Below the pieces are notes generated by a model. The model was not told the DNA's origin, made no database searches, and saw only the letters and a list, made by a program, of their open reading frames with translations. DNA of 64,000 nt, taken from positions 23,611,474 through 23,675,473 of the forward strand of contig NC_061786.1 of NCBI RefSeq assembly GCF_022458985.1, written 5' to 3'. This DNA comes from Mugil cephalus (Eukaryota > Chordata > Actinopteri > Mugiliformes > Mugilidae). Position numbers and translations under genes: made by a program. Position 1 is the stretch's first letter, and every line of letters starts with the position of its first letter. This document shows, piece after piece, positions 1 through 64,000 of the stretch.

Positions 1-395
1 GGAGAGAGAGGAAACAAAGGGAAGTTAAGATGGAAGGATGGGCCCAGATAAAAAGGAAAGAAAGAAAGAGGAAGGGACAAGGGAAAGAAATGAAAACATG
101 AAAAGGAAAGGAGAGATGTAGAAAGAGGAGAAAAGAGAAGGAAAGAGGAAAAATAAATGAAAGGAAAATAAGTAAAAAGAACGGGGAGAAAGGGAACGAG
201 CAGGAAAGGAAATAAAAAATGGGAAAGGAAAAGAGTAAAAGGAAGAAAACAAGAGGAAGTGAAAGATCAGGAAAATAAAGGAAAGGATGGAAAGAAAGAC
301 GAGAGCATAGAACAAGAAAGAAAGGAATGAAAGAAAGAAGACAAGAACGAGAGAAAAGATGAGGAAAGCAAAAGGGGAAAAGAGGAAATGAAGCT
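1..395. repeat. Polypurine (GA-rich) tract
   Basis: The plus strand is almost wholly A and G, mostly GGAA and GAAA units with no fixed period. The open frame on the opposite strand is only a consequence of the composition. Confidence 0.85.
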
Positions 396-1675
396 ACTAC
401 TACATCACCCAGGATGCCATGTGGTTCTCAGCCGCATCAATTAAATATTAATGAAAACACAATTAATAAATAAATCACTGTTTCATCTTTTTCAATAATA
501 TAAGAACAAATTCATCCACTCTGTGTTTGTGTTTAATTCACAGCACATGAACACAAATAACCCCGGCCACTTTATTAGGTACAGCAGAGAAGTTATTACA
601 ATGAGCCAGTATTACACTTTAGAAATGTTTCTGGTAAATAAATACATAAATACGTTTTATTTTCATTACATTTGCACTCCTTCATAGTTGCCTTTAATAC
701 ACTGATAAAATGAAACCCTCTTTTCTTTCCACAGATTTGTGAAGTTAAAATGATTCACTAACAAACATCGTATTATTACTGTGGCTTATTTCACCTAAAA
801 TAAACTGGATCAGTTTTGGAACATTTGATATATTTTTACAGTTTTTTGGAACAGAATGAGATACGAGAAGATGTTTGGAGCGATGACCTGAACTGAGGGT
901 TTTACCCTTTATTTATTTATTGATTTATTTATTATTGTCTTGTCCATTAAGTCTGTGGATTTATTTGCCTTATCTTGAAAATACAATCACCATCTATCTA
1001 CATAAAATACATGCTTTGTGTTCACTTGTGTGCGTTTTGTCCTAATTATTTGCTTTTGTATATTTAGATTAAGAGCTTAAAGTTTTTGCATCCTTCAAGA
1101 TTTTCTACATTTCTGCATAAAATTGCCTCAAAACATCCCAAAATTAGAGGAAGAGAAGCTGAATAAACCCATGAAACAGAAATATTAGACGCGTGTATTT
1201 GTTTATTGAAGGAGATTAAGGAGTAAAACGTGTGCATGATTCTAACCATTCGCATTCATAACATTAGTCAATAAAATGGTACAAAATTCACCTGTCATAT
1301 ACGTGAGTCTGAGAAATTGTTGGGGTTAGGATTGTTTTTCTGTGAGCATGAATCTAAAAGCTATAAATGCAAACACACTAACTTCTACCAAGTCTTCACT
1401 GTGAACACAAGTCGAAGTGCTGCAGGTCACAATCAAGTGTAACGAACCAGGACTCATTCAAATGCACCAGAGATGACTGACAACATCTCATTTAATTGTA
1501 CTATATATTAAACAATATACAGACTTACTGCTTTAGCTTCCAAGCTAACGACAAGTTAGTGCTAGCGTTACTAGCATTAGAAGTTTCCTTGTGCTAGTTA
1601 ATTAGCACCGACCTGCGAAATAGGAAACAATTCATTTGAGACATAATGTTAATTAAGTACGACTTTTATAGAATG
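396..1675. other. AT-rich intergenic DNA, no gene seen
   Basis: No coding signal was recognised. At about 563-584 there is GGCCACTTTATTAGGTACA, a phrase common at the end of a fish interspersed repeat; a variant recurs near 24,711. Confidence 0.5.
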
Positions 1676-1677
1676 TA

Positions 1678-2006
1678 GTAGTGGAAGTAATAGTAGTAAT
1701 ATTAGTAGTGGTGGTGGTAGTAATATTTTTATTATTATTATTATTAGTAGTAGTAGTAGTAGTAGCAGTGTTAGTGGTGGTGGTAGTAGTAGTGGAAGTA
1801 GTAGTAGTAGTAGTAGTAATATTAGTGGTATTAGTAGTAATATTATTATTATCAGTAGTAGTATTATTATTAGTAGTAGTGGTGGTAGTAGTAATTTTTT
1901 ATTATTATTATTATTAGTAGTAGTGGTAGTATTATTATTATTATTATTAGTAGTAGTGGTAGTAGTGGCAGTATTAGTAGTAATATTACTAGTAGTAGTA
2001 TTAGTT
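1678..2006. repeat. Interrupted trinucleotide microsatellite (TAG/TAT/TGG)
   Basis: About 330 bp built of AGT, ATT and GGT triplets. Reading frames across it give poly-Val/Leu or poly-Ile artefacts and are not genes. Confidence 0.95.
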
Positions 2007-2069
2007 GGTTGCCGTCTCTTTCGTCCATGGTGTCAAAGACCAAACAGTTTTTTTGTTTGCGTGGATTCA

Positions 2070-2500
2070 TTCATGTGTGTGTTTGTTGTTTGTGCACAGA
2101 CTCCAGTAACTCCCACACCGAGCTGCCGATGCTCAGAGTGTGAAGCAACTGATTGAAACACACACACACACAGTGACACACACACACAGTAACACACACT
2201 GGAAAGCAGAGGTGTGACCATAACAGTGTGTATTTTGTGTGTTGTGTGTGTTTCTTCTGCCTCACTGAGTTGTGTTTGTACTGACAGGCTGAGAACAACA
2301 ACAACACTGTGGAGCAGGAACACACAAACACACACACAAACACACACACTGGTCCTTCTATGGTTGAGAGGACCACACATTGACATAATTCATACACAAA
2401 TCGGTCCCCATAACGTAATACACAAACAGGTATTCCTATGTTTGTGAGGACCTTTCCATCTCAACTAAGCCCCAACTTCATAAGTTCAACACACACACGT
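2070..2500. repeat. Imperfect CA/TG repeat with repeat-derived spacer
   Basis: Short CA and TG runs alternate with GAGGACC-type phrases (2363-2376 and 2447-2456) of the kind seen in a common fish interspersed repeat. No gene was recognised. Confidence 0.7.
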
Positions 2501-3660
2501 ACACACACCACGCTTTGTTTCATCCAGTTTACTTCCTGTTACATCGCAGGGTCAGACTGTGTTAGCGGACTACAAACATGGATGCCTTATCATGTGTGCA
2601 CACTAGTTGGATATCAGACATTAAAGAGGAAGCATACAAAAGAAGGGTTCATCCCAGGAACTACATCTGTGGACAGTTTTAGCTAAATGCTAAATGCTAA
2701 CCCATTGTCCACTCTAATGTCCTAGTGTTTAAACATGTGCAACCAGTAAAGTACTTAGATGAGACTTTTTTACCTTCATACTCATGAAGTGATCCTCCTT
2801 TGTAGCCATTAAAGATGGAAGCCAAAGCTAGCAGAGCTCCCCCTGGTGGCTGGAGGCTGCAGTATAGGTCATAAGCTCCACCCCCTCCATGTTCTATATG
2901 TCATTGTAGGTAATTGATATAAGTCTGATGTATATTCAACAGTTCATTTTTCTGGTAAGTTTTGTTTTTGTTTGACGCTCTGCATAGAAACAGGATGTGA
3001 CATCATGATGGCTAACAGTTGCCATGGCAACCGCTCGATGAAGCGGTCCCTTGGTTACGTACACGTTGCCCTCGTCAATATCATCGCGCTGCTCTGAATA
3101 AGATAAATGTGACTGAAATAGAAAGATGAACCGTTACCTCTGGAGTTAAACCAGTTCTTTTCTTTCTAGCATGTTGCACAACATCACGAATGACTCCACC
3201 TCCCTCCAAAGCCCCTCCTCCAAAGCCACCGTTTGACCTTTGACCTCCCTGACCAGCTAGCATTAGCATTCCGGCTTTTAGTAAACTGAAAGCTGTTCAT
3301 GAACATGTTGGAGCTCGTACATGGTCTCGGTCTCTTTTGACAAGACTATAAAAATGACTTAATTTATTGTACTGTTTTTTCTAAGTGTATAACCAGGCTT
3401 TTCAAAACTCTGCCATTTGGACACATTTTGAATAAAAAGGCCATAAGGTTTGAATGCTTCAACGTACAGTCATGATCTTGGGCTCCATTGAAAGGTGACA
3501 CTCAGAGGAATTAGATTTTATAATTATCAGAGTAACTGATACAGAGTGAGTGAAGTAAAATCACAGTTCTTGCATTGCTTCTCATTTGAAATTACGACGT
3601 CCAGCTCCAATTGGGAGAAGTCGGAGTGTCAGTGAACTACACACTACACTGGGCATGTCC
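2501..3660. other. Intergenic; repeat-like segment at about 2815-2900
   Basis: 2839-2890 contains GCTCCCCCTGGTGGCTGG followed by CTGCAGTATAGGTCATAA, phrases I associate with a dispersed fish repeat. The rest shows no coding or structural signal that I recognise. Confidence 0.4.
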
Positions 3661-3664
3661 CAGA

Positions 3665-4096
3665 TTATTGTTTAGAGCAGCTCATTGGCTACAAGAAACG
3701 CCAATCATCCACTGACTTGGCTGCAATTGGCTCAGCCTGTGGATGAAAGAAGGAGGGCGGAGCTTCCTTCCAGCGCTGAATCTCATTGGCTTCTGAAGGC
3801 TCCTCACGGGACAGAGTCGCTCGCGATTGGTTCACTGAGGTGTCAATCAAAAGGTCAGAGTTCAGCGGTGATTTAAAGTTTAACAACGGTTAAAAAAAGC
3901 GCATCTCTTGATAAATTACAAATATTGCGACGTGTCTCCTTCTTCGTTCAAGACAAACAGCTCTTGGTGGATTTTTATGGAACTAAATGTAATATTTGGA
4001 CTGAAAATACGACTGAAACGAACAGTTTGGATCCTTATTGATACAAACCTGACCTGGATAATATTGATTGTTGGATCGATATGAGGCTTTTCTGGT
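3665..4096 (+). promoter_or_regulatory. CCAAT-box cluster with possible first exon and splice donor
   Basis: At least five CCAAT/ATTGG boxes (about 3685, 3701, 3726, 3785, 3826) and a GGGCGG box (3755) lie within about 150 bp, an arrangement typical of NF-Y-dependent promoters. Downstream, CTG|GTGAGT at 4095 would serve as a splice donor for a short first exon; an ATG at 4081 would give only five codons before it. No second exon was found, so the promoter reading is an inference. Confidence 0.4.
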
Positions 4097-4940
4097 GAGT
4101 TTATATTCATTTCTCGTTTTTATTGTTTTGAACAGAATGTGTTGGCTGTGTTGGTTGAATTATATAATGGTTTCTATCAATGAAACCAGAAGAAAATTAG
4201 CTTTCCAACGACATATAGCATGTAGCATTTGATGAGTTGATGAGTATTGTTGAGTTTCAACACTTGGTGAATTTCTTTTACATTTTAATGTGCTATATGT
4301 TTATTGGGAGTATTTTAGGATGACAAAAGAAAAGTGTAAAAATGCCTAGAAAACATGATGTTTGGTTGAGCCTCCATCCACCCTGAGCTCCCAGGCCTCT
4401 GCTCAGACCAGGTGAGAAGGAAGTGAGAGCATGAAACCAGAGGAAGTGACTGTGTTCTGCTCTTTGTCTTACTCGGAAACTTGTGCGACAGCTTCAGCAG
4501 CAGCGTTGGGAACAAACACGGCTCGTGAAGCTACTCCAAACATGTTTAGTGCTGCAATTTGTGTCAAAGACGTGAGTCGTGACTCGGTCAGTGCTGAACA
4601 CATATTTTTAGACTCAGTGTGACTTACACTCACCAAGGATATCATTATCTCTGACGTCCACTGAGTGAAGGTCCAGGGAACCGATTCTCCTCGTGGCTCC
4701 AGACCAGAGAGTCAGCGAGTTTATTGAGAATAATCATATAATAATAATAATAAAGCGGTTGTTTAGTAGAATAGTTTGGTTTAAATGTTTGGGCATCGTC
4801 ATGTTTGGAGATGAACCAACACTGCATTCCAGCATCAGAACCTCATCCCTCCATGAAACACAAAAGAAGAGAAATATTAAAGTACCAAACATAGAAAAGG
4901 TGCTAAGGTGTGTGTATGTGTATTGATGCACCAATGAACT
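4097..4940. other. Non-coding stretch, nothing recognised
   Basis: No frame with coding character and no known repeat. A short AAT run lies at 4738-4752. Confidence 0.4.
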
Positions 4941-4954
4941 ATGAATTCTACCAG

Positions 4955-5092
4955 TGAAGGAAGGAAAGGAAAGAGAAGGAAGTGAAGAAGGAACAAAAGG
5001 AAGTGAAGGAAGGAAAGAATGGAAGAATGAAGGATCCAAGGAGCCAAGGAAGGGAAAAGGGAAAGAGAAGGAAGGAAACTGGGTCATGGAGG
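4955..5092. repeat. GGAA-rich microsatellite
   Basis: Imperfect AAGG/GGAA units directly before the transposon remnant that starts near 5100. The frame through it is low-complexity Lys/Glu/Gly and is not a gene. Confidence 0.8.
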
Positions 5093-5099
5093 AAGACAA

Positions 5100-5290
5100 G
5101 AACACCAGTGGTTCTCCAGAAGAACCAGATGAATGTTTAGGAACAAGTCAAAGTCCTGACCTTCATCCAGTAGAAATGTTGGAGCATCAGCTGATGAGAG
5201 GAAACCACCAACATCTCACAACTCAGCTGGTTCTGATCTGATTAATGGGATCAAACTCCAACTGATCAGCTGTTACCACATCCGGGTACT
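5100..5290 (+). mobile_element. Tc1/mariner-like transposon remnant, copy A
   Basis: The plus strand encodes SPDLHPVEML, close to the SPDLNPIE motif near the third catalytic acidic residue of Tc1/mariner transposases. The same sequence occurs inverted at 14.94-15.13 kb and 40.06-40.19 kb, so it is a multi-copy family. Only the end of the transposase region and its flank survive. Confidence 0.55.
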
Positions 5291-5517
5291 GTTTGTCTAC
5301 TCTCAGGATTTGTGTGAAGATCCGTTGATGTTTTGAGTCATTTTTCTGCAGAAGCTCTTTAAATATAAATGTAGAAGAGGAAGAGCAGTCGTCTGAGTCT
5401 GGACGCTCTGAATGTGAGATTTACTCAACAACTTGCTTTAAGAACCGAAACTTGACTCTGTTCTTTGTGCCTTTTTAAAGTCAACATTAACAAGTCCTCA
5501 TATTTTTCCGCTTTTCC

Positions 5518-5518
<1 letters not shown>

Positions 5519-5551
<33 letters not shown>

Positions 5552-5552
5552 G
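5519..5552. repeat. AAT microsatellite
   Basis: About eleven tandem ATA/AAT triplets, followed by AT-rich DNA to 6000 without features. Confidence 0.9.
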
Positions 5553-6235
5553 TAATAGTAAGATTAACAGATAAAGACATTTCCACTCTTCTTCTGCACC
5601 TTGTTTTTTTATGTTTTATTCATTTTATGATTTTTTTTATTTATTTTATTGACTTTATTGAGTAAATTATATTTATTATAAGGTCTGAACTGCTGCTTTA
5701 TTTATTTTTCCCCATAAACATTTTAAACCTTTAATTCATTAACAAATATATTAGTAGATGGGGAAAAAAACGTTGAGCTGATGTTTTGGGATATTCTAAA
5801 TTTATTTCTAAGCCTTCGTTTACTTCGTTAATACAACAGTCATTGCACGTCCCTGTTATTGAGTTAATTTTGCACTTTTTTGCTGTTTGTACTTCTGGTT
5901 TGAAACTGCTTTTAGTTTGTGTCTCCACCTGAACTGTAACCAAATCTAATCTGAAGAAAATCTAATCTACAGTTTGACAGTAAAAATAAAAAATAAATAG
6001 AAATACCCCAGTGTCCTGAAACCTGCACCTTTCCATCACCACACACTCTCTGCACCGCTAGCTGCACCGTTGACGTTAGCATTTGGAAACGCGTGCAATG
6101 CATCATGGGAAGAGATTCTGTGATGTCACTGATTTTGAAAAATGCTTTACAATCTACTTGAAATGGGCTCAGGAGTTCATCTGAACACGAGCTCCAAGAA
6201 GGACGGACAATTTGGGACATGGCAGCTGCTCACAA

Positions 6236-6257
6236 ACACACACACACACACTTATAC

Positions 6258-6315
<58 letters not shown>

Positions 6316-6375
6316 ACGCACACACACTTATACAGTAACACACACACACACACACACACACTCACACACACACTC
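6236..6375. repeat. CA microsatellite
   Basis: CA dinucleotides broken by two copies of CTTATACAGTAA, which suggests a local duplication inside the array. Confidence 0.95.
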
Positions 6376-6616
6376 GTAGCTCTCAGGTTCTTTTCAGTCC
6401 CAGTAACAAAGCCCAGGACCTCAGCCCAGCATGTCTGAAAAAACACTCACACTGTTTTGTAAGTGTGTGTGTGTTTTGTTTGAATGTGTGTGTGTGTGTT
6501 TTGTGTTTGTGTGTATTTGTGCACTAACAAGGTCCAGGCCTCAGCGTGATGACGATCTTAACGAGCTGTCTGTCACTCTTCAGCTCTCAGCTCAGACCTC
6601 TGTGTCATTAATGACT

Positions 6617-6634
6617 CTGTGTGTGTGTCTGTGT

Positions 6635-6671
<37 letters not shown>

Positions 6672-6708
6672 AGTGTGTGGGTGTGTGTCTCTGTGTGTGT
6701 GAGTGTGA
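6617..6708. repeat. GT microsatellite with GTCT/GAGT interruptions
   Basis: Near-continuous GT units directly left of the complex island at 6709-6811. Confidence 0.95.
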
Positions 6709-7905
<1,197 letters not shown>

Positions 7906-7907
7906 CT

Positions 7908-8088
7908 TAACACACACACTAACACACACACTAACACACACACTAACACACACACACGCTAACACACACACACACACACACACACTAACACACACACACT
8001 AACACACACACTCTAAACACACTAACACACACACTAACACACACACTAACACACACACTAACACACACACTAACACACACACACGCTA

Positions 8089-8119
<31 letters not shown>

Positions 8120-8193
8120 CACACACACACTAACACACACACTAACACACACACTAACACACACACACTAACACACACTCTAACACACACACA
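7908..8193. repeat. CACACACTAA minisatellite with higher-order duplication
   Basis: Units of ACACACACTA repeat about 25 times. A variant block containing ACACACGCTAACACACAC occurs at about 7951 and again at about 8081, so the array holds two copies of a block of roughly 130 bp. A CT run (8194-8210) follows. Confidence 0.9.
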
Positions 8194-8210
8194 GTCTCTC
8201 TCTCTCTCTT

Positions 8211-8310
8211 TAATTGGATTGGGACATCAGGAGGTGTCAATCAAACGTCTTTACAAACCGACAATCTCTTCAAAAAGCCATTATGTACACCAACGGGCCC
8301 CGGGGCCCCG
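8211..8310. promoter_or_regulatory. Candidate conserved non-coding element (left island)
   Basis: Complex sequence with TTTAATTGGATTGGGACATC and GTCAATCAAACG, ending in the palindrome GGGCCCCGGGGCCC at 8296-8309. It sits between a CT/CA array and a CA array. The call rests on texture and context. Confidence 0.35.

Positions 8311-8339
<29 letters not shown>
8311..8339. repeat. CA microsatellite
   Basis: About 14 CA units between two complex islands. Confidence 0.95.
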
Positions 8340-8341
<2 letters not shown>

Positions 8342-8440
8342 GTGAGAAAGGAAACGAAGGTAATAATTAGTTGTTGGTGGTTTGATGGATCTCCTGACAC
8401 CTCGAGGCCACGACAAAATGTTCTCACAGCTCTCAGCCTT

Positions 8441-8441
<1 letters not shown>
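8340..8441. promoter_or_regulatory. Candidate conserved non-coding element (middle island)
   Basis: About 100 bp of non-repetitive, non-coding sequence containing GGTAATAATTAGTTG, isolated between a CA array and a GT array. Confidence 0.3.

Positions 8442-8503
<62 letters not shown>
8442..8503. repeat. GT microsatellite
   Basis: About 31 GT units. Confidence 0.97.
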
Positions 8504-8504
<1 letters not shown>

Positions 8505-8831
8505 TACTCTGACCTGTCCCGTCTCACTACCCAGAATCCTCCTCTGGCCTCGAGGAAGCACAAAGTAAAATGGTGGCTTGGGGCCCGGGGACAACTTCAG
8601 TCACTTTAACTAAAATGTGTCTCCATTAATTCGTCCCCAGCCAACAGCGCCACCATGTGGTCAGTAGAATAATGTATCAGCTGCTGTCTCTGATGGATCT
8701 CTACCTACCACTGGACCAGAACCAGGAACACATGATCATGACTTATAACCAGATGGAAAGACTCTGACACATTAAGATCTTTATTCTTATTAACACGAGT
8801 TATTTTACATTAAGTCTGAACCTAGAACCTG

Positions 8832-8907
8832 TGTCAGAAGTAGGATTTGAACCCACGGAGAGACTGAGACCTGAACACAGCGCTTTAGACCAGTCAGCCA
8901 TCCTAAC
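8832..8907 (-). tRNA. Degenerate tRNA-Leu(CAG)-like sequence
   Basis: Read on the minus strand this closely matches vertebrate tRNA-Leu(CAG). The seven acceptor-stem pairs can all form, three of them as G-U or U-G. An A-box-like TGGCTGACTGGTC, anticodon loop TTCAGGT and T-loop GTTCAAATCC are present. The anticodon stem has one mismatch, and the long variable arm expected of tRNA-Leu is reduced by about nine bases, so this is more likely a tRNA pseudogene or a tRNA-derived SINE head than a working gene. Confidence 0.65.
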
Positions 8908-9079
8908 GCGAGGGAAGGAGGGAAAAGAAGTGAAAGAAGAAAGGAAAGACGGAGAGAAAGAAACAAGAAAGAAAGGAAGGAGAAAAAAGGAAGTTAAGTG
9001 TTTTATTTTAAAGACAAAGCTCAGATTAGAGCTTTAATGAAGCAGTGGATGTCTACAGTCACATCCAGACCAGATGAAG

Positions 9080-9148
9080 TCCTCCTTTCTCCTCCTCCTC
9101 TTACGCCTCTTCCTCCTCCTCCTCCTCCTCCTCCTCTTCCTCCTCCTG
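9080..9148. repeat. TCC microsatellite
   Basis: CCT triplets with CTT and CTG variants. Confidence 0.9.
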
Positions 9149-9273
9149 CTGAAGCCGTGAGCGACGCTTAGCTTGTTGAGGCTAAACATGTCGCCTTAAA
9201 TCAGATTGTGGCAGCAGCTGGAACAACATGTGACACGTGTTTCCTCACAGACTGTCAGACAGCATCTGGTCAG

Positions 9274-9622
9274 AGGAGGAGGAGGAGGAGTGAGAGGAGG
9301 AGGAGGAGGAGGAGGAGGAGGAGGAGGAGAGAGGAGAGGAGGAGGAGGAGGAGGAGGAGGAGGAGGAGAAGTGAGAGGAGGAGGAGGAGGAGGAAGCAGG
9401 AGGAGAAGTGAGAGGAGGAGGAGAAGTGAGAGGAGGAGGAGGAGGAGGAGGAGGAGGAGGAGGAGGAAGCAGGAGGAGGAGGTGGTAGAGGAGGAGGAAG
9501 AAGAGGAGGAGAAAGCAGCAGGAGGAGAAAGCAGCAGCAGCACGAGGAGGAGGAGGAAGAGGAGGAGGAGGAGAAGTGAGAGGAGGAGAAGGAGGAGGAG
9601 GAGGAGGTGGTAGAGGAGGAGG
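9274..9622. repeat. GGA trinucleotide array
   Basis: About 350 bp of AGG units interrupted by AAGTGAG, AAGCAG and GTGGTAG variants. All frames on both strands stay open as homopolymer-like peptides, an artefact of the repeat. Confidence 0.97.
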
Positions 9623-9959
9623 ATGTGCTGAAAACACAGAGGAAACAAATCTGAACCAAAAGTCTTTTATTGTCTGGTTTATGAGGTGGAAGCTGTTACT
9701 CTCTGACTAGAAAGACACAACATGAAGTAGACGCACAAAAAATAAGAGTTTATTTCATTAAATATAAAACAAAAAGACGTCAGGTGAGACATGGTGGAAG
9801 GAAGGAAGGGAATTTAAGCTGTTTATTTTAGGGATGGGAAACCACTGCTGACAGCAAAAGAAAATATGAAGAATCACAGTCAGTCAAAATGTTGATGTTG
9901 TAAAAAAATAAAATAAAATAAAGATAAGTTAAAAGAACAAAAATACATAAAAATAGACA

Positions 9960-10620
9960 AAATATTATGTTTTTATCCCCAATAATTTAAATTTCTTCTC
10001 ATATTTTATGATTAAAACTTAATCTGGATTATCTCATTTTGTCTTTTATCTCAAAATCCTGACAGTTTGATTTATTTTTTATTCATTTTCCTTTTTATTT
10101 ATTGATCTCGATTATTTTCCTTTCTTTTAATGTCAAAAAATGGGCTTCCATACGTAAATGTCATTACATTCAAATAACTTCTACATGAACGTTTAATCTA
10201 ATTTTGAACTACATCTCCAGAATCTGACGTTTTGACTCTAATTTATTATATTTGTTATATTTTTTTGTCAGAAAAGGGGCTCCATACAGGACATTTCACG
10301 TAATTTTGACTTTTGTCTCAACATCCTGACAGTTTGATTTAATTTTTATTAATTTATTTCTTCTTCTTTTTTTTATTTTACTGTCGGAAATAGACTTCCG
10401 TACATGACATTAAATTAGAATAACTTTTACGTAAACGTTCAATTAATTAAATTTCAAGCTTAATCAAAATCACATTAGAATAACATCTAACTGAACATTT
10501 CATCTGATTTTGACTTAAATCTCCAGATTCTGACGTTTTGACTCACAGTGAAGACTTTTTCACTTCAATTTATCATATTTTTCTCGTCACAAATGAGCCT
10601 CCATACGTAATCATAATTAT
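9960..10620. repeat. Diverged tandem repeat, unit roughly 110-200 bp
   Basis: Three phrases recur in order with variation: TCCTGACAGTTTGATTTA (about 10,058 and 10,325), CTGACGTTTTGACTC (about 10,226 and 10,529) and CTTCCATACGTAA-like words (about 10,145, 10,270, 10,395, 10,597). The DNA between them is AT-rich and poorly aligned. No coding frame. Confidence 0.5.
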
Positions 10621-10629
10621 AATGTCTCC

Positions 10630-11010
10630 AAGTGCCGACCTTTTGTTGCAGGGAGGTCATATTAATAAAAACATGGAGCCAGATTGATGCTCAGACTGAA
10701 GCTTGTGTGTTAAATTGATCATTGACACATGTGTGCGCTGCCATGCTTTCTGTATCTATGTGTGCGTTTGTGTGTTCGGGCCACCTGCTGTGTGTATGCC
10801 TGTTCAGCTGCTCTCCCACTGAGTCTGCAGCCAAATAATACTTCATTAAAATACCAATAAATACTCCAGAAATCACTCAAACACCGGCAGAGAAAGGAAC
10901 TTAATTAAAATACCAATAAGCAATTAACTTAATTTCATCACCCAATAAATAACCAACTTCATCAAAATACCAGGCGGGAGCCAACTTCATTGAAAAGCGT
11001 CCAATCAGGC
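10630..11010. promoter_or_regulatory. Candidate conserved non-coding element
   Basis: Complex non-coding sequence with TTGCAGGGAGGTCATATTAA (10,645-10,664), then TTAAAATACCAATAA-type words three times between 10,844 and 10,973, ending with GCGTCCAATCAGGCGCAG. The repeated word suggests clustered binding sites. No comparison was possible. Confidence 0.3.
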
Positions 11011-11530
11011 GCAGTGAAAGGAGTGTGTGTTGCTGTGGTTTGTGTTTGTGCAACATCCTGCTGAATGTGTGTGAGCGTGTGATTTACATGCTAATAACTC
11101 TGGAAGTTTCTCTCCACCGACGATCAGATCCGTTCCATTCTTCCTCCGTTCATCCCACGTTCATCTCACAGCTGGACCTTTGTTTCTCTCTCTCTCTCCA
11201 CCGCCGCCTCCTCCCTCGTCTCTCTCATGCTGATCCGAGCCCAGCGATTGGCTGATGGGCAGGAAATGGAGACGCAAACACACAAAAAGTTTGTATCTAT
11301 GGACGCTGGAGAATGGGAAGAGGAAAGGTTCATGATCCAGGTTCACCTCAACCAACTAAACGAGGAAATACGTAAATACGTTGGGAAGAGTCTCCACCGT
11401 GGATTCAATGTGAGATTATACTCAGACAAAAAAATGCAAATAGTCCAGAGCCTCCTGGTGAATCATTAGTTTAACAATTTATTTAAGACCAACTGATGCA
11501 ATGACGAGCTTCTCATTTCCTCCACATCCT
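11011..11530. other. Intergenic, nothing recognised
   Basis: A GT-rich then CT-rich stretch. An open plus-strand frame at 11,227-11,469 lacks family resemblance and splice context. Confidence 0.4.
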
Positions 11531-12676
11531 GTGGTGGTGGAGAAGAAGTTAGTCTGGAGGAGGAGATGTTAGTCTGGTGGAGGAGATGTTAGTCTGGTGG
11601 AGGAGATGTTAGTCTGGTGGAGGAGGAGGAGATGTTAGTCTGGAGGAGGAGGAGATGTTAGTCTGATGGAGGAGATGTTAGTCTGGTGGAGGAGGAGATG
11701 TTAGTCTGGTGGAGATGTTAGTCTGGTGGAGGAGATGATGTTAGTCTGGTGGAGGAGGAGATGCTAGTCTGGTGGAGAAGATGTTAGTCTGGTGGTGGTG
11801 GAGATGTTAGTCTGGTGGAGGAGATGTTAGTCTGATGGAGGAGGAGATGTTAGTCTGATGGAGGAGATGTTAGTCTGGTGGAGATGTTAGTCTGGAGGAG
11901 AAGATGTTAGTCTGGTGGAGGAGATGTTAGTCTGGAGGAGATGTTAGTCTGGTGGAGGAGATGTTAGTCTGGTGGAGGAGATGTTAGTCTGATGGAGGAG
12001 ATGTTAGTCTGGTGGAGGAGGAGATGTTAGTCTGGAGGAGATGTTAGTCTGGTGGAGGAGATGTTAGTCTGGTGGAGGAGGAGATGTTAGTCTGGTGGAG
12101 GAGGAGATGTTAGTCTGGTGGAGAAGATGTTAGTCTGGTGGAGGAGATGTTAGTCTGGTGGAGGAGATGTTAGTCTGGTGGAGGAGGAGATGTTAGTCTG
12201 GAGGAGATGTTAGTCTGGAGGAGGAGGAGATGTTAGTCTGGAGGAGATGTTAGTCTGGTGGAGGAGGAGATGTTAGTCTGGAGGAGATGTTAGTCTGGTG
12301 GAGGAGATGATGTTAGTCTGATGGAGGAGATGTTAGTCTGGTGGAGGAGATGTTAGTCTGGTGGAGGAGGAGATGTTAGTCTGGAGGAGATGTTAGTCTG
12401 GAGGAGGAGATGTTAGTCTGGTGGAGGAGGAGATGTTAGTCTGGTGGAGGAGATGTTAGTCTGGTGGTGGAGGAGATGTTAGTCTGGTGGAGGAGATGTT
12501 AGTCTGGAGGAGATGTTAGTCTGGAGGAGGAGATGTTAGTCTGGAGGAGGAGATGTTAGTCTGATGGAGGAGATGTTAGTCTGGTGGAGGAGATGTTAGT
12601 CTGGTGGAGAAGATGTTAGTCTGGTGGAGGAGATGATGTTAGTCTGATGGAGGAGATGTTAGTCTGGTGGAGAAGG
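11531..12676. repeat. 1.1-kb minisatellite, about 20-bp unit
   Basis: Some 50-55 tandem copies of a unit whose consensus reads GGTGGAGGAGATGTTAGTCT. Length variants arise from gain or loss of GGA/GTG triplets, and a T-for-G variant (CTGATGG) is scattered through the array. No spacers of unique sequence occur, so it is a minisatellite and not a CRISPR array. Confidence 0.97.
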
Positions 12677-12945
12677 GTCAAATCATTGGCTGCATCAAGC
12701 AGAGGAAACATCTAGATACGACTAAAACTGGCTTAAGAACTTTATTAAAGACTGGAAGGATGGTGGAGAACCATGGTCTACCAGGAAGAAATAAATCCTG
12801 GGACTGAACAGAAAACCACTAAAAGGGGAGGACAACTGGGAAAAAAGGCTCCAATCTGCTCGGGAGCATCACTAAGATTGACCCTGGTCCAGAGTGATGA
12901 AGAGAGGCAGATGAAGTGATGCCCCCATAGTGTCTACTGGAGATG
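12676..12945 (+). mobile_element. Tc1-like transposase gene remnant
   Basis: The sequence follows the well-known fish Tc1 transposase region: CATTGGCTGCATCAAGCAG, AAAGACTGGAAGGATGGTGG and AGAGGCAGATGAAGTGATGC occur in the correct order. Large internal stretches are missing and the frame is broken, so it is a dead relic. No inverted terminal repeats are visible at its edges; the minisatellite abuts it on the left. Confidence 0.75.
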
Positions 12946-13084
12946 ATGGAGGACATGAGGAAGGAGAGGAGCCCTCTTCTCCAATAATGAGAAATCTACT
13001 GTAGCATCAGGAAGTACCCAATGAGGAATTGTTGACAGTGGGACTATTGAACTAACTTCTATGTTCATCATTTGCAATTATTCT

Positions 13085-14290
13085 GCCTGTTCTGTTTCTT
13101 TCTTTTCCTTTTCCCAACATGGTTTCAGTGTTTCTCGTGCAGGATGATCTTGACTGTGACCCGGTAAATTCATCTAGTAATTCATTAAGATCTGTAGTCT
13201 TCTTTATGTTAAGTGGTATTTTCCCATCTCAACCTACAAAACTGCTTCTGGAGTTGTTTTAAATGCACCTGAATATCATCCTAAAGCCGGATGCTGAATA
13301 TTGTCTAATTTCTTAAGTAATAAACTAGCTGCTGAACCATACACCTCACTGCCATAATCTAACCTAGATCTAATCAATCCACTGTATATTGAATGTAAAG
13401 CAGTTCTATCTGCTCCCTATTCTCTTCCAACTAGACATGGCATCACGTTTAATACTTTCTTACACTTATCCAGTAAAATGTACAGCCCCAGTCTTTCATC
13501 AAACCATATCCCCAAGAACTTAAAATGTTTCAGCCTCTCTAAGTCTTGAATATGTATTTTAAATTGTAATCCCACATCAGTTCTCTTCCATGTAAAAAAC
13601 ACTATCTTTTGTTTTTTCAACTGAAAATTTAAAACCCCATTTATACGACTTCTCCTCTATTTTCCTGACAGCACCTTGAAGTTTCTGTACAATGTATTTC
13701 AGATTTTCCCCTCTTCCAAAATGTTCCACCATCTGCAAAAAGTGATTCCCTCCATCTCATCCTCTACCCCCATAAATACTTATCATTATGGAAAACAGAT
13801 CAACAGTATATGCTTCTTCCATTTTGTATTTCAAATTTATCCCTGAACAGGCTCGTGCTGGAGTCTGTCCCAGCTGGCATCGGGCGAGAGGCGGGATGAA
13901 CCCTGGACAGGTCGCCAGCCTATCGCAGGACTAACACTGAGACACACACGGGCAAACGCCCGAGCTGGGAGGCGTCAGCGCTAACCACCGAGCCACTGTG
14001 CCACCCTCTTACTATACACCAACCATACCTAATATACAAAGCCCCCCCATACAGGGGGCTGATATGGTGAACATGTCATTTAGTTCTACTAACTTCATTT
14101 TCCCTTCAGTATTGTCAGAACTGTGACCTTCAAAGGTTTTTGCTAACATCTCTTCATCTCTTACTGCTGCTGTTTGCCCGTCATATAAAACCGGATGCCC
14201 ATATTCTCTTTTAATGCCATTCATTCCTTTTCAACATCCTCCAAATTTATAAATGTCTGCCTCCCTTCACACTGAGTTACAAAATGACCT
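13085..14290 (-). mobile_element. Non-LTR retrotransposon relic (RT region)
   Basis: On the minus strand, 13,620-13,417 encodes FKFLGIWFDERLG and KCKKVLNVM, typical of the region after the reverse-transcriptase active site in LINEs (FLGVWFDE...KCKKVLNVMRCL). The piece at 14,224-14,012 resembles the stretch that precedes the RT domain. Frames are broken and a SINE (13,849-14,005) interrupts it. It ends about 120 bp downstream of the SecA-like gene's stop codon. Confidence 0.7.
13849..14005 (-). mobile_element. tRNA-derived SINE
   Basis: On the minus strand it begins GGTGGCACAGTGGCTCGGTG, continues GTTAGCGCTGACGCC, and ends with GCGACCTGTCCAGGGTTCAT and CAGCTGGGACAGACTCCAGC. This is the layout of an abundant fish tRNA-derived SINE. 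It is inserted within the LINE relic. Confidence 0.7.
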
Positions 14291-14406
14291 CAAACGTTCC
14301 TTGTCTTTGCCTTTGCCTAAAGTATTCGCTTGTTCTTTAATTAGTGATAATAACAGAACTAGTGGCAGGTCATGAGTTAATTTCTTTAAGTGCACTAATA
14401 ATAAGA

Positions 14407-14648
14407 TTATCTTTTCCTATTGTTGTTGTTTCTATTGTTCAGGACTTTCAGGATTTCTTTATACTCCTTGGTCTCTGAGGAGTAGACCATCCTATTTTCC
14501 AGCCACTTCATAACACGTTGATGCTCCTCCTCCCTCAGGATGCCCAGCTCTTGGTATCGGTCCACCATCAGTGTGTCTCCAACGTTGTGGTACCACCGGA
14601 CTCCTTCTTTGGACAAAGTATCAGGTTTTGTACCGCGTTCTGATATTC
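14407..14648 (-). CDS. SecA-like gene exon 10 (last coding exon)
   Basis: Acceptor GTCTTCCAG|GAATATC; stop codon at 14,409-14,407. It encodes residues 2214-2293 and ends with an Asn/Arg-rich tail. A diverged homologue is at 39,182-39,368. An ATTAAA poly(A) signal variant lies about 70 bp downstream (14,341-14,336), unproven. Confidence 0.8.
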
Positions 14649-17600
14649 CTGGAAGACACACGGGTAAAGAACAGAAAGTTTTACTTTAAACTGGTCTGAC
14701 CTGGTAAAAATCTGCTCAAACTATCTGGAAATGATCAAACAATAGCGGAACAACTCAATCCCTGCATCTTCCTTCTCTGATCTGAATCGTTTCTACACTG
14801 AGCTGGGAGCTCCAGTCTCCATGCTCTGTGGAGAACCCCATCAAACACATGAACCTGAAATATTGTACATATGTGTTAGTTAAATCGTTAAAATGAGCCA
14901 CTCTTCCACATCTGAGTGAGTCCTTGTGTCCAGTGTGTGAGTCTGTGAGTCCTTCAGACTAAATGTTCCTGGTAACAGCTGATCAGAGTCTAATCTGATC
15001 CCATTCAGATCAGAACCAGCTGAGTTGTGAGATGTTGGTGGTTTCCTCTCATCAACTGATGCTACAACATTTCTACTGGATGAAGTTCAGGACTTTGACT
15101 TGTTCCTAAACATTCATCTGGTTCATCGTTCCAAACTCTTTAGAGATGGTTGTGGAACCTTTTCCAGCCTGATGAGCAACAACAACTCTTTTTCTGAGCT
15201 CCTCACAAAGCTCCTTTGATCTGTTGTCATCACACACTTCAACACAAACATGAGACAAATTCCTGATTCATAGAAACTGAACCAGGACCTGAGTTTCATC
15301 ACACTGATGGAAACACTTCTGAACAGGACATAAATATCTGCTGATGTTTTTAATCATTGTTAGATAGACAGACAGATGTACCTGCATCCTTCCTAAGCCT
15401 CTCTGACATCTCTGGATTGGCCGTGATCAGCGACCACTTGATCAGTTTCTCCACATTTCCGCTGACAGCAGCCTTAGCCAGCATTTCACTGTAAGAACAA
15501 GAGAGAACAGAAGGAGTTTAACATGTGTCTCCAGCTCAGGCCAGACACAAAGGATTCACCCTCACCTGATTCTATGGCCCTCTATGGTGTGACCGGTGGT
15601 CAGAGCCAGTCTGTGGTGATCTGTGAGGACCTCTCTGGTGAGCCCTCGGTTTCCTTTTTCATTCATCAGCTTCAGAAGTTCTGGGCGCTCCTCGGACAGA
15701 CTCTGTTTCAGGTGTCTGTTCTCCTCTTTCTGCAGCATCTCGTTAGCCATCTTGAAGGACTTTATGGGCGGGATGTGGTCGGCGTTCACAGGGGAGTTGT
15801 TCTTCTTCACATTGTTGTTGTTGTTGTTGTTGTTGGGCTTATCTTTGTTCCGGACTCCTTTTACACTTTTGGGAAGAAACACGTCTCATTTAAACTAGAA
15901 TGTGTAGGAAGTCATGTCATTGAGCAGCTGTATTATTACTTACTCAGGCATATTTCCAACCAGACCAAGCTTGTAAGTATTAATGATCTTGATGTCGTCC
16001 TCAGTCAGACCACCTGTGCTCATCTTGTTCAAGTAGTCCTTATACATTTCTCTGGTCTGGTGTTGTGTCTTCTTGCCTCCTCCACACAACATATATTTTC
16101 TAGCGGTTTTGTAAGTGTTTTCATATCCTTTCTGCAACTTCAGAACAGGGGCGTATCTGTGGAGGTTTTGTTGAAGCTGAGTGGAGATGATAAATAATCA
16201 GTTTTTCTAGATCAATTGTAAAACATGTCCACGTAGTTGGACGATATACGTTTGGGCTTTGAAAACAAGAAATGATAAAATATCAAATAAATCATTATAA
16301 ATATGTAAAACTAATACTTTGAAATATTCCCATAATTTTTGAGTATAGAAGATTTGCATTCACGTCACAACCCCTAGCTTTAGCATAAATGATGCTATAC
16401 AATACTATAACATTAAAAGGATGACGAGGAGTGATCACAAATATTTAGTTTGTTTAATTGTTATTTATTGTTGGAACTGAAATAGTTCCTGTCGGCCGTA
16501 ACTACGACAACCTCCTCAAACTTATCTGACAGCCCTCCAGAATGGAACTTAAGAAGTAACTTACGGTTTGATTTCATAAATAAATACAGCATAAATTGAT
16601 ATTAGCTGACACTAAATGTGAACCACAACACCAGGTTTCTGTGCCTGGATTCCAGTTGTTTCTTCTAATGCAGCGATACATTTGCTTCTCTTCTCTTTGG
16701 CAGATATCTGTAAAAATATAAAGTATGTCTCTGACTGCTTTTCAAATCTGTTGGTTCAGTCAATCACACAACAGCTCTTTACCTTTTTTAAAAAAAAAAA
16801 ATAATAATTTAGACTTTAGATGCTTTTAGAGATTGTGATTCCAACTAATGCCGCTATGCTAATGCTATCTCCATATTCAACTATCAATTTCTGCCACTCA
16901 GTGGCTGAACCACAGAGACTTTGCTCTTTGACTCTGGCTGTGACGTCACATGCCCTCTATCCTGTAGTAGTGTCACATCCACAAAATATAAAAAAACACT
17001 GATGTACCATGAAGTTTTGGATCCGTGTGAATACAATGCGACACAAACAATATACAACTGTGCTGGCTGACTCCCATGCATAATAACTTAAAAAAAATAA
17101 TAAAATAAGTAAATTAAATACTTTTCCATTAATGAAGCTAGTGTCTCATAAGCTGTTTATAGTTAGCCGTTGTCATTTAATGTTTTATCTTTTAAAAATA
17201 AAGACTTACTGAGTTTTTGACTTCATTGCGAAGACTTGTTACCTCACCCGTCACATCGCCTGTGTTTCCGTTCATTGCCTGAGCAACAGCGTGATAAAGG
17301 CAGTTTTTCCTTTCTGAATCTACTGGGACAACGGTGCCATCTGGTTTCTGGATTTCAAAATGTCCAGTGTGTGGGCTTGTCTCACCACGCATCCGTTTGG
17401 ATAACCAGGAGAAAACCCCTGCTCTGTAGAAGAAGAAATGTTCCAAAGTGAAAGAGGAAGATGGTGAAAAGACACAATGCATCCATGAGAATCAGCGTTA
17501 GACACACACACAACACATAATACAATAACACAACATAAACATTATGTCCTCTGAATAACTTCTTCTACCATCATTTAAAAAGTATCTGATGCCACTCACT

Positions 17601-20600
17601 GTTCGGGATTTTCCGGCTCCTTCGTCAGTCGCAGTACGATGTCTCCGGCTGAGGCGTTCTTCCCTGGATAATATTCCACTGTCAGCTTCTTCCCATTTTC
17701 GTCCACCATAACCACTTTGATGCCTTTTCCTTGGAGACAGTCACTCTCGGTGAGGACGAGGATGTCCAAAGCTGTCGCTGGGTGGTCAGCATCACAGATG
17801 TTATCAATGTAACTATTGAGGACCTCACATTCGTCCTCTGACAGAGGCTCACATGGACGTTGGGTACAATTCTTCATTTGGTTGTTATACAACTGGTTGT
17901 CAAAGAAGCTCTGAGTGTCAGTCCGGCCCAGTAGATTACTGACGGCTTCGCCAGCTTTTTGGTTGATTTTAGACACGCACGTTTTGGTCATGAACGAGGT
18001 CATGTGCCTGGAACAAGCTTCAATTAGTGCATTAGAAATGCTTTGTGTGATGATGTTGAGGAATTCGTGTTTGAGGCGTTTCACTTCGGACAAATTTCGT
18101 CTATCATTCAGGTCGTCCGTTCCTTTTGTTAGTTCATTGATGGTTTTCAAGAACTGAGGCACAAAGGTTTCATTGATGAGCGTCTCTGTAGAAAATGATT
18201 TCAGTATTTGTGCACACAGTGTGATGTATTGAGCTGATTCCACACACATCTTCACCGCCTTCATTCGATTGAAGTTTTTCTGACTCTCAACGTGTTGCAT
18301 TACAACACCAGAGACCTGAGACAAGGTATCCAGGACCTTAGTGACCGTGGTGCATTCAATCATGAGGTCAGGAATCACTTGTGTTGTCATCACATCCACT
18401 GACTGACGCATCTGTTGTTCACATGCACGGTTAATTTTGAAGTCGTCCTCCAGGTCGGTGTCTGGTAATCCTGAACAGATGTAAACTGTCAGGGCGTTGT
18501 CCAGGTCATTGTTGGCTTTGATCAGTAAATGTACTTTTTCCTCAAAGTTGTTCCTCAAAACCCTCTGAAAAAGAGCCTTGAGTCCCTTGTCGGCAACGTA
18601 ACCCAGAGCTGCGACACATCCTTGTTTCCCTAGTTCCTGAACAGCATACTTAGTTGCATGTTTAAAAGAGGAAGATTCAGCAGCAGTAAAGACTGCACTA
18701 GCTCTTTGCTTCAGTTTGGCAAATCCTCCAAACACCAGAGACACGCCAATGCTGATGGCTTTGGCGATTGCCCACTGAGCCCAGTCAAAGCCACCTTCAA
18801 TCATGCCTCTAAGCCCCTGAATCATGTCGGACACCCCCTCACTGATCAATCCCTGTCCGAACTGACTGGCGGCACCACATGACAGGGCACAGACCAGAAC
18901 ACCTGCTACTATCTGAATGACGCCAAGCAAAAAACATGCCAGGGCATCGTAGCAGAACTTGGGTTTCTTTTTAACCTCAAACACGACGCCAAGTCCAAAC
19001 TCATAGAGCATCTTCAGCTCGTTGGTCGTTATCGGGTCTTTGTCTTTAGAGAGGTTGTAGACGCTGGAATCCTCAACTATGCCGTCGCTTTTGCTGCTTT
19101 CAAGCTGTGCAAGAGTTTTCAGTGCACTTTCAATGTACCCTTTCCAGGACTTGAAGATGTTCATCCTGGCTTGCATTTGGTACTGGAGGTTGCTGTTTTT
19201 GCGATGTGGAGGAAAGTCTTTTGTGATAGAAAAATTACAAAACATCACTGTGTTTGTTGATTCTGCCAGGTACACGTCCACTGAGATCTTGGCTTTCTCC
19301 AGGAATGCCTTTGCCTCTGATATGTAGTCTTTCTTTCTCAGGCTGATGGTGAAGTATGCTTGATTGTAGAGTGCTACAGCGCAGTACAAACGGTCACACT
19401 TTGCAGCACTCTGCCAATAACAAACTGCTCCATAGTCACATTTCTTTTTGTCAACGGAGTACAAGTCAGTTCTGCTTTTTGCCTGTTTGATATAATCATA
19501 AGAATTAGTGCTTTTCCCCTGTAGGAGACAGTCACCAGTGTTCTTCAAGTGCTTGCTGAGGTCTTCTTCCAGTGTTTTGATTTCATCGTGCCTGCTGATA
19601 TGTTCTTCGTGGAAGATGAGCCACAGAGCCCACGACTCTTTCAGAGAATTCAGTGCAATCTGATAATCAAACTTTGAGCGATGGATCCTAAAACACTCAG
19701 GAACATTCCTCAGCTTCATTTGTGTGATGTCACTTTTCTCTTCTTCTGAGTAATTCTTGTCAAAGTTACAAAGAAATTTACAAAATTTGGAGAAGAGATT
19801 TTCCTTCATTTCTATTTCAAGCAGCTCCTGTTTCTCCATGCTGTCTAAACGGCTGAGCTCATGCTCCTCTCTAAGGCGTCTCATGGTTTCCACCGATTGG
19901 CCTTGATAAGCTGGAGCTAGATGGTCTGTGTTGATTATCATCTGCACCATCCCCGGGTTTCCTTTGCGGGAGGTGCGTCCAAAGACCTGTCTCTCCACGC
20001 GGTGACTTCCAGGAAAGTACGTGAGAAGCACAAAGAGGCCGCCGCAGTCGTTCACTTCCGGACAAACATGAATGTCAGTCCCACGGCCACCGAGGTTTGT
20101 GGCGATGATGACGTGTCCTTTGCTGAAGTTCTGCTTCTCAATGTTGTGCTTTGCACTGATTGTGTACATGGTGACCTGTGTGGGTCTTTGCTGGCTGTTT
20201 ATCTTGGTCTTCAACTCATCTGCAGTGTTGACATCCTCTGAGATTATCAAGACAACTTGGCCGCGGTCTGCTGCTTTCCATGTAGTCTCACATATCACCT
20301 TGATCCACTCAGGGCCACCGCTCACCTGGACCGCCGGCAGCTCAACCACTTTTTTATGGCGGTGACAAGGAATGACGTAACTTTCTGTTTTGTAATGTCG
20401 TTTTAGGAATGTCTTCTCATCTGCACCACCTAATGTCCCAGAGACTCCGTAAATGCCTTTTCCACGGAGGTAGTTTTTAAAGAAGTGGACATTTGACATG
20501 TAGTTTGTTACAATAGATAATTGTGAAATTGCCAGCTGGTGCTTCATCTCCAGAAATTGTTGCAGTCCATCCCCCCATCGCTTGTTTTTCTCCAACACTC

Positions 20601-23600
20601 CACTGGCCTGGAAGTCCACGGGAATAATGGCGTCATACTGATGACTTTCGCTGAAACCTCCTCTGTCGGCTTCAGGTGCTTTATCGATCATGTACTCTCG
20701 TCCTTGTGTCATTTGGATGGCTCTTAAAGCGTTCTCAGCAAACACTGGTAACTGATTCTCAACATATGTTTTCAAGAACGATGGAACCACAATAAATCCT
20801 TTAGAATCCTCCAGAGAATCCAGGGAACATTCTGCAGAATATTTAATTTTAGTTTTGAGTTTGTTAACAGTTCCTTCAATGAGTGATTTCTCAGACATGA
20901 GTTGACAGGATCCACCATTCTCCAGTAGAAGCATGCTGACATCAGGATCTCCATGAGAGCTTTCTTTCCCGTACAGTTTGGCTTTGTTGTCCTCCAGTGA
21001 GTAGCAGTCTACAGCCACACTGTGACCCGTCACCCTCTCCAGATTATTCAGGATGTTATACTGTACTTCAGGTCCAGTTTTGGCCATGACTTTCTTTGTG
21101 GCTTTCCACGTTCCAGCCTCAGGGCTGTCATTGTTTGTTTGTGCCTGACACTCGGCTTCATTTATTTCTTTCATGTCCTGCTGTGAGTAAAACCCCAGCT
21201 CAACTCCGAGCTGCAGTACGTCATCTGCTGAGAAGTCTTTTGATTCTGAGCCCATCACAGCCTGGACTGTAGCCTTGTGAAACTGCTGGATCCTGGTTCC
21301 CCACTGGATCTCCCCCGTCTCAAACACTTCTATTGGCCGACAGGCAGACATCACGGCCCATGTGGCAGCCAGGACTTGCTCCACGTGCCTCATTCCACTG
21401 GCCTGGTGTGAAAGAAAAGTCACCTGAACTCCACTGTCCAGCGTCATGTAGTCCACTTCATCCACGACTACACACTCAAACGCCCTCGGCCCTCGAGTGG
21501 TTTTCCTCTCAAACTGTTCCCGGAGTGAATCTGCTGCGAAGGTACTGACTGTGCCATAAACTATCTGCTTGCTATATGCCTCCTCGATCAGTTTGTCGTG
21601 AGTGTCAGGACCACATGTATTTATGTTTGGTGGAGGCACAATGGACGATGTCACACGAAACATGGAGTATAATTGTTCCCACTGTTCTTGGTCACGGATT
21701 GCGAGTAAAGGAGAGCTGGTGACGATGTCGACCTTCGTCCCTCTGATGGCCTGGATCGTAGCAAACATGGCTAAAACACAAGTCTTGCCTTCTCCAGTGC
21801 CGATTTCCAAGACACAACCTCTTTGGTCCTTGGACTGTGCCAGCAGCAGTAGAAGTAAAGAAGCAAGCTGAGTGGGTCTTGGGAAGTATCCTTTGACTTC
21901 TTCACCACTCTGAGACGTGAACGTGGTGCATGTCTTCACAGCTATAGACAGTCCAACCAGGTTTTCCTTGAGATCATCAGAGTTAGGTCTGGAAAAATCT
22001 AAGGAAGTTGTCAATCTTTTAACTTGATCGATCATCGGTGCATTCAAGACCTCATGTGTCTTTCTGGGCAGCTCTGCCTCCATGTGTCTTAGTATGTCTT
22101 CAAGCAGCAACAGGAGATGTCCAGGACAGTTTGTGTCCTGCATCTCACTCAGAATAGTGTCTACATCTTTGTCCATCTCGTATGAAGCACAGCCTTGTAT
22201 GAACTTGACAGGATGTTTGTCCTTCAGCGCAGACAGAGCATCGATGCAGCTCAGCCTGTAGGTACACACCTTGTGGAGGATCTGTGAAACCACTCCCTGG
22301 TCCACGCTTAAGACCTGTCCAATGAAAAGTTTGATTTCCTTTGGGGTCCAGATGTTGTTGAACAGTATTTGACTGAGGATGTCTTTGCTTACTGGGGACA
22401 GCTGTGATGTCATTTTCAGAGCATTTACTAGAACCTGTCTGGCCAACGTTGGGTTGGAGACATGCAGCTGTTCTTGTAAACTGAAGATGAATTGAACCTT
22501 CTTGTCTTGTCCAGTTGTGAGGACCTGGTCAAACTCAGGGTCAGCCTCCAGAGTGACCTTCACCACCGCCTCCAGGACGTGAAGCTTCTCCGTCAGAGAC
22601 AGGTCCACGTATCCTGTGACCTGGTCCAGAGCTATGTGGGACCACAGTGGGATGTTGTTTGCTTCTAAATGTATTAAGGTCAGCTCATTTTGGAGAGTCT
22701 TCATCCTGTCCTCCAGGCTGCCCTCCAGGTCTTCACTCTCCTTGATCTGGTACGTCCTCAAAAGTTTTTCAAACTCCTCATTAACGTCAGCGAGCTGTGG
22801 AAATGAACAACGAGCACAGTGTTAATTAGTCTTTTGGTCGTGTGAACACACTTTCCTCCCTCCTTCCTTTCTCTGCTGTCCATTAGAGACAGCAGCTGAT
22901 ACAATATTCTACTGACCACATGGTGGCACTGCTGCTGATTTACAGACTGTTTAAAGTGAGACACACCAGGAAAAAACACAGTTCTTTCACCCACTGATCA
23001 ATTTTGAGATTTTTTACTATTTTGCTTCATTAACATGTCTCCTATCAAACTAGTCTTAGAAAAAGTGGTCAACCCCTAATTTACTCCTAAATTCTCTAAA
23101 ACTCATCTTTCTAAGTTGGCTAAGATATTTTTTTTTTATAATGACACATCATTCACACATTGATGCTTAGCATGGGGAGCAACTGGGGGTTTAGAGTCTT
23201 GCTCAAGGACACTTTCGGCATGTGGCATGTTCAGGGGATTGAACTGCTAAGCCTCTGGTTACCAGTACGGCTGGGCGATACTGGGAATTTTGGTATCGAT
23301 CCGAAACCAAGTAAATGGGTTAGTACTGCCGATACCGATTCTGTACTTTTACTTTTACTATACTTTTTTCTTGAAATGTCATGATCACTGAATAACTTCA
23401 TAATTTGGCCTTTAATTAGTTGATTGTGATTAAGATAAAATACAGGACAAGTATTTAGGCAAATAAACCATGTTCTTTTAAATTGTATTAAATTGTAATT
23501 AGTTAACAGTATAAAACTGAAATAATTCCCCTTTTACTACACATTGTTTTAGCCGTCAGTTGAGAAAGTGTGTGTGCAGCCCAGCACGAAAAGCAAAACA

Positions 23601-26600
23601 GAGGACAGGCTTATATTGTGTGTGTCTGAATTACCTGAATTACCTGAATTATATGAGTTTACGAGTATTCACGTTCTAACCATTTTTAACTCTTCAGCGA
23701 TCTGTTAAAGTATGCAGTTTTTGAATTACCATAACTCAATGGTTTGCGTTATTGACAGAATTGACAGAAGTGCTTTAGAAAAACGGTCAAAATAAGGAAA
23801 AGAAAAAATGTAACAAAAATATAAATAAAACAATGTAAAGAACATAACAACAGTGGAAAATAAAGGCAGTAATGACTATTTTCCACTGTTGTTGTGTGTG
23901 TATATAGTGTATGTAGTAGCAACAAAAGCAACAATGTAATAATAAATATAAAAACTGCTCAGAGAGGAAATGTTGACTTATTCATTTTCCACCACAGAGT
24001 GAGTCTGCATCCCGTGTAATTGTCTGCTCTTTCAAGTATTGATGCATTTCAATAACGGCATTATTTCCAGCTGTGCGATGCTGCTGGATGCTAGGACTTA
24101 AGGGTCAAACTCTGTCCACATCCACCTTTTAATACAGGTGAAGATGGAGAAACTCCTGTTGTGCACAGACTTGGAGAGAAGCTGCACTCGCATGAATTCT
24201 GTGACGAGTCATTTACTGGACCTATAGACGAGAAACTGTAACAAAAGTATCGATCCGATACTGATGCTGGCCTTGGTATCGATACTATGTATATTTAGAT
24301 CGATATTTCCAGCCCTAGAATGGAGGACACAGAGGACATGTTTACCTCGTCTCTCTCGATCACAGCTGATGGATCTTCCAGGACCTGGTGGAGAACCTGA
24401 GTTCTCTGCTGGTTGAAGTCTCTTCGTTGGAGGTTCAGATCTTCTTCAAACCTGCTGTGAGCAGTTTGGAGTTTCCTCCTCAAAGCTTCGTTCCTCTCCA
24501 TCTCTTCCTGGATCCTCCTCTCTCTCTCCAGCTCGGCGAGACGCCTCCTCTCCTCCTCAGCTCGTCTCTCTCTCTCTCGTCTTTCATTCTCTCGTCTCTC
24601 TCTCTCTCGTCTTTCATTCTCTCGTCTCTCTTCTTCAAGCCTCCCTGTTAAAAATAAATAAAGTTTTTTCTCCTTCAAATCTAACATCAGTCATCCCTTG
24701 GTGTAGCCTCCCTGGCCACTTCATTAGGTACACCAGTGTAATGGTTCTGATCTACAGTACATAATGTTAAGAACAGTGGTGATTGTGGAGGATGAAGTTA
24801 AACTGGATGGATTTGATGAGATGAAACATAATAGCACCTCCATTAATATTAACATTTCCATTTGCACCCTCATTAGAATGTGCACATTCACATTGCATCA
24901 TCTCCCTTAGCATCATGGTTTGAGCCTCAAACATCTTTACATTGAATATAGTTTTTTGATAGATTTTTATTTGTCTCTAACAAGCACAAATATCGAAACA
25001 AAGAATAATCGAGACAAGGAAAAAATAAATAAAAATAAAATCAATGACACTGTATTTAAGTGCAAGTTTGAGAAGGGGCTGAAGGACGAGCTTATCTGAG
25101 TTCAGCCCCCTCTTACATTGTCATATAACCTGCACATCCATGAGAATGTAAATCCTTTTAATCTTTAAACATTCCCTTTCATTATGAGACAACAACACCA
25201 CAAAATAGAATCCTTTCAAGAAAAGAAAAAATATATATAAAAATATATATCTACTTAGCTGTCTGATTTCTTATAACTGGCCAAGAGTTATGTTTTCATC
25301 TAGTTTATTCCACAGAGTTGAATGGATGGTAGGGTGTTTAAAATTATGAATCCCTTTCAAATTGTACGGTCCCTCCCTGACCATGAACATCTTTTGGATG
25401 TTGCTGGGTAGCAACTTGTTCCAGGCTTTAAAGTAAATCAGTCCAGTTTTAAATTTAACTAGGACCCAGAACTTTAAGATATTAGATTTTAAGAACAAAG
25501 GATTTGTATGATCAAGGTACCCAGCATGATGAACCATCCTTATAACTCTTATTTTCAACAGAATAGGACAGATATGCATTAATAAGAGGATCGTACAACA
25601 TTAAAAGTGATTTCTGATCTAAGACATGTTTAATTTTACCCAGTATTCCAATACTTCTGGATACTTTCGAGCACAAATATTTAATGTGAGGTTTCCAGCA
25701 GAGTTTCTGATCAATTATAAAATCAAGAAACTTCATTTCGTAGACTCTTTCAATTTCCAAATTTTCCACATCCAAACATACCTCTTGATTAATTTGACGA
25801 TTTCCAAATATCATGAACTTAGTTTTGTTCAGGTTTAATGTTCATTTATTTTCATCACACCAGCACTTTAGTTTTAGCAATTCATTTTGACCATCAATAA
25901 CAGCTGCTGTAAATCTTCAGGGAACACAAAATATTTGTGTCACCTGCAAAAACTATTATTTTTAAAATGTTAGATACTTTCCATATATCATTGATATATA
26001 AGATAAATAGTTTAGGTCCCAAGATAGAACCCTGCGGGACACCGCAGATAGTGTTCAAGTACCCTGATTTAAAGAAAATTGGTATTTTGGGTTTCGATCC
26101 CTACTTAATTGCCCTTCAAATGCTAATTCCCTTCAATCTGCCTTAAATTTGCCAAATTTGTCCTTTGCTGACATATATATTTATCTAATTCATAATCCTT
26201 CCCCCTTCGGAGAGTCCCTGAAGGCTTACAGGAGCACCGAAGCCTACTGGTACTTCACCTCAGGTTGGGTCACCAAGGCAAGACTTTATCACCTGGAGGA
26301 CCAAAAAATGTTTTTGATCATGGGAAAGGTAAGTTATGTATTATTTACTACTTTACGAGCTTTCTGGTTGATTAAAACTACGATGAACGTTACATTTGCT
26401 AGCTTGTTTTTTGGTTAGCTAACTAGTAATTCAATCTAAATGAAACAAAACGAAGTGATCTTAACTATCTGAAACAATACTGAAGCGTTGATTTATCGCA
26501 GCTATTTTTATTCTTTGACTAATATTGTGATTGTTAGCATGCTAACGCTTGGCTACGTACGTAAACATAACTTTTGTATAGTGTGTAGGAGTGTTCTGTG

Positions 26601-29600
26601 GAAGTCCAGTGACCCCTTTTAATGGCAGCAACCCACCTCTGTCTTCTTTCATTGTTTTTGGGGATATTGCAAAATGTAAGTTCTGTATTTTTAGCCTTAG
26701 CTCTATCGCAGCCTTACTTACGGTATCTGACGGTCCTAAAGATGGTGCTGTTGAGACGGTGTGACGTCACCGTGAAATTCATGAATACAGGGAATGTGTA
26801 CTGGTATATGAGATGAACATGAATTATTGCACATTATCAGTATCAATGTTTCAAATGTTTATAAATAATATGGGTTGTACACCCTCAGAGTGAGGAGTTA
26901 TACAGGCTAATGGCCTAAGGCAGGAATGATTTCCTGTGTCTCTGTGGTACATCGTGGTGTGAACAGTCTGGTACTGAAAGAACTCCTGTGTGTGGCCAGG
27001 ACGTCATGGAGTGGGTTTGACTCATTGTCCAGGATGGTTTTCACCTTGTGAAGCATTCTCCTGTCTGACACTGTCAGAGTTTCCAGCTTCACCCCCACAG
27101 CATCACTGGCCTTACGTATCAGTCTGTTCAGTCTGTTGGCGTCCGCTACCCTCAGCCTGCTGCCCCAGCACACAACAGCATAGAAGATGGCACTGGCCCC
27201 CACAGACTCATAGAACATCCTGAGCATAGTCCTGCAGATGTTATAAGACCTCATAGAAGACACCAACCGCCTTAGAAAATAGAAGCAACTCTGGCTCTTC
27301 CTGTACTCTGTGTTCTTCCCCCAGTCCAGTTTATTATTAATGTGAAGCCCCAGATACTTATAATCCTCCACTATGTCCACATTGACCCCCTGGATGGAAA
27401 CGGGGTCACCGGCACCTTGGTCCTCCTCAGGTCCACCACCAGCTCCTTAGTCTTTGTCACATTGAGCTGTAGATGGTTCTCCTCACACCATGTAACAAAG
27501 TTGTCCACACCAGCCCTGTCCAACCACTGCAGAGTCATCAGAAAACCTCTGGAGATGACAGGTCTCTGTGCAGGGGTTGGAGTCTGTGGTGTAGAGGGTG
27601 AAGAGAAAGGGACAGAGGACAGTCCCCTGGGGGGACACAGTGTTGCTGACCAGCCTGTCTGACACACAGCGTTGCAGGCACATATACTGTGGTCTGCCAG
27701 TCAGGTAGTCAACAACCCACGACACCAGGGGGGAATCCACCTGCATCAACATCATCTTCTCACCCAGAAGAGCTGGACAGACGGTGTTGAAAGCACTGGA
27801 GAAGTCAAAGAACATGACTCTCACAGTACTCGCTGTCTCGTCCAGGTGGTGTAGACACAGTTAAGTAGGAAGATGATGGTATCCTCAACTCTGAGCTGGG
27901 GCTGGTAGTTGAACTGGAGGGGGTCCAGATGCGGCTTGTGTTGAAGACATGCTGAAGGTCTCCACAGATCTGGGGGGCACAGGTTTTGAGCACCCTGGGC
28001 CTGACCCCATCAGGGTTCGCAGCCTTCCTGTATTCCCCCTTAGACTCTCTGATCTTATTCTTCAAGTGTCTCTGTATGTCTCTCACCTCCTTCTTGTTGC
28101 CAGTCCTGAAAGCTGTCTACTTCTCATTCAGGATGTCTTTTATGTCCTTTGTCACCCACAGCGTGTTGTTTGGGTAACAGTGGACCGTCTCTGCTGGAAC
28201 AATGCTGTCAACACAGAAGTTGATATAGTCCGTGACGCAATCTGTGAGCCTGTTGATGTCCTCTCTGTTCGGCTCACAGAGTGGCTGCCAGTCCTTACCT
28301 CAAAACATCCCTGCAGAGCCTCCCAAGCCTCCTCCAACCATCTCCTCACTGTCCTTGTGGTCACAGGCTGGATCTTTACCAGATGTGTACCAGGTTGTGA
28401 TCTGACCTGCCCAGCGGGGGGAGGGAGAGGAGCTGTATGCATCCTTAGCGTTAGCATACATCAGGTCCAGTGTCCTCTCCTCTCTGGTGGAACATTTCAC
28501 ATACTGAGTAAAGTTGGGTAGTGTTTTGTCCATGGTGACGTGGTTGAAGTGGGTCTGGGTCTGTAGCCGGGCTATGGCGGAGTGGATGACGTCACATGCC
28601 GACGCTGGGTTTGCAGAGGGAGGAACGTACACATGAACGTACACCCGTGGCAGATAATATGGATGGAGACCAACAGAAAACAGTTCAATGTCCGGGCTTC
28701 ACATGCGCTCTTTGATGGTAACATGACTAGGATTGCACCACTTGTTGTTAAATAGAACGGCTAGCCCCCCTCCTTTCCGCTTACCGGTCCCGGTGCAATC
28801 CCTGTCAGCCCGGACAGTCTGGAAGCCGCCGATGGAAACATTGTCATTAGGAATGTCCTGGTGCAGCCATGTCTCCATAAAGCACATTAAACTACAGTCC
28901 CGATACTCCTCTGTACCTCCTCTTATCTATTAGTCTATGTTTTCCTAGTTTCTCTCCTCCACTGATTTTTCTTTCCCCTGCATGCTTATGCTTGTTTGGA
29001 TTAAGCAAATGTTAAAATCCACATATAGAAGTATTTTTTGTTTTGTTGATATAAACAAACTTTCCATAGTTGTGGTAAATGTGTCGATGTTGGAACCTGG
29101 TTTTGTGTAAACACAGCTGATTAAATACATTTTTCATTCTCACTAATTCTATTTCTATAGTAATACTTTGTATTTTATCATCTATAGTTACTGACAAGTT
29201 ATCAAGCACCTTAAGAGAGACCATCTTCAACAAACAAAGCCACAGCACCACCAGGTCCATTTGATCTACTAGTACTATGAAACCCATATCCCTTAATAAA
29301 GAAATCGGATCCCCTCTCTCCATGTATCCATGTCTCTGAAACAGCAATGTTATCACAGGGTTTTTTAAATTATACTTTGGAAATTTGCATAAAGACTACT
29401 TCTATTAAAATGAATAATGGATATACCATGGTCATATTTAATAGTAGTATTAAATTGGTTTTCTGTGTAGTAGCAACAATTTGCATTGATGTTATCAAGA
29501 AGGTTTTCATCTGGATCTATGTAATGTTCAGCTTCTATCATGAATAGAGCGTAGAGCGTAAATAGTGCAGCACATACAACAGGAGCTATTTATCCCTGTG

Positions 29601-32145
29601 AATACAGCAAAGGTGGGAATTAAACTCCTAAATGCTTTCAAAATGTTCAAGTTGTTATATGCTCCTAATGCACACCCTGTTTGAATTCTCTGCTGCACCA
29701 TTTGGTTTATTAAAACCTTACAGTTGACAGTCCCAGTGGTCTGAATTTTGCCCTGTTTCTTGAGCTGTTTTGCCTTTATGGCTTTATCACTGATTTTCTT
29801 GGTAAGGTGCTCATTGGTGTAAATTTTTCTGCCCTTTAACTTCCTTCCCTGTCTAAGCAGATCAACTCTAGATTTCAAGATGGTAAAGTGAATAATTATT
29901 GCTGGTATGGTGGGCTTTTCCTTCATTTTCTTAACTGGTAGAGGGTGGCATGCCTCAATATTCGTAGCATCAATGTCAATGTCTTTGCCACGAAGAAATG
30001 CTGTTACCTGCTCCTCTGTAGTTTTATCATGTACATTTCTGCTCTCCACCCTGATGCCTCTCACCACTTGCAGGTAACTCTGTGGTTTAATCACCAGTCC
30101 AGAAATGATTATTTCGTTCATTCAGGAGTGCTGCTCTAAGTCATCAAGTCAGTTTTCTAAGTATTCAATCTTCCTATTATGTTCCACGTTTTTTCTTTTG
30201 AGTTGCTTTATTTCATCCAGTAGATCCGTTAGGATGGCCTGCTGCTTTGTGAAAGTTTTCATCTCACGTCATCATGTTCATTGCTGCTTTTAGCTCCTCC
30301 ATTGCATTGCATTGCATACCTTTGCCATTAGCATCCCCATTAGCATCTGTAGCATATGACTAAACATGTTCCTGCTGCACGCTGATGGCTGAAGGAGTTC
30401 TATCCTGTAGAGTCGCCACAAAAAAACACTGAGTTTGTAGCTACTCACCAAAGTGGAGACAGCGGTCGACTACATCGCCAGAACGTTTGTCGATCAGTTC
30501 AAAGTATTGACGGTTGGCGCTCTCCCTTAAGGTGTACGAATGTCCATCACAAGGACATCTGAGGTCCCATTCCCTGCGGTCTCCATAGCGGAGGGAGACC
30601 ACACCGTCGTGAGGCTGAATGCGCTGTGAACGCTTTTCTGAGATGGTGCCACACTGCGTCCGAATACCCTGACAACAGGACAGGAATCAACCAACAATCA
30701 CAAAAAAACAACAATAAAACTACAACAATATGTATGACTTAAATAGGTCTGAGAACAGGAAGCTATGACCAGATATATTCACCATCAACGAACCCACAAA
30801 TGTCTCACAACTGGTGTCTTTAGAATAAAAACTAGTATCCAGGTTGGTGGGTTCTAACCCAGAACCTTCAGCTGGTTAGATTAACTGGTGAATGTAGGTG
30901 TCTCTTTGGTTTAGCTCTGTCACAGACTGGATACCTGTTCAGGTGTATCTTGTCTCTGGGATTTATTTAAAAAAACAAAAAAACAAATATGTTGAAATAG
31001 AAAATCTATGAAACCAGAAAGAGAAGTAGCTAAAGGAGGTAAAGGGCTGAGCTAACCCTAAGCCTGACCTGAACCTGAACCAGTGGCTGTTAGATTCTTA
31101 TAAAACCAGAAGAAGTTTCCATCAGTCAGTGATTTAAAATCTTTTCTGTCTAAACAGAGCAGAGAACATGACTCTGGACCAGAGAGACCTGGAGGCCTGG
31201 ATGAGAGTTCACCATGGAGGAGACTACTTCCTGGACCAGGGAGACTTGGACAGGTCCAGGTCCAGCCAGTAAAACAAAAGGGAAGTACATGATTTTAATT
31301 TCCTCTGGAAACGCAGACACTTTCTAAACTCAGATGTTTCTCCTATTCAGAACCACAAATTTGTTTATGAACTTTTAGACGCCATCTTACTGAGGAGGGC
31401 GAGTGTTAACCAGTGGATGATGGATTAGCATTTAGCATTTAGCTAAAACTGTCCAAAAATGTAGTTCTCTTTTCCCTAATAAATGATCAAGGACAACACA
31501 GCAGCTGAGATCCAACTCTGGAAAGAAAGACAGAACTGAACTGAGCCAACAAACTTTAATAAATGAATATATTCATATATATATATTTTACTGTTACTGT
31601 GTCCAAGGAAAAATATCACAGATCATTATTCTAGTGGTATTCTTATAAAAATACTTGAAAAAAAGAAGTTCTGACTTTGGTAAAGTAGTTTGTTCACTTG
31701 TCTGTGGTCATCCAAAACCTGTAGACGTGTGATCGTTCTTATTTTAAACATTAACTAAATATCAAGCTGTAATGGACGTGGCCGTGATTGAAGAGGTCAA
31801 AGCCTCAATAAAATCCACCTGAATGTATTTAATATTTATTCTGTTCTTACTCTGTGTCTCAGTGGGATGTTTGTGAGTATCTTTTATGTATGTTTTTTAT
31901 TTTATCTGCGATGGATTAAGACAAAGACTTTAATGTGTGGACTGATGCTTAGATTTAGACTTAGACAGACTTTAATGATCCACAAGGGAAATGACTTGGT
32001 CTCTGTAGCTTAGTTACACATAAAAGTTTCTCTTAAGAAGCACACGTATAAAGAAAGAAGAAATAACACTCACGTCGCCTCTCAACTCAGTGCAGTATTC
32101 CCAGGTGTAGGGCGTCTCGTTGAACAGGGTGAAGGCGTTTCCCAT
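14407..32145 (-). CDS. SecA-like ATPase multidomain protein (spliced, nine coding exons)
   Basis: Coding exons, 5' to 3': 32145-32074, 30668-30449, 24644-24346, 22794-17600, 17423-17210, 16176-15944, 15865-15566, 15488-15382, 14648-14407; all junctions are GT-AG and in phase, giving 2,293 residues. The motor is SecA-type: Walker A GTGEGKT (529-535), DEVD (642-645), GVSGTLG (980-986), GGRGTD (1099-1104) and the arginine-finger motif with R1132, R1137 and R1140. SecA is the ATPase that drives bacterial preprotein export; what a vertebrate homologue does is unknown to me. Ahead of the motor are MGN, a Cys module and a charged helix (about 99-185). After it come hydrophobic stretches (1481-1504, 1538-1555), an OTU-like D1964/C1970 motif, eight Asn (2089-2096) and DHIPP (2107-2111). 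The exon at 22794 has no ATG at its open-frame start (codon TTG at 22761), which led me to the upstream exons. Splicing is inferred. Confidence 0.85.
14930..15350 (-). mobile_element. Transposon remnant in intron 9, copy B
   Basis: The minus strand at about 15,130-14,990 repeats the Tc1/mariner-like segment found at 5,100-5,290, including the SPDLHPVE-like region. It extends to about 15,350 with CCTTTTCCAGCCTGATGAGC, a phrase of a widespread fish DNA-transposon-like repeat. The left part recurs at 40,010-40,186. Confidence 0.5.
15382..15488 (-). CDS. SecA-like gene exon 9
   Basis: Acceptor TTCTTACAG|TGAAATG, donor GATGCAG|GTACAT. It encodes 35 codons beginning EMLAKAAVSGNVEKL, which continue the DHIPP-associated helical region. 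It is too short to be found as an open frame alone; phase matching with exons 8 and 10 supports it. Confidence 0.75.
15566..15865 (-). CDS. SecA-like gene exon 8 (poly-Asn and DHIPP module)
   Basis: Acceptor CCCAAAAG|TGTAAA, chosen because earlier AGs would bring in a stop; donor ATCAG|GTGAGG. A GTT/AAC microsatellite (about 15,813-15,836) encodes eight Asn. It is followed by ADHIPPIKS and TDHHRLALTTG, which resemble the conserved Asp-His and His segments of a DHIPP-type nuclease-like module known from bacterial polymorphic toxins. That likeness is from memory and untested. Confidence 0.7.
15944..16176 (-). CDS. SecA-like gene exon 7
   Basis: Acceptor CTCCACTCAG|CTTCAA, donor CCTGA|GTAAGT. 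It adds residues 2001-2077, a basic, mainly helical region with MLCGGGKKTQHQ. No family is recognised. The intron that follows is only 78 bp. Confidence 0.75.
16177..17209 (-). other. Intron 6 of the SecA-like gene
   Basis: 1,033 bp, AT-rich, with an A11 run at 16,790. No repeat family or internal exon was recognised. Confidence 0.5.
17210..17423 (-). CDS. SecA-like gene exon 6 (OTU-like motif)
   Basis: Acceptor TTCTACAG|AGCAGG, donor CTCA|GTAAGT. It encodes residues 1929-2000. The stretch VDSERKNCLYHAVAQAM resembles the catalytic Asp...Cys segment of OTU-type cysteine proteases (D..NCL..A). The histidine partner is not assigned, so protease activity is only a possibility. Confidence 0.75.
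17600..22794 (-). CDS. SecA-like gene exon 5 (motor exon, 5.2 kb)
   Basis: Acceptor TTTCCACAG|CTCGCTGAC, donor GAACA|GTGAGT; an in-frame TGA overlaps the donor, so an unspliced reading would end at 17,596. It carries the whole SecA-type motor (GTGEGKT, DEVD, GVSGTLG, GGRGTD, FGRTSRKGNPG) plus long helical regions and the hydrophobic segment at residues 1481-1555. An exon of 1,731 codons is very large for a fish gene and suggests that an intronless ancestor was captured or retrocopied. Confidence 0.9.
23150..23262 (-). mobile_element. SINE fragment in intron 4
   Basis: The minus strand contains GTGTCCTTGAGCAAGACTCT and TTGCTCCCCATGCTAAGC, degraded forms of the SINE body that is complete at 61,947-62,205. 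Confidence 0.55.
23263..24318. mobile_element. Non-autonomous hAT-like transposon in intron 4
   Basis: The ends are imperfect inverted repeats: CAGTACGGCTGGGCGATA on the left, and on the right the complement of CTAGGGCTGGAAATATCGAT. Both sides then carry GGTATCGAT and ATCGATCCGATAC words. This fits hAT elements that start CAGGGCTGGG. The 1.05-kb interior is AT-rich and encodes no transposase. Confidence 0.6.
24346..24644 (-). CDS. SecA-like gene exon 4 (charged helix)
   Basis: Acceptor TTTTTAACAG|GG, donor GACGAG|GTAAAC. It encodes residues 98-197, dominated by Glu and Arg in EEERR/ERRER patterns, predicting a long charged helix or coiled coil. The DNA holds a tandem 30-bp internal duplication (about 24,575-24,635), so helix length may vary between alleles. 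Confidence 0.8.
25250..26065 (-). mobile_element. LINE relic, RT part (element 2)
   Basis: The minus strand encodes CGVPQGSILGPKLFILYIND at 26,046-25,985, then FAGDTN where FADDTN is expected, then MKFLDFIIDQKLCWK and a GILGKIKHVL-like stretch. These are RT-domain blocks in the right order. Asp-to-Gly at the active site and frame breaks show it is inactive. It is probably the continuation of the fragment at 28,935-30,290. Confidence 0.7.
26190..26660 (+). other. Exon-like fragment of unknown origin within intron 3
   Basis: The plus strand 26,214-26,328 encodes GESLKAYRSTEAYWYFTSGW and runs into GGAAAG|GTAAGT, a good donor. A similar LKAYKS..AY.F..GWV segment is, as I recall, part of transposon-associated SWIM/YqaJ-type proteins in fish. 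It may be a captured exon or an element relic; the remainder is unassigned. Confidence 0.3.
26885..28930 (-). mobile_element. CR1/Rex1-like LINE (element 1), EN to RT
   Basis: On the minus strand, from 5' to 3', endonuclease blocks (METWLHQDIP, GGGLAVLFNN) and an FNHVT...TIDL-like block are followed by RT blocks FFDFSSAFNT, PQGTVLCPFLFTLYT, FSDDSAVV, EDYKYLGLHINNKLDW and FYAVVCWGSRLRVADANRLN. The order is complete but frames are broken and RT motif A has drifted. A plus-strand relative lies at 50,990-51,800. Confidence 0.8.
28935..30290 (-). mobile_element. LINE relic, ORF1-like and endonuclease part (element 2)
   Basis: The 197-codon minus-strand frame at 30,121-29,528 matches a LINE ORF1-type protein I recognise: EACHPLPVKK, LLRQGRKLKGRKIY and NEHLTKK. 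Endonuclease pieces follow at 29,356-28,945 (LLYVDFNI for LLGDFNI). Element 1 then interrupts, and RT resumes at about 26,065. ORF1 is still largely open. Confidence 0.65.
30449..30668 (-). CDS. SecA-like gene exon 3 (Cys-containing module)
   Basis: Acceptor TTGTCAG|GGTATT, donor TTTG|GTGAGT. It is open for 73 codons plus one base and has no Met, so a simple start-to-stop scan misses it. It contains TQCG, then RCPCDGHSYTL and, near the end, DRCLHFG. The four cysteines could bind metal or form disulphides; I do not recognise the domain. No equivalent exists in the paralogue. Confidence 0.75.
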
Positions 32146-32153
32146 AGCTCAGT
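32074..32153 (-). CDS. SecA-like gene exon 2 (start codon exon)
   Basis: Acceptor GAAACAG|ACTGAGC at 32,153; ATG at 32,145; donor GACGTGAGT after 32,074, phase 0. It encodes 24 residues starting MGNAFTLFNE. Met-Gly-Asn at the start fits an N-myristoylation signal, which would tether the protein to membranes. The paralogue at 49,867-49,905 keeps the same start. Confidence 0.8.
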
Positions 32154-32899
32154 CTGTTTCAGATTAAACAGACGTTGGACATTTATCTGGATACAGGTGA
32201 GATGAGACACACGCAAACATAAAGACATGATGTGACTCAGCTGAGGGTTTGTTTAAATGTATGGAATCAATGTTTGAAGCCTTCAAGACTCACAAGAAGT
32301 TTAGAAAGTTTCAATAATGTTTTAAAAGTCTGAAAAATAATAAAATAATAACCAGGACCCGTGTTCCTAAAGACTGAAAGAGCTGCTCCTGGGGCCAAAC
32401 TCTAAGACCAGAACCCTGATGTTCTCTCAGAGTTGATCCTAGATGGCGGTAGAGATGAAAGGTTCCTAAGGAAGGTTCTGCAGTGAGATGTGCTGAGAGC
32501 AGGGAGGAGAACTTTAAGAGGCTTAGAGAGGAGAACATGGTGGAAAGAAGAGGAGGAGAGATATTCTCCAAACACTGAATGATTGGATGGAGCAGGAATC
32601 CAACCCCTGAGACATTTTACCTGGTTAATACCACATGGATGAAGAGCAACAATGGTTTTAAAGTAGATCTGCTATTTATTTCTCTTCAGTCTTCATAGAG
32701 AGTTTAGCCTTATTGTGAAACGTCTTCTCTCAGTTCAGAACAAAGGCTCCAATCAGCTGATAACTCTCATCCTGAACCTGTTGATCCTGTTACTGCTCTC
32801 TATTAACCCATGATGGGTTTCCTCTTGTTTTCAGTAATAATAATAAAAAAAATAGATAGAAGAACTGGTTTTTAACTGAGAGGAAACATTAAAAGTTAC

Positions 32900-32935
32900 C
32901 TCCTGTACGAAGTCCAGTCCTGCAGCTCTGTCTCC
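32900..32935 (-). other. Non-coding exon 1 (5' UTR) of the SecA-like gene
   Basis: CAGGAG|GTAACT marks a donor at 32,900/32,899. The 5' end is set about 30 bp downstream of the TATA box and is approximate. The same exon and donor recur in the paralogue at about 50,759-50,790, which supports function. Confidence 0.6.
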
Positions 32936-32956
32936 TCCTCTGAGCACCAGATGACC

Positions 32957-32968
32957 TCCTTATAAAGA
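32957..32968 (-). promoter_or_regulatory. TATA box of the SecA-like gene
   Basis: Minus-strand CTTTATAAGGAGG about 60 bp upstream of the exon-1 donor. The equivalent TATA box is kept in the paralogous promoter at about 50,816-50,827. Confidence 0.6.
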
Positions 32969-33229
32969 AACTGCAGCCGACCAATCAGAGGTTCAGGCTG
33001 AGGTCAGACTCTCTCTCTCTGCTAAACAACAGCTGCTATAATATCAGACTCCAGAGTCCACACCTAACTCACAAATAATATAAACCACGTGACTTCCTGG
33101 AACATGGTTTATTATTTCATTTTATTTTATTATACAGGAAATAAACAGTAGAGATAGATTTGTCTAATAGACAACAACACATGAGTTTCTGAAACTCATT
33201 AACAAACTGATGGTATTAACTCCCTCCCG

Positions 33230-33500
33230 CTCCCAGATCTACTTCTTTCACCTCGTGTCACTGAACTTCAAAGTTTTAAATCATGCAACTGTACAACCAC
33301 TAGTAAAAAACCCAGCTTAGATCCCAATGACTACAATAACTACAGGCCCATTTCCAATTCAAAGATTATGGAAAAAGTTGTCTTCACCCAAATCTCCTCA
33401 CATCTGACCTTTGACATTTCTGATAGTGTCTAGTCAGGTTTTAGATCTGCAGCCCTGAATCCTCTCTGCTAAAAGTACACAACGACATCCTTAGACTTAG
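33230..33500 (+). mobile_element. L2-like LINE RT fragment
   Basis: The plus strand encodes LDPNDYNNYRPISNSKIMEK, the RT block normally written NYRPISNLPFLSKILEK, and then SGFRS. It contains stops and is truncated. Confidence 0.65.
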
Positions 33501-33870
33501 AGGGAAGAGGAGAGAACTGGAGAAGCTCAAACAGACGAAAGCAGCTGGACTGGACTGGATCAGCCCTCGTGTGTTGAAGGCGTGTTCCCGTCAGCTCTGT
33601 GAAGTTCTGCAGCACCTCTTCAACCTGAGCCCACACCTTCAGAGAGGAACATCCTGCCTGGTCCCAGCGCCCAAAAAAGGACGAGCTGCTGCACTGGAGG
33701 ACTACAGGCCGCTAGCACTGACCTCTCACATCAGGAAGGTCATGGAGAGACTGGTCCCGGCTCACCTCAGACCGCTGGTGTGTCCATCACATGACCCCCT
33801 GCACTTTGATATCAGCAGTAGTACAGGGACCTGGTCGACTGCTTTGTTCACCCTTCTCTGTAAATAAAAA
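33500..33870 (+). mobile_element. CR1/Rex1-like LINE RT fragment
   Basis: The plus strand encodes KAAGLDWISPRVLKACSRQL, CLVPAPKKGRAAALEDYRPL and ALTSHIRKVMERLV, the early RT blocks of the family of element 1. The fragment is cut near 33,830, before the active site. Confidence 0.75.
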
Positions 33871-33885
33871 GGCAGCAGCTCTTCA

Positions 33886-34595
33886 CTTCATGCTTCTGTG
33901 GCAGGAGGTTATTTCCCCCCTTATTTCCCACCACTGGGCACCTTTTATATCCAGGTATCAGCGGCTGTTCTTCCTCTTCTGCTCGTCCCGTGTGCCGAGG
34001 ACCATTCTGTCTCTCTCTCTCTTTTTTTATTTTTTTTTTTTTATTTAGGAACTCATTTGGTAATTGTCTGAGGTACTTGGGTTTTGTTCATTGTGTAAAT
34101 TGGTTTAGTTTCTCATTTTTCTTTCTTTTTTTTGCCTATTTGGTTTTCTCTTTTTTGTGTGTTTTGCTGATTTTCTGGGCATGTTTTATTAACCTTTGTT
34201 GTCTTTTGTTTGTAAGTGCTGTGGGCTGACTGCGGCAGTTAGTCCCTGGTGGTGGTGTTCCTCACCGGTCCTCCCTTCTTTTTTTTTTTTATTTCTTTTT
34301 TTGATTTTGCGTGTGTGATTGCAGTGTCACGGGTGCTTTAAGGATCCCCCCCCTTCCCCTTTTCGGTTATCCTGCCGCATGGTTAGCCCCAGCATGTTTA
34401 TTTGAGATTGTGTAGCTACTGTGGGACTGATTACTGTGTTTTGTTTGGAATTATTTGTGAATAAACTATGTTGATGAGGAGCTGTCTTGCCCTGTGGTGT
34501 TTGAACTGGAGTGCCTTGATTTAAAGAAAAAGAACAGAAACCCTTAGTACTTCCTAGGGGGGGAATTCCCCAGTTGGTGTTGTCACCAAACATCT
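33886..34595 (+). mobile_element. Possible solo LTR or inserted retroelement
   Basis: This 0.7-kb block interrupts sequence that is continuous in the duplicate at about 51,890-51,920, so it is an insertion. It has T-rich tracts and an AATAAA signal at 34,460, an LTR-like layout. No coding frame or clear target duplication was found. Confidence 0.35.
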
Positions 34596-34629
34596 AGCAC
34601 TAAATGTGCGCCATCTCGACACACTTCCA

Positions 34630-34960
34630 TCAAATGTGGTGTCCCTCAAGGGCCAATTTTAGGGCCTCTTATTTTCTTCTTATATATGACTCTCCCTATA
34701 TCTCTAACAAATGCTGATCCACTATCCACTGGTTCAAATCTAATTTAAAGTGTTGGTTTTAGTGGGTCTATAGTGGGTTTACTTCTGTCTGGTCCATCTT
34801 AAACTGATTTTATTGTACTTTCTTTGTTCTTGTCTTCTGCTGTATTCTTCTGTGTCACTGACTTTTACTTGAAAGAACTTTAAGTTGACTTCTGGTGTTC
34901 CAACCATGCTATAGAAATAAAGTGAGTGGACTTAACTACCAGATAACAACACACAACATG
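34630..34960 (+). mobile_element. LINE RT fragment and 3' flank
   Basis: KCGVPQGPILGPLIFFLY is encoded at 34,637-34,690, the RT block before the YADD motif. The duplicate at 51,924-51,975 reads GVPQGPILGPLLF. Confidence 0.65.
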
Positions 34961-35540
34961 GAGGGAGGATTAACTGACACATGTTCATGTGTTCATTGAC
35001 CATTCAGACACTTTATAGTCAGGCTTCAGGCTTTTACTGCGAAAGCCGCTACAGGAAGTGTAGTGTTGCCCCGCCCCTTTGTGTCTTTCTGCTGTAACCT
35101 GCTGGTTCACTATATTGTAGTGATGTGACAATGATGAGTGGATTAACTCAGACTGACAACATGGTGGAATTCAACTTAATTCTGTTTATTTTCCTCTTCT
35201 TCTTCTTTGGTTTAATTGACCTAAAGGACGTGTTAGTAAAACAAAACCAACTAAATCCTTTCTATTAACCCTGTTTTCCTCAGATACCTAATCAGATGGT
35301 TGTGGCCAGTATGTCAACATTCTCATTTCCCTCAACGCCCACATGGGCAAGAACCCAAGTGCATTTTGAGGATGAGGATCTTTCTAAGGTTGAATGCTAG
35401 TGAGTCCTGCCACTGGCTGAAACCTTGATCACCTTCTTCTTAGTTTGCCAAGTTTTTTATTTTGGTCAGACCCATAATTCCTGCTTTTGTATTCCTAATA
35501 AATCCAAAGTGTATAAAGCAGTGACGAGAAAAAGACGGGG
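34961..35540. repeat. Duplicated flank block, copy 1
   Basis: Sequence from about 34,976 to 35,490 is nearly the same as 55,440-56,280, for example GCTGTAACCTGCTGGTTCAC and AAGTGTAGTGTTGCCCCGCC. It has no coding signal. It is the upstream part of the segmental duplication carrying the SecA-like gene. Confidence 0.75.
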
Positions 35541-35689
35541 AGACGTAGGTCATCAGCAAAGGCGACCAAATTTATTTAAATAATACTGACAGCAACAAAA
35601 CATTAAGAGAATGAGGTGTGTGAGTATGAGTGTGTCTGTGGATGGGTGCAAAATATAATGTAGATGTGCAAAATAACCAAGCTGAATCC

Positions 35690-36640
35690 AACAAAGTAAC
35701 ATACGCAGATGATGTTATTGTGTTCATTAAAACACAAAATGATGTAAATGTTTTAAATATTTTAACAGATAAATATAAAAACTTGTCCTAAGCAAAGGTT
35801 AATTAGGATAAAAGTGAAGCAACTGTTTTTGGAAAGTGGCCCAGTGGCCTTCAACCCTCCCCCAGAACCTGGCCTGGAAGACTCCAGGTTTAAAATACCT
35901 TAAAGTCTTCCTAGGTAATAAAACCACTGAAAGTCCAAACTGGGATGGGATGGAGGAAAAAGTGGTGGGAAGAATCAAAAAGTGGAAGTGGCTACTACCT
36001 CAAATGTCTTATAGAGGCAAAGTGTTAGTTTTAAATAATGTGGTAGCATCACTCCTGTGGCACAAATTCGCATGCTTAGATCCTCCCACAGGGTTCCTGA
36101 CTAAGATCTGAGTTAATGAGTTCATTTTTACCAAGAGGGGAGGGGGGACAGAGAAATTATTGGATCGGGGGCAGAGCCGGGACCCCACAGACCCATTTCC
36201 AGGGGTGTGGATAAGCCCTCGATCGAGTCAAGAAGACTCGTACCCGAGAGAGACTTTTATCAACCTGAACAATGTGGACAAGGAGTCTCTGTATAACACA
36301 TGCGTGAAGGCCCTTAATGACAGGACTCTGAGAGGAAGAGGATGCTGCACCTAACTGGAGAGTCCTTTATAAGCCACCTCTGAAAAAGGGGCAGGGTACT
36401 CAAAAGAACAAAGAGAATGTGTCCACTTTTAAACTTTATTATTAGAGAGGCAAAAATGGTTATATACATCTCAAGAAAGAATAAAATGGAAGGCCTGTCT
36501 GAGAGGGATGCAGCCACAGTGTGGCGCTGCAATCTGCGCTGTAGGCTGAGGCTGGACTTTGACTTTTATAAATTGATGAAGGATGTAAACAGCTTTTGTG
36601 AAGTACAGTGTCACAAAAATATATTGTGTACAGTTTGAAA
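35690..36640 (+). mobile_element. Tx1-like (L1 group) LINE relic
   Basis: The plus strand encodes YADDVIVFIKTQNDVN (RT active site YADD), then KWKWLLPQMSYRGKVLVLNN and LLWHKF, then ESLYNTCVKALN and LYKPPLKK. This block order fits Tx1-type L1 elements of fish. Stops and frameshifts are frequent. Confidence 0.75.
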
Positions 36641-36744
36641 CAATGAGCTCTTTTTTAAAAATGTATTGAGGGACTAGAGTTTCTTTTGTTTGTGTGTTTT
36701 TGTTTTGTTTGGTTGTTGTTTTCCACTTATTTATATTTAAGGTT

Positions 36745-36815
36745 TGATAATAATAATAATACATTTTATTTGTGTAGCGCTTTTCAAAGCTCAAAGACAC
36801 TTGACAGACATAAAA
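36745..36815 (+). repeat. Short interspersed repeat tail
   Basis: AATAATAATAATACATTTTA followed by TTTGTGTAGCGCTTTTCAAA is a common fish repeat end. Confidence 0.5.
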
Positions 36816-36867
36816 GCACACACACATGTATAATTAGGGGAACTGTTACGTGTTGGCCAGGAGGTAA

Positions 36868-37155
36868 AGCTCTTTCTCCCTCTCTTCCTCCCTCTCTTTC
36901 TCCCTCTCTTTCTCCCTCTCTTTCTCCCTCTCTTTCTCCCTCTCTTTCTCCCTCTCTTCCTCCCTCTCTTTCTCCCTCTCTTTCTCCCTCTCTTCCTCCC
37001 TCTCTTTCTCTCTCTCTTTCTCCCTCTCTTCCTCCCTCTCTTTCTCCCTCTCTTTCTCCCTCTCTTTCTCCCTCTCTTTCTCCCTCTCTTTCTCCCTCTC
37101 TTTCTCCCTCTCTTTCTCCCTCTCTTCCTCCCTCTCTTTCTCCCTCTCTTTCTCC
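36868..37155. repeat. 12-bp CT minisatellite
   Basis: About 24 copies of TCTCCCTCTCTT with a CTTCCTCC variant. The length is a multiple of three, so both strands stay open in several frames (Ser/Leu/Pro, Arg/Glu/Lys); not coding. Confidence 0.95.
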
Positions 37156-37289
37156 GCCCTGTCAGCCCAGGTGAGACTGATTGTCTCGTCAACAGGAGCT
37201 GACATTAGGAGGCTGAGTTCGTCTCGCTCTCCTTCCTGCAGGTAATCTGGTGATGTGGAGGCTCCTGTTCCCTCCTGGTCCAAGAGGAT

Positions 37290-37600
37290 CCTGAGCTTTT
37301 TGTTATTTTAGTTTTGGTTCGGAGGTTTCTCTTTTCTTTTCATCTAGGGTGAGTTGGAGTAGGCAGGTTTAGGAGAGAGCGATGGGTTCGACAGCCGTTG
37401 GCTGGCTTAGTGCCCTCCTCTCTTTAGTTTGTTTTGGCCAGGAACCTCCAACCCATTTGGTTTGATATTTCTTGAATTATTTGTTTGCTTTTGAGTTAAA
37501 TAAACTGATTTATTGGTGGCTGAACTGGTGATGTTCTTTCTTTCATGTGTTACAGGTGTTAGATCCCACAGGTAGCAGGTAAGACAGCTTCTCTGTTTAT
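37290..37600 (+). mobile_element. Possible LTR-like sequence
   Basis: T-rich DNA with an AAATAAACTG poly(A) signal (about 37,498), then GTGTTACAGGTGTTAGATCC. It resembles the end of a retroelement, but without paired LTRs or a primer site I cannot confirm it. Confidence 0.25.
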
Positions 37601-39178
37601 AAAGGGTTACGGCTTCACGTCAGCAGAGTATTATCCCAACTGAGTTCAATGATGGCACTATTCAAGCTGTAGGCGGCGTAACTCGTCTGGCTTCTAACCA
37701 CCTTTAATCCTGACGTCTGCCCCGCTTCCTCACGTCCCCAGAACCACCAGTCAGGGAGGCTTCACACAGCTGGGTCCAAGGTTGAGTCCCGTCAGTTGTG
37801 GTGTCTTACCCCTAATGCATCTGTGCACTTGGTACATGCCAGGTTATAATTTAAAGGCTAGACTGAAAACGCTGGGGACATAAAGTAGTTTTAAGTGGAA
37901 CAAACGAATGTGACCAATAAGAGCTACGTGTTGGAGCTACTATTCAAGTTTTCTATAGTTTTACTGTCATGAGGCTGTTACTGTACCAGTGGGAAATAAT
38001 TGTCAACAAAGTCTTCTGACCTTTAGAGTCAAATTTTATTTGCAGGTTCAGCTTCAGCGATTGCAACAGCTCAAAAATCAATCAAAACCAAAATCAGATA
38101 TTTGTTAAAATAATTACAATTAATAATATTAAAAATCAATCATGTAATGTCTAACCAGTATAACGCTTATCAGATTCTAATCTAAAAACATTAATCAAAA
38201 AGAATTCCTTATGAGCTGGGTGGATGAAGTGGGGGTAAAGAAAATGTCCAAAACTGTCCAAAAATCCTTCTGGGGAAGAACAGGCGTCGAGTGAATCGCA
38301 CGGCTGATGCCACCACATCCTAACCCAGACCTTTTACTGCCACAGAACAAGTCTCTAAAATAGGGAAGTTGCGATGGACGATGTTTGTCCCTTGGTAAAT
38401 CCCTTCAATCCTTCAGATGTAACCCAACAGGTCTCCTTGACTCTGTACAAAGTCCCAGGAATAGGGATCTAAAATGTGAAAGATAATCCAAACTTCGTCT
38501 GCTCAGCAGGGGGAATCTAAACAGAACTTTTAAAGCCAAGATAGCACTGAGAGGGAGTTGGCTCAGTGCACATGCAGCACAGTCCGTGTCCGAGGTGAAA
38601 ATCCCACAAAATATTTCTGTATTTCATCTTTTATACTCTTAAATCGAGACACATCCTATTTTCCACACATCACCATGACAAACCATCACCCCACTACTCT
38701 TATCCAATGAGTGTGTTACATTCATGACTTCTTAACACTCGGACGTTAGTTCATTTTCTGTACTTTTCCACTAACTGTGTATTTGGACATGTCCTGACCT
38801 GTTTCCAGGCCGACAGATTTCAGTTCCCCTTTTTGCCTCCCACCCAACATCTGTATCCTGTCTTTCTTATTCTGCTCCTGATTTCACAACCATTGGTTAC
38901 ATTGCTTCAACTATTATTGGTCTTAGACTCTGTACCTAACATACAATCACTAAAAATCAACACTTCTAATCAAAACCATAAAATCATTCTTTCAAAATCT
39001 ATTAATTCAAGGCCCGATCACACACTTAGTACTAGGCTTTGAGGCTGTTGGTCAGCCGAGATCTCAACTCACTTGACACAGGTCTTCAGCCAAGTTGATG
39101 TCACGGTTCGTAGGAACAGTAAGTAAGTCCCATTTGTGAGAATTTGCTTGCCCAGTTGAATAAAGTGTGATTGTAAAA
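37601..39178. other. Intergenic, nothing recognised
   Basis: AT-rich, no coding frame, no tandem repeat. It separates the CT minisatellite from the degenerate paralogue. Confidence 0.4.
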
Positions 39179-39544
39179 TCAAATATTTTTCAGGACGTCG
39201 AGGATTTCTTTATACTCCTCGGTCTCTGAGGAGTAGAGCATCTTATTTTCCAGCCACTCCACAATACGTCGATGCTCCTTCCGCCTCAGGATCTTCAGCT
39301 GTCGGTATCGGTCCACCATCAGTCTGTCTCCAACGTTTTGGTAGAACCGGACTCCTCCTTCGGACAATTTGACTCCTTCCTCTTCCTCTTCCTCTTCTTC
39401 CTCTTCCTCTTCTTCTTCATCTTCTTCCTCCTCCTCTGCTTCCTCCTCTTCTTCTTCTTCTTCTCCTTCTTCTCCTTCTCCTCCTCCTCCTCCTCCTCCT
39501 CCTCCTCCTCCTCCTCCTCCTCCTCCTCCTCCTCCTCTTCCTCC

Positions 39545-39576
<32 letters not shown>

Positions 39577-39645
39577 CTCCTCCTCCTCCTCCTCTTCCTC
39601 CTCCTCCTCCTCCTCTTCCTCCTCCTTTGGCACATGACACATGAC
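39179..39645 (-). pseudogene. Last-exon homologue of the SecA-like gene with GAG expansion
   Basis: The minus strand at 39,368-39,182 encodes GGVRFYQNVGDRLMVDRY, WLENKMLYSSETEEYKEIL and a stop; roughly two thirds of residues match exon 10 of the intact gene. Between the position of the acceptor and this homology lies about 260 bp of GAG/GGA triplets (39,369-39,627), coding poly-Glu then Gly/Arg depending on frame. The flanking intron matches intron 9 of the intact copy. Confidence 0.75.
39369..39627. repeat. CTC/CTT trinucleotide expansion
   Basis: TCC/TCT triplets, pure at 39,478-39,535 and interrupted elsewhere. It lies in the exon-10 homologue and changes phase relative to it. Confidence 0.95.
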
Positions 39646-39659
39646 ACATGGGTAAAGAA

Positions 39660-40186
39660 CAGAGAGTTTTACTTTAAACTGGTCTGACCTGGTGAAAATC
39701 TGCTCAAACTATCTGGAAATGATCAAACAATAGCAGAACAACTCAAACCCTCTTAAACCACCTGACCCTCAGGTTAAAGGCTGGATGTTATAAATGAAAG
39801 GCCTCTGATCTGAGTTCTAATCGTTTCTACACTGAGCTGGGAGCTCCAGTCTCCATGCTTCGTACTTAGGAATGTTATGGCCTTTCTACATTTCTCCATT
39901 AAAATATCAAGTCAAGTGCTAAGAGAGAACCCCATCAAACACATGAACCTGAAATATTGTACATATGTGTTAGTTAATTCGTTAAAATGAGCCACTCTTC
40001 CACATCTGAGTGAGTCCTTGTGTCCAGTGTGTGAGTCTGTGAGTCCTTCAGACTAAATGTTCCTGTAACAGCTGATCAGGGTCTAATCTGATCCCATTAA
40101 TCAGATCAGAACCAGTTGAGTTGTGAGATGTTGGTGGTTTCCTCTCATCAACTGATGCTACAACATTTCTACTGGATGAAGGTCGG
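39660..40186 (-). repeat. Duplicated intron block with transposon remnant, copy C
   Basis: Matches 14,670-15,080 of intron 9, including ACTTTAAACTGGTCTGACCT, CACTGAGCTGGGAGCTCCAG and the Tc1/mariner-like remnant. The match stops where the element at 40,188 begins. Confidence 0.75.
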
Positions 40187-40187
40187 G

Positions 40188-41870
40188 GGTCCTTATCACA
40201 AAGCAGGTTCAGCAAACTCTGAGTCTAATCCTGAACTCTGAGTCGATCTACCCTGAGTTAAAAAACTCTGAATTTTCGGTTCCAGAACAATGGATTTGAG
40301 TTGGTTTAATCAACTTGGAGAAGTTTGACCGGGGTTAAGCGTGTGCCAGCATCAATGGAGCCCGGATTCAACGAGTCACCATGGCAACGGGGAAGAGGAG
40401 GCTACGGAGTGGAAATCCTAATGTGCTCATACGGCGAGTTTCAACACGTTTTTAGAAAGAAGTGCAACAGAGAGGGAGACGGCGTAGGATCAATGCGTTA
40501 GTTTAAATGTGGTTCTTTACAATCACAATAATATTACAGGGGAAACTGCTTAAATGGGAGCATATTCGTTTATTTCATAGGGGAGAAGCCACTTGGCAGC
40601 AGCTTAAGATGAAATATAAAATCATTGTTAAACAGGTCAGACCTCATGGAGGAACCTCATTCTGATCATGTTTTACACTGTGAAGGAAATATTAAGTGGA
40701 TATTTGACTGAGCAGTTGTTTTATCCACAACATGATGCTGTTTTCACACATAAATGTCTTCTCATCTATAATGTTCTGTTAAATTATTAAACCTGTTTAA
40801 ACTAACACAGACAGATGCAGTAAAACGGGTGATGGCCCAGCACCTCCACCTCTAACGGAGGCAGAGGAGCCCTGAGCCAGAATATTGGAGGTCAGTGTCT
40901 GAGGGAATCCCTGGAGGAGCTCATCCTCCTGGCCTGAGGAGTCCACCCCCAACACACAAGCTCCTTCATAAAATATAAAAGGCCTATACATATATTTTTA
41001 AGTCTATTCATACAAATATTTGTCTTTTTTTGTTTTGTCCCAACAGATTCTGATTGTACCGCTCAAAGATAATTGTCTATAAATGCTAAAACATATGTAT
41101 ACGTATGTAGAAGATAGATAAAGGTGTAAAATGGGCAGGAGTGACTTTGTGAAACTGGGAGCCTCAGGGAATTCCAAAGCTGCTGATGCAGGTGGATGAA
41201 CCTGAGGAAAAAATAAAAAGGTAGTTGGAATAGATCAAGATGCTGCACAGGAGTGAGGCACTCTGCCCCCTGGGCCACATGCTCCAGCTGATGGTGCATC
41301 CAGTGTCACGTGGCTCAGCAGCAGTGACAAAGACCATTTCTAATGGTGTAATTGGTTATAATGAGGGGCTGGTGTAGGGCCCCAAATGTAGGGGATGGAC
41401 AGAAGGTGTGACCTGTGAAGTCCCAAAAGTATAAAATATAAGAGCAGTAGCCCTTACACTTCACAGCGGGGTTGTGGTGACCTTTGTCCAGTCTGATGTT
41501 GCTCTCCTTTGTTGATGGCAGTAAAGATCACTCTGACGCTCTGAATGTAAACTCCTGATTATTTCTTCGAGACTTCAAGGAGAAGACTCCACCAGGCTGA
41601 ACTGGACATCTGCCAGGGACTATTATTATTTTTATATTTTAACAGATTTATTTGATATAATTTGACACAACAGTAGCTCAAACCAGAGGCAGCGGGATAA
41701 CTCTAGCCTGTTTCACAGAGCGAGCTAACTAAGCTCTCAGTCAGTTACCGTAGTAACAGACTCTGTGAACCTAACCTGGTCAGGACCTGGTTTATCTCAA
41801 TGAACCTCCAGTTTCTCTCTGTCTTTGATTTCCTCTTTCTTTCATTCATTCAGTCACAGGAGAGTTTGGG
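40188..41870. mobile_element. PIF/Harbinger-like element relic
   Basis: The left end (TTATCACAAAGCAGGTTCAG, then AACTCTGAG words) and the right end (about 41,750-41,830, with CTAACCTGGTCAGGACCTGG) resemble ends of a common fish Harbinger-type transposon. An AWQQLKMKYK-like segment (TGGCAGCAGCTTAAGATGAA at 40,594) fits its Myb/SANT-like DNA-binding protein. No intact transposase. Confidence 0.5.
40834..40910 (+). repeat. Inverted repeat arm 1 (77 bp)
   Basis: Reverse-complement match, about two differences, to 42,133-42,210. The loop is 1.2 kb. Confidence 0.85.
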
Positions 41871-41884
41871 CATAGCCTCATTCT

Positions 41885-42115
41885 GCCGATCAGAAATCAT
41901 CAGTAGTTCTATCAGAAATCATCAGTAGCTCTATCAGAAATCATCAGTAGCTCTATCAGAAATCATCAGTAGCTCTGTCAGAAATCATTAGTAGCTCTAT
42001 CAGAAATCATCAGTAGTTCTATCAGAAATCATCAGTAGCTCTATCAGAAATCATCAGTAGCTCTATCAGAAATCATCAGTAGTTCTATCAGAAATCATCA
42101 GTAGCTCTATCAAAC
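41885..42115. repeat. 22-bp minisatellite
   Basis: About ten or eleven copies of ATCAGAAATCATCAGTAGCT plus CT, with a GTTCT variant. Homogeneous units without spacers exclude a CRISPR array. Confidence 0.95.
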
Positions 42116-42132
42116 GTCCATCAGGACCAGCA

Positions 42133-42210
42133 GGAATTCCCTCAGACACTGACCTCCAATGTTCTGGCTCAGGGCTCCTCTGCCTCCGTTAGAGGTGGAG
42201 GTGCTGGGCC
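42133..42210 (-). repeat. Inverted repeat arm 2
   Basis: Partner of 40,834-40,910. It ends about 125 bp before the break of the degenerate SecA-like exon. Confidence 0.85.
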
Positions 42211-42334
42211 ACCAACTGTCACTTTCTGTCACTCAGGGGTCATAACCACGGAGACATCACCGTCTGTGACGTATCCATATCCTCTCTAGAGTTTCTATAG
42301 ACGTGTTACATCCATGAAGATGTACTCTGATGTA

Positions 42335-45110
42335 CGTTTGAGGCGTTTCACTTCGGACAAATTGTATCTATCATTCAGGTCATCCGTTCCTTTTGTTAGT
42401 TCATTGATGGTTTTCAAGAACTGAGGCACAAAGGTTTCATTGATGAGCGTCTCTGTAGGAAATGATTTCAGTATTTGTGCACACAGTGTGATGTATTGAG
42501 CTGATTCCACACACACCTTCACCGCCTTCATTCGATTGAAGTTTTTCTGACTCTCAACGTGTTGCATTACAACACCAGAGACCTGAGACAAGGTATCCAG
42601 GACCTTAGTGACCGTGGTGCATTCCATCATGAGGTCAGGAATCACTTGTGTTGTCATCACATCCACTGACTGACGCATCTGTTGTTCACATGCACGGTTA
42701 ATTTTGAAGTCGTCCTCCAGGTCGGTGTCTGGTAATCCTGAACAGATGTAAACTGTCAGGGCGTTGTCCAGGTCATTGGCTTTGATCAGTAAATGTACTT
42801 TTTCCTCAAAGTTGTTCCTCAAAACCCTCTGAAAAAGAGCCTTGAGTCCCTTGTCGGCAACGTAACCCAGAGCTGCGACACATCCTTGTTTCCCTAGTTC
42901 CTGAACAGCATACTTAGTTGCATGTTTAAAAGAGGAAGATTCAGCAGCAGTAAAGACTGCACTAGCTCTTTGCTTCAGTTTGGCAAATCCTCCAAACACC
43001 AGAGACACGCCAATGCTGATGGCTTTGGCGATTGCCCACTGAGCCCAGTCAAAGCCACCTTCAATCATGCCTCTAAGCCCCTGAATCATGTCGGAACACC
43101 CCTCACTGATCAATCCCTGTCCGAACTGACTGGCGGCACCACATGACAGGGCACAGACCAGAACACCTGCTACTATCTGAATGACGCCAAGCAAAAAACA
43201 TGCCAGGGCATCGTAGCAGAACTTGGGTTTCTTTTTAACCTCAAACACGACGCCAAGTCCAAACTCATAGAGCATCTTCAGCTCGTTGGTCGTTATCGGG
43301 TCTTTGTCTTTAGAGAGGTTGTAGACGCTGGAATCCTCAACTATGCCATTGCTTTTGCTGCTTTCAAGCTGTGCAAGAGTTTTCAGTGCACTTTCAATGT
43401 ACCCTTTCCAGGACTTGAAGATGTTCATCCTGGCTTGCATCTGGTACTGGAGGTTGCTGTTTTTGCGATGTGGAGGAAAGTCTTTTGTGACAGAAAGGTT
43501 AGAAAACATCACTGTGTTTGTTGATTCTGCCAGGTACACGTCCACTGAGATCTTGGCTTTCTCCAGGAATGCCTTTGCCTCTGATATGTAGTCTTTCTTT
43601 CTCAGGCTGATGGTGAAGTATGCTTGATTGTAGAGTGCTACAGCGCAGTACAAATGGTCACACTTTGCAGCACTCTGCCAATAAGAAACTGCTCTGTAGT
43701 CACATTTCTTTTTGTCAACGGAGTAGAAGTCAGTTCTGCTTTTTGCCTGTTTGATATAATCATAAGAATTAGTGCTTTTCCCCTGTAGGAGACAGTCACC
43801 AGTGTTCTTCAAGTGCTTGCTGAGGTCTTCTTCCAGTGTTTTGATTTCATCTTGCCTGCTGATATGTTCTTCGTGGAGGATGAGCCACAGAGCCCACGAC
43901 TCTTTCAGAGAAAGAGTGCAATCTGATATTATACATAGTTTATATAAGTAGTTCCAACCAAGCAATCTGATTGGTCAATCAGACATTTAGAACGTGCTCA
44001 AATCAGCATTACAGCACGGCTGACTCATCACTAAAAATATTGCTCCGCCAAGTCTGTGGCAACATTGTATCCATCTCCATGGCAACACCATAACTGTTAG
44101 AGCTGGAGCAGGAAACCGATGAAAAATACTCTACAAAATGGATCAGTTTGTTGTTAATTTCGGTTTATCTGGTGGTGAGCTTCATTTGTGTGATGTCACT
44201 TTTCTCTTCTTCTGAGTAATTCTTGTCAAAGTTACAAAGAAATTTGCAAAATTTGGAGAAGAGATTTTCCTTCATTTCTATTTCAAGCAGCTCCTGTTTC
44301 TCCATGCTGTCTAAACGGCTGAGCTCATGCTCCTCTCTAAGGCGTCTCATGGTTTCCACCGATTGGCCTTGATAAGCTGGAGCTAGATGGTCTGTGTTGA
44401 GTATCATCTGCACCATCCCCGGGTTTCCTTTGTGGGCGATGCATCCAAACACTTCTGTTGGCCGGCAGGCAGACATCACGGCCCATGTGGCAGCCAGGAC
44501 TTGCTCCACGTGCCTCATTCCACTGGCCTGGTGTGAAAGAAAAGTCACCTGAACTCCACTGTCCAGCGTCATGTAGTCCACTTCATCCACGACTACACAC
44601 TCAAACGCCCTCGGCCCTCGAGTGGTTTTCCTCTCAAACTGTTCCCGGAGTGAATCTGCTGCGAAGGTACTGACTGTGCCATAAACTATCTGCTTGCTAT
44701 ATGCCTCCTCGATCAGTTTGTCGTGAGTGTCAGGACCACATGTATTTATGTTTGGTGGAGGCACAATGGACGATGTCACACCAAACATGCAGTATAATTG
44801 TTCCCACTCTACTTGGTCACGGATTGCGAGTAAAGGGGAGCTGGTGACGATGTCGACCTTCGTCCCTCTGATGGCCTGGATCGTAGCAAACATGGCTAAA
44901 ACACAAGTCTTGCCTTCTCCAGTGCCGATTTCCAAGACACAACCTCTTTGGTCCTTGGACTGTGCCAGCAGCAGTAGAAGTAAAGAAGCAAGCTGAGTGG
45001 GCCTTGGGAAGTATCCTTTGACTTCTTCACCACTCTGAGATGTGAACGTGGTGCATGTCTTCACAGCTATAGACAGTCCAACCAGGATCATCAGAGTTAG
45101 GCCTGGAAAA
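42335..45110 (-). pseudogene. SecA-like paralogue, truncated motor exon
   Basis: Three blocks align to exon 5 of the intact gene: 45,110-44,450 (residues about 467-686, with GTGEGKT and DEVD kept), 44,449-44,175 (about 1137-1229) and 43,929-42,340 (about 1242-1773). The blocks stay open but encode no complete motor: about 450 residues, including GVSGTLG and GGRGTD, are deleted in frame. A 245-bp insertion (43,930-44,174) replaces about 50 bp and ends the frame. Exons 3, 4 and 6-9 are absent. Identity to copy 1 looks about 97-98%, so the loss is recent. It might still yield two short proteins of 329 and 556 codons. Confidence 0.85.
43930..44174. mobile_element. 245-bp insertion in the paralogous exon
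   Basis: Absent from the intact copy. It contains CCAAGCAATCTGATTGGTCA and CATCTCCATGGCAACACC, textures common in fish non-autonomous elements. No clear inverted ends or target duplication was found. Confidence 0.45.
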
Positions 45111-45559
45111 ATACAACGGGCACGGCTGCCTGAGCTATGACACAGTATAGGCATGCTGCCTCAAAAGCTGCTACAAACCAATTTTAAACAGGTTTTTTAT
45201 TCGATATTGACGCCATTTCACAGCAGATCTCAGATCTGCAATGTCTATGTTTTAATTCGGCGTACCCCTTTGGATCATCGGATGTGTAGATCTTTTAAAT
45301 TTTATCCCGATACCCAACCAGCACCGGACCGTTGTAGCCACTGTTAGCACTGGGCTAAGACCACCAACACAGCTTACCGGACGCTGATCTAACTCACCAG
45401 GCCCAGTCTATGGGCCTGTGCCGGTAAATCCCGCTGACCAACTCTGACCTGTGTGTATATCTGGATCTATTCTCTGCTGTGGGCTCCCTCTGTGGAGCCC
45501 TCACATGTAAGTCTCCCCCTGTGCCACTTTCTCTGCTGACCTCACCGACCTAATGTTAC

Positions 45560-46645
45560 CACCATAACACCTATTCCGACTCCGTTACTGGCCACAGTTG
45601 TGTTTATTCATCCCCAGAAAACCTCCACCTGCCTCCCCACCCACCACTATCTAGCGCCTGACCCATTTCTCTCCAGTATTGCCAGCACAATTCACAACCA
45701 TCATGGCTGGAATAAAAACCTCCACCTGCTCCCTGGACCCCATACCCTCCAAACTCATCAAGGACTGCCTCCCCGTCATCTCCCTACTCATCATTGACTT
45801 CATTAACCCCTCCCTCTGGTTCTGTCCCCCAAACCCTAAAACTGGCTGCCATCACACCCATCAACAAAAAACCTGGTCTTGGCCCTGACAACCCAAATAA
45901 CGTCCGCCCCATCTCCAATCTCCCCTTCCTGTCAAAAATCCTGGAACGTGCCGTCGCCTCACAACTCAGAACCCACCTCACCTCCAATAACCTGTTTGAA
46001 TCCTTCCAATCTGGTTTTTGCCCAAAACACAGCACCAAGACAGCCCTCCTGAAAGTCACCAACGACCTCCTTCTCTTCTCAGACTCCGGACACCTCACTA
46101 TCCTCATCCTCCTCGACCTCACAGCAGCTTTTGACACCATTAACCATTCCATTCTGCTCTCCCCAGCACTCTCCTGGTTTCACTCCTACCTCACCAACCG
46201 ACAACAGTTCATCAGCATAAACAACTGCACTTCCCTCACTGCTCCCCTGTCACAAGGCGTCCCCCAGGGGTTGGTGCTTGGTCCCCTCCTCTTCATTCTC
46301 TACATCCTCCCTCTTGGCCAGATCATCCGTCAACATGGACTCCATTTCCACTGATACGCTGACGACATCCAATGGTATATCTCCACCAAAACCATCACCA
46401 ACACCACCCAATCCACACTCAGCAACTGTCTCATAGAAATTAAATCATGGCTGCAAACTATCTTCAACTGAACAGTGACAAACCAGACAGAATCATCGTT
46501 GACCCCTCGTCCTGCACCAAAGCCAGTCACAACTTCTTCCTCACCTTCGATAACTGCACTCTGTCTCCCTCATTACACACCCGTAACCTAGGAATCATCT
46601 TCGATAGTAAGCTAAGATTTGACCTCCACATCAATCACATCACCA
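45560..46645 (+). mobile_element. L2-like LINE, RT domain
   Basis: The plus-strand RT blocks are in order: NVRPISNLPFLSKILERAV, FQSGFCPKHSTKTALLKV, LILLDLTAAFDTINHS, SQGVPQGLVLGPLLFILY, YADDIQWY and NLGIIFDSKL. Only a few frame breaks occur (about 46,355 and 46,465). The element stops where the Harbinger insertion begins and resumes at 48,589. Confidence 0.85.
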
Positions 46646-46646
46646 G

Positions 46647-48588
46647 GGGCCTCATGTATCAAAGTTGCATGCGCCCAGAAACGTGGCGTACGCCCACATC
46701 AATGTCAACGTTCAGATGTATCAAAAGTGAATTGACCGTGGAAATGGGCGGTGACCTCCGCCAACATCATGGCTGGCTACGCCGGTTTCCACAGCTATTG
46801 TTCCTTTGGTGACACTAAGAGGCGAACGCTGAGGAACTGTCATTAATGTGAAATCAAGTAGTTCTCGGAGGATGTACACATCAGAAACACATTAATGCGC
46901 AATTAACACACGTGTTTGTAACCATTGGTGGATACAAAAGCATGCGCAAAGTGATGAAGAAAACGGTATTAACAATGGCAGCCTTGGCTTTGTTAGAAGA
47001 CCTCGTAAATGGTAACATTAGGCGTGAGAGAGTGTTTAGAGAACATGGAGATCTACTCGCAAACGACAACAACTGGCTCATGAGTCGCTTTCGTTTACCG
47101 AGGCCAGTATTACTGGAGCTGTGGGCAGAGCTGCAACCGGCCCTAGAGTGCAACACAGCGCGGAGCCAGGGGTTGTCCTGCCCACACAGGTGCTGACCAC
47201 TCTGGGGTTCCTGGCAATAGGGGCTTTCCAGCGGGAACTGGCCGACTGGTCAGCAGTGTGTCAGTCAACCCTGAGCTGAGCCATGCCAGCTGTGTGGGAC
47301 GGGATCATCAGAATGTCATCCAGGTACATCAAATTCCCACACAATGCTGTTGAACAGGTCAACGTTAGAGCGCGATTAGCACCAAGAGCCGGTTTCCCTG
47401 ATGTGTCTGCCTGATGTCTGCCTTCATTTGACCCCAGGGGACCGTGGCTACCCCCCTGAGAATGTGGCTGTTGACCTCTCTCACCAACCCCAGCACAGAC
47501 CGAGAGAGGAGGAACAATGACCTCCAGTCCTAAACTCGGGCAGTGGTGGAGAAGGTAATCGCCACTGAAAGGAAACTGGTGCTGCTTGGACAGGTCGGGG
47601 GGAGAGCTGCTCCACGACCGGAGAAGGTGCCGCACTGTAATGCCCCGTGGTGTCCTGCACAACGTGGCACACCTCCACGGCACAGCACTGCCAGAGCACA
47701 TCCCCCACCAGAGGAACTGGATGCCGGACCTCGGGAAGCGATGCGGACCCGGTAGCATGTCATTTCAACCATGTAAAGAGGCGAGGACACAATTTAGCTA
47801 CGTATTACAAGAACATTTATTGCGTTGCTAATATCTCCAAGGACGGTTATTATTTGACCCAGACAATAATTTCGTCTTGTGATTCCGGCACATTTTGGGT
47901 GAGGACACGGCCAGTCGGGTGGACTCAGCAGCTGGCGTGGAGTCACCGGGCACATGGTCCCCACGGAGGCAGCGCCAAAACTGTCTAGAATTGTCAAAAA
48001 TAAAAATAAAGAAACATGAGTCAACGTGTTTAATATTCTGGCAGCTTCACGTACAAGCTGTGTGTATGGTGAACAGCCTATCGTATGACCAGTATAATGA
48101 CAATATTTCTGAGTTTAACACATTTACCTTGGGGATGATCTGTGTCACTGTAACTTTTATTTTATTTTATTTATTTTTTAAATTTATTTCACCAAAATCC
48201 TTCAAATGCTGTGTTTAAGTTTGTTTTGCAGTAAATATGGATTTCTTTCACTATAACTCAAGATTTTGTGGATTTATTCTTATATTTCTTTTATTTTTAC
48301 AAACCGAGCTTTTATTTTGAAAGTCAGTGGGTGTGACGGAGTGTTGTTCCGCTTCTCCTCAGTTTGCGCCGTCCTTAACTGGGAGAGGTATGTTGTTCTG
48401 TTCTGGGTTAAAAAGTCATATCTCTTGAGTTTAAATGCCAAATGAACAAAGAATGTTGACGTATAAATGTTTCGAGATGAGTTTATGGAGGTGTTAGTGG
48501 GGTGGCGTGTTTTTAGAGTAATTCTGAGCAAAACAAGGAGAGTTTGTTTAAGTGCGAGCTTGGATGCAGGCGCACGCACATCCAGGCG
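46647..48588 (+). mobile_element. PIF/Harbinger transposon with broken transposase
   Basis: The left end is GGGGCCTCATGTATCAAAG. The plus strand encodes SRFRLPRPVLLELWAELQPA, then TLGFLAIGAFQRELADWS, MPAVWDGII and RYIKFPH, and later CLDRSGGELL and GVLHNVAHLHG, all blocks of HARBI1-type transposases. Stops, frameshifts and a missing catalytic stretch make it inactive. The insertion splits an L2 LINE. Confidence 0.75.
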
Positions 48589-48690
48589 CATTCATCACAT
48601 CCAGACTGGACTATTGCAGCAGCATCCTCTATGGTTCACCATCCAAACTCCTCAATAAAGTGCAATACATCCAGATCTCACCACACACGC
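48589..48690 (+). mobile_element. L2-like LINE, continuation after Harbinger insertion
   Basis: Encodes FITSRLDYCSSILYGSPSKL and LNKVQYIQ, the RT 3' block that follows NLGIIFDS in L2 elements. Confidence 0.8.
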
Positions 48691-49160
48691 TGATGCTTAG
48701 ATTGTCCTTCAGGTGGAGGTGGACTGCTGAGTCGTTCCCTGATGAGCTGACTCTCCTGTGTTGAGCCATGCGTTTGTGGATGGGTTGTTTAGTTTCCCCC
48801 AACGTACGAGTCTGTACTTAAGTGCGCATGCGCGAACATGTATGCTGCTTGTTACGATCACTCTTGCCCATTTCTATTCTATCTGTTTCTTATTTTTACC
48901 TAACTTTTTAACTTAATTTATTTATTTATTAATAATAAATAATTTATTTAAGCTTTTCACTCTCCAAATATGCGTGTGGAGAGCGTTTTGATCACTCTGT
49001 TAGCAGTGGAGATACTTCCTTCACTTTCACTCTGCGGGCGCAACAGACGCAAGGCCGCTTGGTTTACACGAGGGATCAGCTGATCGCTCTGAAACCGGCC
49101 GGCATGGCTTCAGGGGAAAGAAACATCAGCGGAGGAGAGAAACTAGGAAAACACAACAGA
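48691..49160. other. Unassigned sequence, possible LINE 5' end
   Basis: AAGTGCGCATGCGCGAACAT (about 48,820) and an AT-rich run at 48,910-48,950. No gene recognised. Confidence 0.3.
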
Positions 49161-49866
49161 GACTATTCCTGGACCAGAGAGACCTGGACGGTCCGGCCAG
49201 TAAAACAGCCAAAGGGAAGTACATGATTTTAGTTTCCTCTGGAAACGCAGAAACTTTCCAAACTCAGATGTAGTTCTCTTTTCCCTAACAAATGATCAAG
49301 GACAGCAACGCAGCTGAGATCCAACTCTGGAAAGAAAGATGTAGAACTGACCTGAGGCAACAAACTTTAATAAATAAATATATTCAAAATAATTAAAAGA
49401 AGTTCTGACTTTGTTAAAGTAGTTTGTTGGGGGCATATAATTGTAATGTAACGGCAAGTAGAAGCGATGTCTAACGTATGTTAATGGAATAAACGGAACA
49501 AGACAAAACAAAAGCTGTGTATGATGGGAAATCCGTGTACCCCTTCGTTTCTAGTGAGCTCCCAGATAACCTTGGTTTCTAGGGCTATGTAGCTCTTCCC
49601 TTTAGCCCTAGCCCTCGATCAGAAGTAGAATTGGGACATGAACACGCAAAATTAAGGGGAAGGGCTAAGGGGGAGAAATGGGATTGGGCCTATATCTGTG
49701 ATGGATGAAGACAATAAAGGCTTTTATGTGTAGACTGATGCTTAGATTTAGACTTAGACAGACTTTAATGATCCACAAGGGAAATGTCTTGGTCACTGTA
49801 GCTTAGTTACACATAAAAGTTTCTCTTAAGAAGCACACGTATAAAGAAAGATGAAATAACACTCAC
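49161..49866 (-). repeat. Paralogue intron 2 (duplicate of 31,170-32,070)
   Basis: Shares GGGAAGTACATGATTTTA, TTTCCTCTGGAAACGCAG and GACTTAGACAGACTTTAATG with intron 2 of the intact gene, with small indels. The match stops near 49,160, leaving no exon 3. Confidence 0.8.
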
Positions 49867-49913
49867 GTTGGGCGTCTCGTTGAACAGGGTAAAGGTGTTT
49901 CCCATGGTTCAGT
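49867..49913 (-). pseudogene. SecA-like paralogue exon 2 (start exon)
   Basis: ATG at 49,905; encodes MGNTFTLFNETPN and keeps acceptor GAAACAG|ACTGAAC and donor CAAC|GTGAGT. Compared with the intact gene it lacks 33 bp (11 codons) in frame; the donor survives. The N-terminal Met-Gly-Asn is kept. Confidence 0.75.
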
Positions 49914-50160
49914 CTGTTTCAGATCAAACACACATTAGACATTTATCTGGATACAGGTGAGATGAGACACACACAAACATAAAGACATGATGTGACTCAG
50001 CTGAGGGTTTGTTTAAATGTATGGAATCAATGTTTGAAGCCTTCAAGTCCCACAAGAAGTTTAGAAAGTTTCAATAATGTTTTAAAAGTCTGAAAAATAA
50101 TAAAATAATAACCAGGACCCATATTCCTAAAGATTCTTAGTTCATAATGGATATTCCTAA

Positions 50161-50219
50161 AGGAAGGAAGGAAGGAAGGAAGGAAGGAAGGAAGGAAGGG
50201 GGGAAGGAAGGAAGGAAGG
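50161..50219. repeat. GGAA microsatellite
   Basis: About 14 GGAA units with one GGGG break, in paralogue intron 1. Confidence 0.97.
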
Positions 50220-50758
50220 GCCTCAGTCTTCAGAGGATCTGGAGGAGGATGGGTCCTGGTTTCTAGAATTATGAGTTTGTTTCATTTTCCTTTTATTGAC
50301 AGAACTCCTCCAGCATATTCTCATCGTTTTTTGTCTTCCTGTCAAACTTCTTCCCTCAGTTCAGAACAAAGACTCCAATCAGCTGATAACTCTCATCCCA
50401 GCTGAACCTGTTGATCCTGTTACTGCTCCCTATTAACCACATGATGGGTTTCCTCTTGTTTTAAATTTCCTTTTGAGTCAGTCACTGCTCAGGCTCTTTC
50501 ATAAAGTAGTATTTTTTAAAAACATTATTTCTAAACTCACCGTGCTGCAACACAGTTGATAATTGTTGATGATGTTGATGTTGAGTCAGTTCTTCAGCTT
50601 CATGGTTATAACCAGAGGGAAAAAAAACAATGTTAAAATCAACACATTTCCTCCATCTGATTCCCACTAATGTAGAATCACTCGTTCAGTTTTACATTTG
50701 AAAGCAAAGTGAAATAAAAAACCAGGTTTAAAACTGAGAGGAAACATTAAAAGTTACC

Positions 50759-50830
50759 TCCTGTACGAAGTCCAGTCCTGCAGCTCTGTCTCCTCCTCTG
50801 AGAACCAGGTGACCTCCTTATAAAGAAACT
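50759..50830 (-). promoter_or_regulatory. Paralogue promoter and exon 1
   Basis: TATA box CTTTATAAGGAGGTC and the exon-1 sequence up to GGAG|GTAACT match 32,900-32,968 almost base for base. The region upstream of the TATA box diverges by indels. Transcription from here could still occur. Confidence 0.6.
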
Positions 50831-50989
50831 GCCATCCAATCAGAGGAAAGCACAGTTTAGACTCCATCCCTCCATCAGACTCCATAGTCCACGCCTAAAT
50901 CACATTTATCATAAACTATGTGACCAAGGAAGTTTTCCTTGAAGATTTGATATTTCTGATAGTATCTAGTCAGGTTTTAGATCACTCCG

Positions 50990-51800
50990 TAGCCATGAAT
51001 CCTCTCAGACTTCAACCACTGCACAGAGACCTGTCATCTGCAGAGGTTTTCTGATGACTCTGCAGTGGTTGGATCAGAGGGTGATGAGGTGGAGTACAGG
51101 GCTGGTGTGGACAACTTTGTCACATGGTGTGAGGAGAAACATCTACAGCTCAATGTGACAAAGACGGAGGAGCTGGTGGTGGACCTGAGGAGGACCAAGG
51201 TGCCGGTGACCCATGTTTCCATCCAGGGGGTCAATGTGGACATAGTGGAGGATTATAAGTATCTGGGGGTCACATTGATAATAGACTGGACTGGGGAAAG
51301 AACACAGACGCCCTGAGAGTCGTCTCTATGTTCTGAGGCGATTGGTGTCTTCTATGAGGTCTTTTAACATCTGCAGGACTATGCTCAGGATGTTCTATGA
51401 GTCTGTGGTGGCCAGTGCCATCTTCTATGCTGTTGTGTGCTGGGGCAGCAGGCTGAGGGTAGCGGACGCCAACAGACTGAACAGACTGATACGTGAGGCC
51501 AGTGACGTAGTGGGAGTGAAGCCGGACTCTCTGACAGTGGTGTCAGACAGGAGAACGCTTCACAAGGTGAAAGTCATCCTGGACAATGAGTTTAACCCAC
51601 TCCATGACGTGTTGGCCACACACAGGAGTTCTTTCAGTACCAGACTGATCAAACCATGATGACCCACAGGGCATCCTTATTGTCTCCTACTTATTCTAAT
51701 TGCTCTTTGTAACACTGTTACACTTTGGGTTGGAGCTGCTGTAACGAAAAGTAATTTCCTCCTGGGATCAATAAAGTAATTCTGATTCTGATTCTGCTGA
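50990..51800 (+). mobile_element. CR1/Rex1-like LINE 3' part
   Basis: The plus strand encodes WCEEKHLQLNVTKTEELVVD, VEDYKYLGVTL and FYAVVCWGSRLRVADANRLN; same family as 26,885-28,930, in the opposite orientation. The 3' end is GGGATCAATAAAGTAATTCT with ATTCTG repeats. Confidence 0.8.
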
Positions 51801-51869
51801 AAGTACACAACGACATCCTTAGACTTAGAGGTCCATGTTGTCCTGGATAGATCATTATCCAATTTGAGA

Positions 51870-52400
51870 CACGGAACCTTCTCAGTAAATAAAAAGGCAG
51901 CAACTCTTCACCTTGTGCTCAAATGTGGTGTCCCTCAAGGACCAATTTTAGGGCCTCTTCTTTTTCTCCCTATATATGATTCCCAGTGGTTCAATCTCCA
52001 ACAAATAACAATAAAAACATCCAGTATCACTGCTATGTGGATAAGGATGAGAAACATCCTGATTCCATCCTCACAACAACTCCTCTCAGTCCTCTCTCAG
52101 ATCTAAAGGTGACCAGGCTTTTCTCCAGACTTTTTCTCTCCTTCCCACATTAAGTCCTGCTCCACTATCCACTGGTTCAATCTCATTTAAAGTGTTTCTC
52201 TTGGTTTTAGTGGGTCATTAGTGGGTTTACTTCTGTCCATCTTAAACTGATTTCTACTGTGTTTGTCTGTGTTACTGGAGGCAGATGTTTTATCTGCTCT
52301 GACTGGAAAGAACTTTAGGTCGTCTTTGTTCCAACTGTGACTGGACTTAACTAACACATAACAACACACAACATGGAGGGAGGCTTTTATTGTGAAGGTG
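51870..52400 (+). mobile_element. LINE RT fragment and duplicated flank
   Basis: Encodes LKCGVPQGPILGPLLF at about 51,921-51,967. This and the following 400 bp match 34,630-34,970, as part of the duplication. Confidence 0.65.
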
Positions 52401-53039
52401 AAAGTGTAGTGTTGTTGTGACCTGGTTTGTAAGCTGTGACAAAAAAAAGACGTGGAGATGCAGGTCATCAGCAAAGGCAACCAAATTTATTTAAACAATG
52501 CCAACAGCAACTAAACATTAACAAATGAGGTGTGAGTGTGAGTATCAGTGTGTCTGTGGATGGTGCATGTTCGTGTAAAATAATAGGCTGAAGCTGAAGC
52601 CCAAATTAAGACCTGGCCACTAAGGAACCTGCAGGAAAACAAACCAGCACAAAGACAAGGGAGAAACGCAAAACAGGTCCTACAGCAGCAGACGTCACAC
52701 TGTTCCTTTCTGAACTCTACCAAAGATTCATTAATCATTATATTGAACAGCACCGGATAGAAACACTTCCCTGTTACAACACGCTCCATTGTTTTTTAAT
52801 GTGATGTAAGGGCTATCTGTCCATCTGTTCCTGGCTTAAGGACGGGTACAATACGTGACTGTTTTACGTGACTGCATCTGCTGTTTTCTCCCAACGTATT
52901 GGAATAGTCTGAGTACTGCATTTACAGAAGAGATAGAGTGGGCTCAAAGGGAGGAGGATTCATATGAACAATAGTGTCCAGTGTAACGAAATCCATTGGT
53001 CAACCTGTAAGGAAGTGGAATGTATTGGTCTAAATATCC

Positions 53040-54090
53040 TTTAGTCACCTTTATTCTTATTGAAATTTACTGTCCTCCCTGTTACAATATTGGTTAAGTT
53101 CTAGAAACTATTAAAAGGATGTCATTTGAAAAAATAAGTTATTATTTTGGAAGATTTTAACATGAATTGGGAGGATAAATCCTCCAGAAAAAATCTCAAA
53201 GAACCGATAACTTTGACCTCATGCAACTGTTCAGTGGGGCCTCAAGAAAAATAAATTCCACCAGGACTCAGACTGATTTGATTTTTACTAACAGACCTCA
53301 AAGAATTTTGAAATCCTGTAATATGGTAACTGGTTTCTGTCACCACAGTTTAACACAGTCAGCCAGAAAACTAGGCACGAAGCAGTTTATCCCTAATGTC
53401 AGAGAACAAACAAAACAAACAGGAGAACTTTAAAAGTGCTGTTCATCAGACTGATTTGTTGTTATCTATTGTTGGACACACGAAGAGTCTAATATTCTCA
53501 AAAAAACTAGAGAACATTATTAAATACTTTAACTGCAAATGTAAGTGTAAAAACTACAAAACCACTGTCCCTCGGGTCATGAAATTAACTAATGAAAGAA
53601 CTGGATATTGTCTTAAAAATACAATAAAAACTAAACTGAGTCAACACTTTTGTTTAAGTAACAATTCAATTCAGTTTTATTTTATCTACAATATATAGCG
53701 TCAATAACAATACAAACTCCAGAGGAACAAGGTGGTAATGTTGTTTACCTGAGAACACACCAGTTTATTCAGTTAATCCAATGGATCCGGGCCTCAGTCT
53801 AAAGAACGTCACATAGTCAGAGGTTTCCGTAATGACTAGATTCAGCCATTTAGATATATTTGATACAGACGCAGTTATGCTCAAAGAGCTCAACACTAAC
53901 TAATCTTATTACCAAAATATTTAACCTCTCCATTTCTCATGGAATGTTTCCAAGTGTTTGGAAGTCAGCTGTTGTTATTCCAGTATTTAAATGTGGAGAT
54001 CACTGTTCTACCTGCAGCTACAGGCCTATCAGCGTCCTACCTACAGTATCAAAGGTTGCACAGAAAGTGGTAAACAGCCAATTCTTTGCA
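53040..54090 (+). mobile_element. LINE relic, endonuclease end to early RT
   Basis: The plus strand encodes EDFNMNWEDKSSRK, then LMQLFSGASRKINSTRTQTD and FTNRP (endonuclease C-terminal blocks), and after an interruption (53,660-53,850) ISHGMFPSVWKSAVVIPVFK and YRPISVLPTVSKVAQKVVN (RT blocks). Truncated before the active site. Confidence 0.75.
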
Positions 54091-54384
54091 TCTTTTACTT
54101 TAGCTCCTTTTATAGTTTCCTTGACCTGTTCTGCTCCTGTTACTGCCGCTCATCTTACCCTCATCTTTGTGACCTGAACACTCTTGCCTCCCAGCCTGCT
54201 GATCTGTGCAGCTTTACCTTGTTTAAAAAAAAAAAAAAAACAACAGAGCTCCATTCTGAACCTTTGACCTCACACATTTTCTCTTTTATTGGTTCCATTC
54301 TTCAAATGATTTCCCCTCTTATTGCACCTCTCTTCCCAATGCACTTGTTCCTTTTGAATGTAAGCTCTCATTACCAATCTGACC

Positions 54385-55335
54385 AGTGATGAAGTGTATA
54401 GTCGCATGTCGTCATTCCACCGCTGGTTATCTAGGTGGTGTCCAGCCAACGACGTGGCCTACGTAGATAATTGGAACTCTTTCTGGGGAAAGTCTGGTCT
54501 GATTAGACGAGATGGAGTTCACCCCACCTTGGCGGCTGCTTCTCTTATCTCTAGGAATTTGGCCAATTTTATTAACACCCTAAAACCATGATAACCCAGA
54601 GTTCAGCCCAGGAGGCAGAGCTGCAGGCTTACACGCCTCTCTGCTGCTTCTCTAGTGCTGTTTCACACCCATAACTCCACAAACTCCATAGATGTGCTGT
54701 CTGCTCCCAGATTTTTAAATGGAAAAATAACAATAGAGGAGCTATTTGTAGGAAGTTGTAGGAATGTGTAGGCCTGGGCTGCAGGGAGACGATGCATTGA
54801 GGACTTGTCCTCTACTTTCTGTTCTAACTTCTAACCGCTGCGTCTCCCTCTCTCCCCTCCCTGTGGAGCTCCATAAACTACATCTGTCCCAGTCTTCATG
54901 TCCTCCTCCAGTTGTCCACTCCTACCTAGATGAACTATTCACCAACCTGCCCATGATTCCTGTTATACTCACAAACTGTCACAGATCATCAGCTGTGTGT
55001 TATATTACTAGATCCTACATGTTTCCTTCAGCTTGATGTTTGTATCTATGACAGAAGTTAGTTTATCTTGTTTCTCCTGTTCTTCTTCTCTCTCTATCTT
55101 CTCTGGTTCTACCCGGCTGGTCTTCAGCAGATGGTTCCTCCATATGAGCTGGTTCTGCTCCAGGTTTCTTCCTGTTAAAGGGAGTTTTTCCCTCAGGCTG
55201 CTCTGGAGGTTTCAGGCTGGTTTTTGTGAAGCGTCTTGAGACGATTTGTGTTGTTATTGAGGCTATATAAATAAAATTGAATTGAATTGAATTAAATTGA
55301 ATTGAATTGAATTGAATTGAATTGAATTGAATTGC
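54385..55335 (+). mobile_element. L2/CR1-like LINE fragment with SGNH-like end and GAATT tail
   Basis: 54,394-54,591 encodes NWNSFWGKSGLIRRDGVHPT, the C-terminal Asp-x-x-His block of the SGNH esterase-like ORF1 of such LINEs, ending at a stop. The 3' part has GGTTTCTTCCTGTTAAAGGG, GCTATATAAATAAAATTGAA and about twelve GAATT repeats (55,276-55,335). Confidence 0.7.
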
Positions 55336-55439
55336 TCCACTATCCACTGGTTTAAAACTGATTTAAAGTGTTTCTCTTGGTTTTAGTGGGTCATTAGTGG
55401 GTTTACTTCTGTTCATCTTAAACTGATTTCTACTGGATT

Positions 55440-56280
55440 AACTGACATGTTAATGTGTTCATGTGTTCATTGATCATTCAGACACTTTATCGTCAGGCTT
55501 CAGGCTTTTACTGTAAACGCCGCAACAGGAAGTGTAGTGTTGCCCCGCCCCTTTGTGTCTTTCTGCTGTAACCTGCTGGTTCACTATATTGTAGTGATGT
55601 GACAATGATGAGTGGATTAACTCAGACTGACAACATGGTGGAATTCAACTTAATTCTGTTTACTTGCCTCTTCTTCTTCTTCTTTGGTTTAATTGACCTA
55701 AAGGACATGTTATTAAAACAAAACCAACTAAATCCTTTCTATTAACCCTGTTTCCCTCAGATACCTAATCAGATGGTTGTGTGTTATCTTTCCCTTTTCA
55801 TCCATGTACACACTACACTGCTACAGTGTGTCATGTTCCAGTTTTCCTATTTTGTGAAGTGTGGTGTTTAGTCCTGGTGTCCTTTCCTGAGACAAGTAGC
55901 TGCTGCCTCCTTCCTAAGACAACCTGTCTATGAATATTATAAAGGTGTCTTCTACTGTCATTTATGTTTTTTATACTTGTTTCTTAATTGTTGCTTAAAT
56001 GACACATCTGTGACTATTGTTTGACATTTGAGTTCTGGTTTGGCCGGTATGTCAACATTCTCGGTTCCCTCAACGCCCACATTCTCAGGAACCCAAGCAG
56101 AACATACAGTCACACCCCATTTCCATAGTTTGTATATTGTTGGATGCATTTTGAAGAAGAGCTCTTGTCCGCAGGATTTCAAAGATTGAATGCTAGTGAG
56201 TGTTGCCACTGGCTGAAGCCAAAGGGCCTTGGTCACGTTCTTCTTAGTTTTTTATGTTGTTTAGACCCATAATTCCTGCT
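55440..56280. repeat. Duplicated flank block, copy 2
   Basis: Matches 34,961-35,490 with an extra segment (about 55,780-56,035) not present in copy 1. No gene. Confidence 0.75.
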
Positions 56281-56339
56281 TTTGCACCTCATTCTTTTAT
56301 GTCTATGTCTGGTTCATCTATGTTCTTTCTTATCTTGAG

Positions 56340-56402
56340 ACTCTTGGACAGAACAGTTTCCCTGTGGGGATCAATGAAGTGATGTTGAATCTTGAATCTT
56401 GA
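56340..56402 (+). repeat. LINE 3' end with TGAATCT tail
   Basis: TCCCTGTGGGGATCAATGAA followed by TTGAATC repeats, the tail of a Rex1/CR1-like LINE. Confidence 0.6.
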
Positions 56403-56505
56403 GTTGATATGTGTGTGTGTATATTCAGGCTCCCCAGAGTCAGAGGAACATTGAAAGTGTCAGAAAATAACAAGGGGCCGAGTCATTTAATTTGACTTTC
56501 ATGAT

Positions 56506-56620
56506 GTGTGTCACTGTGTGTGTCTGTGTTACTGTCTGTGTTACTGTGTGTGTTACTGTGTGTGTTACTGTGTGTGTCTGTGTTACTGTGTGTGTTACTG
56601 TGTGTGAGTGTGTGTTCATG
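56506..56620. repeat. GTGTGTTACT minisatellite
   Basis: GTGTGTTACT and GTGTGTCT units. Confidence 0.9.
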
Positions 56621-56705
56621 CAGGTGTGTTTTAATCTTGTCGGTGGGTTGCAGACGGTCACAGCCGCCACCATGGACCGATAATCAAGTCTCTGCACTTT
56701 TTACA

Positions 56706-56812
56706 TGAGAGAGAGAAGGGAGGAGGGGGGAGAGAGGGGAGAGGAGGGGGAAAGGGGGGAGAGGAGGGGGAGAGGGGGGAGGAGGGGGGAGAGGAGGGGG
56801 AGAGGGGTGACG
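56706..56812. repeat. GAGGGGGGA polypurine repeat
   Basis: Purine-only units of 9-21 bp; G-rich runs could form unusual structures. Confidence 0.85.
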
Positions 56813-56984
56813 AGTGCAGCTCATCTGAGGTGGCAGAAGATAATGAAGCTCGGCCGTCTCCTGTGTTTGCAGCGTGGACCAACAGGTGGAGCCCACACTC
56901 TGAGAGCAGCAGGGTCACCTGGAGGGTCCCCATTCTTCTATATTCTTACTGCCTACATTGCTCTTTGTTCTGAACACTTTGAGT

Positions 56985-57045
56985 AGGAGCTGATGTAACA
57001 CAAAGTAATTTCTCCTTGGGATCAATAAAGTGATTCTGATTCTAA
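56985..57045 (+). repeat. LINE 3' end
   Basis: GTAACACAAAGTAATTTCTC and GGGATCAATAAAGTGATTCT, the same tail as at 51,740-51,790. Confidence 0.65.
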
Positions 57046-57114
57046 TAAAGTAAATATTCATATTCAAATACTGTGAACAACAAATAATATCTTTCACCTT
57101 TCAATATGAGCAAA

Positions 57115-57300
57115 GATTTCCCTGCAAAAGAAAAAAGAAATGGCCATTTTGGAATTGGCTGCCAAAAGCCAGTGACTGCAGAGCCTGGATAAATCCACCA
57201 GGGGGCAGATGACACGTATTTAATTGTTTATGAATCAAATATGATCTTAGTATTGGGAAGTTAAAGCCACATCAACCCCTCAGTAAAAAACATCTGGCGG
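57115..57300. promoter_or_regulatory. Candidate conserved non-coding element
   Basis: Non-coding, complex sequence: AATGGCCATTTTGGAATTGG and GTATTTAATTGTTTATGAAT with homeodomain-like AATTG and TTTAAT words. Judged by texture only. Confidence 0.35.
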
Positions 57301-58285
57301 CAGATTTTGTGACTGACTCATCATCTCTGCTCAGGATTAAAAAAACATGGGAACAGACAAAATAATACACAATAAAAAAATAAACCTCCGTCACAGTCAG
57401 AATCCTGAAGCACGGTGATGTCCTGCTCTCTGATAATCCCTGGGTCCATCCCGGAGTCTCCTCCCACCTGGTCACACTTGGTATTTCAGCCTTAAATCTA
57501 ATGATCATCCGATACAGCAGATCATGAACAAGGAAACATCAAGGCTCTGCTACTCTCCCAGGAAAAGACCTAATGATGCCTGGAAAAGGATTAAATCATT
57601 TCACCGAGTCCCAGAGAACCTGAGTCCTCGTCCCAGGGTCTGGAGGTAATACTGCAAAGAGCTGCAGTCACAACGGGACTCGGAGAAGGTCTTTACTGTC
57701 CAGTAGGAGCTTCAGAATAAAGACTGCAGCTTGTGTCTTGTAGCTGGTGGACGTTCAGAGGCTATTTGGGATAAATGAGTTGAAGCATGGAGCTGGAGAT
57801 GTTCTGGTTCATAGTTTCAGGTCGTCTATCTGAACATTTGAACCAGATAATGATCCAAAGCAAGAAAACTAATCTGGGGGATCTGAACCTTCAAATATCT
57901 GATGAAGACATTTTACTGAAGAACGATTCAGTAAAACACAGTCAAGAACTAATTTGTGGTAAAAGGAGAAGTTGAGACGAGACATTTATGTTCATTTAAT
58001 TACTGGTAAAGCTCATTTCCCGCCTCTTCCTTTAGACGCTGGATCCATGTTTCTGTCATAGTTCATAAGGTTTTCAAGGATTTGAACCAAACAAACGTGG
58101 AAGAGACGAGATTGGACATCAGAGGCTGAAGAACGATTCATGCAAAGAGACCAGATGTTTGTGGAAGCTTCTCTGCGTTGTTTTTATTTGTCCCATTCAG
58201 CTGGTTTCCTGTTAGTAACGTGAGGAGTTGAGTTGTGGTTCTTTTGTTCACCATGCATCCTCTCACCTGGTTGAATCCGACCTGA
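57301..58285. other. Intergenic, nothing firm
   Basis: No repeats or coding frames recognised; possibly part of a regulatory block with its neighbours. Confidence 0.4.
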
Positions 58286-58830
58286 ACCTTTCTTTGTGAG
58301 AGTGTGCCGGGTCTCAGCGGGTCTCAGCGGGTCTCAGCGGGGCCCCGGAGCCCGTCGCTGTGTGACAGATAGACTGACAGATCCATCCAGGTGAGAATGT
58401 AGAATAATGCAATCTGTATGGACGGAGTCATCACACGGCTCCATAGGAAACAGGGACGACGTGGCGGCAGGAATGTAGATAAGGAGGTTATGTGTGAGGA
58501 CCAATTTATTTTTCCTGGCAGGGTGGGAAGACCTCGGAGACGCCTTTTCACATGTCCGCCTGACAGCACAAGTCTCAATAATGAAATCCTCTCAAACTGT
58601 ATTTATATCCGGAGACGCTCGGGTCCAGGGAGGTGACATGTGGCTCGATCCGTGGGCTGCTGGATAATGAGGGGCCCCGGTCGGCCCCCGTCTCTTCCCC
58701 ACCTCCTGTTTATCTGCTGCATGTGGAAAACAAGCCCTGGTTCGTTGGTCACATGCTCCGAGCTCATGTTTGGCCTTCGTTCCTCTAAACAACAACAGCT
58801 TCACTGGAGCAAAGCATCATGGGACGGCGT
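58286..58830. promoter_or_regulatory. Candidate conserved non-coding block
   Basis: About 540 bp of high-complexity sequence. It starts with three GGGTCTCAGC units (58,309-58,339) and includes AATAATGCAATCTGTATGGA and CAATAATGAAATCCTCTCAA. It has no stable coding frame and no TE signature. Confidence 0.4.
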
Positions 58831-58844
58831 CTACTTCTGCAGAA

Positions 58845-59245
58845 ATATTTAAGTTCAGTTCAATATCGATAACAACGCAAACTGTCTCAAGACGCTCTAC
58901 AAAGGCATGAAAGAAAAACTCCCTATAACGCTTTGATTCTCTGGTCGTCCATCATGTCTCTGTAGAGGACAACTGGTCTTTAGTGGACGTCCCAGGCTCT
59001 GGTTGCCATGGTAACCATCATATAAACTGTCATTGGCCAAAAAGCACTTGCAGAGAGCTTGTTTGCTCCTTTATTCTGTTCTCTTTGCTTGTTTTGTTTG
59101 TCTGTTTTTGAGGTGATTTTGTGTTTGTGTTTTTATGCATTTTATCTTAATCTTAAACCTATTTTATGTCCCAATGTTAAGCAGTTTGGCTTCACCTGTG
59201 CTTTCTAAATGTGCTATATAAATAAAGTTGATTGATTGATTGATA
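58845..59245. repeat. Retroelement tails (two fragments)
   Basis: 58,850-58,915 is the minus-strand form of an L2-type tail (TCAAGACGCTCTACAAAG). 59,205-59,245 is a plus-strand tail, GTGCTATATAAATAAAGTTG with TTGA repeats. Confidence 0.5.
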
Positions 59246-59299
59246 TCTAGCTCTACTTCTTCTTCTTCTTCTTCTTCTTCATGGTGGATCTGGTGGGAA

Positions 59300-59640
59300 G
59301 AACCATAGATGGTGTTTCCTTCAAAATAAAATCAAATATAAATAAAAATCTATTAAATAAAAAAATTGTAAAACTCAAGTAAAATAACATAAAATTAAAA
59401 TTAAAATCTCATCAAATAAAAAACAGAAAAAAATCAGTAAAACTCAAGTAAAATTAAAATTAAATATAAATAATAAATTTCATAAAATAAAAAAATAGAA
59501 ATAATAAGTAAATCTAATTTAAATAAAACAGAGTAAAATGAATTGAAAATCTAGCAAAATAAAATATTTAATTTAAAAATGTACAAAATGTGAATATGAT
59601 ACAAAAGTAAATATATATTATATCCATAGGAAGGATTAAT
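59300..59640. other. A-rich low-complexity DNA
   Basis: AAATAAAA and AAATTAAA words dominate; no gene. Confidence 0.6.
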
Positions 59641-59926
59641 AGATGAGGAGCAAACAGGTGCATGAACATGAATAAGTTGGAGGAGGAGGAGAGATGTTGA
59701 ACAGTTGGACTGAGTTTAATTTGATTCCTTAAACCTTCGTCTTCTGGTGTTTCTCCTCCAACATCCAAAACAACAACAACAAAAAAACAGCTTCACAATT
59801 ATCCACCAACAATCTGTCTCCATCTTCTCCATCATCTTCTCCATCATCTTCTTCTCCCCTCAGAAGAAAAACCCACTGAACGTCTCAAATAACAGACAAG
59901 AAACAAGCATCGGCTTCTGGATTCCT

Positions 59927-59934
59927 CCACACAC

Positions 59935-59972
<38 letters not shown>

Positions 59973-60046
59973 ACAGCCACACACACACACACACACACAG
60001 ACACACACACACAACACACACACACACAGACACACACACACACACC
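59927..60046. repeat. CA microsatellite
   Basis: CA units with GACA and GCCA breaks. Confidence 0.97.
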
Positions 60047-60128
60047 TCTGTCCATTGTCGACGTCTTCTTCTCTGTTATCAAAGCCAACAGAGGAGGTGT
60101 GTTCTCCCCTGTGTGTGTTTTGTGGTGG

Positions 60129-60130
<2 letters not shown>

Positions 60131-60204
<74 letters not shown>
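60131..60204. repeat. GT microsatellite
   Basis: About 36 perfect GT units. Confidence 0.97.
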
Positions 60205-60208
<4 letters not shown>

Positions 60209-60325
60209 TTAGGATATTTTTACCTCCTCCAGGAGTCGGCTGCCAGCTCAGGGGAAATTAGCATCACACCTGTGTGTAATTGGCTAAATTAGCTTGTCGA
60301 GCTGAGACAGAGGTGGACGGTGAGG
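60205..60325. promoter_or_regulatory. Candidate enhancer-like element with TAAT cluster
   Basis: Four homeodomain-type core sites lie within about 90 bp: GTAATTAGG (60,205), GAAATTAGCATC (60,254), TGTAATTGGC (60,274) and TAAATTAGCTTG (60,284). It is bounded by a GT array on each side. Confidence 0.4.
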
Positions 60326-60409
60326 TGTGTTTCTGTGTGTGTTTGTGTGTGTGTGAGTGTGTTTCAGTGTGTGTGTGTGTGTGTGTGCAGGTAAAAATGT
60401 GTCACACCT

Positions 60410-61345
60410 GTGTTGGAAAATGTGGAAAATGTCGTCCGACACAAACACACACTCTGACACAGTCACGCAACAGAGAGACACGTTAACGCAGGAGAACGAC
60501 ACAAAACAGACGGACAAACACAAACAGAGGAACGACAACAACACACAAACACAGTCGCATGTTTTCCTGCGTTGATACAAACTGAGAAGGAGAAAGAGGT
60601 GAATCTGTGACCTTTTAATTTCGCTGCTGCTCTGACTGGTCTCTTTGTTTCATTTGTGTTGTTGTTTTTCTGCATATTTTTGTGTAATTTATGCCACAAA
60701 TCTTTAAACTGGTTTGGACGTGTCTCATGTTCGTCTCACGTACTCATATATTTCTGAATGAATCACCTGAGAGGAGTGATTCATTCAGATATGCTTCATA
60801 ACAACGATGATCATCTTTGTCTGTAATAAAATGTGAACAAACACAAACAAATGAAAACAGAACCGTCTGTTTGAAGGAGAAAAGTCCTTTTTAAAAATAA
60901 CCTGATTATATGATACTACACTTTATTTCTTTAGCATTTTCCAAGTCAACACCTCAAAGAAAAAATGATTAAGACAATAAAAAACATTCAATTTTAAGCT
61001 TAAACCATGAATGTCTCTCAGATAAAAGCAGGTTTTAGTAAAGATCACTTCCTCCAACCGAGAACGTCTTTAGTTTTCTGGAGCTTAGATAGAACCAGAC
61101 TGATAAGACTGATAAGACTGATTCCTGGTTCTGGTTCTGGTTCTGGTTTAAATCCTGGCAGATGAATTCAGTTGATAAAAGTGTTTTTTAACAGTAGAAA
61201 AGTGTTCGTGTCCTCTGCTGCTCTGGAGACCGTCCCACTGAAACCTACAAACCAAACTCATCTGGACGTGTTGTGTCTGTAAAGACGTTTGCTCCAGGTC
61301 TTTGTCTCTAAATGTCTGGACGAGGGTTTAAAGGCCTCAGACCTG
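60410..61345. other. Intergenic, nothing recognised
   Basis: Short CA runs and a small GGTTCT tandem at about 61,124-61,148. No gene. Confidence 0.4.
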
Positions 61346-61346
61346 T

Positions 61347-61393
61347 GGCCCGTTAGCTCAGCTGTTCAGAGCGTGGTGCTAATAACTCCAAGC
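61347..61393 (+). tRNA. tRNA-Ile(AAT) 5' fragment (pseudogene)
   Basis: The first 47 bases match vertebrate tRNA-Ile(AAU) closely: GGCCCGTTAGCTCAGC, then AGAGCGTGGTGC and TAATAACTCCAAG, covering acceptor 5' strand, D arm and anticodon arm with anticodon AAT. The T arm and the acceptor 3' strand are missing, so it cannot be functional. Confidence 0.75.
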
Positions 61394-61729
61394 TCTGAGC
61401 TTTTAAGGAACCACTCAGGTTTGACCAGAGAAGAAACTGAAAAAAATAAAAATAAATGACGAGGAACCTGAAACAGAAGAAATAAAACTACAGAACCGAA
61501 CCTGAGCATTTAATCCAGGTGTTGTTTTAGTAAATCTGACTCAGAATCAGCCCTGAAGAGAAGAGAGAGTTCACATCAAATCACCTTTGGCTTTGATTTA
61601 ATTTAAAGACAGAATTCACTGGAAAACACAGAAGAAAGTTAATGTCTGATATTTGACGCGTGACAAACTTTTAGCAGATCTAATTTTGATAAAACAAAAC
61701 TTTAAAATCCAGCGGTTGACTTTTATTTG

Positions 61730-61946
61730 TCTAGTGTCAGAGGGTGTACCGCAGGGTTCTGTGTTGGGTCCCTTATTATTCTCAGTTTACGTTCATGATT
61801 TGGGTCAGAATGTGGGCGGAGCTACTGCTCGTTGTCATGCAGGTGATGCAGTGCTACACTGTGCTGCCCCCTCCATCCTGGAGGCTCTTATCAAACTGGT
61901 TTTAATTAACCATCCACACTCAGCTTTTCACCTAAAAGTGCTTTTA
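61730..61946 (+). mobile_element. LINE RT fragment (left part)
   Basis: Encodes EGVPQGSVLGPLLFSVYVHD and then HAGDAVLHC in place of YADDTVIYC. The active-site Asp pair is lost. Interrupted by the SINE at 61,947. Confidence 0.75.
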
Positions 61947-62205
61947 GGGGGCGGCTATGGCTCAGTAGGTAGAGCGGATTGTCCATGAACCGAAGGGTTA
62001 GCGGTTCGATCCCCTGAGTGTCCCATATGCCGAAGTGTCCTTGAGCAAGATACTGAACCCCCAGTTGCTCCCAGTGCAACTGGCACTGGTGTGTGAATGT
62101 GTGTGTGCTTGTGTGAGTGAATGGGTGGATGTGTCTCTGACTGTAAAAGCGCTTTGAGAACCTTTGAGTAGGTAGAAAAGCGCTAAATAAGAGCAAGACC
62201 ATTTT
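61947..62205 (+). mobile_element. tRNA-derived SINE, complete-looking
   Basis: A-box-like TGGCTCAGTAGGTAGAG and B-box GGTTCGATCCC give an internal pol III promoter. The body has GTGTCCTTGAGCAAGATACT and CCCAGTTGCTCCCAGTGCAA; the 3' end is GAAAAGCGCTAAATAAGAGC. A minus-strand fragment of the same family is at 23,150-23,262. Confidence 0.75.
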
Positions 62206-62500
62206 AAATTGTGACAAAACTTTTCAAATAGGTCAAATCCTGAAAACAGCTGAGATGTTACAGCTGAAGGAAGGAAACTAGAGATTCTCTCCTGCTGTAA
62301 ATATCTAGACATATGAATCGATGACTCCTGTCTTCTCAAAAAGCTCAGGTTGAAGTTAGGGTTTTATTTTAGAACGGGAGCTTTTTCTCCTTCGAGGCCA
62401 GAAAGAAAATAATTTCTGGAACCTTTTTACCTCAACGATTTTAGGGATGTTTCATATATGAACGTTCCAGCCTCTGAGAAACGTCACAAACTGTGCAGCT
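62206..62500 (+). mobile_element. LINE RT fragment (right part)
   Basis: Encodes CKYLDI(stop)IDDSC and KKLRLKLGFYFR, the blocks that follow the active site in the LINE begun at 61,730, confirming that the SINE inserted into it. It ends at the minisatellite. Confidence 0.65.
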
Positions 62501-62504
62501 CTGA

Positions 62505-63467
62505 CTCATCACTGTTACTCTGTTACTCTGATACTCTATTACTCTGTTACTCTTTACTCTGTTACTCTGTTACTCTGTTACTCTATTACTCTGTTACTCT
62601 TTACTCTGTTACTCTGTTACTCTTTACTCTGTTACTCTGTTACTCTTTACTCTTTACTCTGTTACTCTGTACTGTTACTCTGTTACTCTGTTACTCTGTT
62701 ACTCTTTACTCTGTTACTCTGTTACTCTTTACTCTGTTACTCTTTACTCTGTACTCTGTACTCTGTTACTCTGTTACTCTGTTACTCTTTACTCTGTTAC
62801 TCTTTGCTCTGTTACTCTGTTACTCTTTACTCTGTTACTCTGTTACTCTTTACTCTGTTACTCTGTTACTCTGTTACTCTTTACTCTGTTACTCTGTTAC
62901 TCTGTTACTCTTTACTCTGTTACTCTTTACTCTGTTACTCTGTTACTCTTTACTCTGTTACTCTTTACTCTGTACTCTGTTACTCTGTTACTCTGTTACT
63001 CTTTACTCTGTTACTCTTTGCTCTGTTACTCTGTTACTCTTTACTCTGTTACTCTGTTACTCTGTTACTCTTTACTCTGTTACTCTTTACTCTGTTACTC
63101 TGTTACTCTTTACTCTGTTACTCTGTTACTCTTTACTCTGTTACTCTGTTACTCTTTACTCTGTTACTCTTTACTCTTTACTCTGTTACTCTGTTACTCT
63201 TTACTCTGTTCCTTTGTTACTCTGTTACTCTTTACTCTGTTACTCTGTTACTCTGTTACTTGTTACTCTGTTACTCTGTTACTCTGTTACTCTTTACTCT
63301 GTTACTCTTTACTCTTTACTCTGTTACTCTTTACTCTTTACTCTGTTACTCTTTACTCTGTTCCTTTGTTACTCTGTTACTCTTTACTCTTTACTCTTTA
63401 CTGTTACTCGTTACTCTGATACTCTTTACTCTTTACTCTTTACTGTTACTCTGTTACTCTTTACTCT
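62505..63467. repeat. TTACTCTG minisatellite, about 1 kb
   Basis: About 125 units of TTACTCTG (8 bp) and TTACTCT (7 bp) in an irregular order, with rare GTTCCTTTG variants. The alternation of 7- and 8-mers keeps long frames open by chance (337 codons in one); these are not genes. Confidence 0.97.
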
Positions 63468-63469
63468 GT

Positions 63470-64000
63470 AATATGTGCTCTTTGCTCAGAGAGCGTCTGT
63501 AACGTTTTATGCTGCTGCTATTTTTAAAATGAGCTCATTGGTCTCAATGGGACTAAACTGGTACAATAAAAATAATCCTGCAGATCAGAAAATAATAATA
63601 ATAATAATAACTAGAGACACGATGCATGGACGATAAGAGAAAAGAAAGTGAAGACCAGGTCCCTGCAGCAGCACTGAAGGACGGTTCAGAGTCTCCTGAT
63701 CCAGATTTATCAGAAACCTTCAAAGTACAAAGAGTTTCTGCCTCCTGAATCCAAACTGGAGAGGGTCCTGGTCTTTACGTCCCATTCTACTCCAGAATCT
63801 CCAGGAACCAGGACTAGACCTGAACCTCACTGAGCCGATGTGGTTCTGTGAGGTCACTGAGATCAGATGGAGTTAGAACCTTTAACCTTTAAAGGAAGGA
63901 GGACCATTTTAATTCTGTTTGAGTCAATGAAGACAAATTGAAACTGGAGTCGTTTCATCTTTTTTGTTAATTACGTGTTGATTCTGCACTGATGTGATTC
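63470..64000. other. Intergenic, nothing recognised
   Basis: Contains a short AAT run (63,594-63,610). No gene or repeat family is identified. Confidence 0.4.

Follow-up and report, generated by a model that had tools for sequence, protein, structure and literature searches.

A spliced gene for a giant SecA-type motor protein in Mugil cephalus and its relatives in amphibians, invertebrates and intracellular bacteria

Structure of the locus

The window analysed here is a stretch of 64,000 nucleotides of Mugil cephalus contig NC_061786.1. Its central feature is the gene LOC125024278 on the minus strand, in which nine spliced coding exons, with AG before and GT after each internal boundary, give a protein of 2,293 residues followed by a stop codon. 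Upstream of the coding sequence, a TATA-like box (TTTATAAGG, 32958..32966) of a proposed promoter and a predicted non-coding 5' exon, with its GT donor end near 32901, could be read on the same strand. The first coding exon (32186-32074; ATG at 32145, MGNAFTLFNETPYTW) encodes residues 1-24 and the second (30668-30449) residues 25-98; together with the splice signals, they are supported by fish relatives aligning with this region. They carry an N-terminal domain beginning MG...TPYTW, for which Pfam gives no match in four other fish. The third exon (24644-24346, residues 98-197; splicing and public model) encodes a charged, coiled-coil-like linker that is expanded in other fish (P0045 and P0067). 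It is followed by a giant exon (22794-17600, residues 198-1928), supported by its open reading frame (ORF), profiles, splicing and the public model, which comprises in order a helical part, a SecA-type motor, a helical post-motor region, a hydrophobic segment and the start of the C-terminal part. The next exon (17423-17210, residues 1929-2000), supported by splicing, contains the GHFEI and NCLYHAV motifs of a putative OTU-like part (Pfam OTU on the fish C-terminal part, E 0.0018, under the curated cut-off). The last four, all agreeing in splicing with the public model, are 16176-15944 (residues 2001-2078), 15865-15566 (residues 2078-2178, with NADHIPP and DHHRLALTTG of the helical C-terminal domain), 15488-15382 (residues 2178-2213) and 14648-14407 (residues 2213-2293, stop TAA). 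An alternative exon at 16707-16613, ending in TAG and giving a form of 2,031 aa, was rejected: its 31 residues reach at best E 2.7 among 267 proteins, and the public model skips it.

The public protein of LOC125024278 (P0001, 2,148 aa), itself a prediction labelled "uncharacterized protein", is 100% identical to residues 146-2293 of the rebuilt protein; therefore, six of the nine junctions, those downstream of residue 146, agree with the public model. The first two coding exons and their two junctions are absent from it. These two upstream junctions are backed by other fish proteins aligning with residues 1-100 (best P0010, 48%, E 3.8e-26), and an MG start is found in 55 of the best 120 of 471 matches, 50 of these 55 having PY within the first 25 residues. 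Since a matching N-terminus is present in related fish, the gene model of the preliminary description is more complete than the public one, and its claim of a real spliced vertebrate gene of 2,293 residues was recovered exactly in our rebuild. A chance ORF is excluded by the 471 public proteins that match at E <= 1e-5, together with the invariance of the motor motifs in all 24 aligned rows. An Rfam scan returned nothing in this gene and one tRNA elsewhere in the window, and no interferon-type motif was found at the promoter.

Upstream of the intact gene, DNA comparison within the window revealed a broken tandem copy (about 39184..50846, minus strand), missed in the preliminary description. It retains blocks corresponding to residues 476-688, 1133-1225, 1247-1772 and 2225-2285 as well as the first-exon and promoter region, and is devoid of residues 689-1132. 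The blocks share 86 to 98.6% DNA identity with the intact gene, the main ones about 98%. Defence genes commonly show this sort of duplication and decay.

The SecA-type motor and the regions around it

The ORF at 17596-22821 (minus strand; 1,741 aa from stop to stop) contains GTGEGKT, DEVD, GVSGTLG, GGRGTD and FGRTSRKGNPG in the order known from SecA, as the preliminary description had read them within the giant exon. With this ORF as the query, SecA_DEAD matches the first motor lobe (ORF residues 306-796, 20434..21906, minus strand; E 2e-25), split by an insert, while the second lobe (P-loop_SecA, ORF residues 841-966, 19924..20301, minus strand), containing NLGGRGTD and QVFGRTSRKG, was recovered by Pfam and by PDB sequence search. 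On the full public protein, SecA_DEAD (E 2.6e-25, 89.7 bits, cut-off 24.6) and P-loop_SecA (E 1.3e-12, 48.2 bits, cut-off 27) are accompanied by the non-SecA SF2 profiles DEAD (8.5e-7, 29.3 bits), ResIII (3.3e-4, 21.1) and Helicase_C (0.0046, 17.6). SecA_DEAD thus scores above the best of the other SF2 families, in line with the assignment made earlier. Furthermore, a search of PDB sequences with the ORF gave 24 matches at E <= 0.1, each of them a SecA. Walker A, Walker B (DEVD) and motifs III, V and VI are intact in 24/24 aligned rows, with GTGEGK, DEVD, GVSGTLG, GGRGTD and the Q/GRT/RKG residues of motif VI invariant, and the relatives share 57-71% identity with Mugil over the motor.

A Foldseek search using an AlphaFold model of the motor (pLDDT 67, with a poor domain arrangement) recovered SecA in all of the top 35 rows (E 4e-17 to 1.7e-7), followed by UvrB (7.7e-7), at TM-scores near 0.2. 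VIA-align of the same model gave little separation between SecA (15.9) and DinG (14.4), with an rmsd of 14-19 A. Given these low TM-scores and the slight gap between SecA and DinG, the structure agrees with the sequence result but adds little to it. PADLOC returned weak matches only (Cas3c 0.0021, DinG-like 0.0096), in two of three proteins. From its sequence, then, the Mugil protein carries a true SecA-type motor of the SecA superfamily (SF2).

The insert that splits the first lobe (294 residues, 20569..21450, minus strand) lies between Walker B and the motif III side, the place taken in SecA by the preprotein cross-linking domain, and is present in 17/17 fish with a length of 286-300 residues. 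The Pfam checks proposed in the preliminary description gave a divided answer: SecA_DEAD was matched, whereas SecA_PP_bind (PF01043) and SecA_SW had no match in Mugil or four other fish proteins. SecA_PP_bind was matched in 13/18 eukaryotic relatives (E <= 0.01) and in 2/16 bacterial or environmental ones (0.001), and SecA_SW was absent from the Pfam results for Mugil (E <= 1), the four fish (E <= 5) and all of these 16 bacterial or environmental and 18 eukaryotic relatives, although the proteins may have a structural counterpart of it. In comparisons between insert profiles, fish and amphibians scored 100%, amphibians and the invertebrate set 98.3%, the invertebrate set and canonical SecA 91.9%, and fish and canonical SecA 0.1%. 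The fish insert therefore appears to be a diverged equivalent of the preprotein cross-linking domain, to which it is linked only via the amphibian and invertebrate relatives.

Beyond the motor, the family has a module of its own. The hydrophobic segment (ALACFLLGVIQIVAGVLVCALSCGAASQFGQGLISEGVSDMI..., "GLIsEGvsDmi"; 18706..18945, minus strand) is common to the giant SecA-like proteins of bacteria and invertebrates and not to canonical SecA. A hydrophobic peak was observed in 8/8 fish, 5/5 amphibians, 7/8 bacterial or environmental proteins (the eighth being annotated as partial) and 7/7 invertebrates, in some of which it is weaker (mean hydropathy 1.65-2.63), and was absent from 3/3 canonical SecA (mean hydropathy <= 1.13). 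Similarly, hhalign of the post-motor region related the fish to the bacterial set (97.4%, E 1.2e-11) and to the invertebrates (99.1%, E 5.8e-19), with 0.1% against canonical SecA; the pre-motor parts gave no match worth reporting between groups (best 7.1%). Judging from this architecture, the Mugil protein, giant and with its own post-motor module and hydrophobic segment, is not a SecA of the Sec pathway. Since all alignment with bacterial relatives (motor residues 500-1150 and the post-motor region) falls inside the giant exon, the presence of residues 198-1928 in one exon fits an intronless ancestor, as the preliminary description had suggested.

The two ends of the protein are less uniform. 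At the N-terminus, 44 of the 53 fish proteins that begin with MG...TPY have S or T at position 6. The C-terminal part of the relatives shares 29-53% identity with Mugil, versus 57-71% for the motor; the same part is kept within vertebrates and is shortened in many amphibian models. Its helical portion weakly resembles the TseN complex in Foldseek (PDB 9J9W, E 0.12, chain B being TseN or TsiN), and a search for a sequence match to TseN found none. A reading of the DHIPP...HH end as an HNH nuclease was set aside, as Pfam gave it no support.

Relatives and phylogenetic history

A genome scan with the most conserved words of the fish motor retrieved one bacterial relative, whose reading frame in an alphaproteobacterial MAG spans 2,597 aa or more. 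Used as a query, this protein had 153 matches at E <= 1e-5. The bacteria among the best 120 of these comprise Rickettsiales, Ca. Bandiella, Ca. Arcanobacter and a Ca. Tisiphia endosymbiont, and the eukaryotes insects, Daphnia, nematodes, rotifers, Hydra, mycorrhizal fungi, amphibians and fishes; many metagenome proteins also appear in this list. Relatives are plasmid-borne in Ca. Megaera polyxenophila (5,225 aa), Ca. Bandiella woodruffii (2,966 aa) and Legionella geestiana (2,947 aa). Viral contigs scanned for relatives yielded none, while matches occur in 24 phage records, each covering less than 80% of the query; the 20 of these 24 that were listed share 23-30% identity, and two are annotated as SecA.

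Pfam searches of 16 bacterial or environmental members identified LysM in five, DnaJ in three, RNAse_A_bac and RickCE_cat in two each, and WHH, Colicin_D, Colicin-DNase, OTU and Ulp1 in one each. Six members, selected for carrying such domains, were scanned singly: in four of them a nuclease (RNAse_A_bac twice, WHH and Colicin_D) ends 3 to 15 residues from the C-terminus, and in the other two the OTU and Ulp1 domains lie before the motor. This arrangement is that of polymorphic toxins and of effectors of endosymbionts.

Within vertebrates, a caecilian query recovered frogs, newts, caecilians, gar, paddlefish and teleosts among the best 120 of 307 matches, and neither amniotes nor cartilaginous fish occur among the matches listed for our three queries (best 120 of 471, 120 of 153 and 120 of 307). 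Family proteins of many fish and amphibian assemblies lie, among the matches listed, on chromosome-size contigs, and the newt Lissotriton helveticus has at least 10 proteins among them, on contigs of one identical size. The fish and amphibian members are labelled in databases either "uncharacterized protein" or, wrongly, "Protein translocase subunit SecA". A capture private to fish is not compatible with this distribution, as amphibians, gar, paddlefish, invertebrates, fungi and intracellular bacteria also carry the family. By contrast, the bacterial link suggested in the preliminary description is borne out.

Our main reconstruction comprised 73 motors chosen by hand from 230 motor segments; supports (marked *) are from quick SH-aLRT trees without bootstrap. 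Of 247 sequences, 18 failed a motif filter; the L. geestiana sequence, one of these 18, was trimmed by hand and included in this tree, and two long-branch rows were dropped from one further tree. Five canonical SecA were separated from the 68 family members by a branch with a support of 100*. Given this split and the family's own non-SecA module, the fish protein is not a diverged housekeeping SecA. The 12 fish (99*) and 8 amphibians (98*) branched as sisters within one clade (100*), and the Ca. Megaera plasmid protein fell within a rotifer-Hydra group (100*). A single clade of all 45 eukaryotic rows was rejected (p 3.8e-5), which means that the family passed between bacteria and eukaryotes repeatedly. 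One clade of vertebrates and the main invertebrate clade was not rejected (p 0.43), so a single acquisition by animals is possible. If descent was vertical, the vertebrate gene would be as old as the split between ray-finned fish and amphibians. The gene, its SecA-type motor, the shared module and the transfers are shown, and we hold the identity part of our account to be very nearly certain.

Proposed role and comparison with known systems

The "unknown role" of the preliminary description still stands, and the function discussed here is inferred. We propose that this is a working vertebrate gene of a giant SecA-like family that moved between intracellular bacteria and eukaryotes, and that it encodes a membrane-associated, ATP-driven conflict or defence protein, a proposal to which we give an even chance. 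The motor would hydrolyse ATP and move a polypeptide as SecA does, while the N-terminus (MG, often with S/T at position 6) may be myristoylated and, together with the hydrophobic segment, would place the protein on a membrane. The OTU-like part may act on ubiquitin-type targets by cutting or binding them; the helical end is a possible nuclease. The bacterial relatives would be effectors or toxins in which the motor, together with the hydrophobic segment, assists delivery of the terminal enzyme. The fish and amphibian protein would be derived from, or share descent with, such giant effectors of intracellular bacteria, and in anamniote vertebrates it would persist in domesticated form, serving in cell-autonomous conflict or defence. 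This reading draws on the motor, the shared non-SecA module, the effector pattern of the bacterial members, the published Amoebophilus effectors, plasmid carriage, the faster-changing ends, the S/T at position 6 and gene turnover, the latter indicated by the broken tandem copy in the window and the Lissotriton helveticus proteins. The animal gene is probably an old import now used in conflicts with intruders. A bolder version, which we regard as a long shot, is a domesticated self-delivering effector: a motor taken from the giant toxins of intracellular bacteria, anchored by a myristoyl group and a hairpin and driven by ATP, would drive its own C-terminal enzymes, or a substrate bound to it, across the membrane of an intracellular microbe or of the vacuole around that microbe. 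If true, this would be a translocation-based weapon of cell-autonomous immunity with no known parallel.

The alternative that survives best, although we consider it unlikely, is a membrane-bound unfoldase or translocase for the cell's own proteins, acting in quality control or traffic, with the OTU-like part working on ubiquitin-type tags and no role in conflict. The SecA motor motifs conserved in 24/24 rows, the insert at the cross-linking position in 17/17 fish and the long persistence implied by the single clade of fishes and amphibians would all suit such a protein. Nevertheless, the patchy spread and repeated crossing between bacteria and eukaryotes are unlike housekeeping genes, as are the decayed tandem copy, the many newt copies and the fast-changing end. 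A selfish or toxin-like element spreading between bacteria and eukaryotes without benefit for the fish would explain the repeated transfer, the plasmid carriage and the resemblance of bacterial and environmental members to polymorphic toxins (nuclease end in four of the six chosen scans). We find it improbable, as fish and amphibians are each monophyletic in one vertebrate clade, as in long vertical descent, and the motifs are invariant in 24/24 rows. Equally doubtful is an SF2 nucleic-acid helicase merely resembling SecA and acting on RNA or DNA like RIG-I-like receptors or DinG: the SecA_DEAD E-value of 2.6e-25, the 24/24 SecA matches in the PDB, SecA_PP_bind in 13/18 eukaryotic members and the first 35 Foldseek rows all argue against it. 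Finally, contamination, assembly error or a chance ORF, for which the broken copy in the window might be invoked, can practically be dismissed, given the same protein on chromosome-size contigs of many fish and amphibian assemblies, the presence of introns and a public model identical over residues 146-2293.

SecA-like domains in eukaryotes and in endosymbiont effectors are already in print, and the fish proteins are in databases without a function; the vertebrate family, so far unstudied, combines a known motor with an architecture of its own. Among the titles listed from the open-licence literature, we found no paper on a vertebrate SecA-like member. The SecA domains of the eukaryotic association module of phage WO of Wolbachia are reported to resemble eukaryotic invertebrate proteins more closely than bacterial ones (PMC5062602), and the effectors of Amoebophilus include OTU peptidases and SecA-like helicase-related domains (PMC3482391). 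A "SecA DEAD-like" protein of Legionella fallonii occupies one table line among proposed transfers from eukaryotes (PMC4256840), Daphnia likewise has one table line (PMC5037449), and two further papers treat ordinary secA (PMC11521996) and ordinary SecA (PMC6863919). A conserved SecA-type family in fish and amphibians would mean that vertebrates acquired a polypeptide-moving motor from the realm of intracellular bacteria and retained it, and would join bacterial giant effectors, phage WO SecA domains and an unstudied vertebrate family in one testable lineage. Members were also found in Oryzias (P0026 and P0029, among the best 120 of 471 matches), a laboratory fish that offers a way to study the action of a SecA-type motor where SecYEG is absent.

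Textbooks describe SecA as the motor that drives protein export in bacteria; it would not be expected in animal cells, and animals are not known to have the bacterial SecYEG. With canonical SecA (SecA1/SecA2), the fish protein shares both motor lobes, all motifs in order and an insert at the preprotein cross-linking position. It differs in its giant size, in the unmatched SecA_SW, in an insert of 286-300 residues that SecA_PP_bind does not recognise, and in its own post-motor module with a hydrophobic segment, and it falls in a separate 100* clade. The phage WO SecA domains enter this comparison through their published description (PMC5062602), and TseN, the T6SS DNase effector of Acidovorax citrulli (PDB 9J9W), compares at a Foldseek E of only 0.12 with no sequence match. 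The giant SecA-like proteins of Ca. Bandiella, Ca. Megaera, Rickettsiales MAGs and the Legionella geestiana plasmid are, at 2,000-5,000 aa, similar in size and combine motor, post-motor region and hydrophobic segment as in fish. However, their N-terminus is not fish-like (pre-motor profile match 7%), and they bear terminal domains such as LysM, RNase A, WHH and colicin D. Polymorphic toxins and the OTU- or SecA-like endosymbiont effectors described by Zhang et al. (2012) have a constant core and exchangeable terminal nucleases, as do the bacterial members of this family, whereas the vertebrate copies are spliced host genes.

A broken tandem copy and an expanding linker

DNA comparison within the window revealed that the SecA-like gene has a tandem duplicate, itself broken (39184-50846, minus strand), whose main blocks share about 98% DNA identity with the gene. 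This copy retains the promoter region together with portions of the motor and post-motor region, and residues 689-1132 are absent from it. Within the coiled-coil exon of the SecA-like gene, a perfect 30-base tandem repeat is present in 2.4 copies (24561-24631, minus strand). Since far more repeat units occupy the same linker site in other fish members of the family (P0045 and P0067), this coiled-coil linker expands.

Retroelement traces, simple repeats and a tRNA

A reverse-transcriptase fragment (RVT_1, E 1.4e-9; 27486-27860, minus strand) is located in the intron between coding exons 2 and 3 of the SecA-like gene, and the segment 26942-27586 is repeated within the window at 51006-51669 (88%). 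An open frame of 212 residues was also read in the sequence (45716-46354, plus strand), which we take to resemble a LINE reverse transcriptase. The long open frames found in three frames at 62413-63502 (plus strand) were rejected as genes, this region being a simple-repeat array with a short repeated sequence (LLLCYSVTLYSVT...). A tRNA match (8832-8907, minus strand) exceeded the Rfam gathering score with 42.3 bits.

Neighbourhoods of the bacterial relatives

In the alphaproteobacterial MAG stretch L001, the giant SecA-like gene is immediately preceded, on its upstream side, by three near-identical tandem genes of 228 aa each (3275-5436, plus strand), which could possibly represent its partners or immunity genes. 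The 57-kb plasmid of Ca. Megaera polyxenophila (L003) carries two adjoining genes, both annotated as 'SecA-like domain protein', the first of 5,225 codons (347-16024 of the locus) and the next at 36608-41377 of the record.
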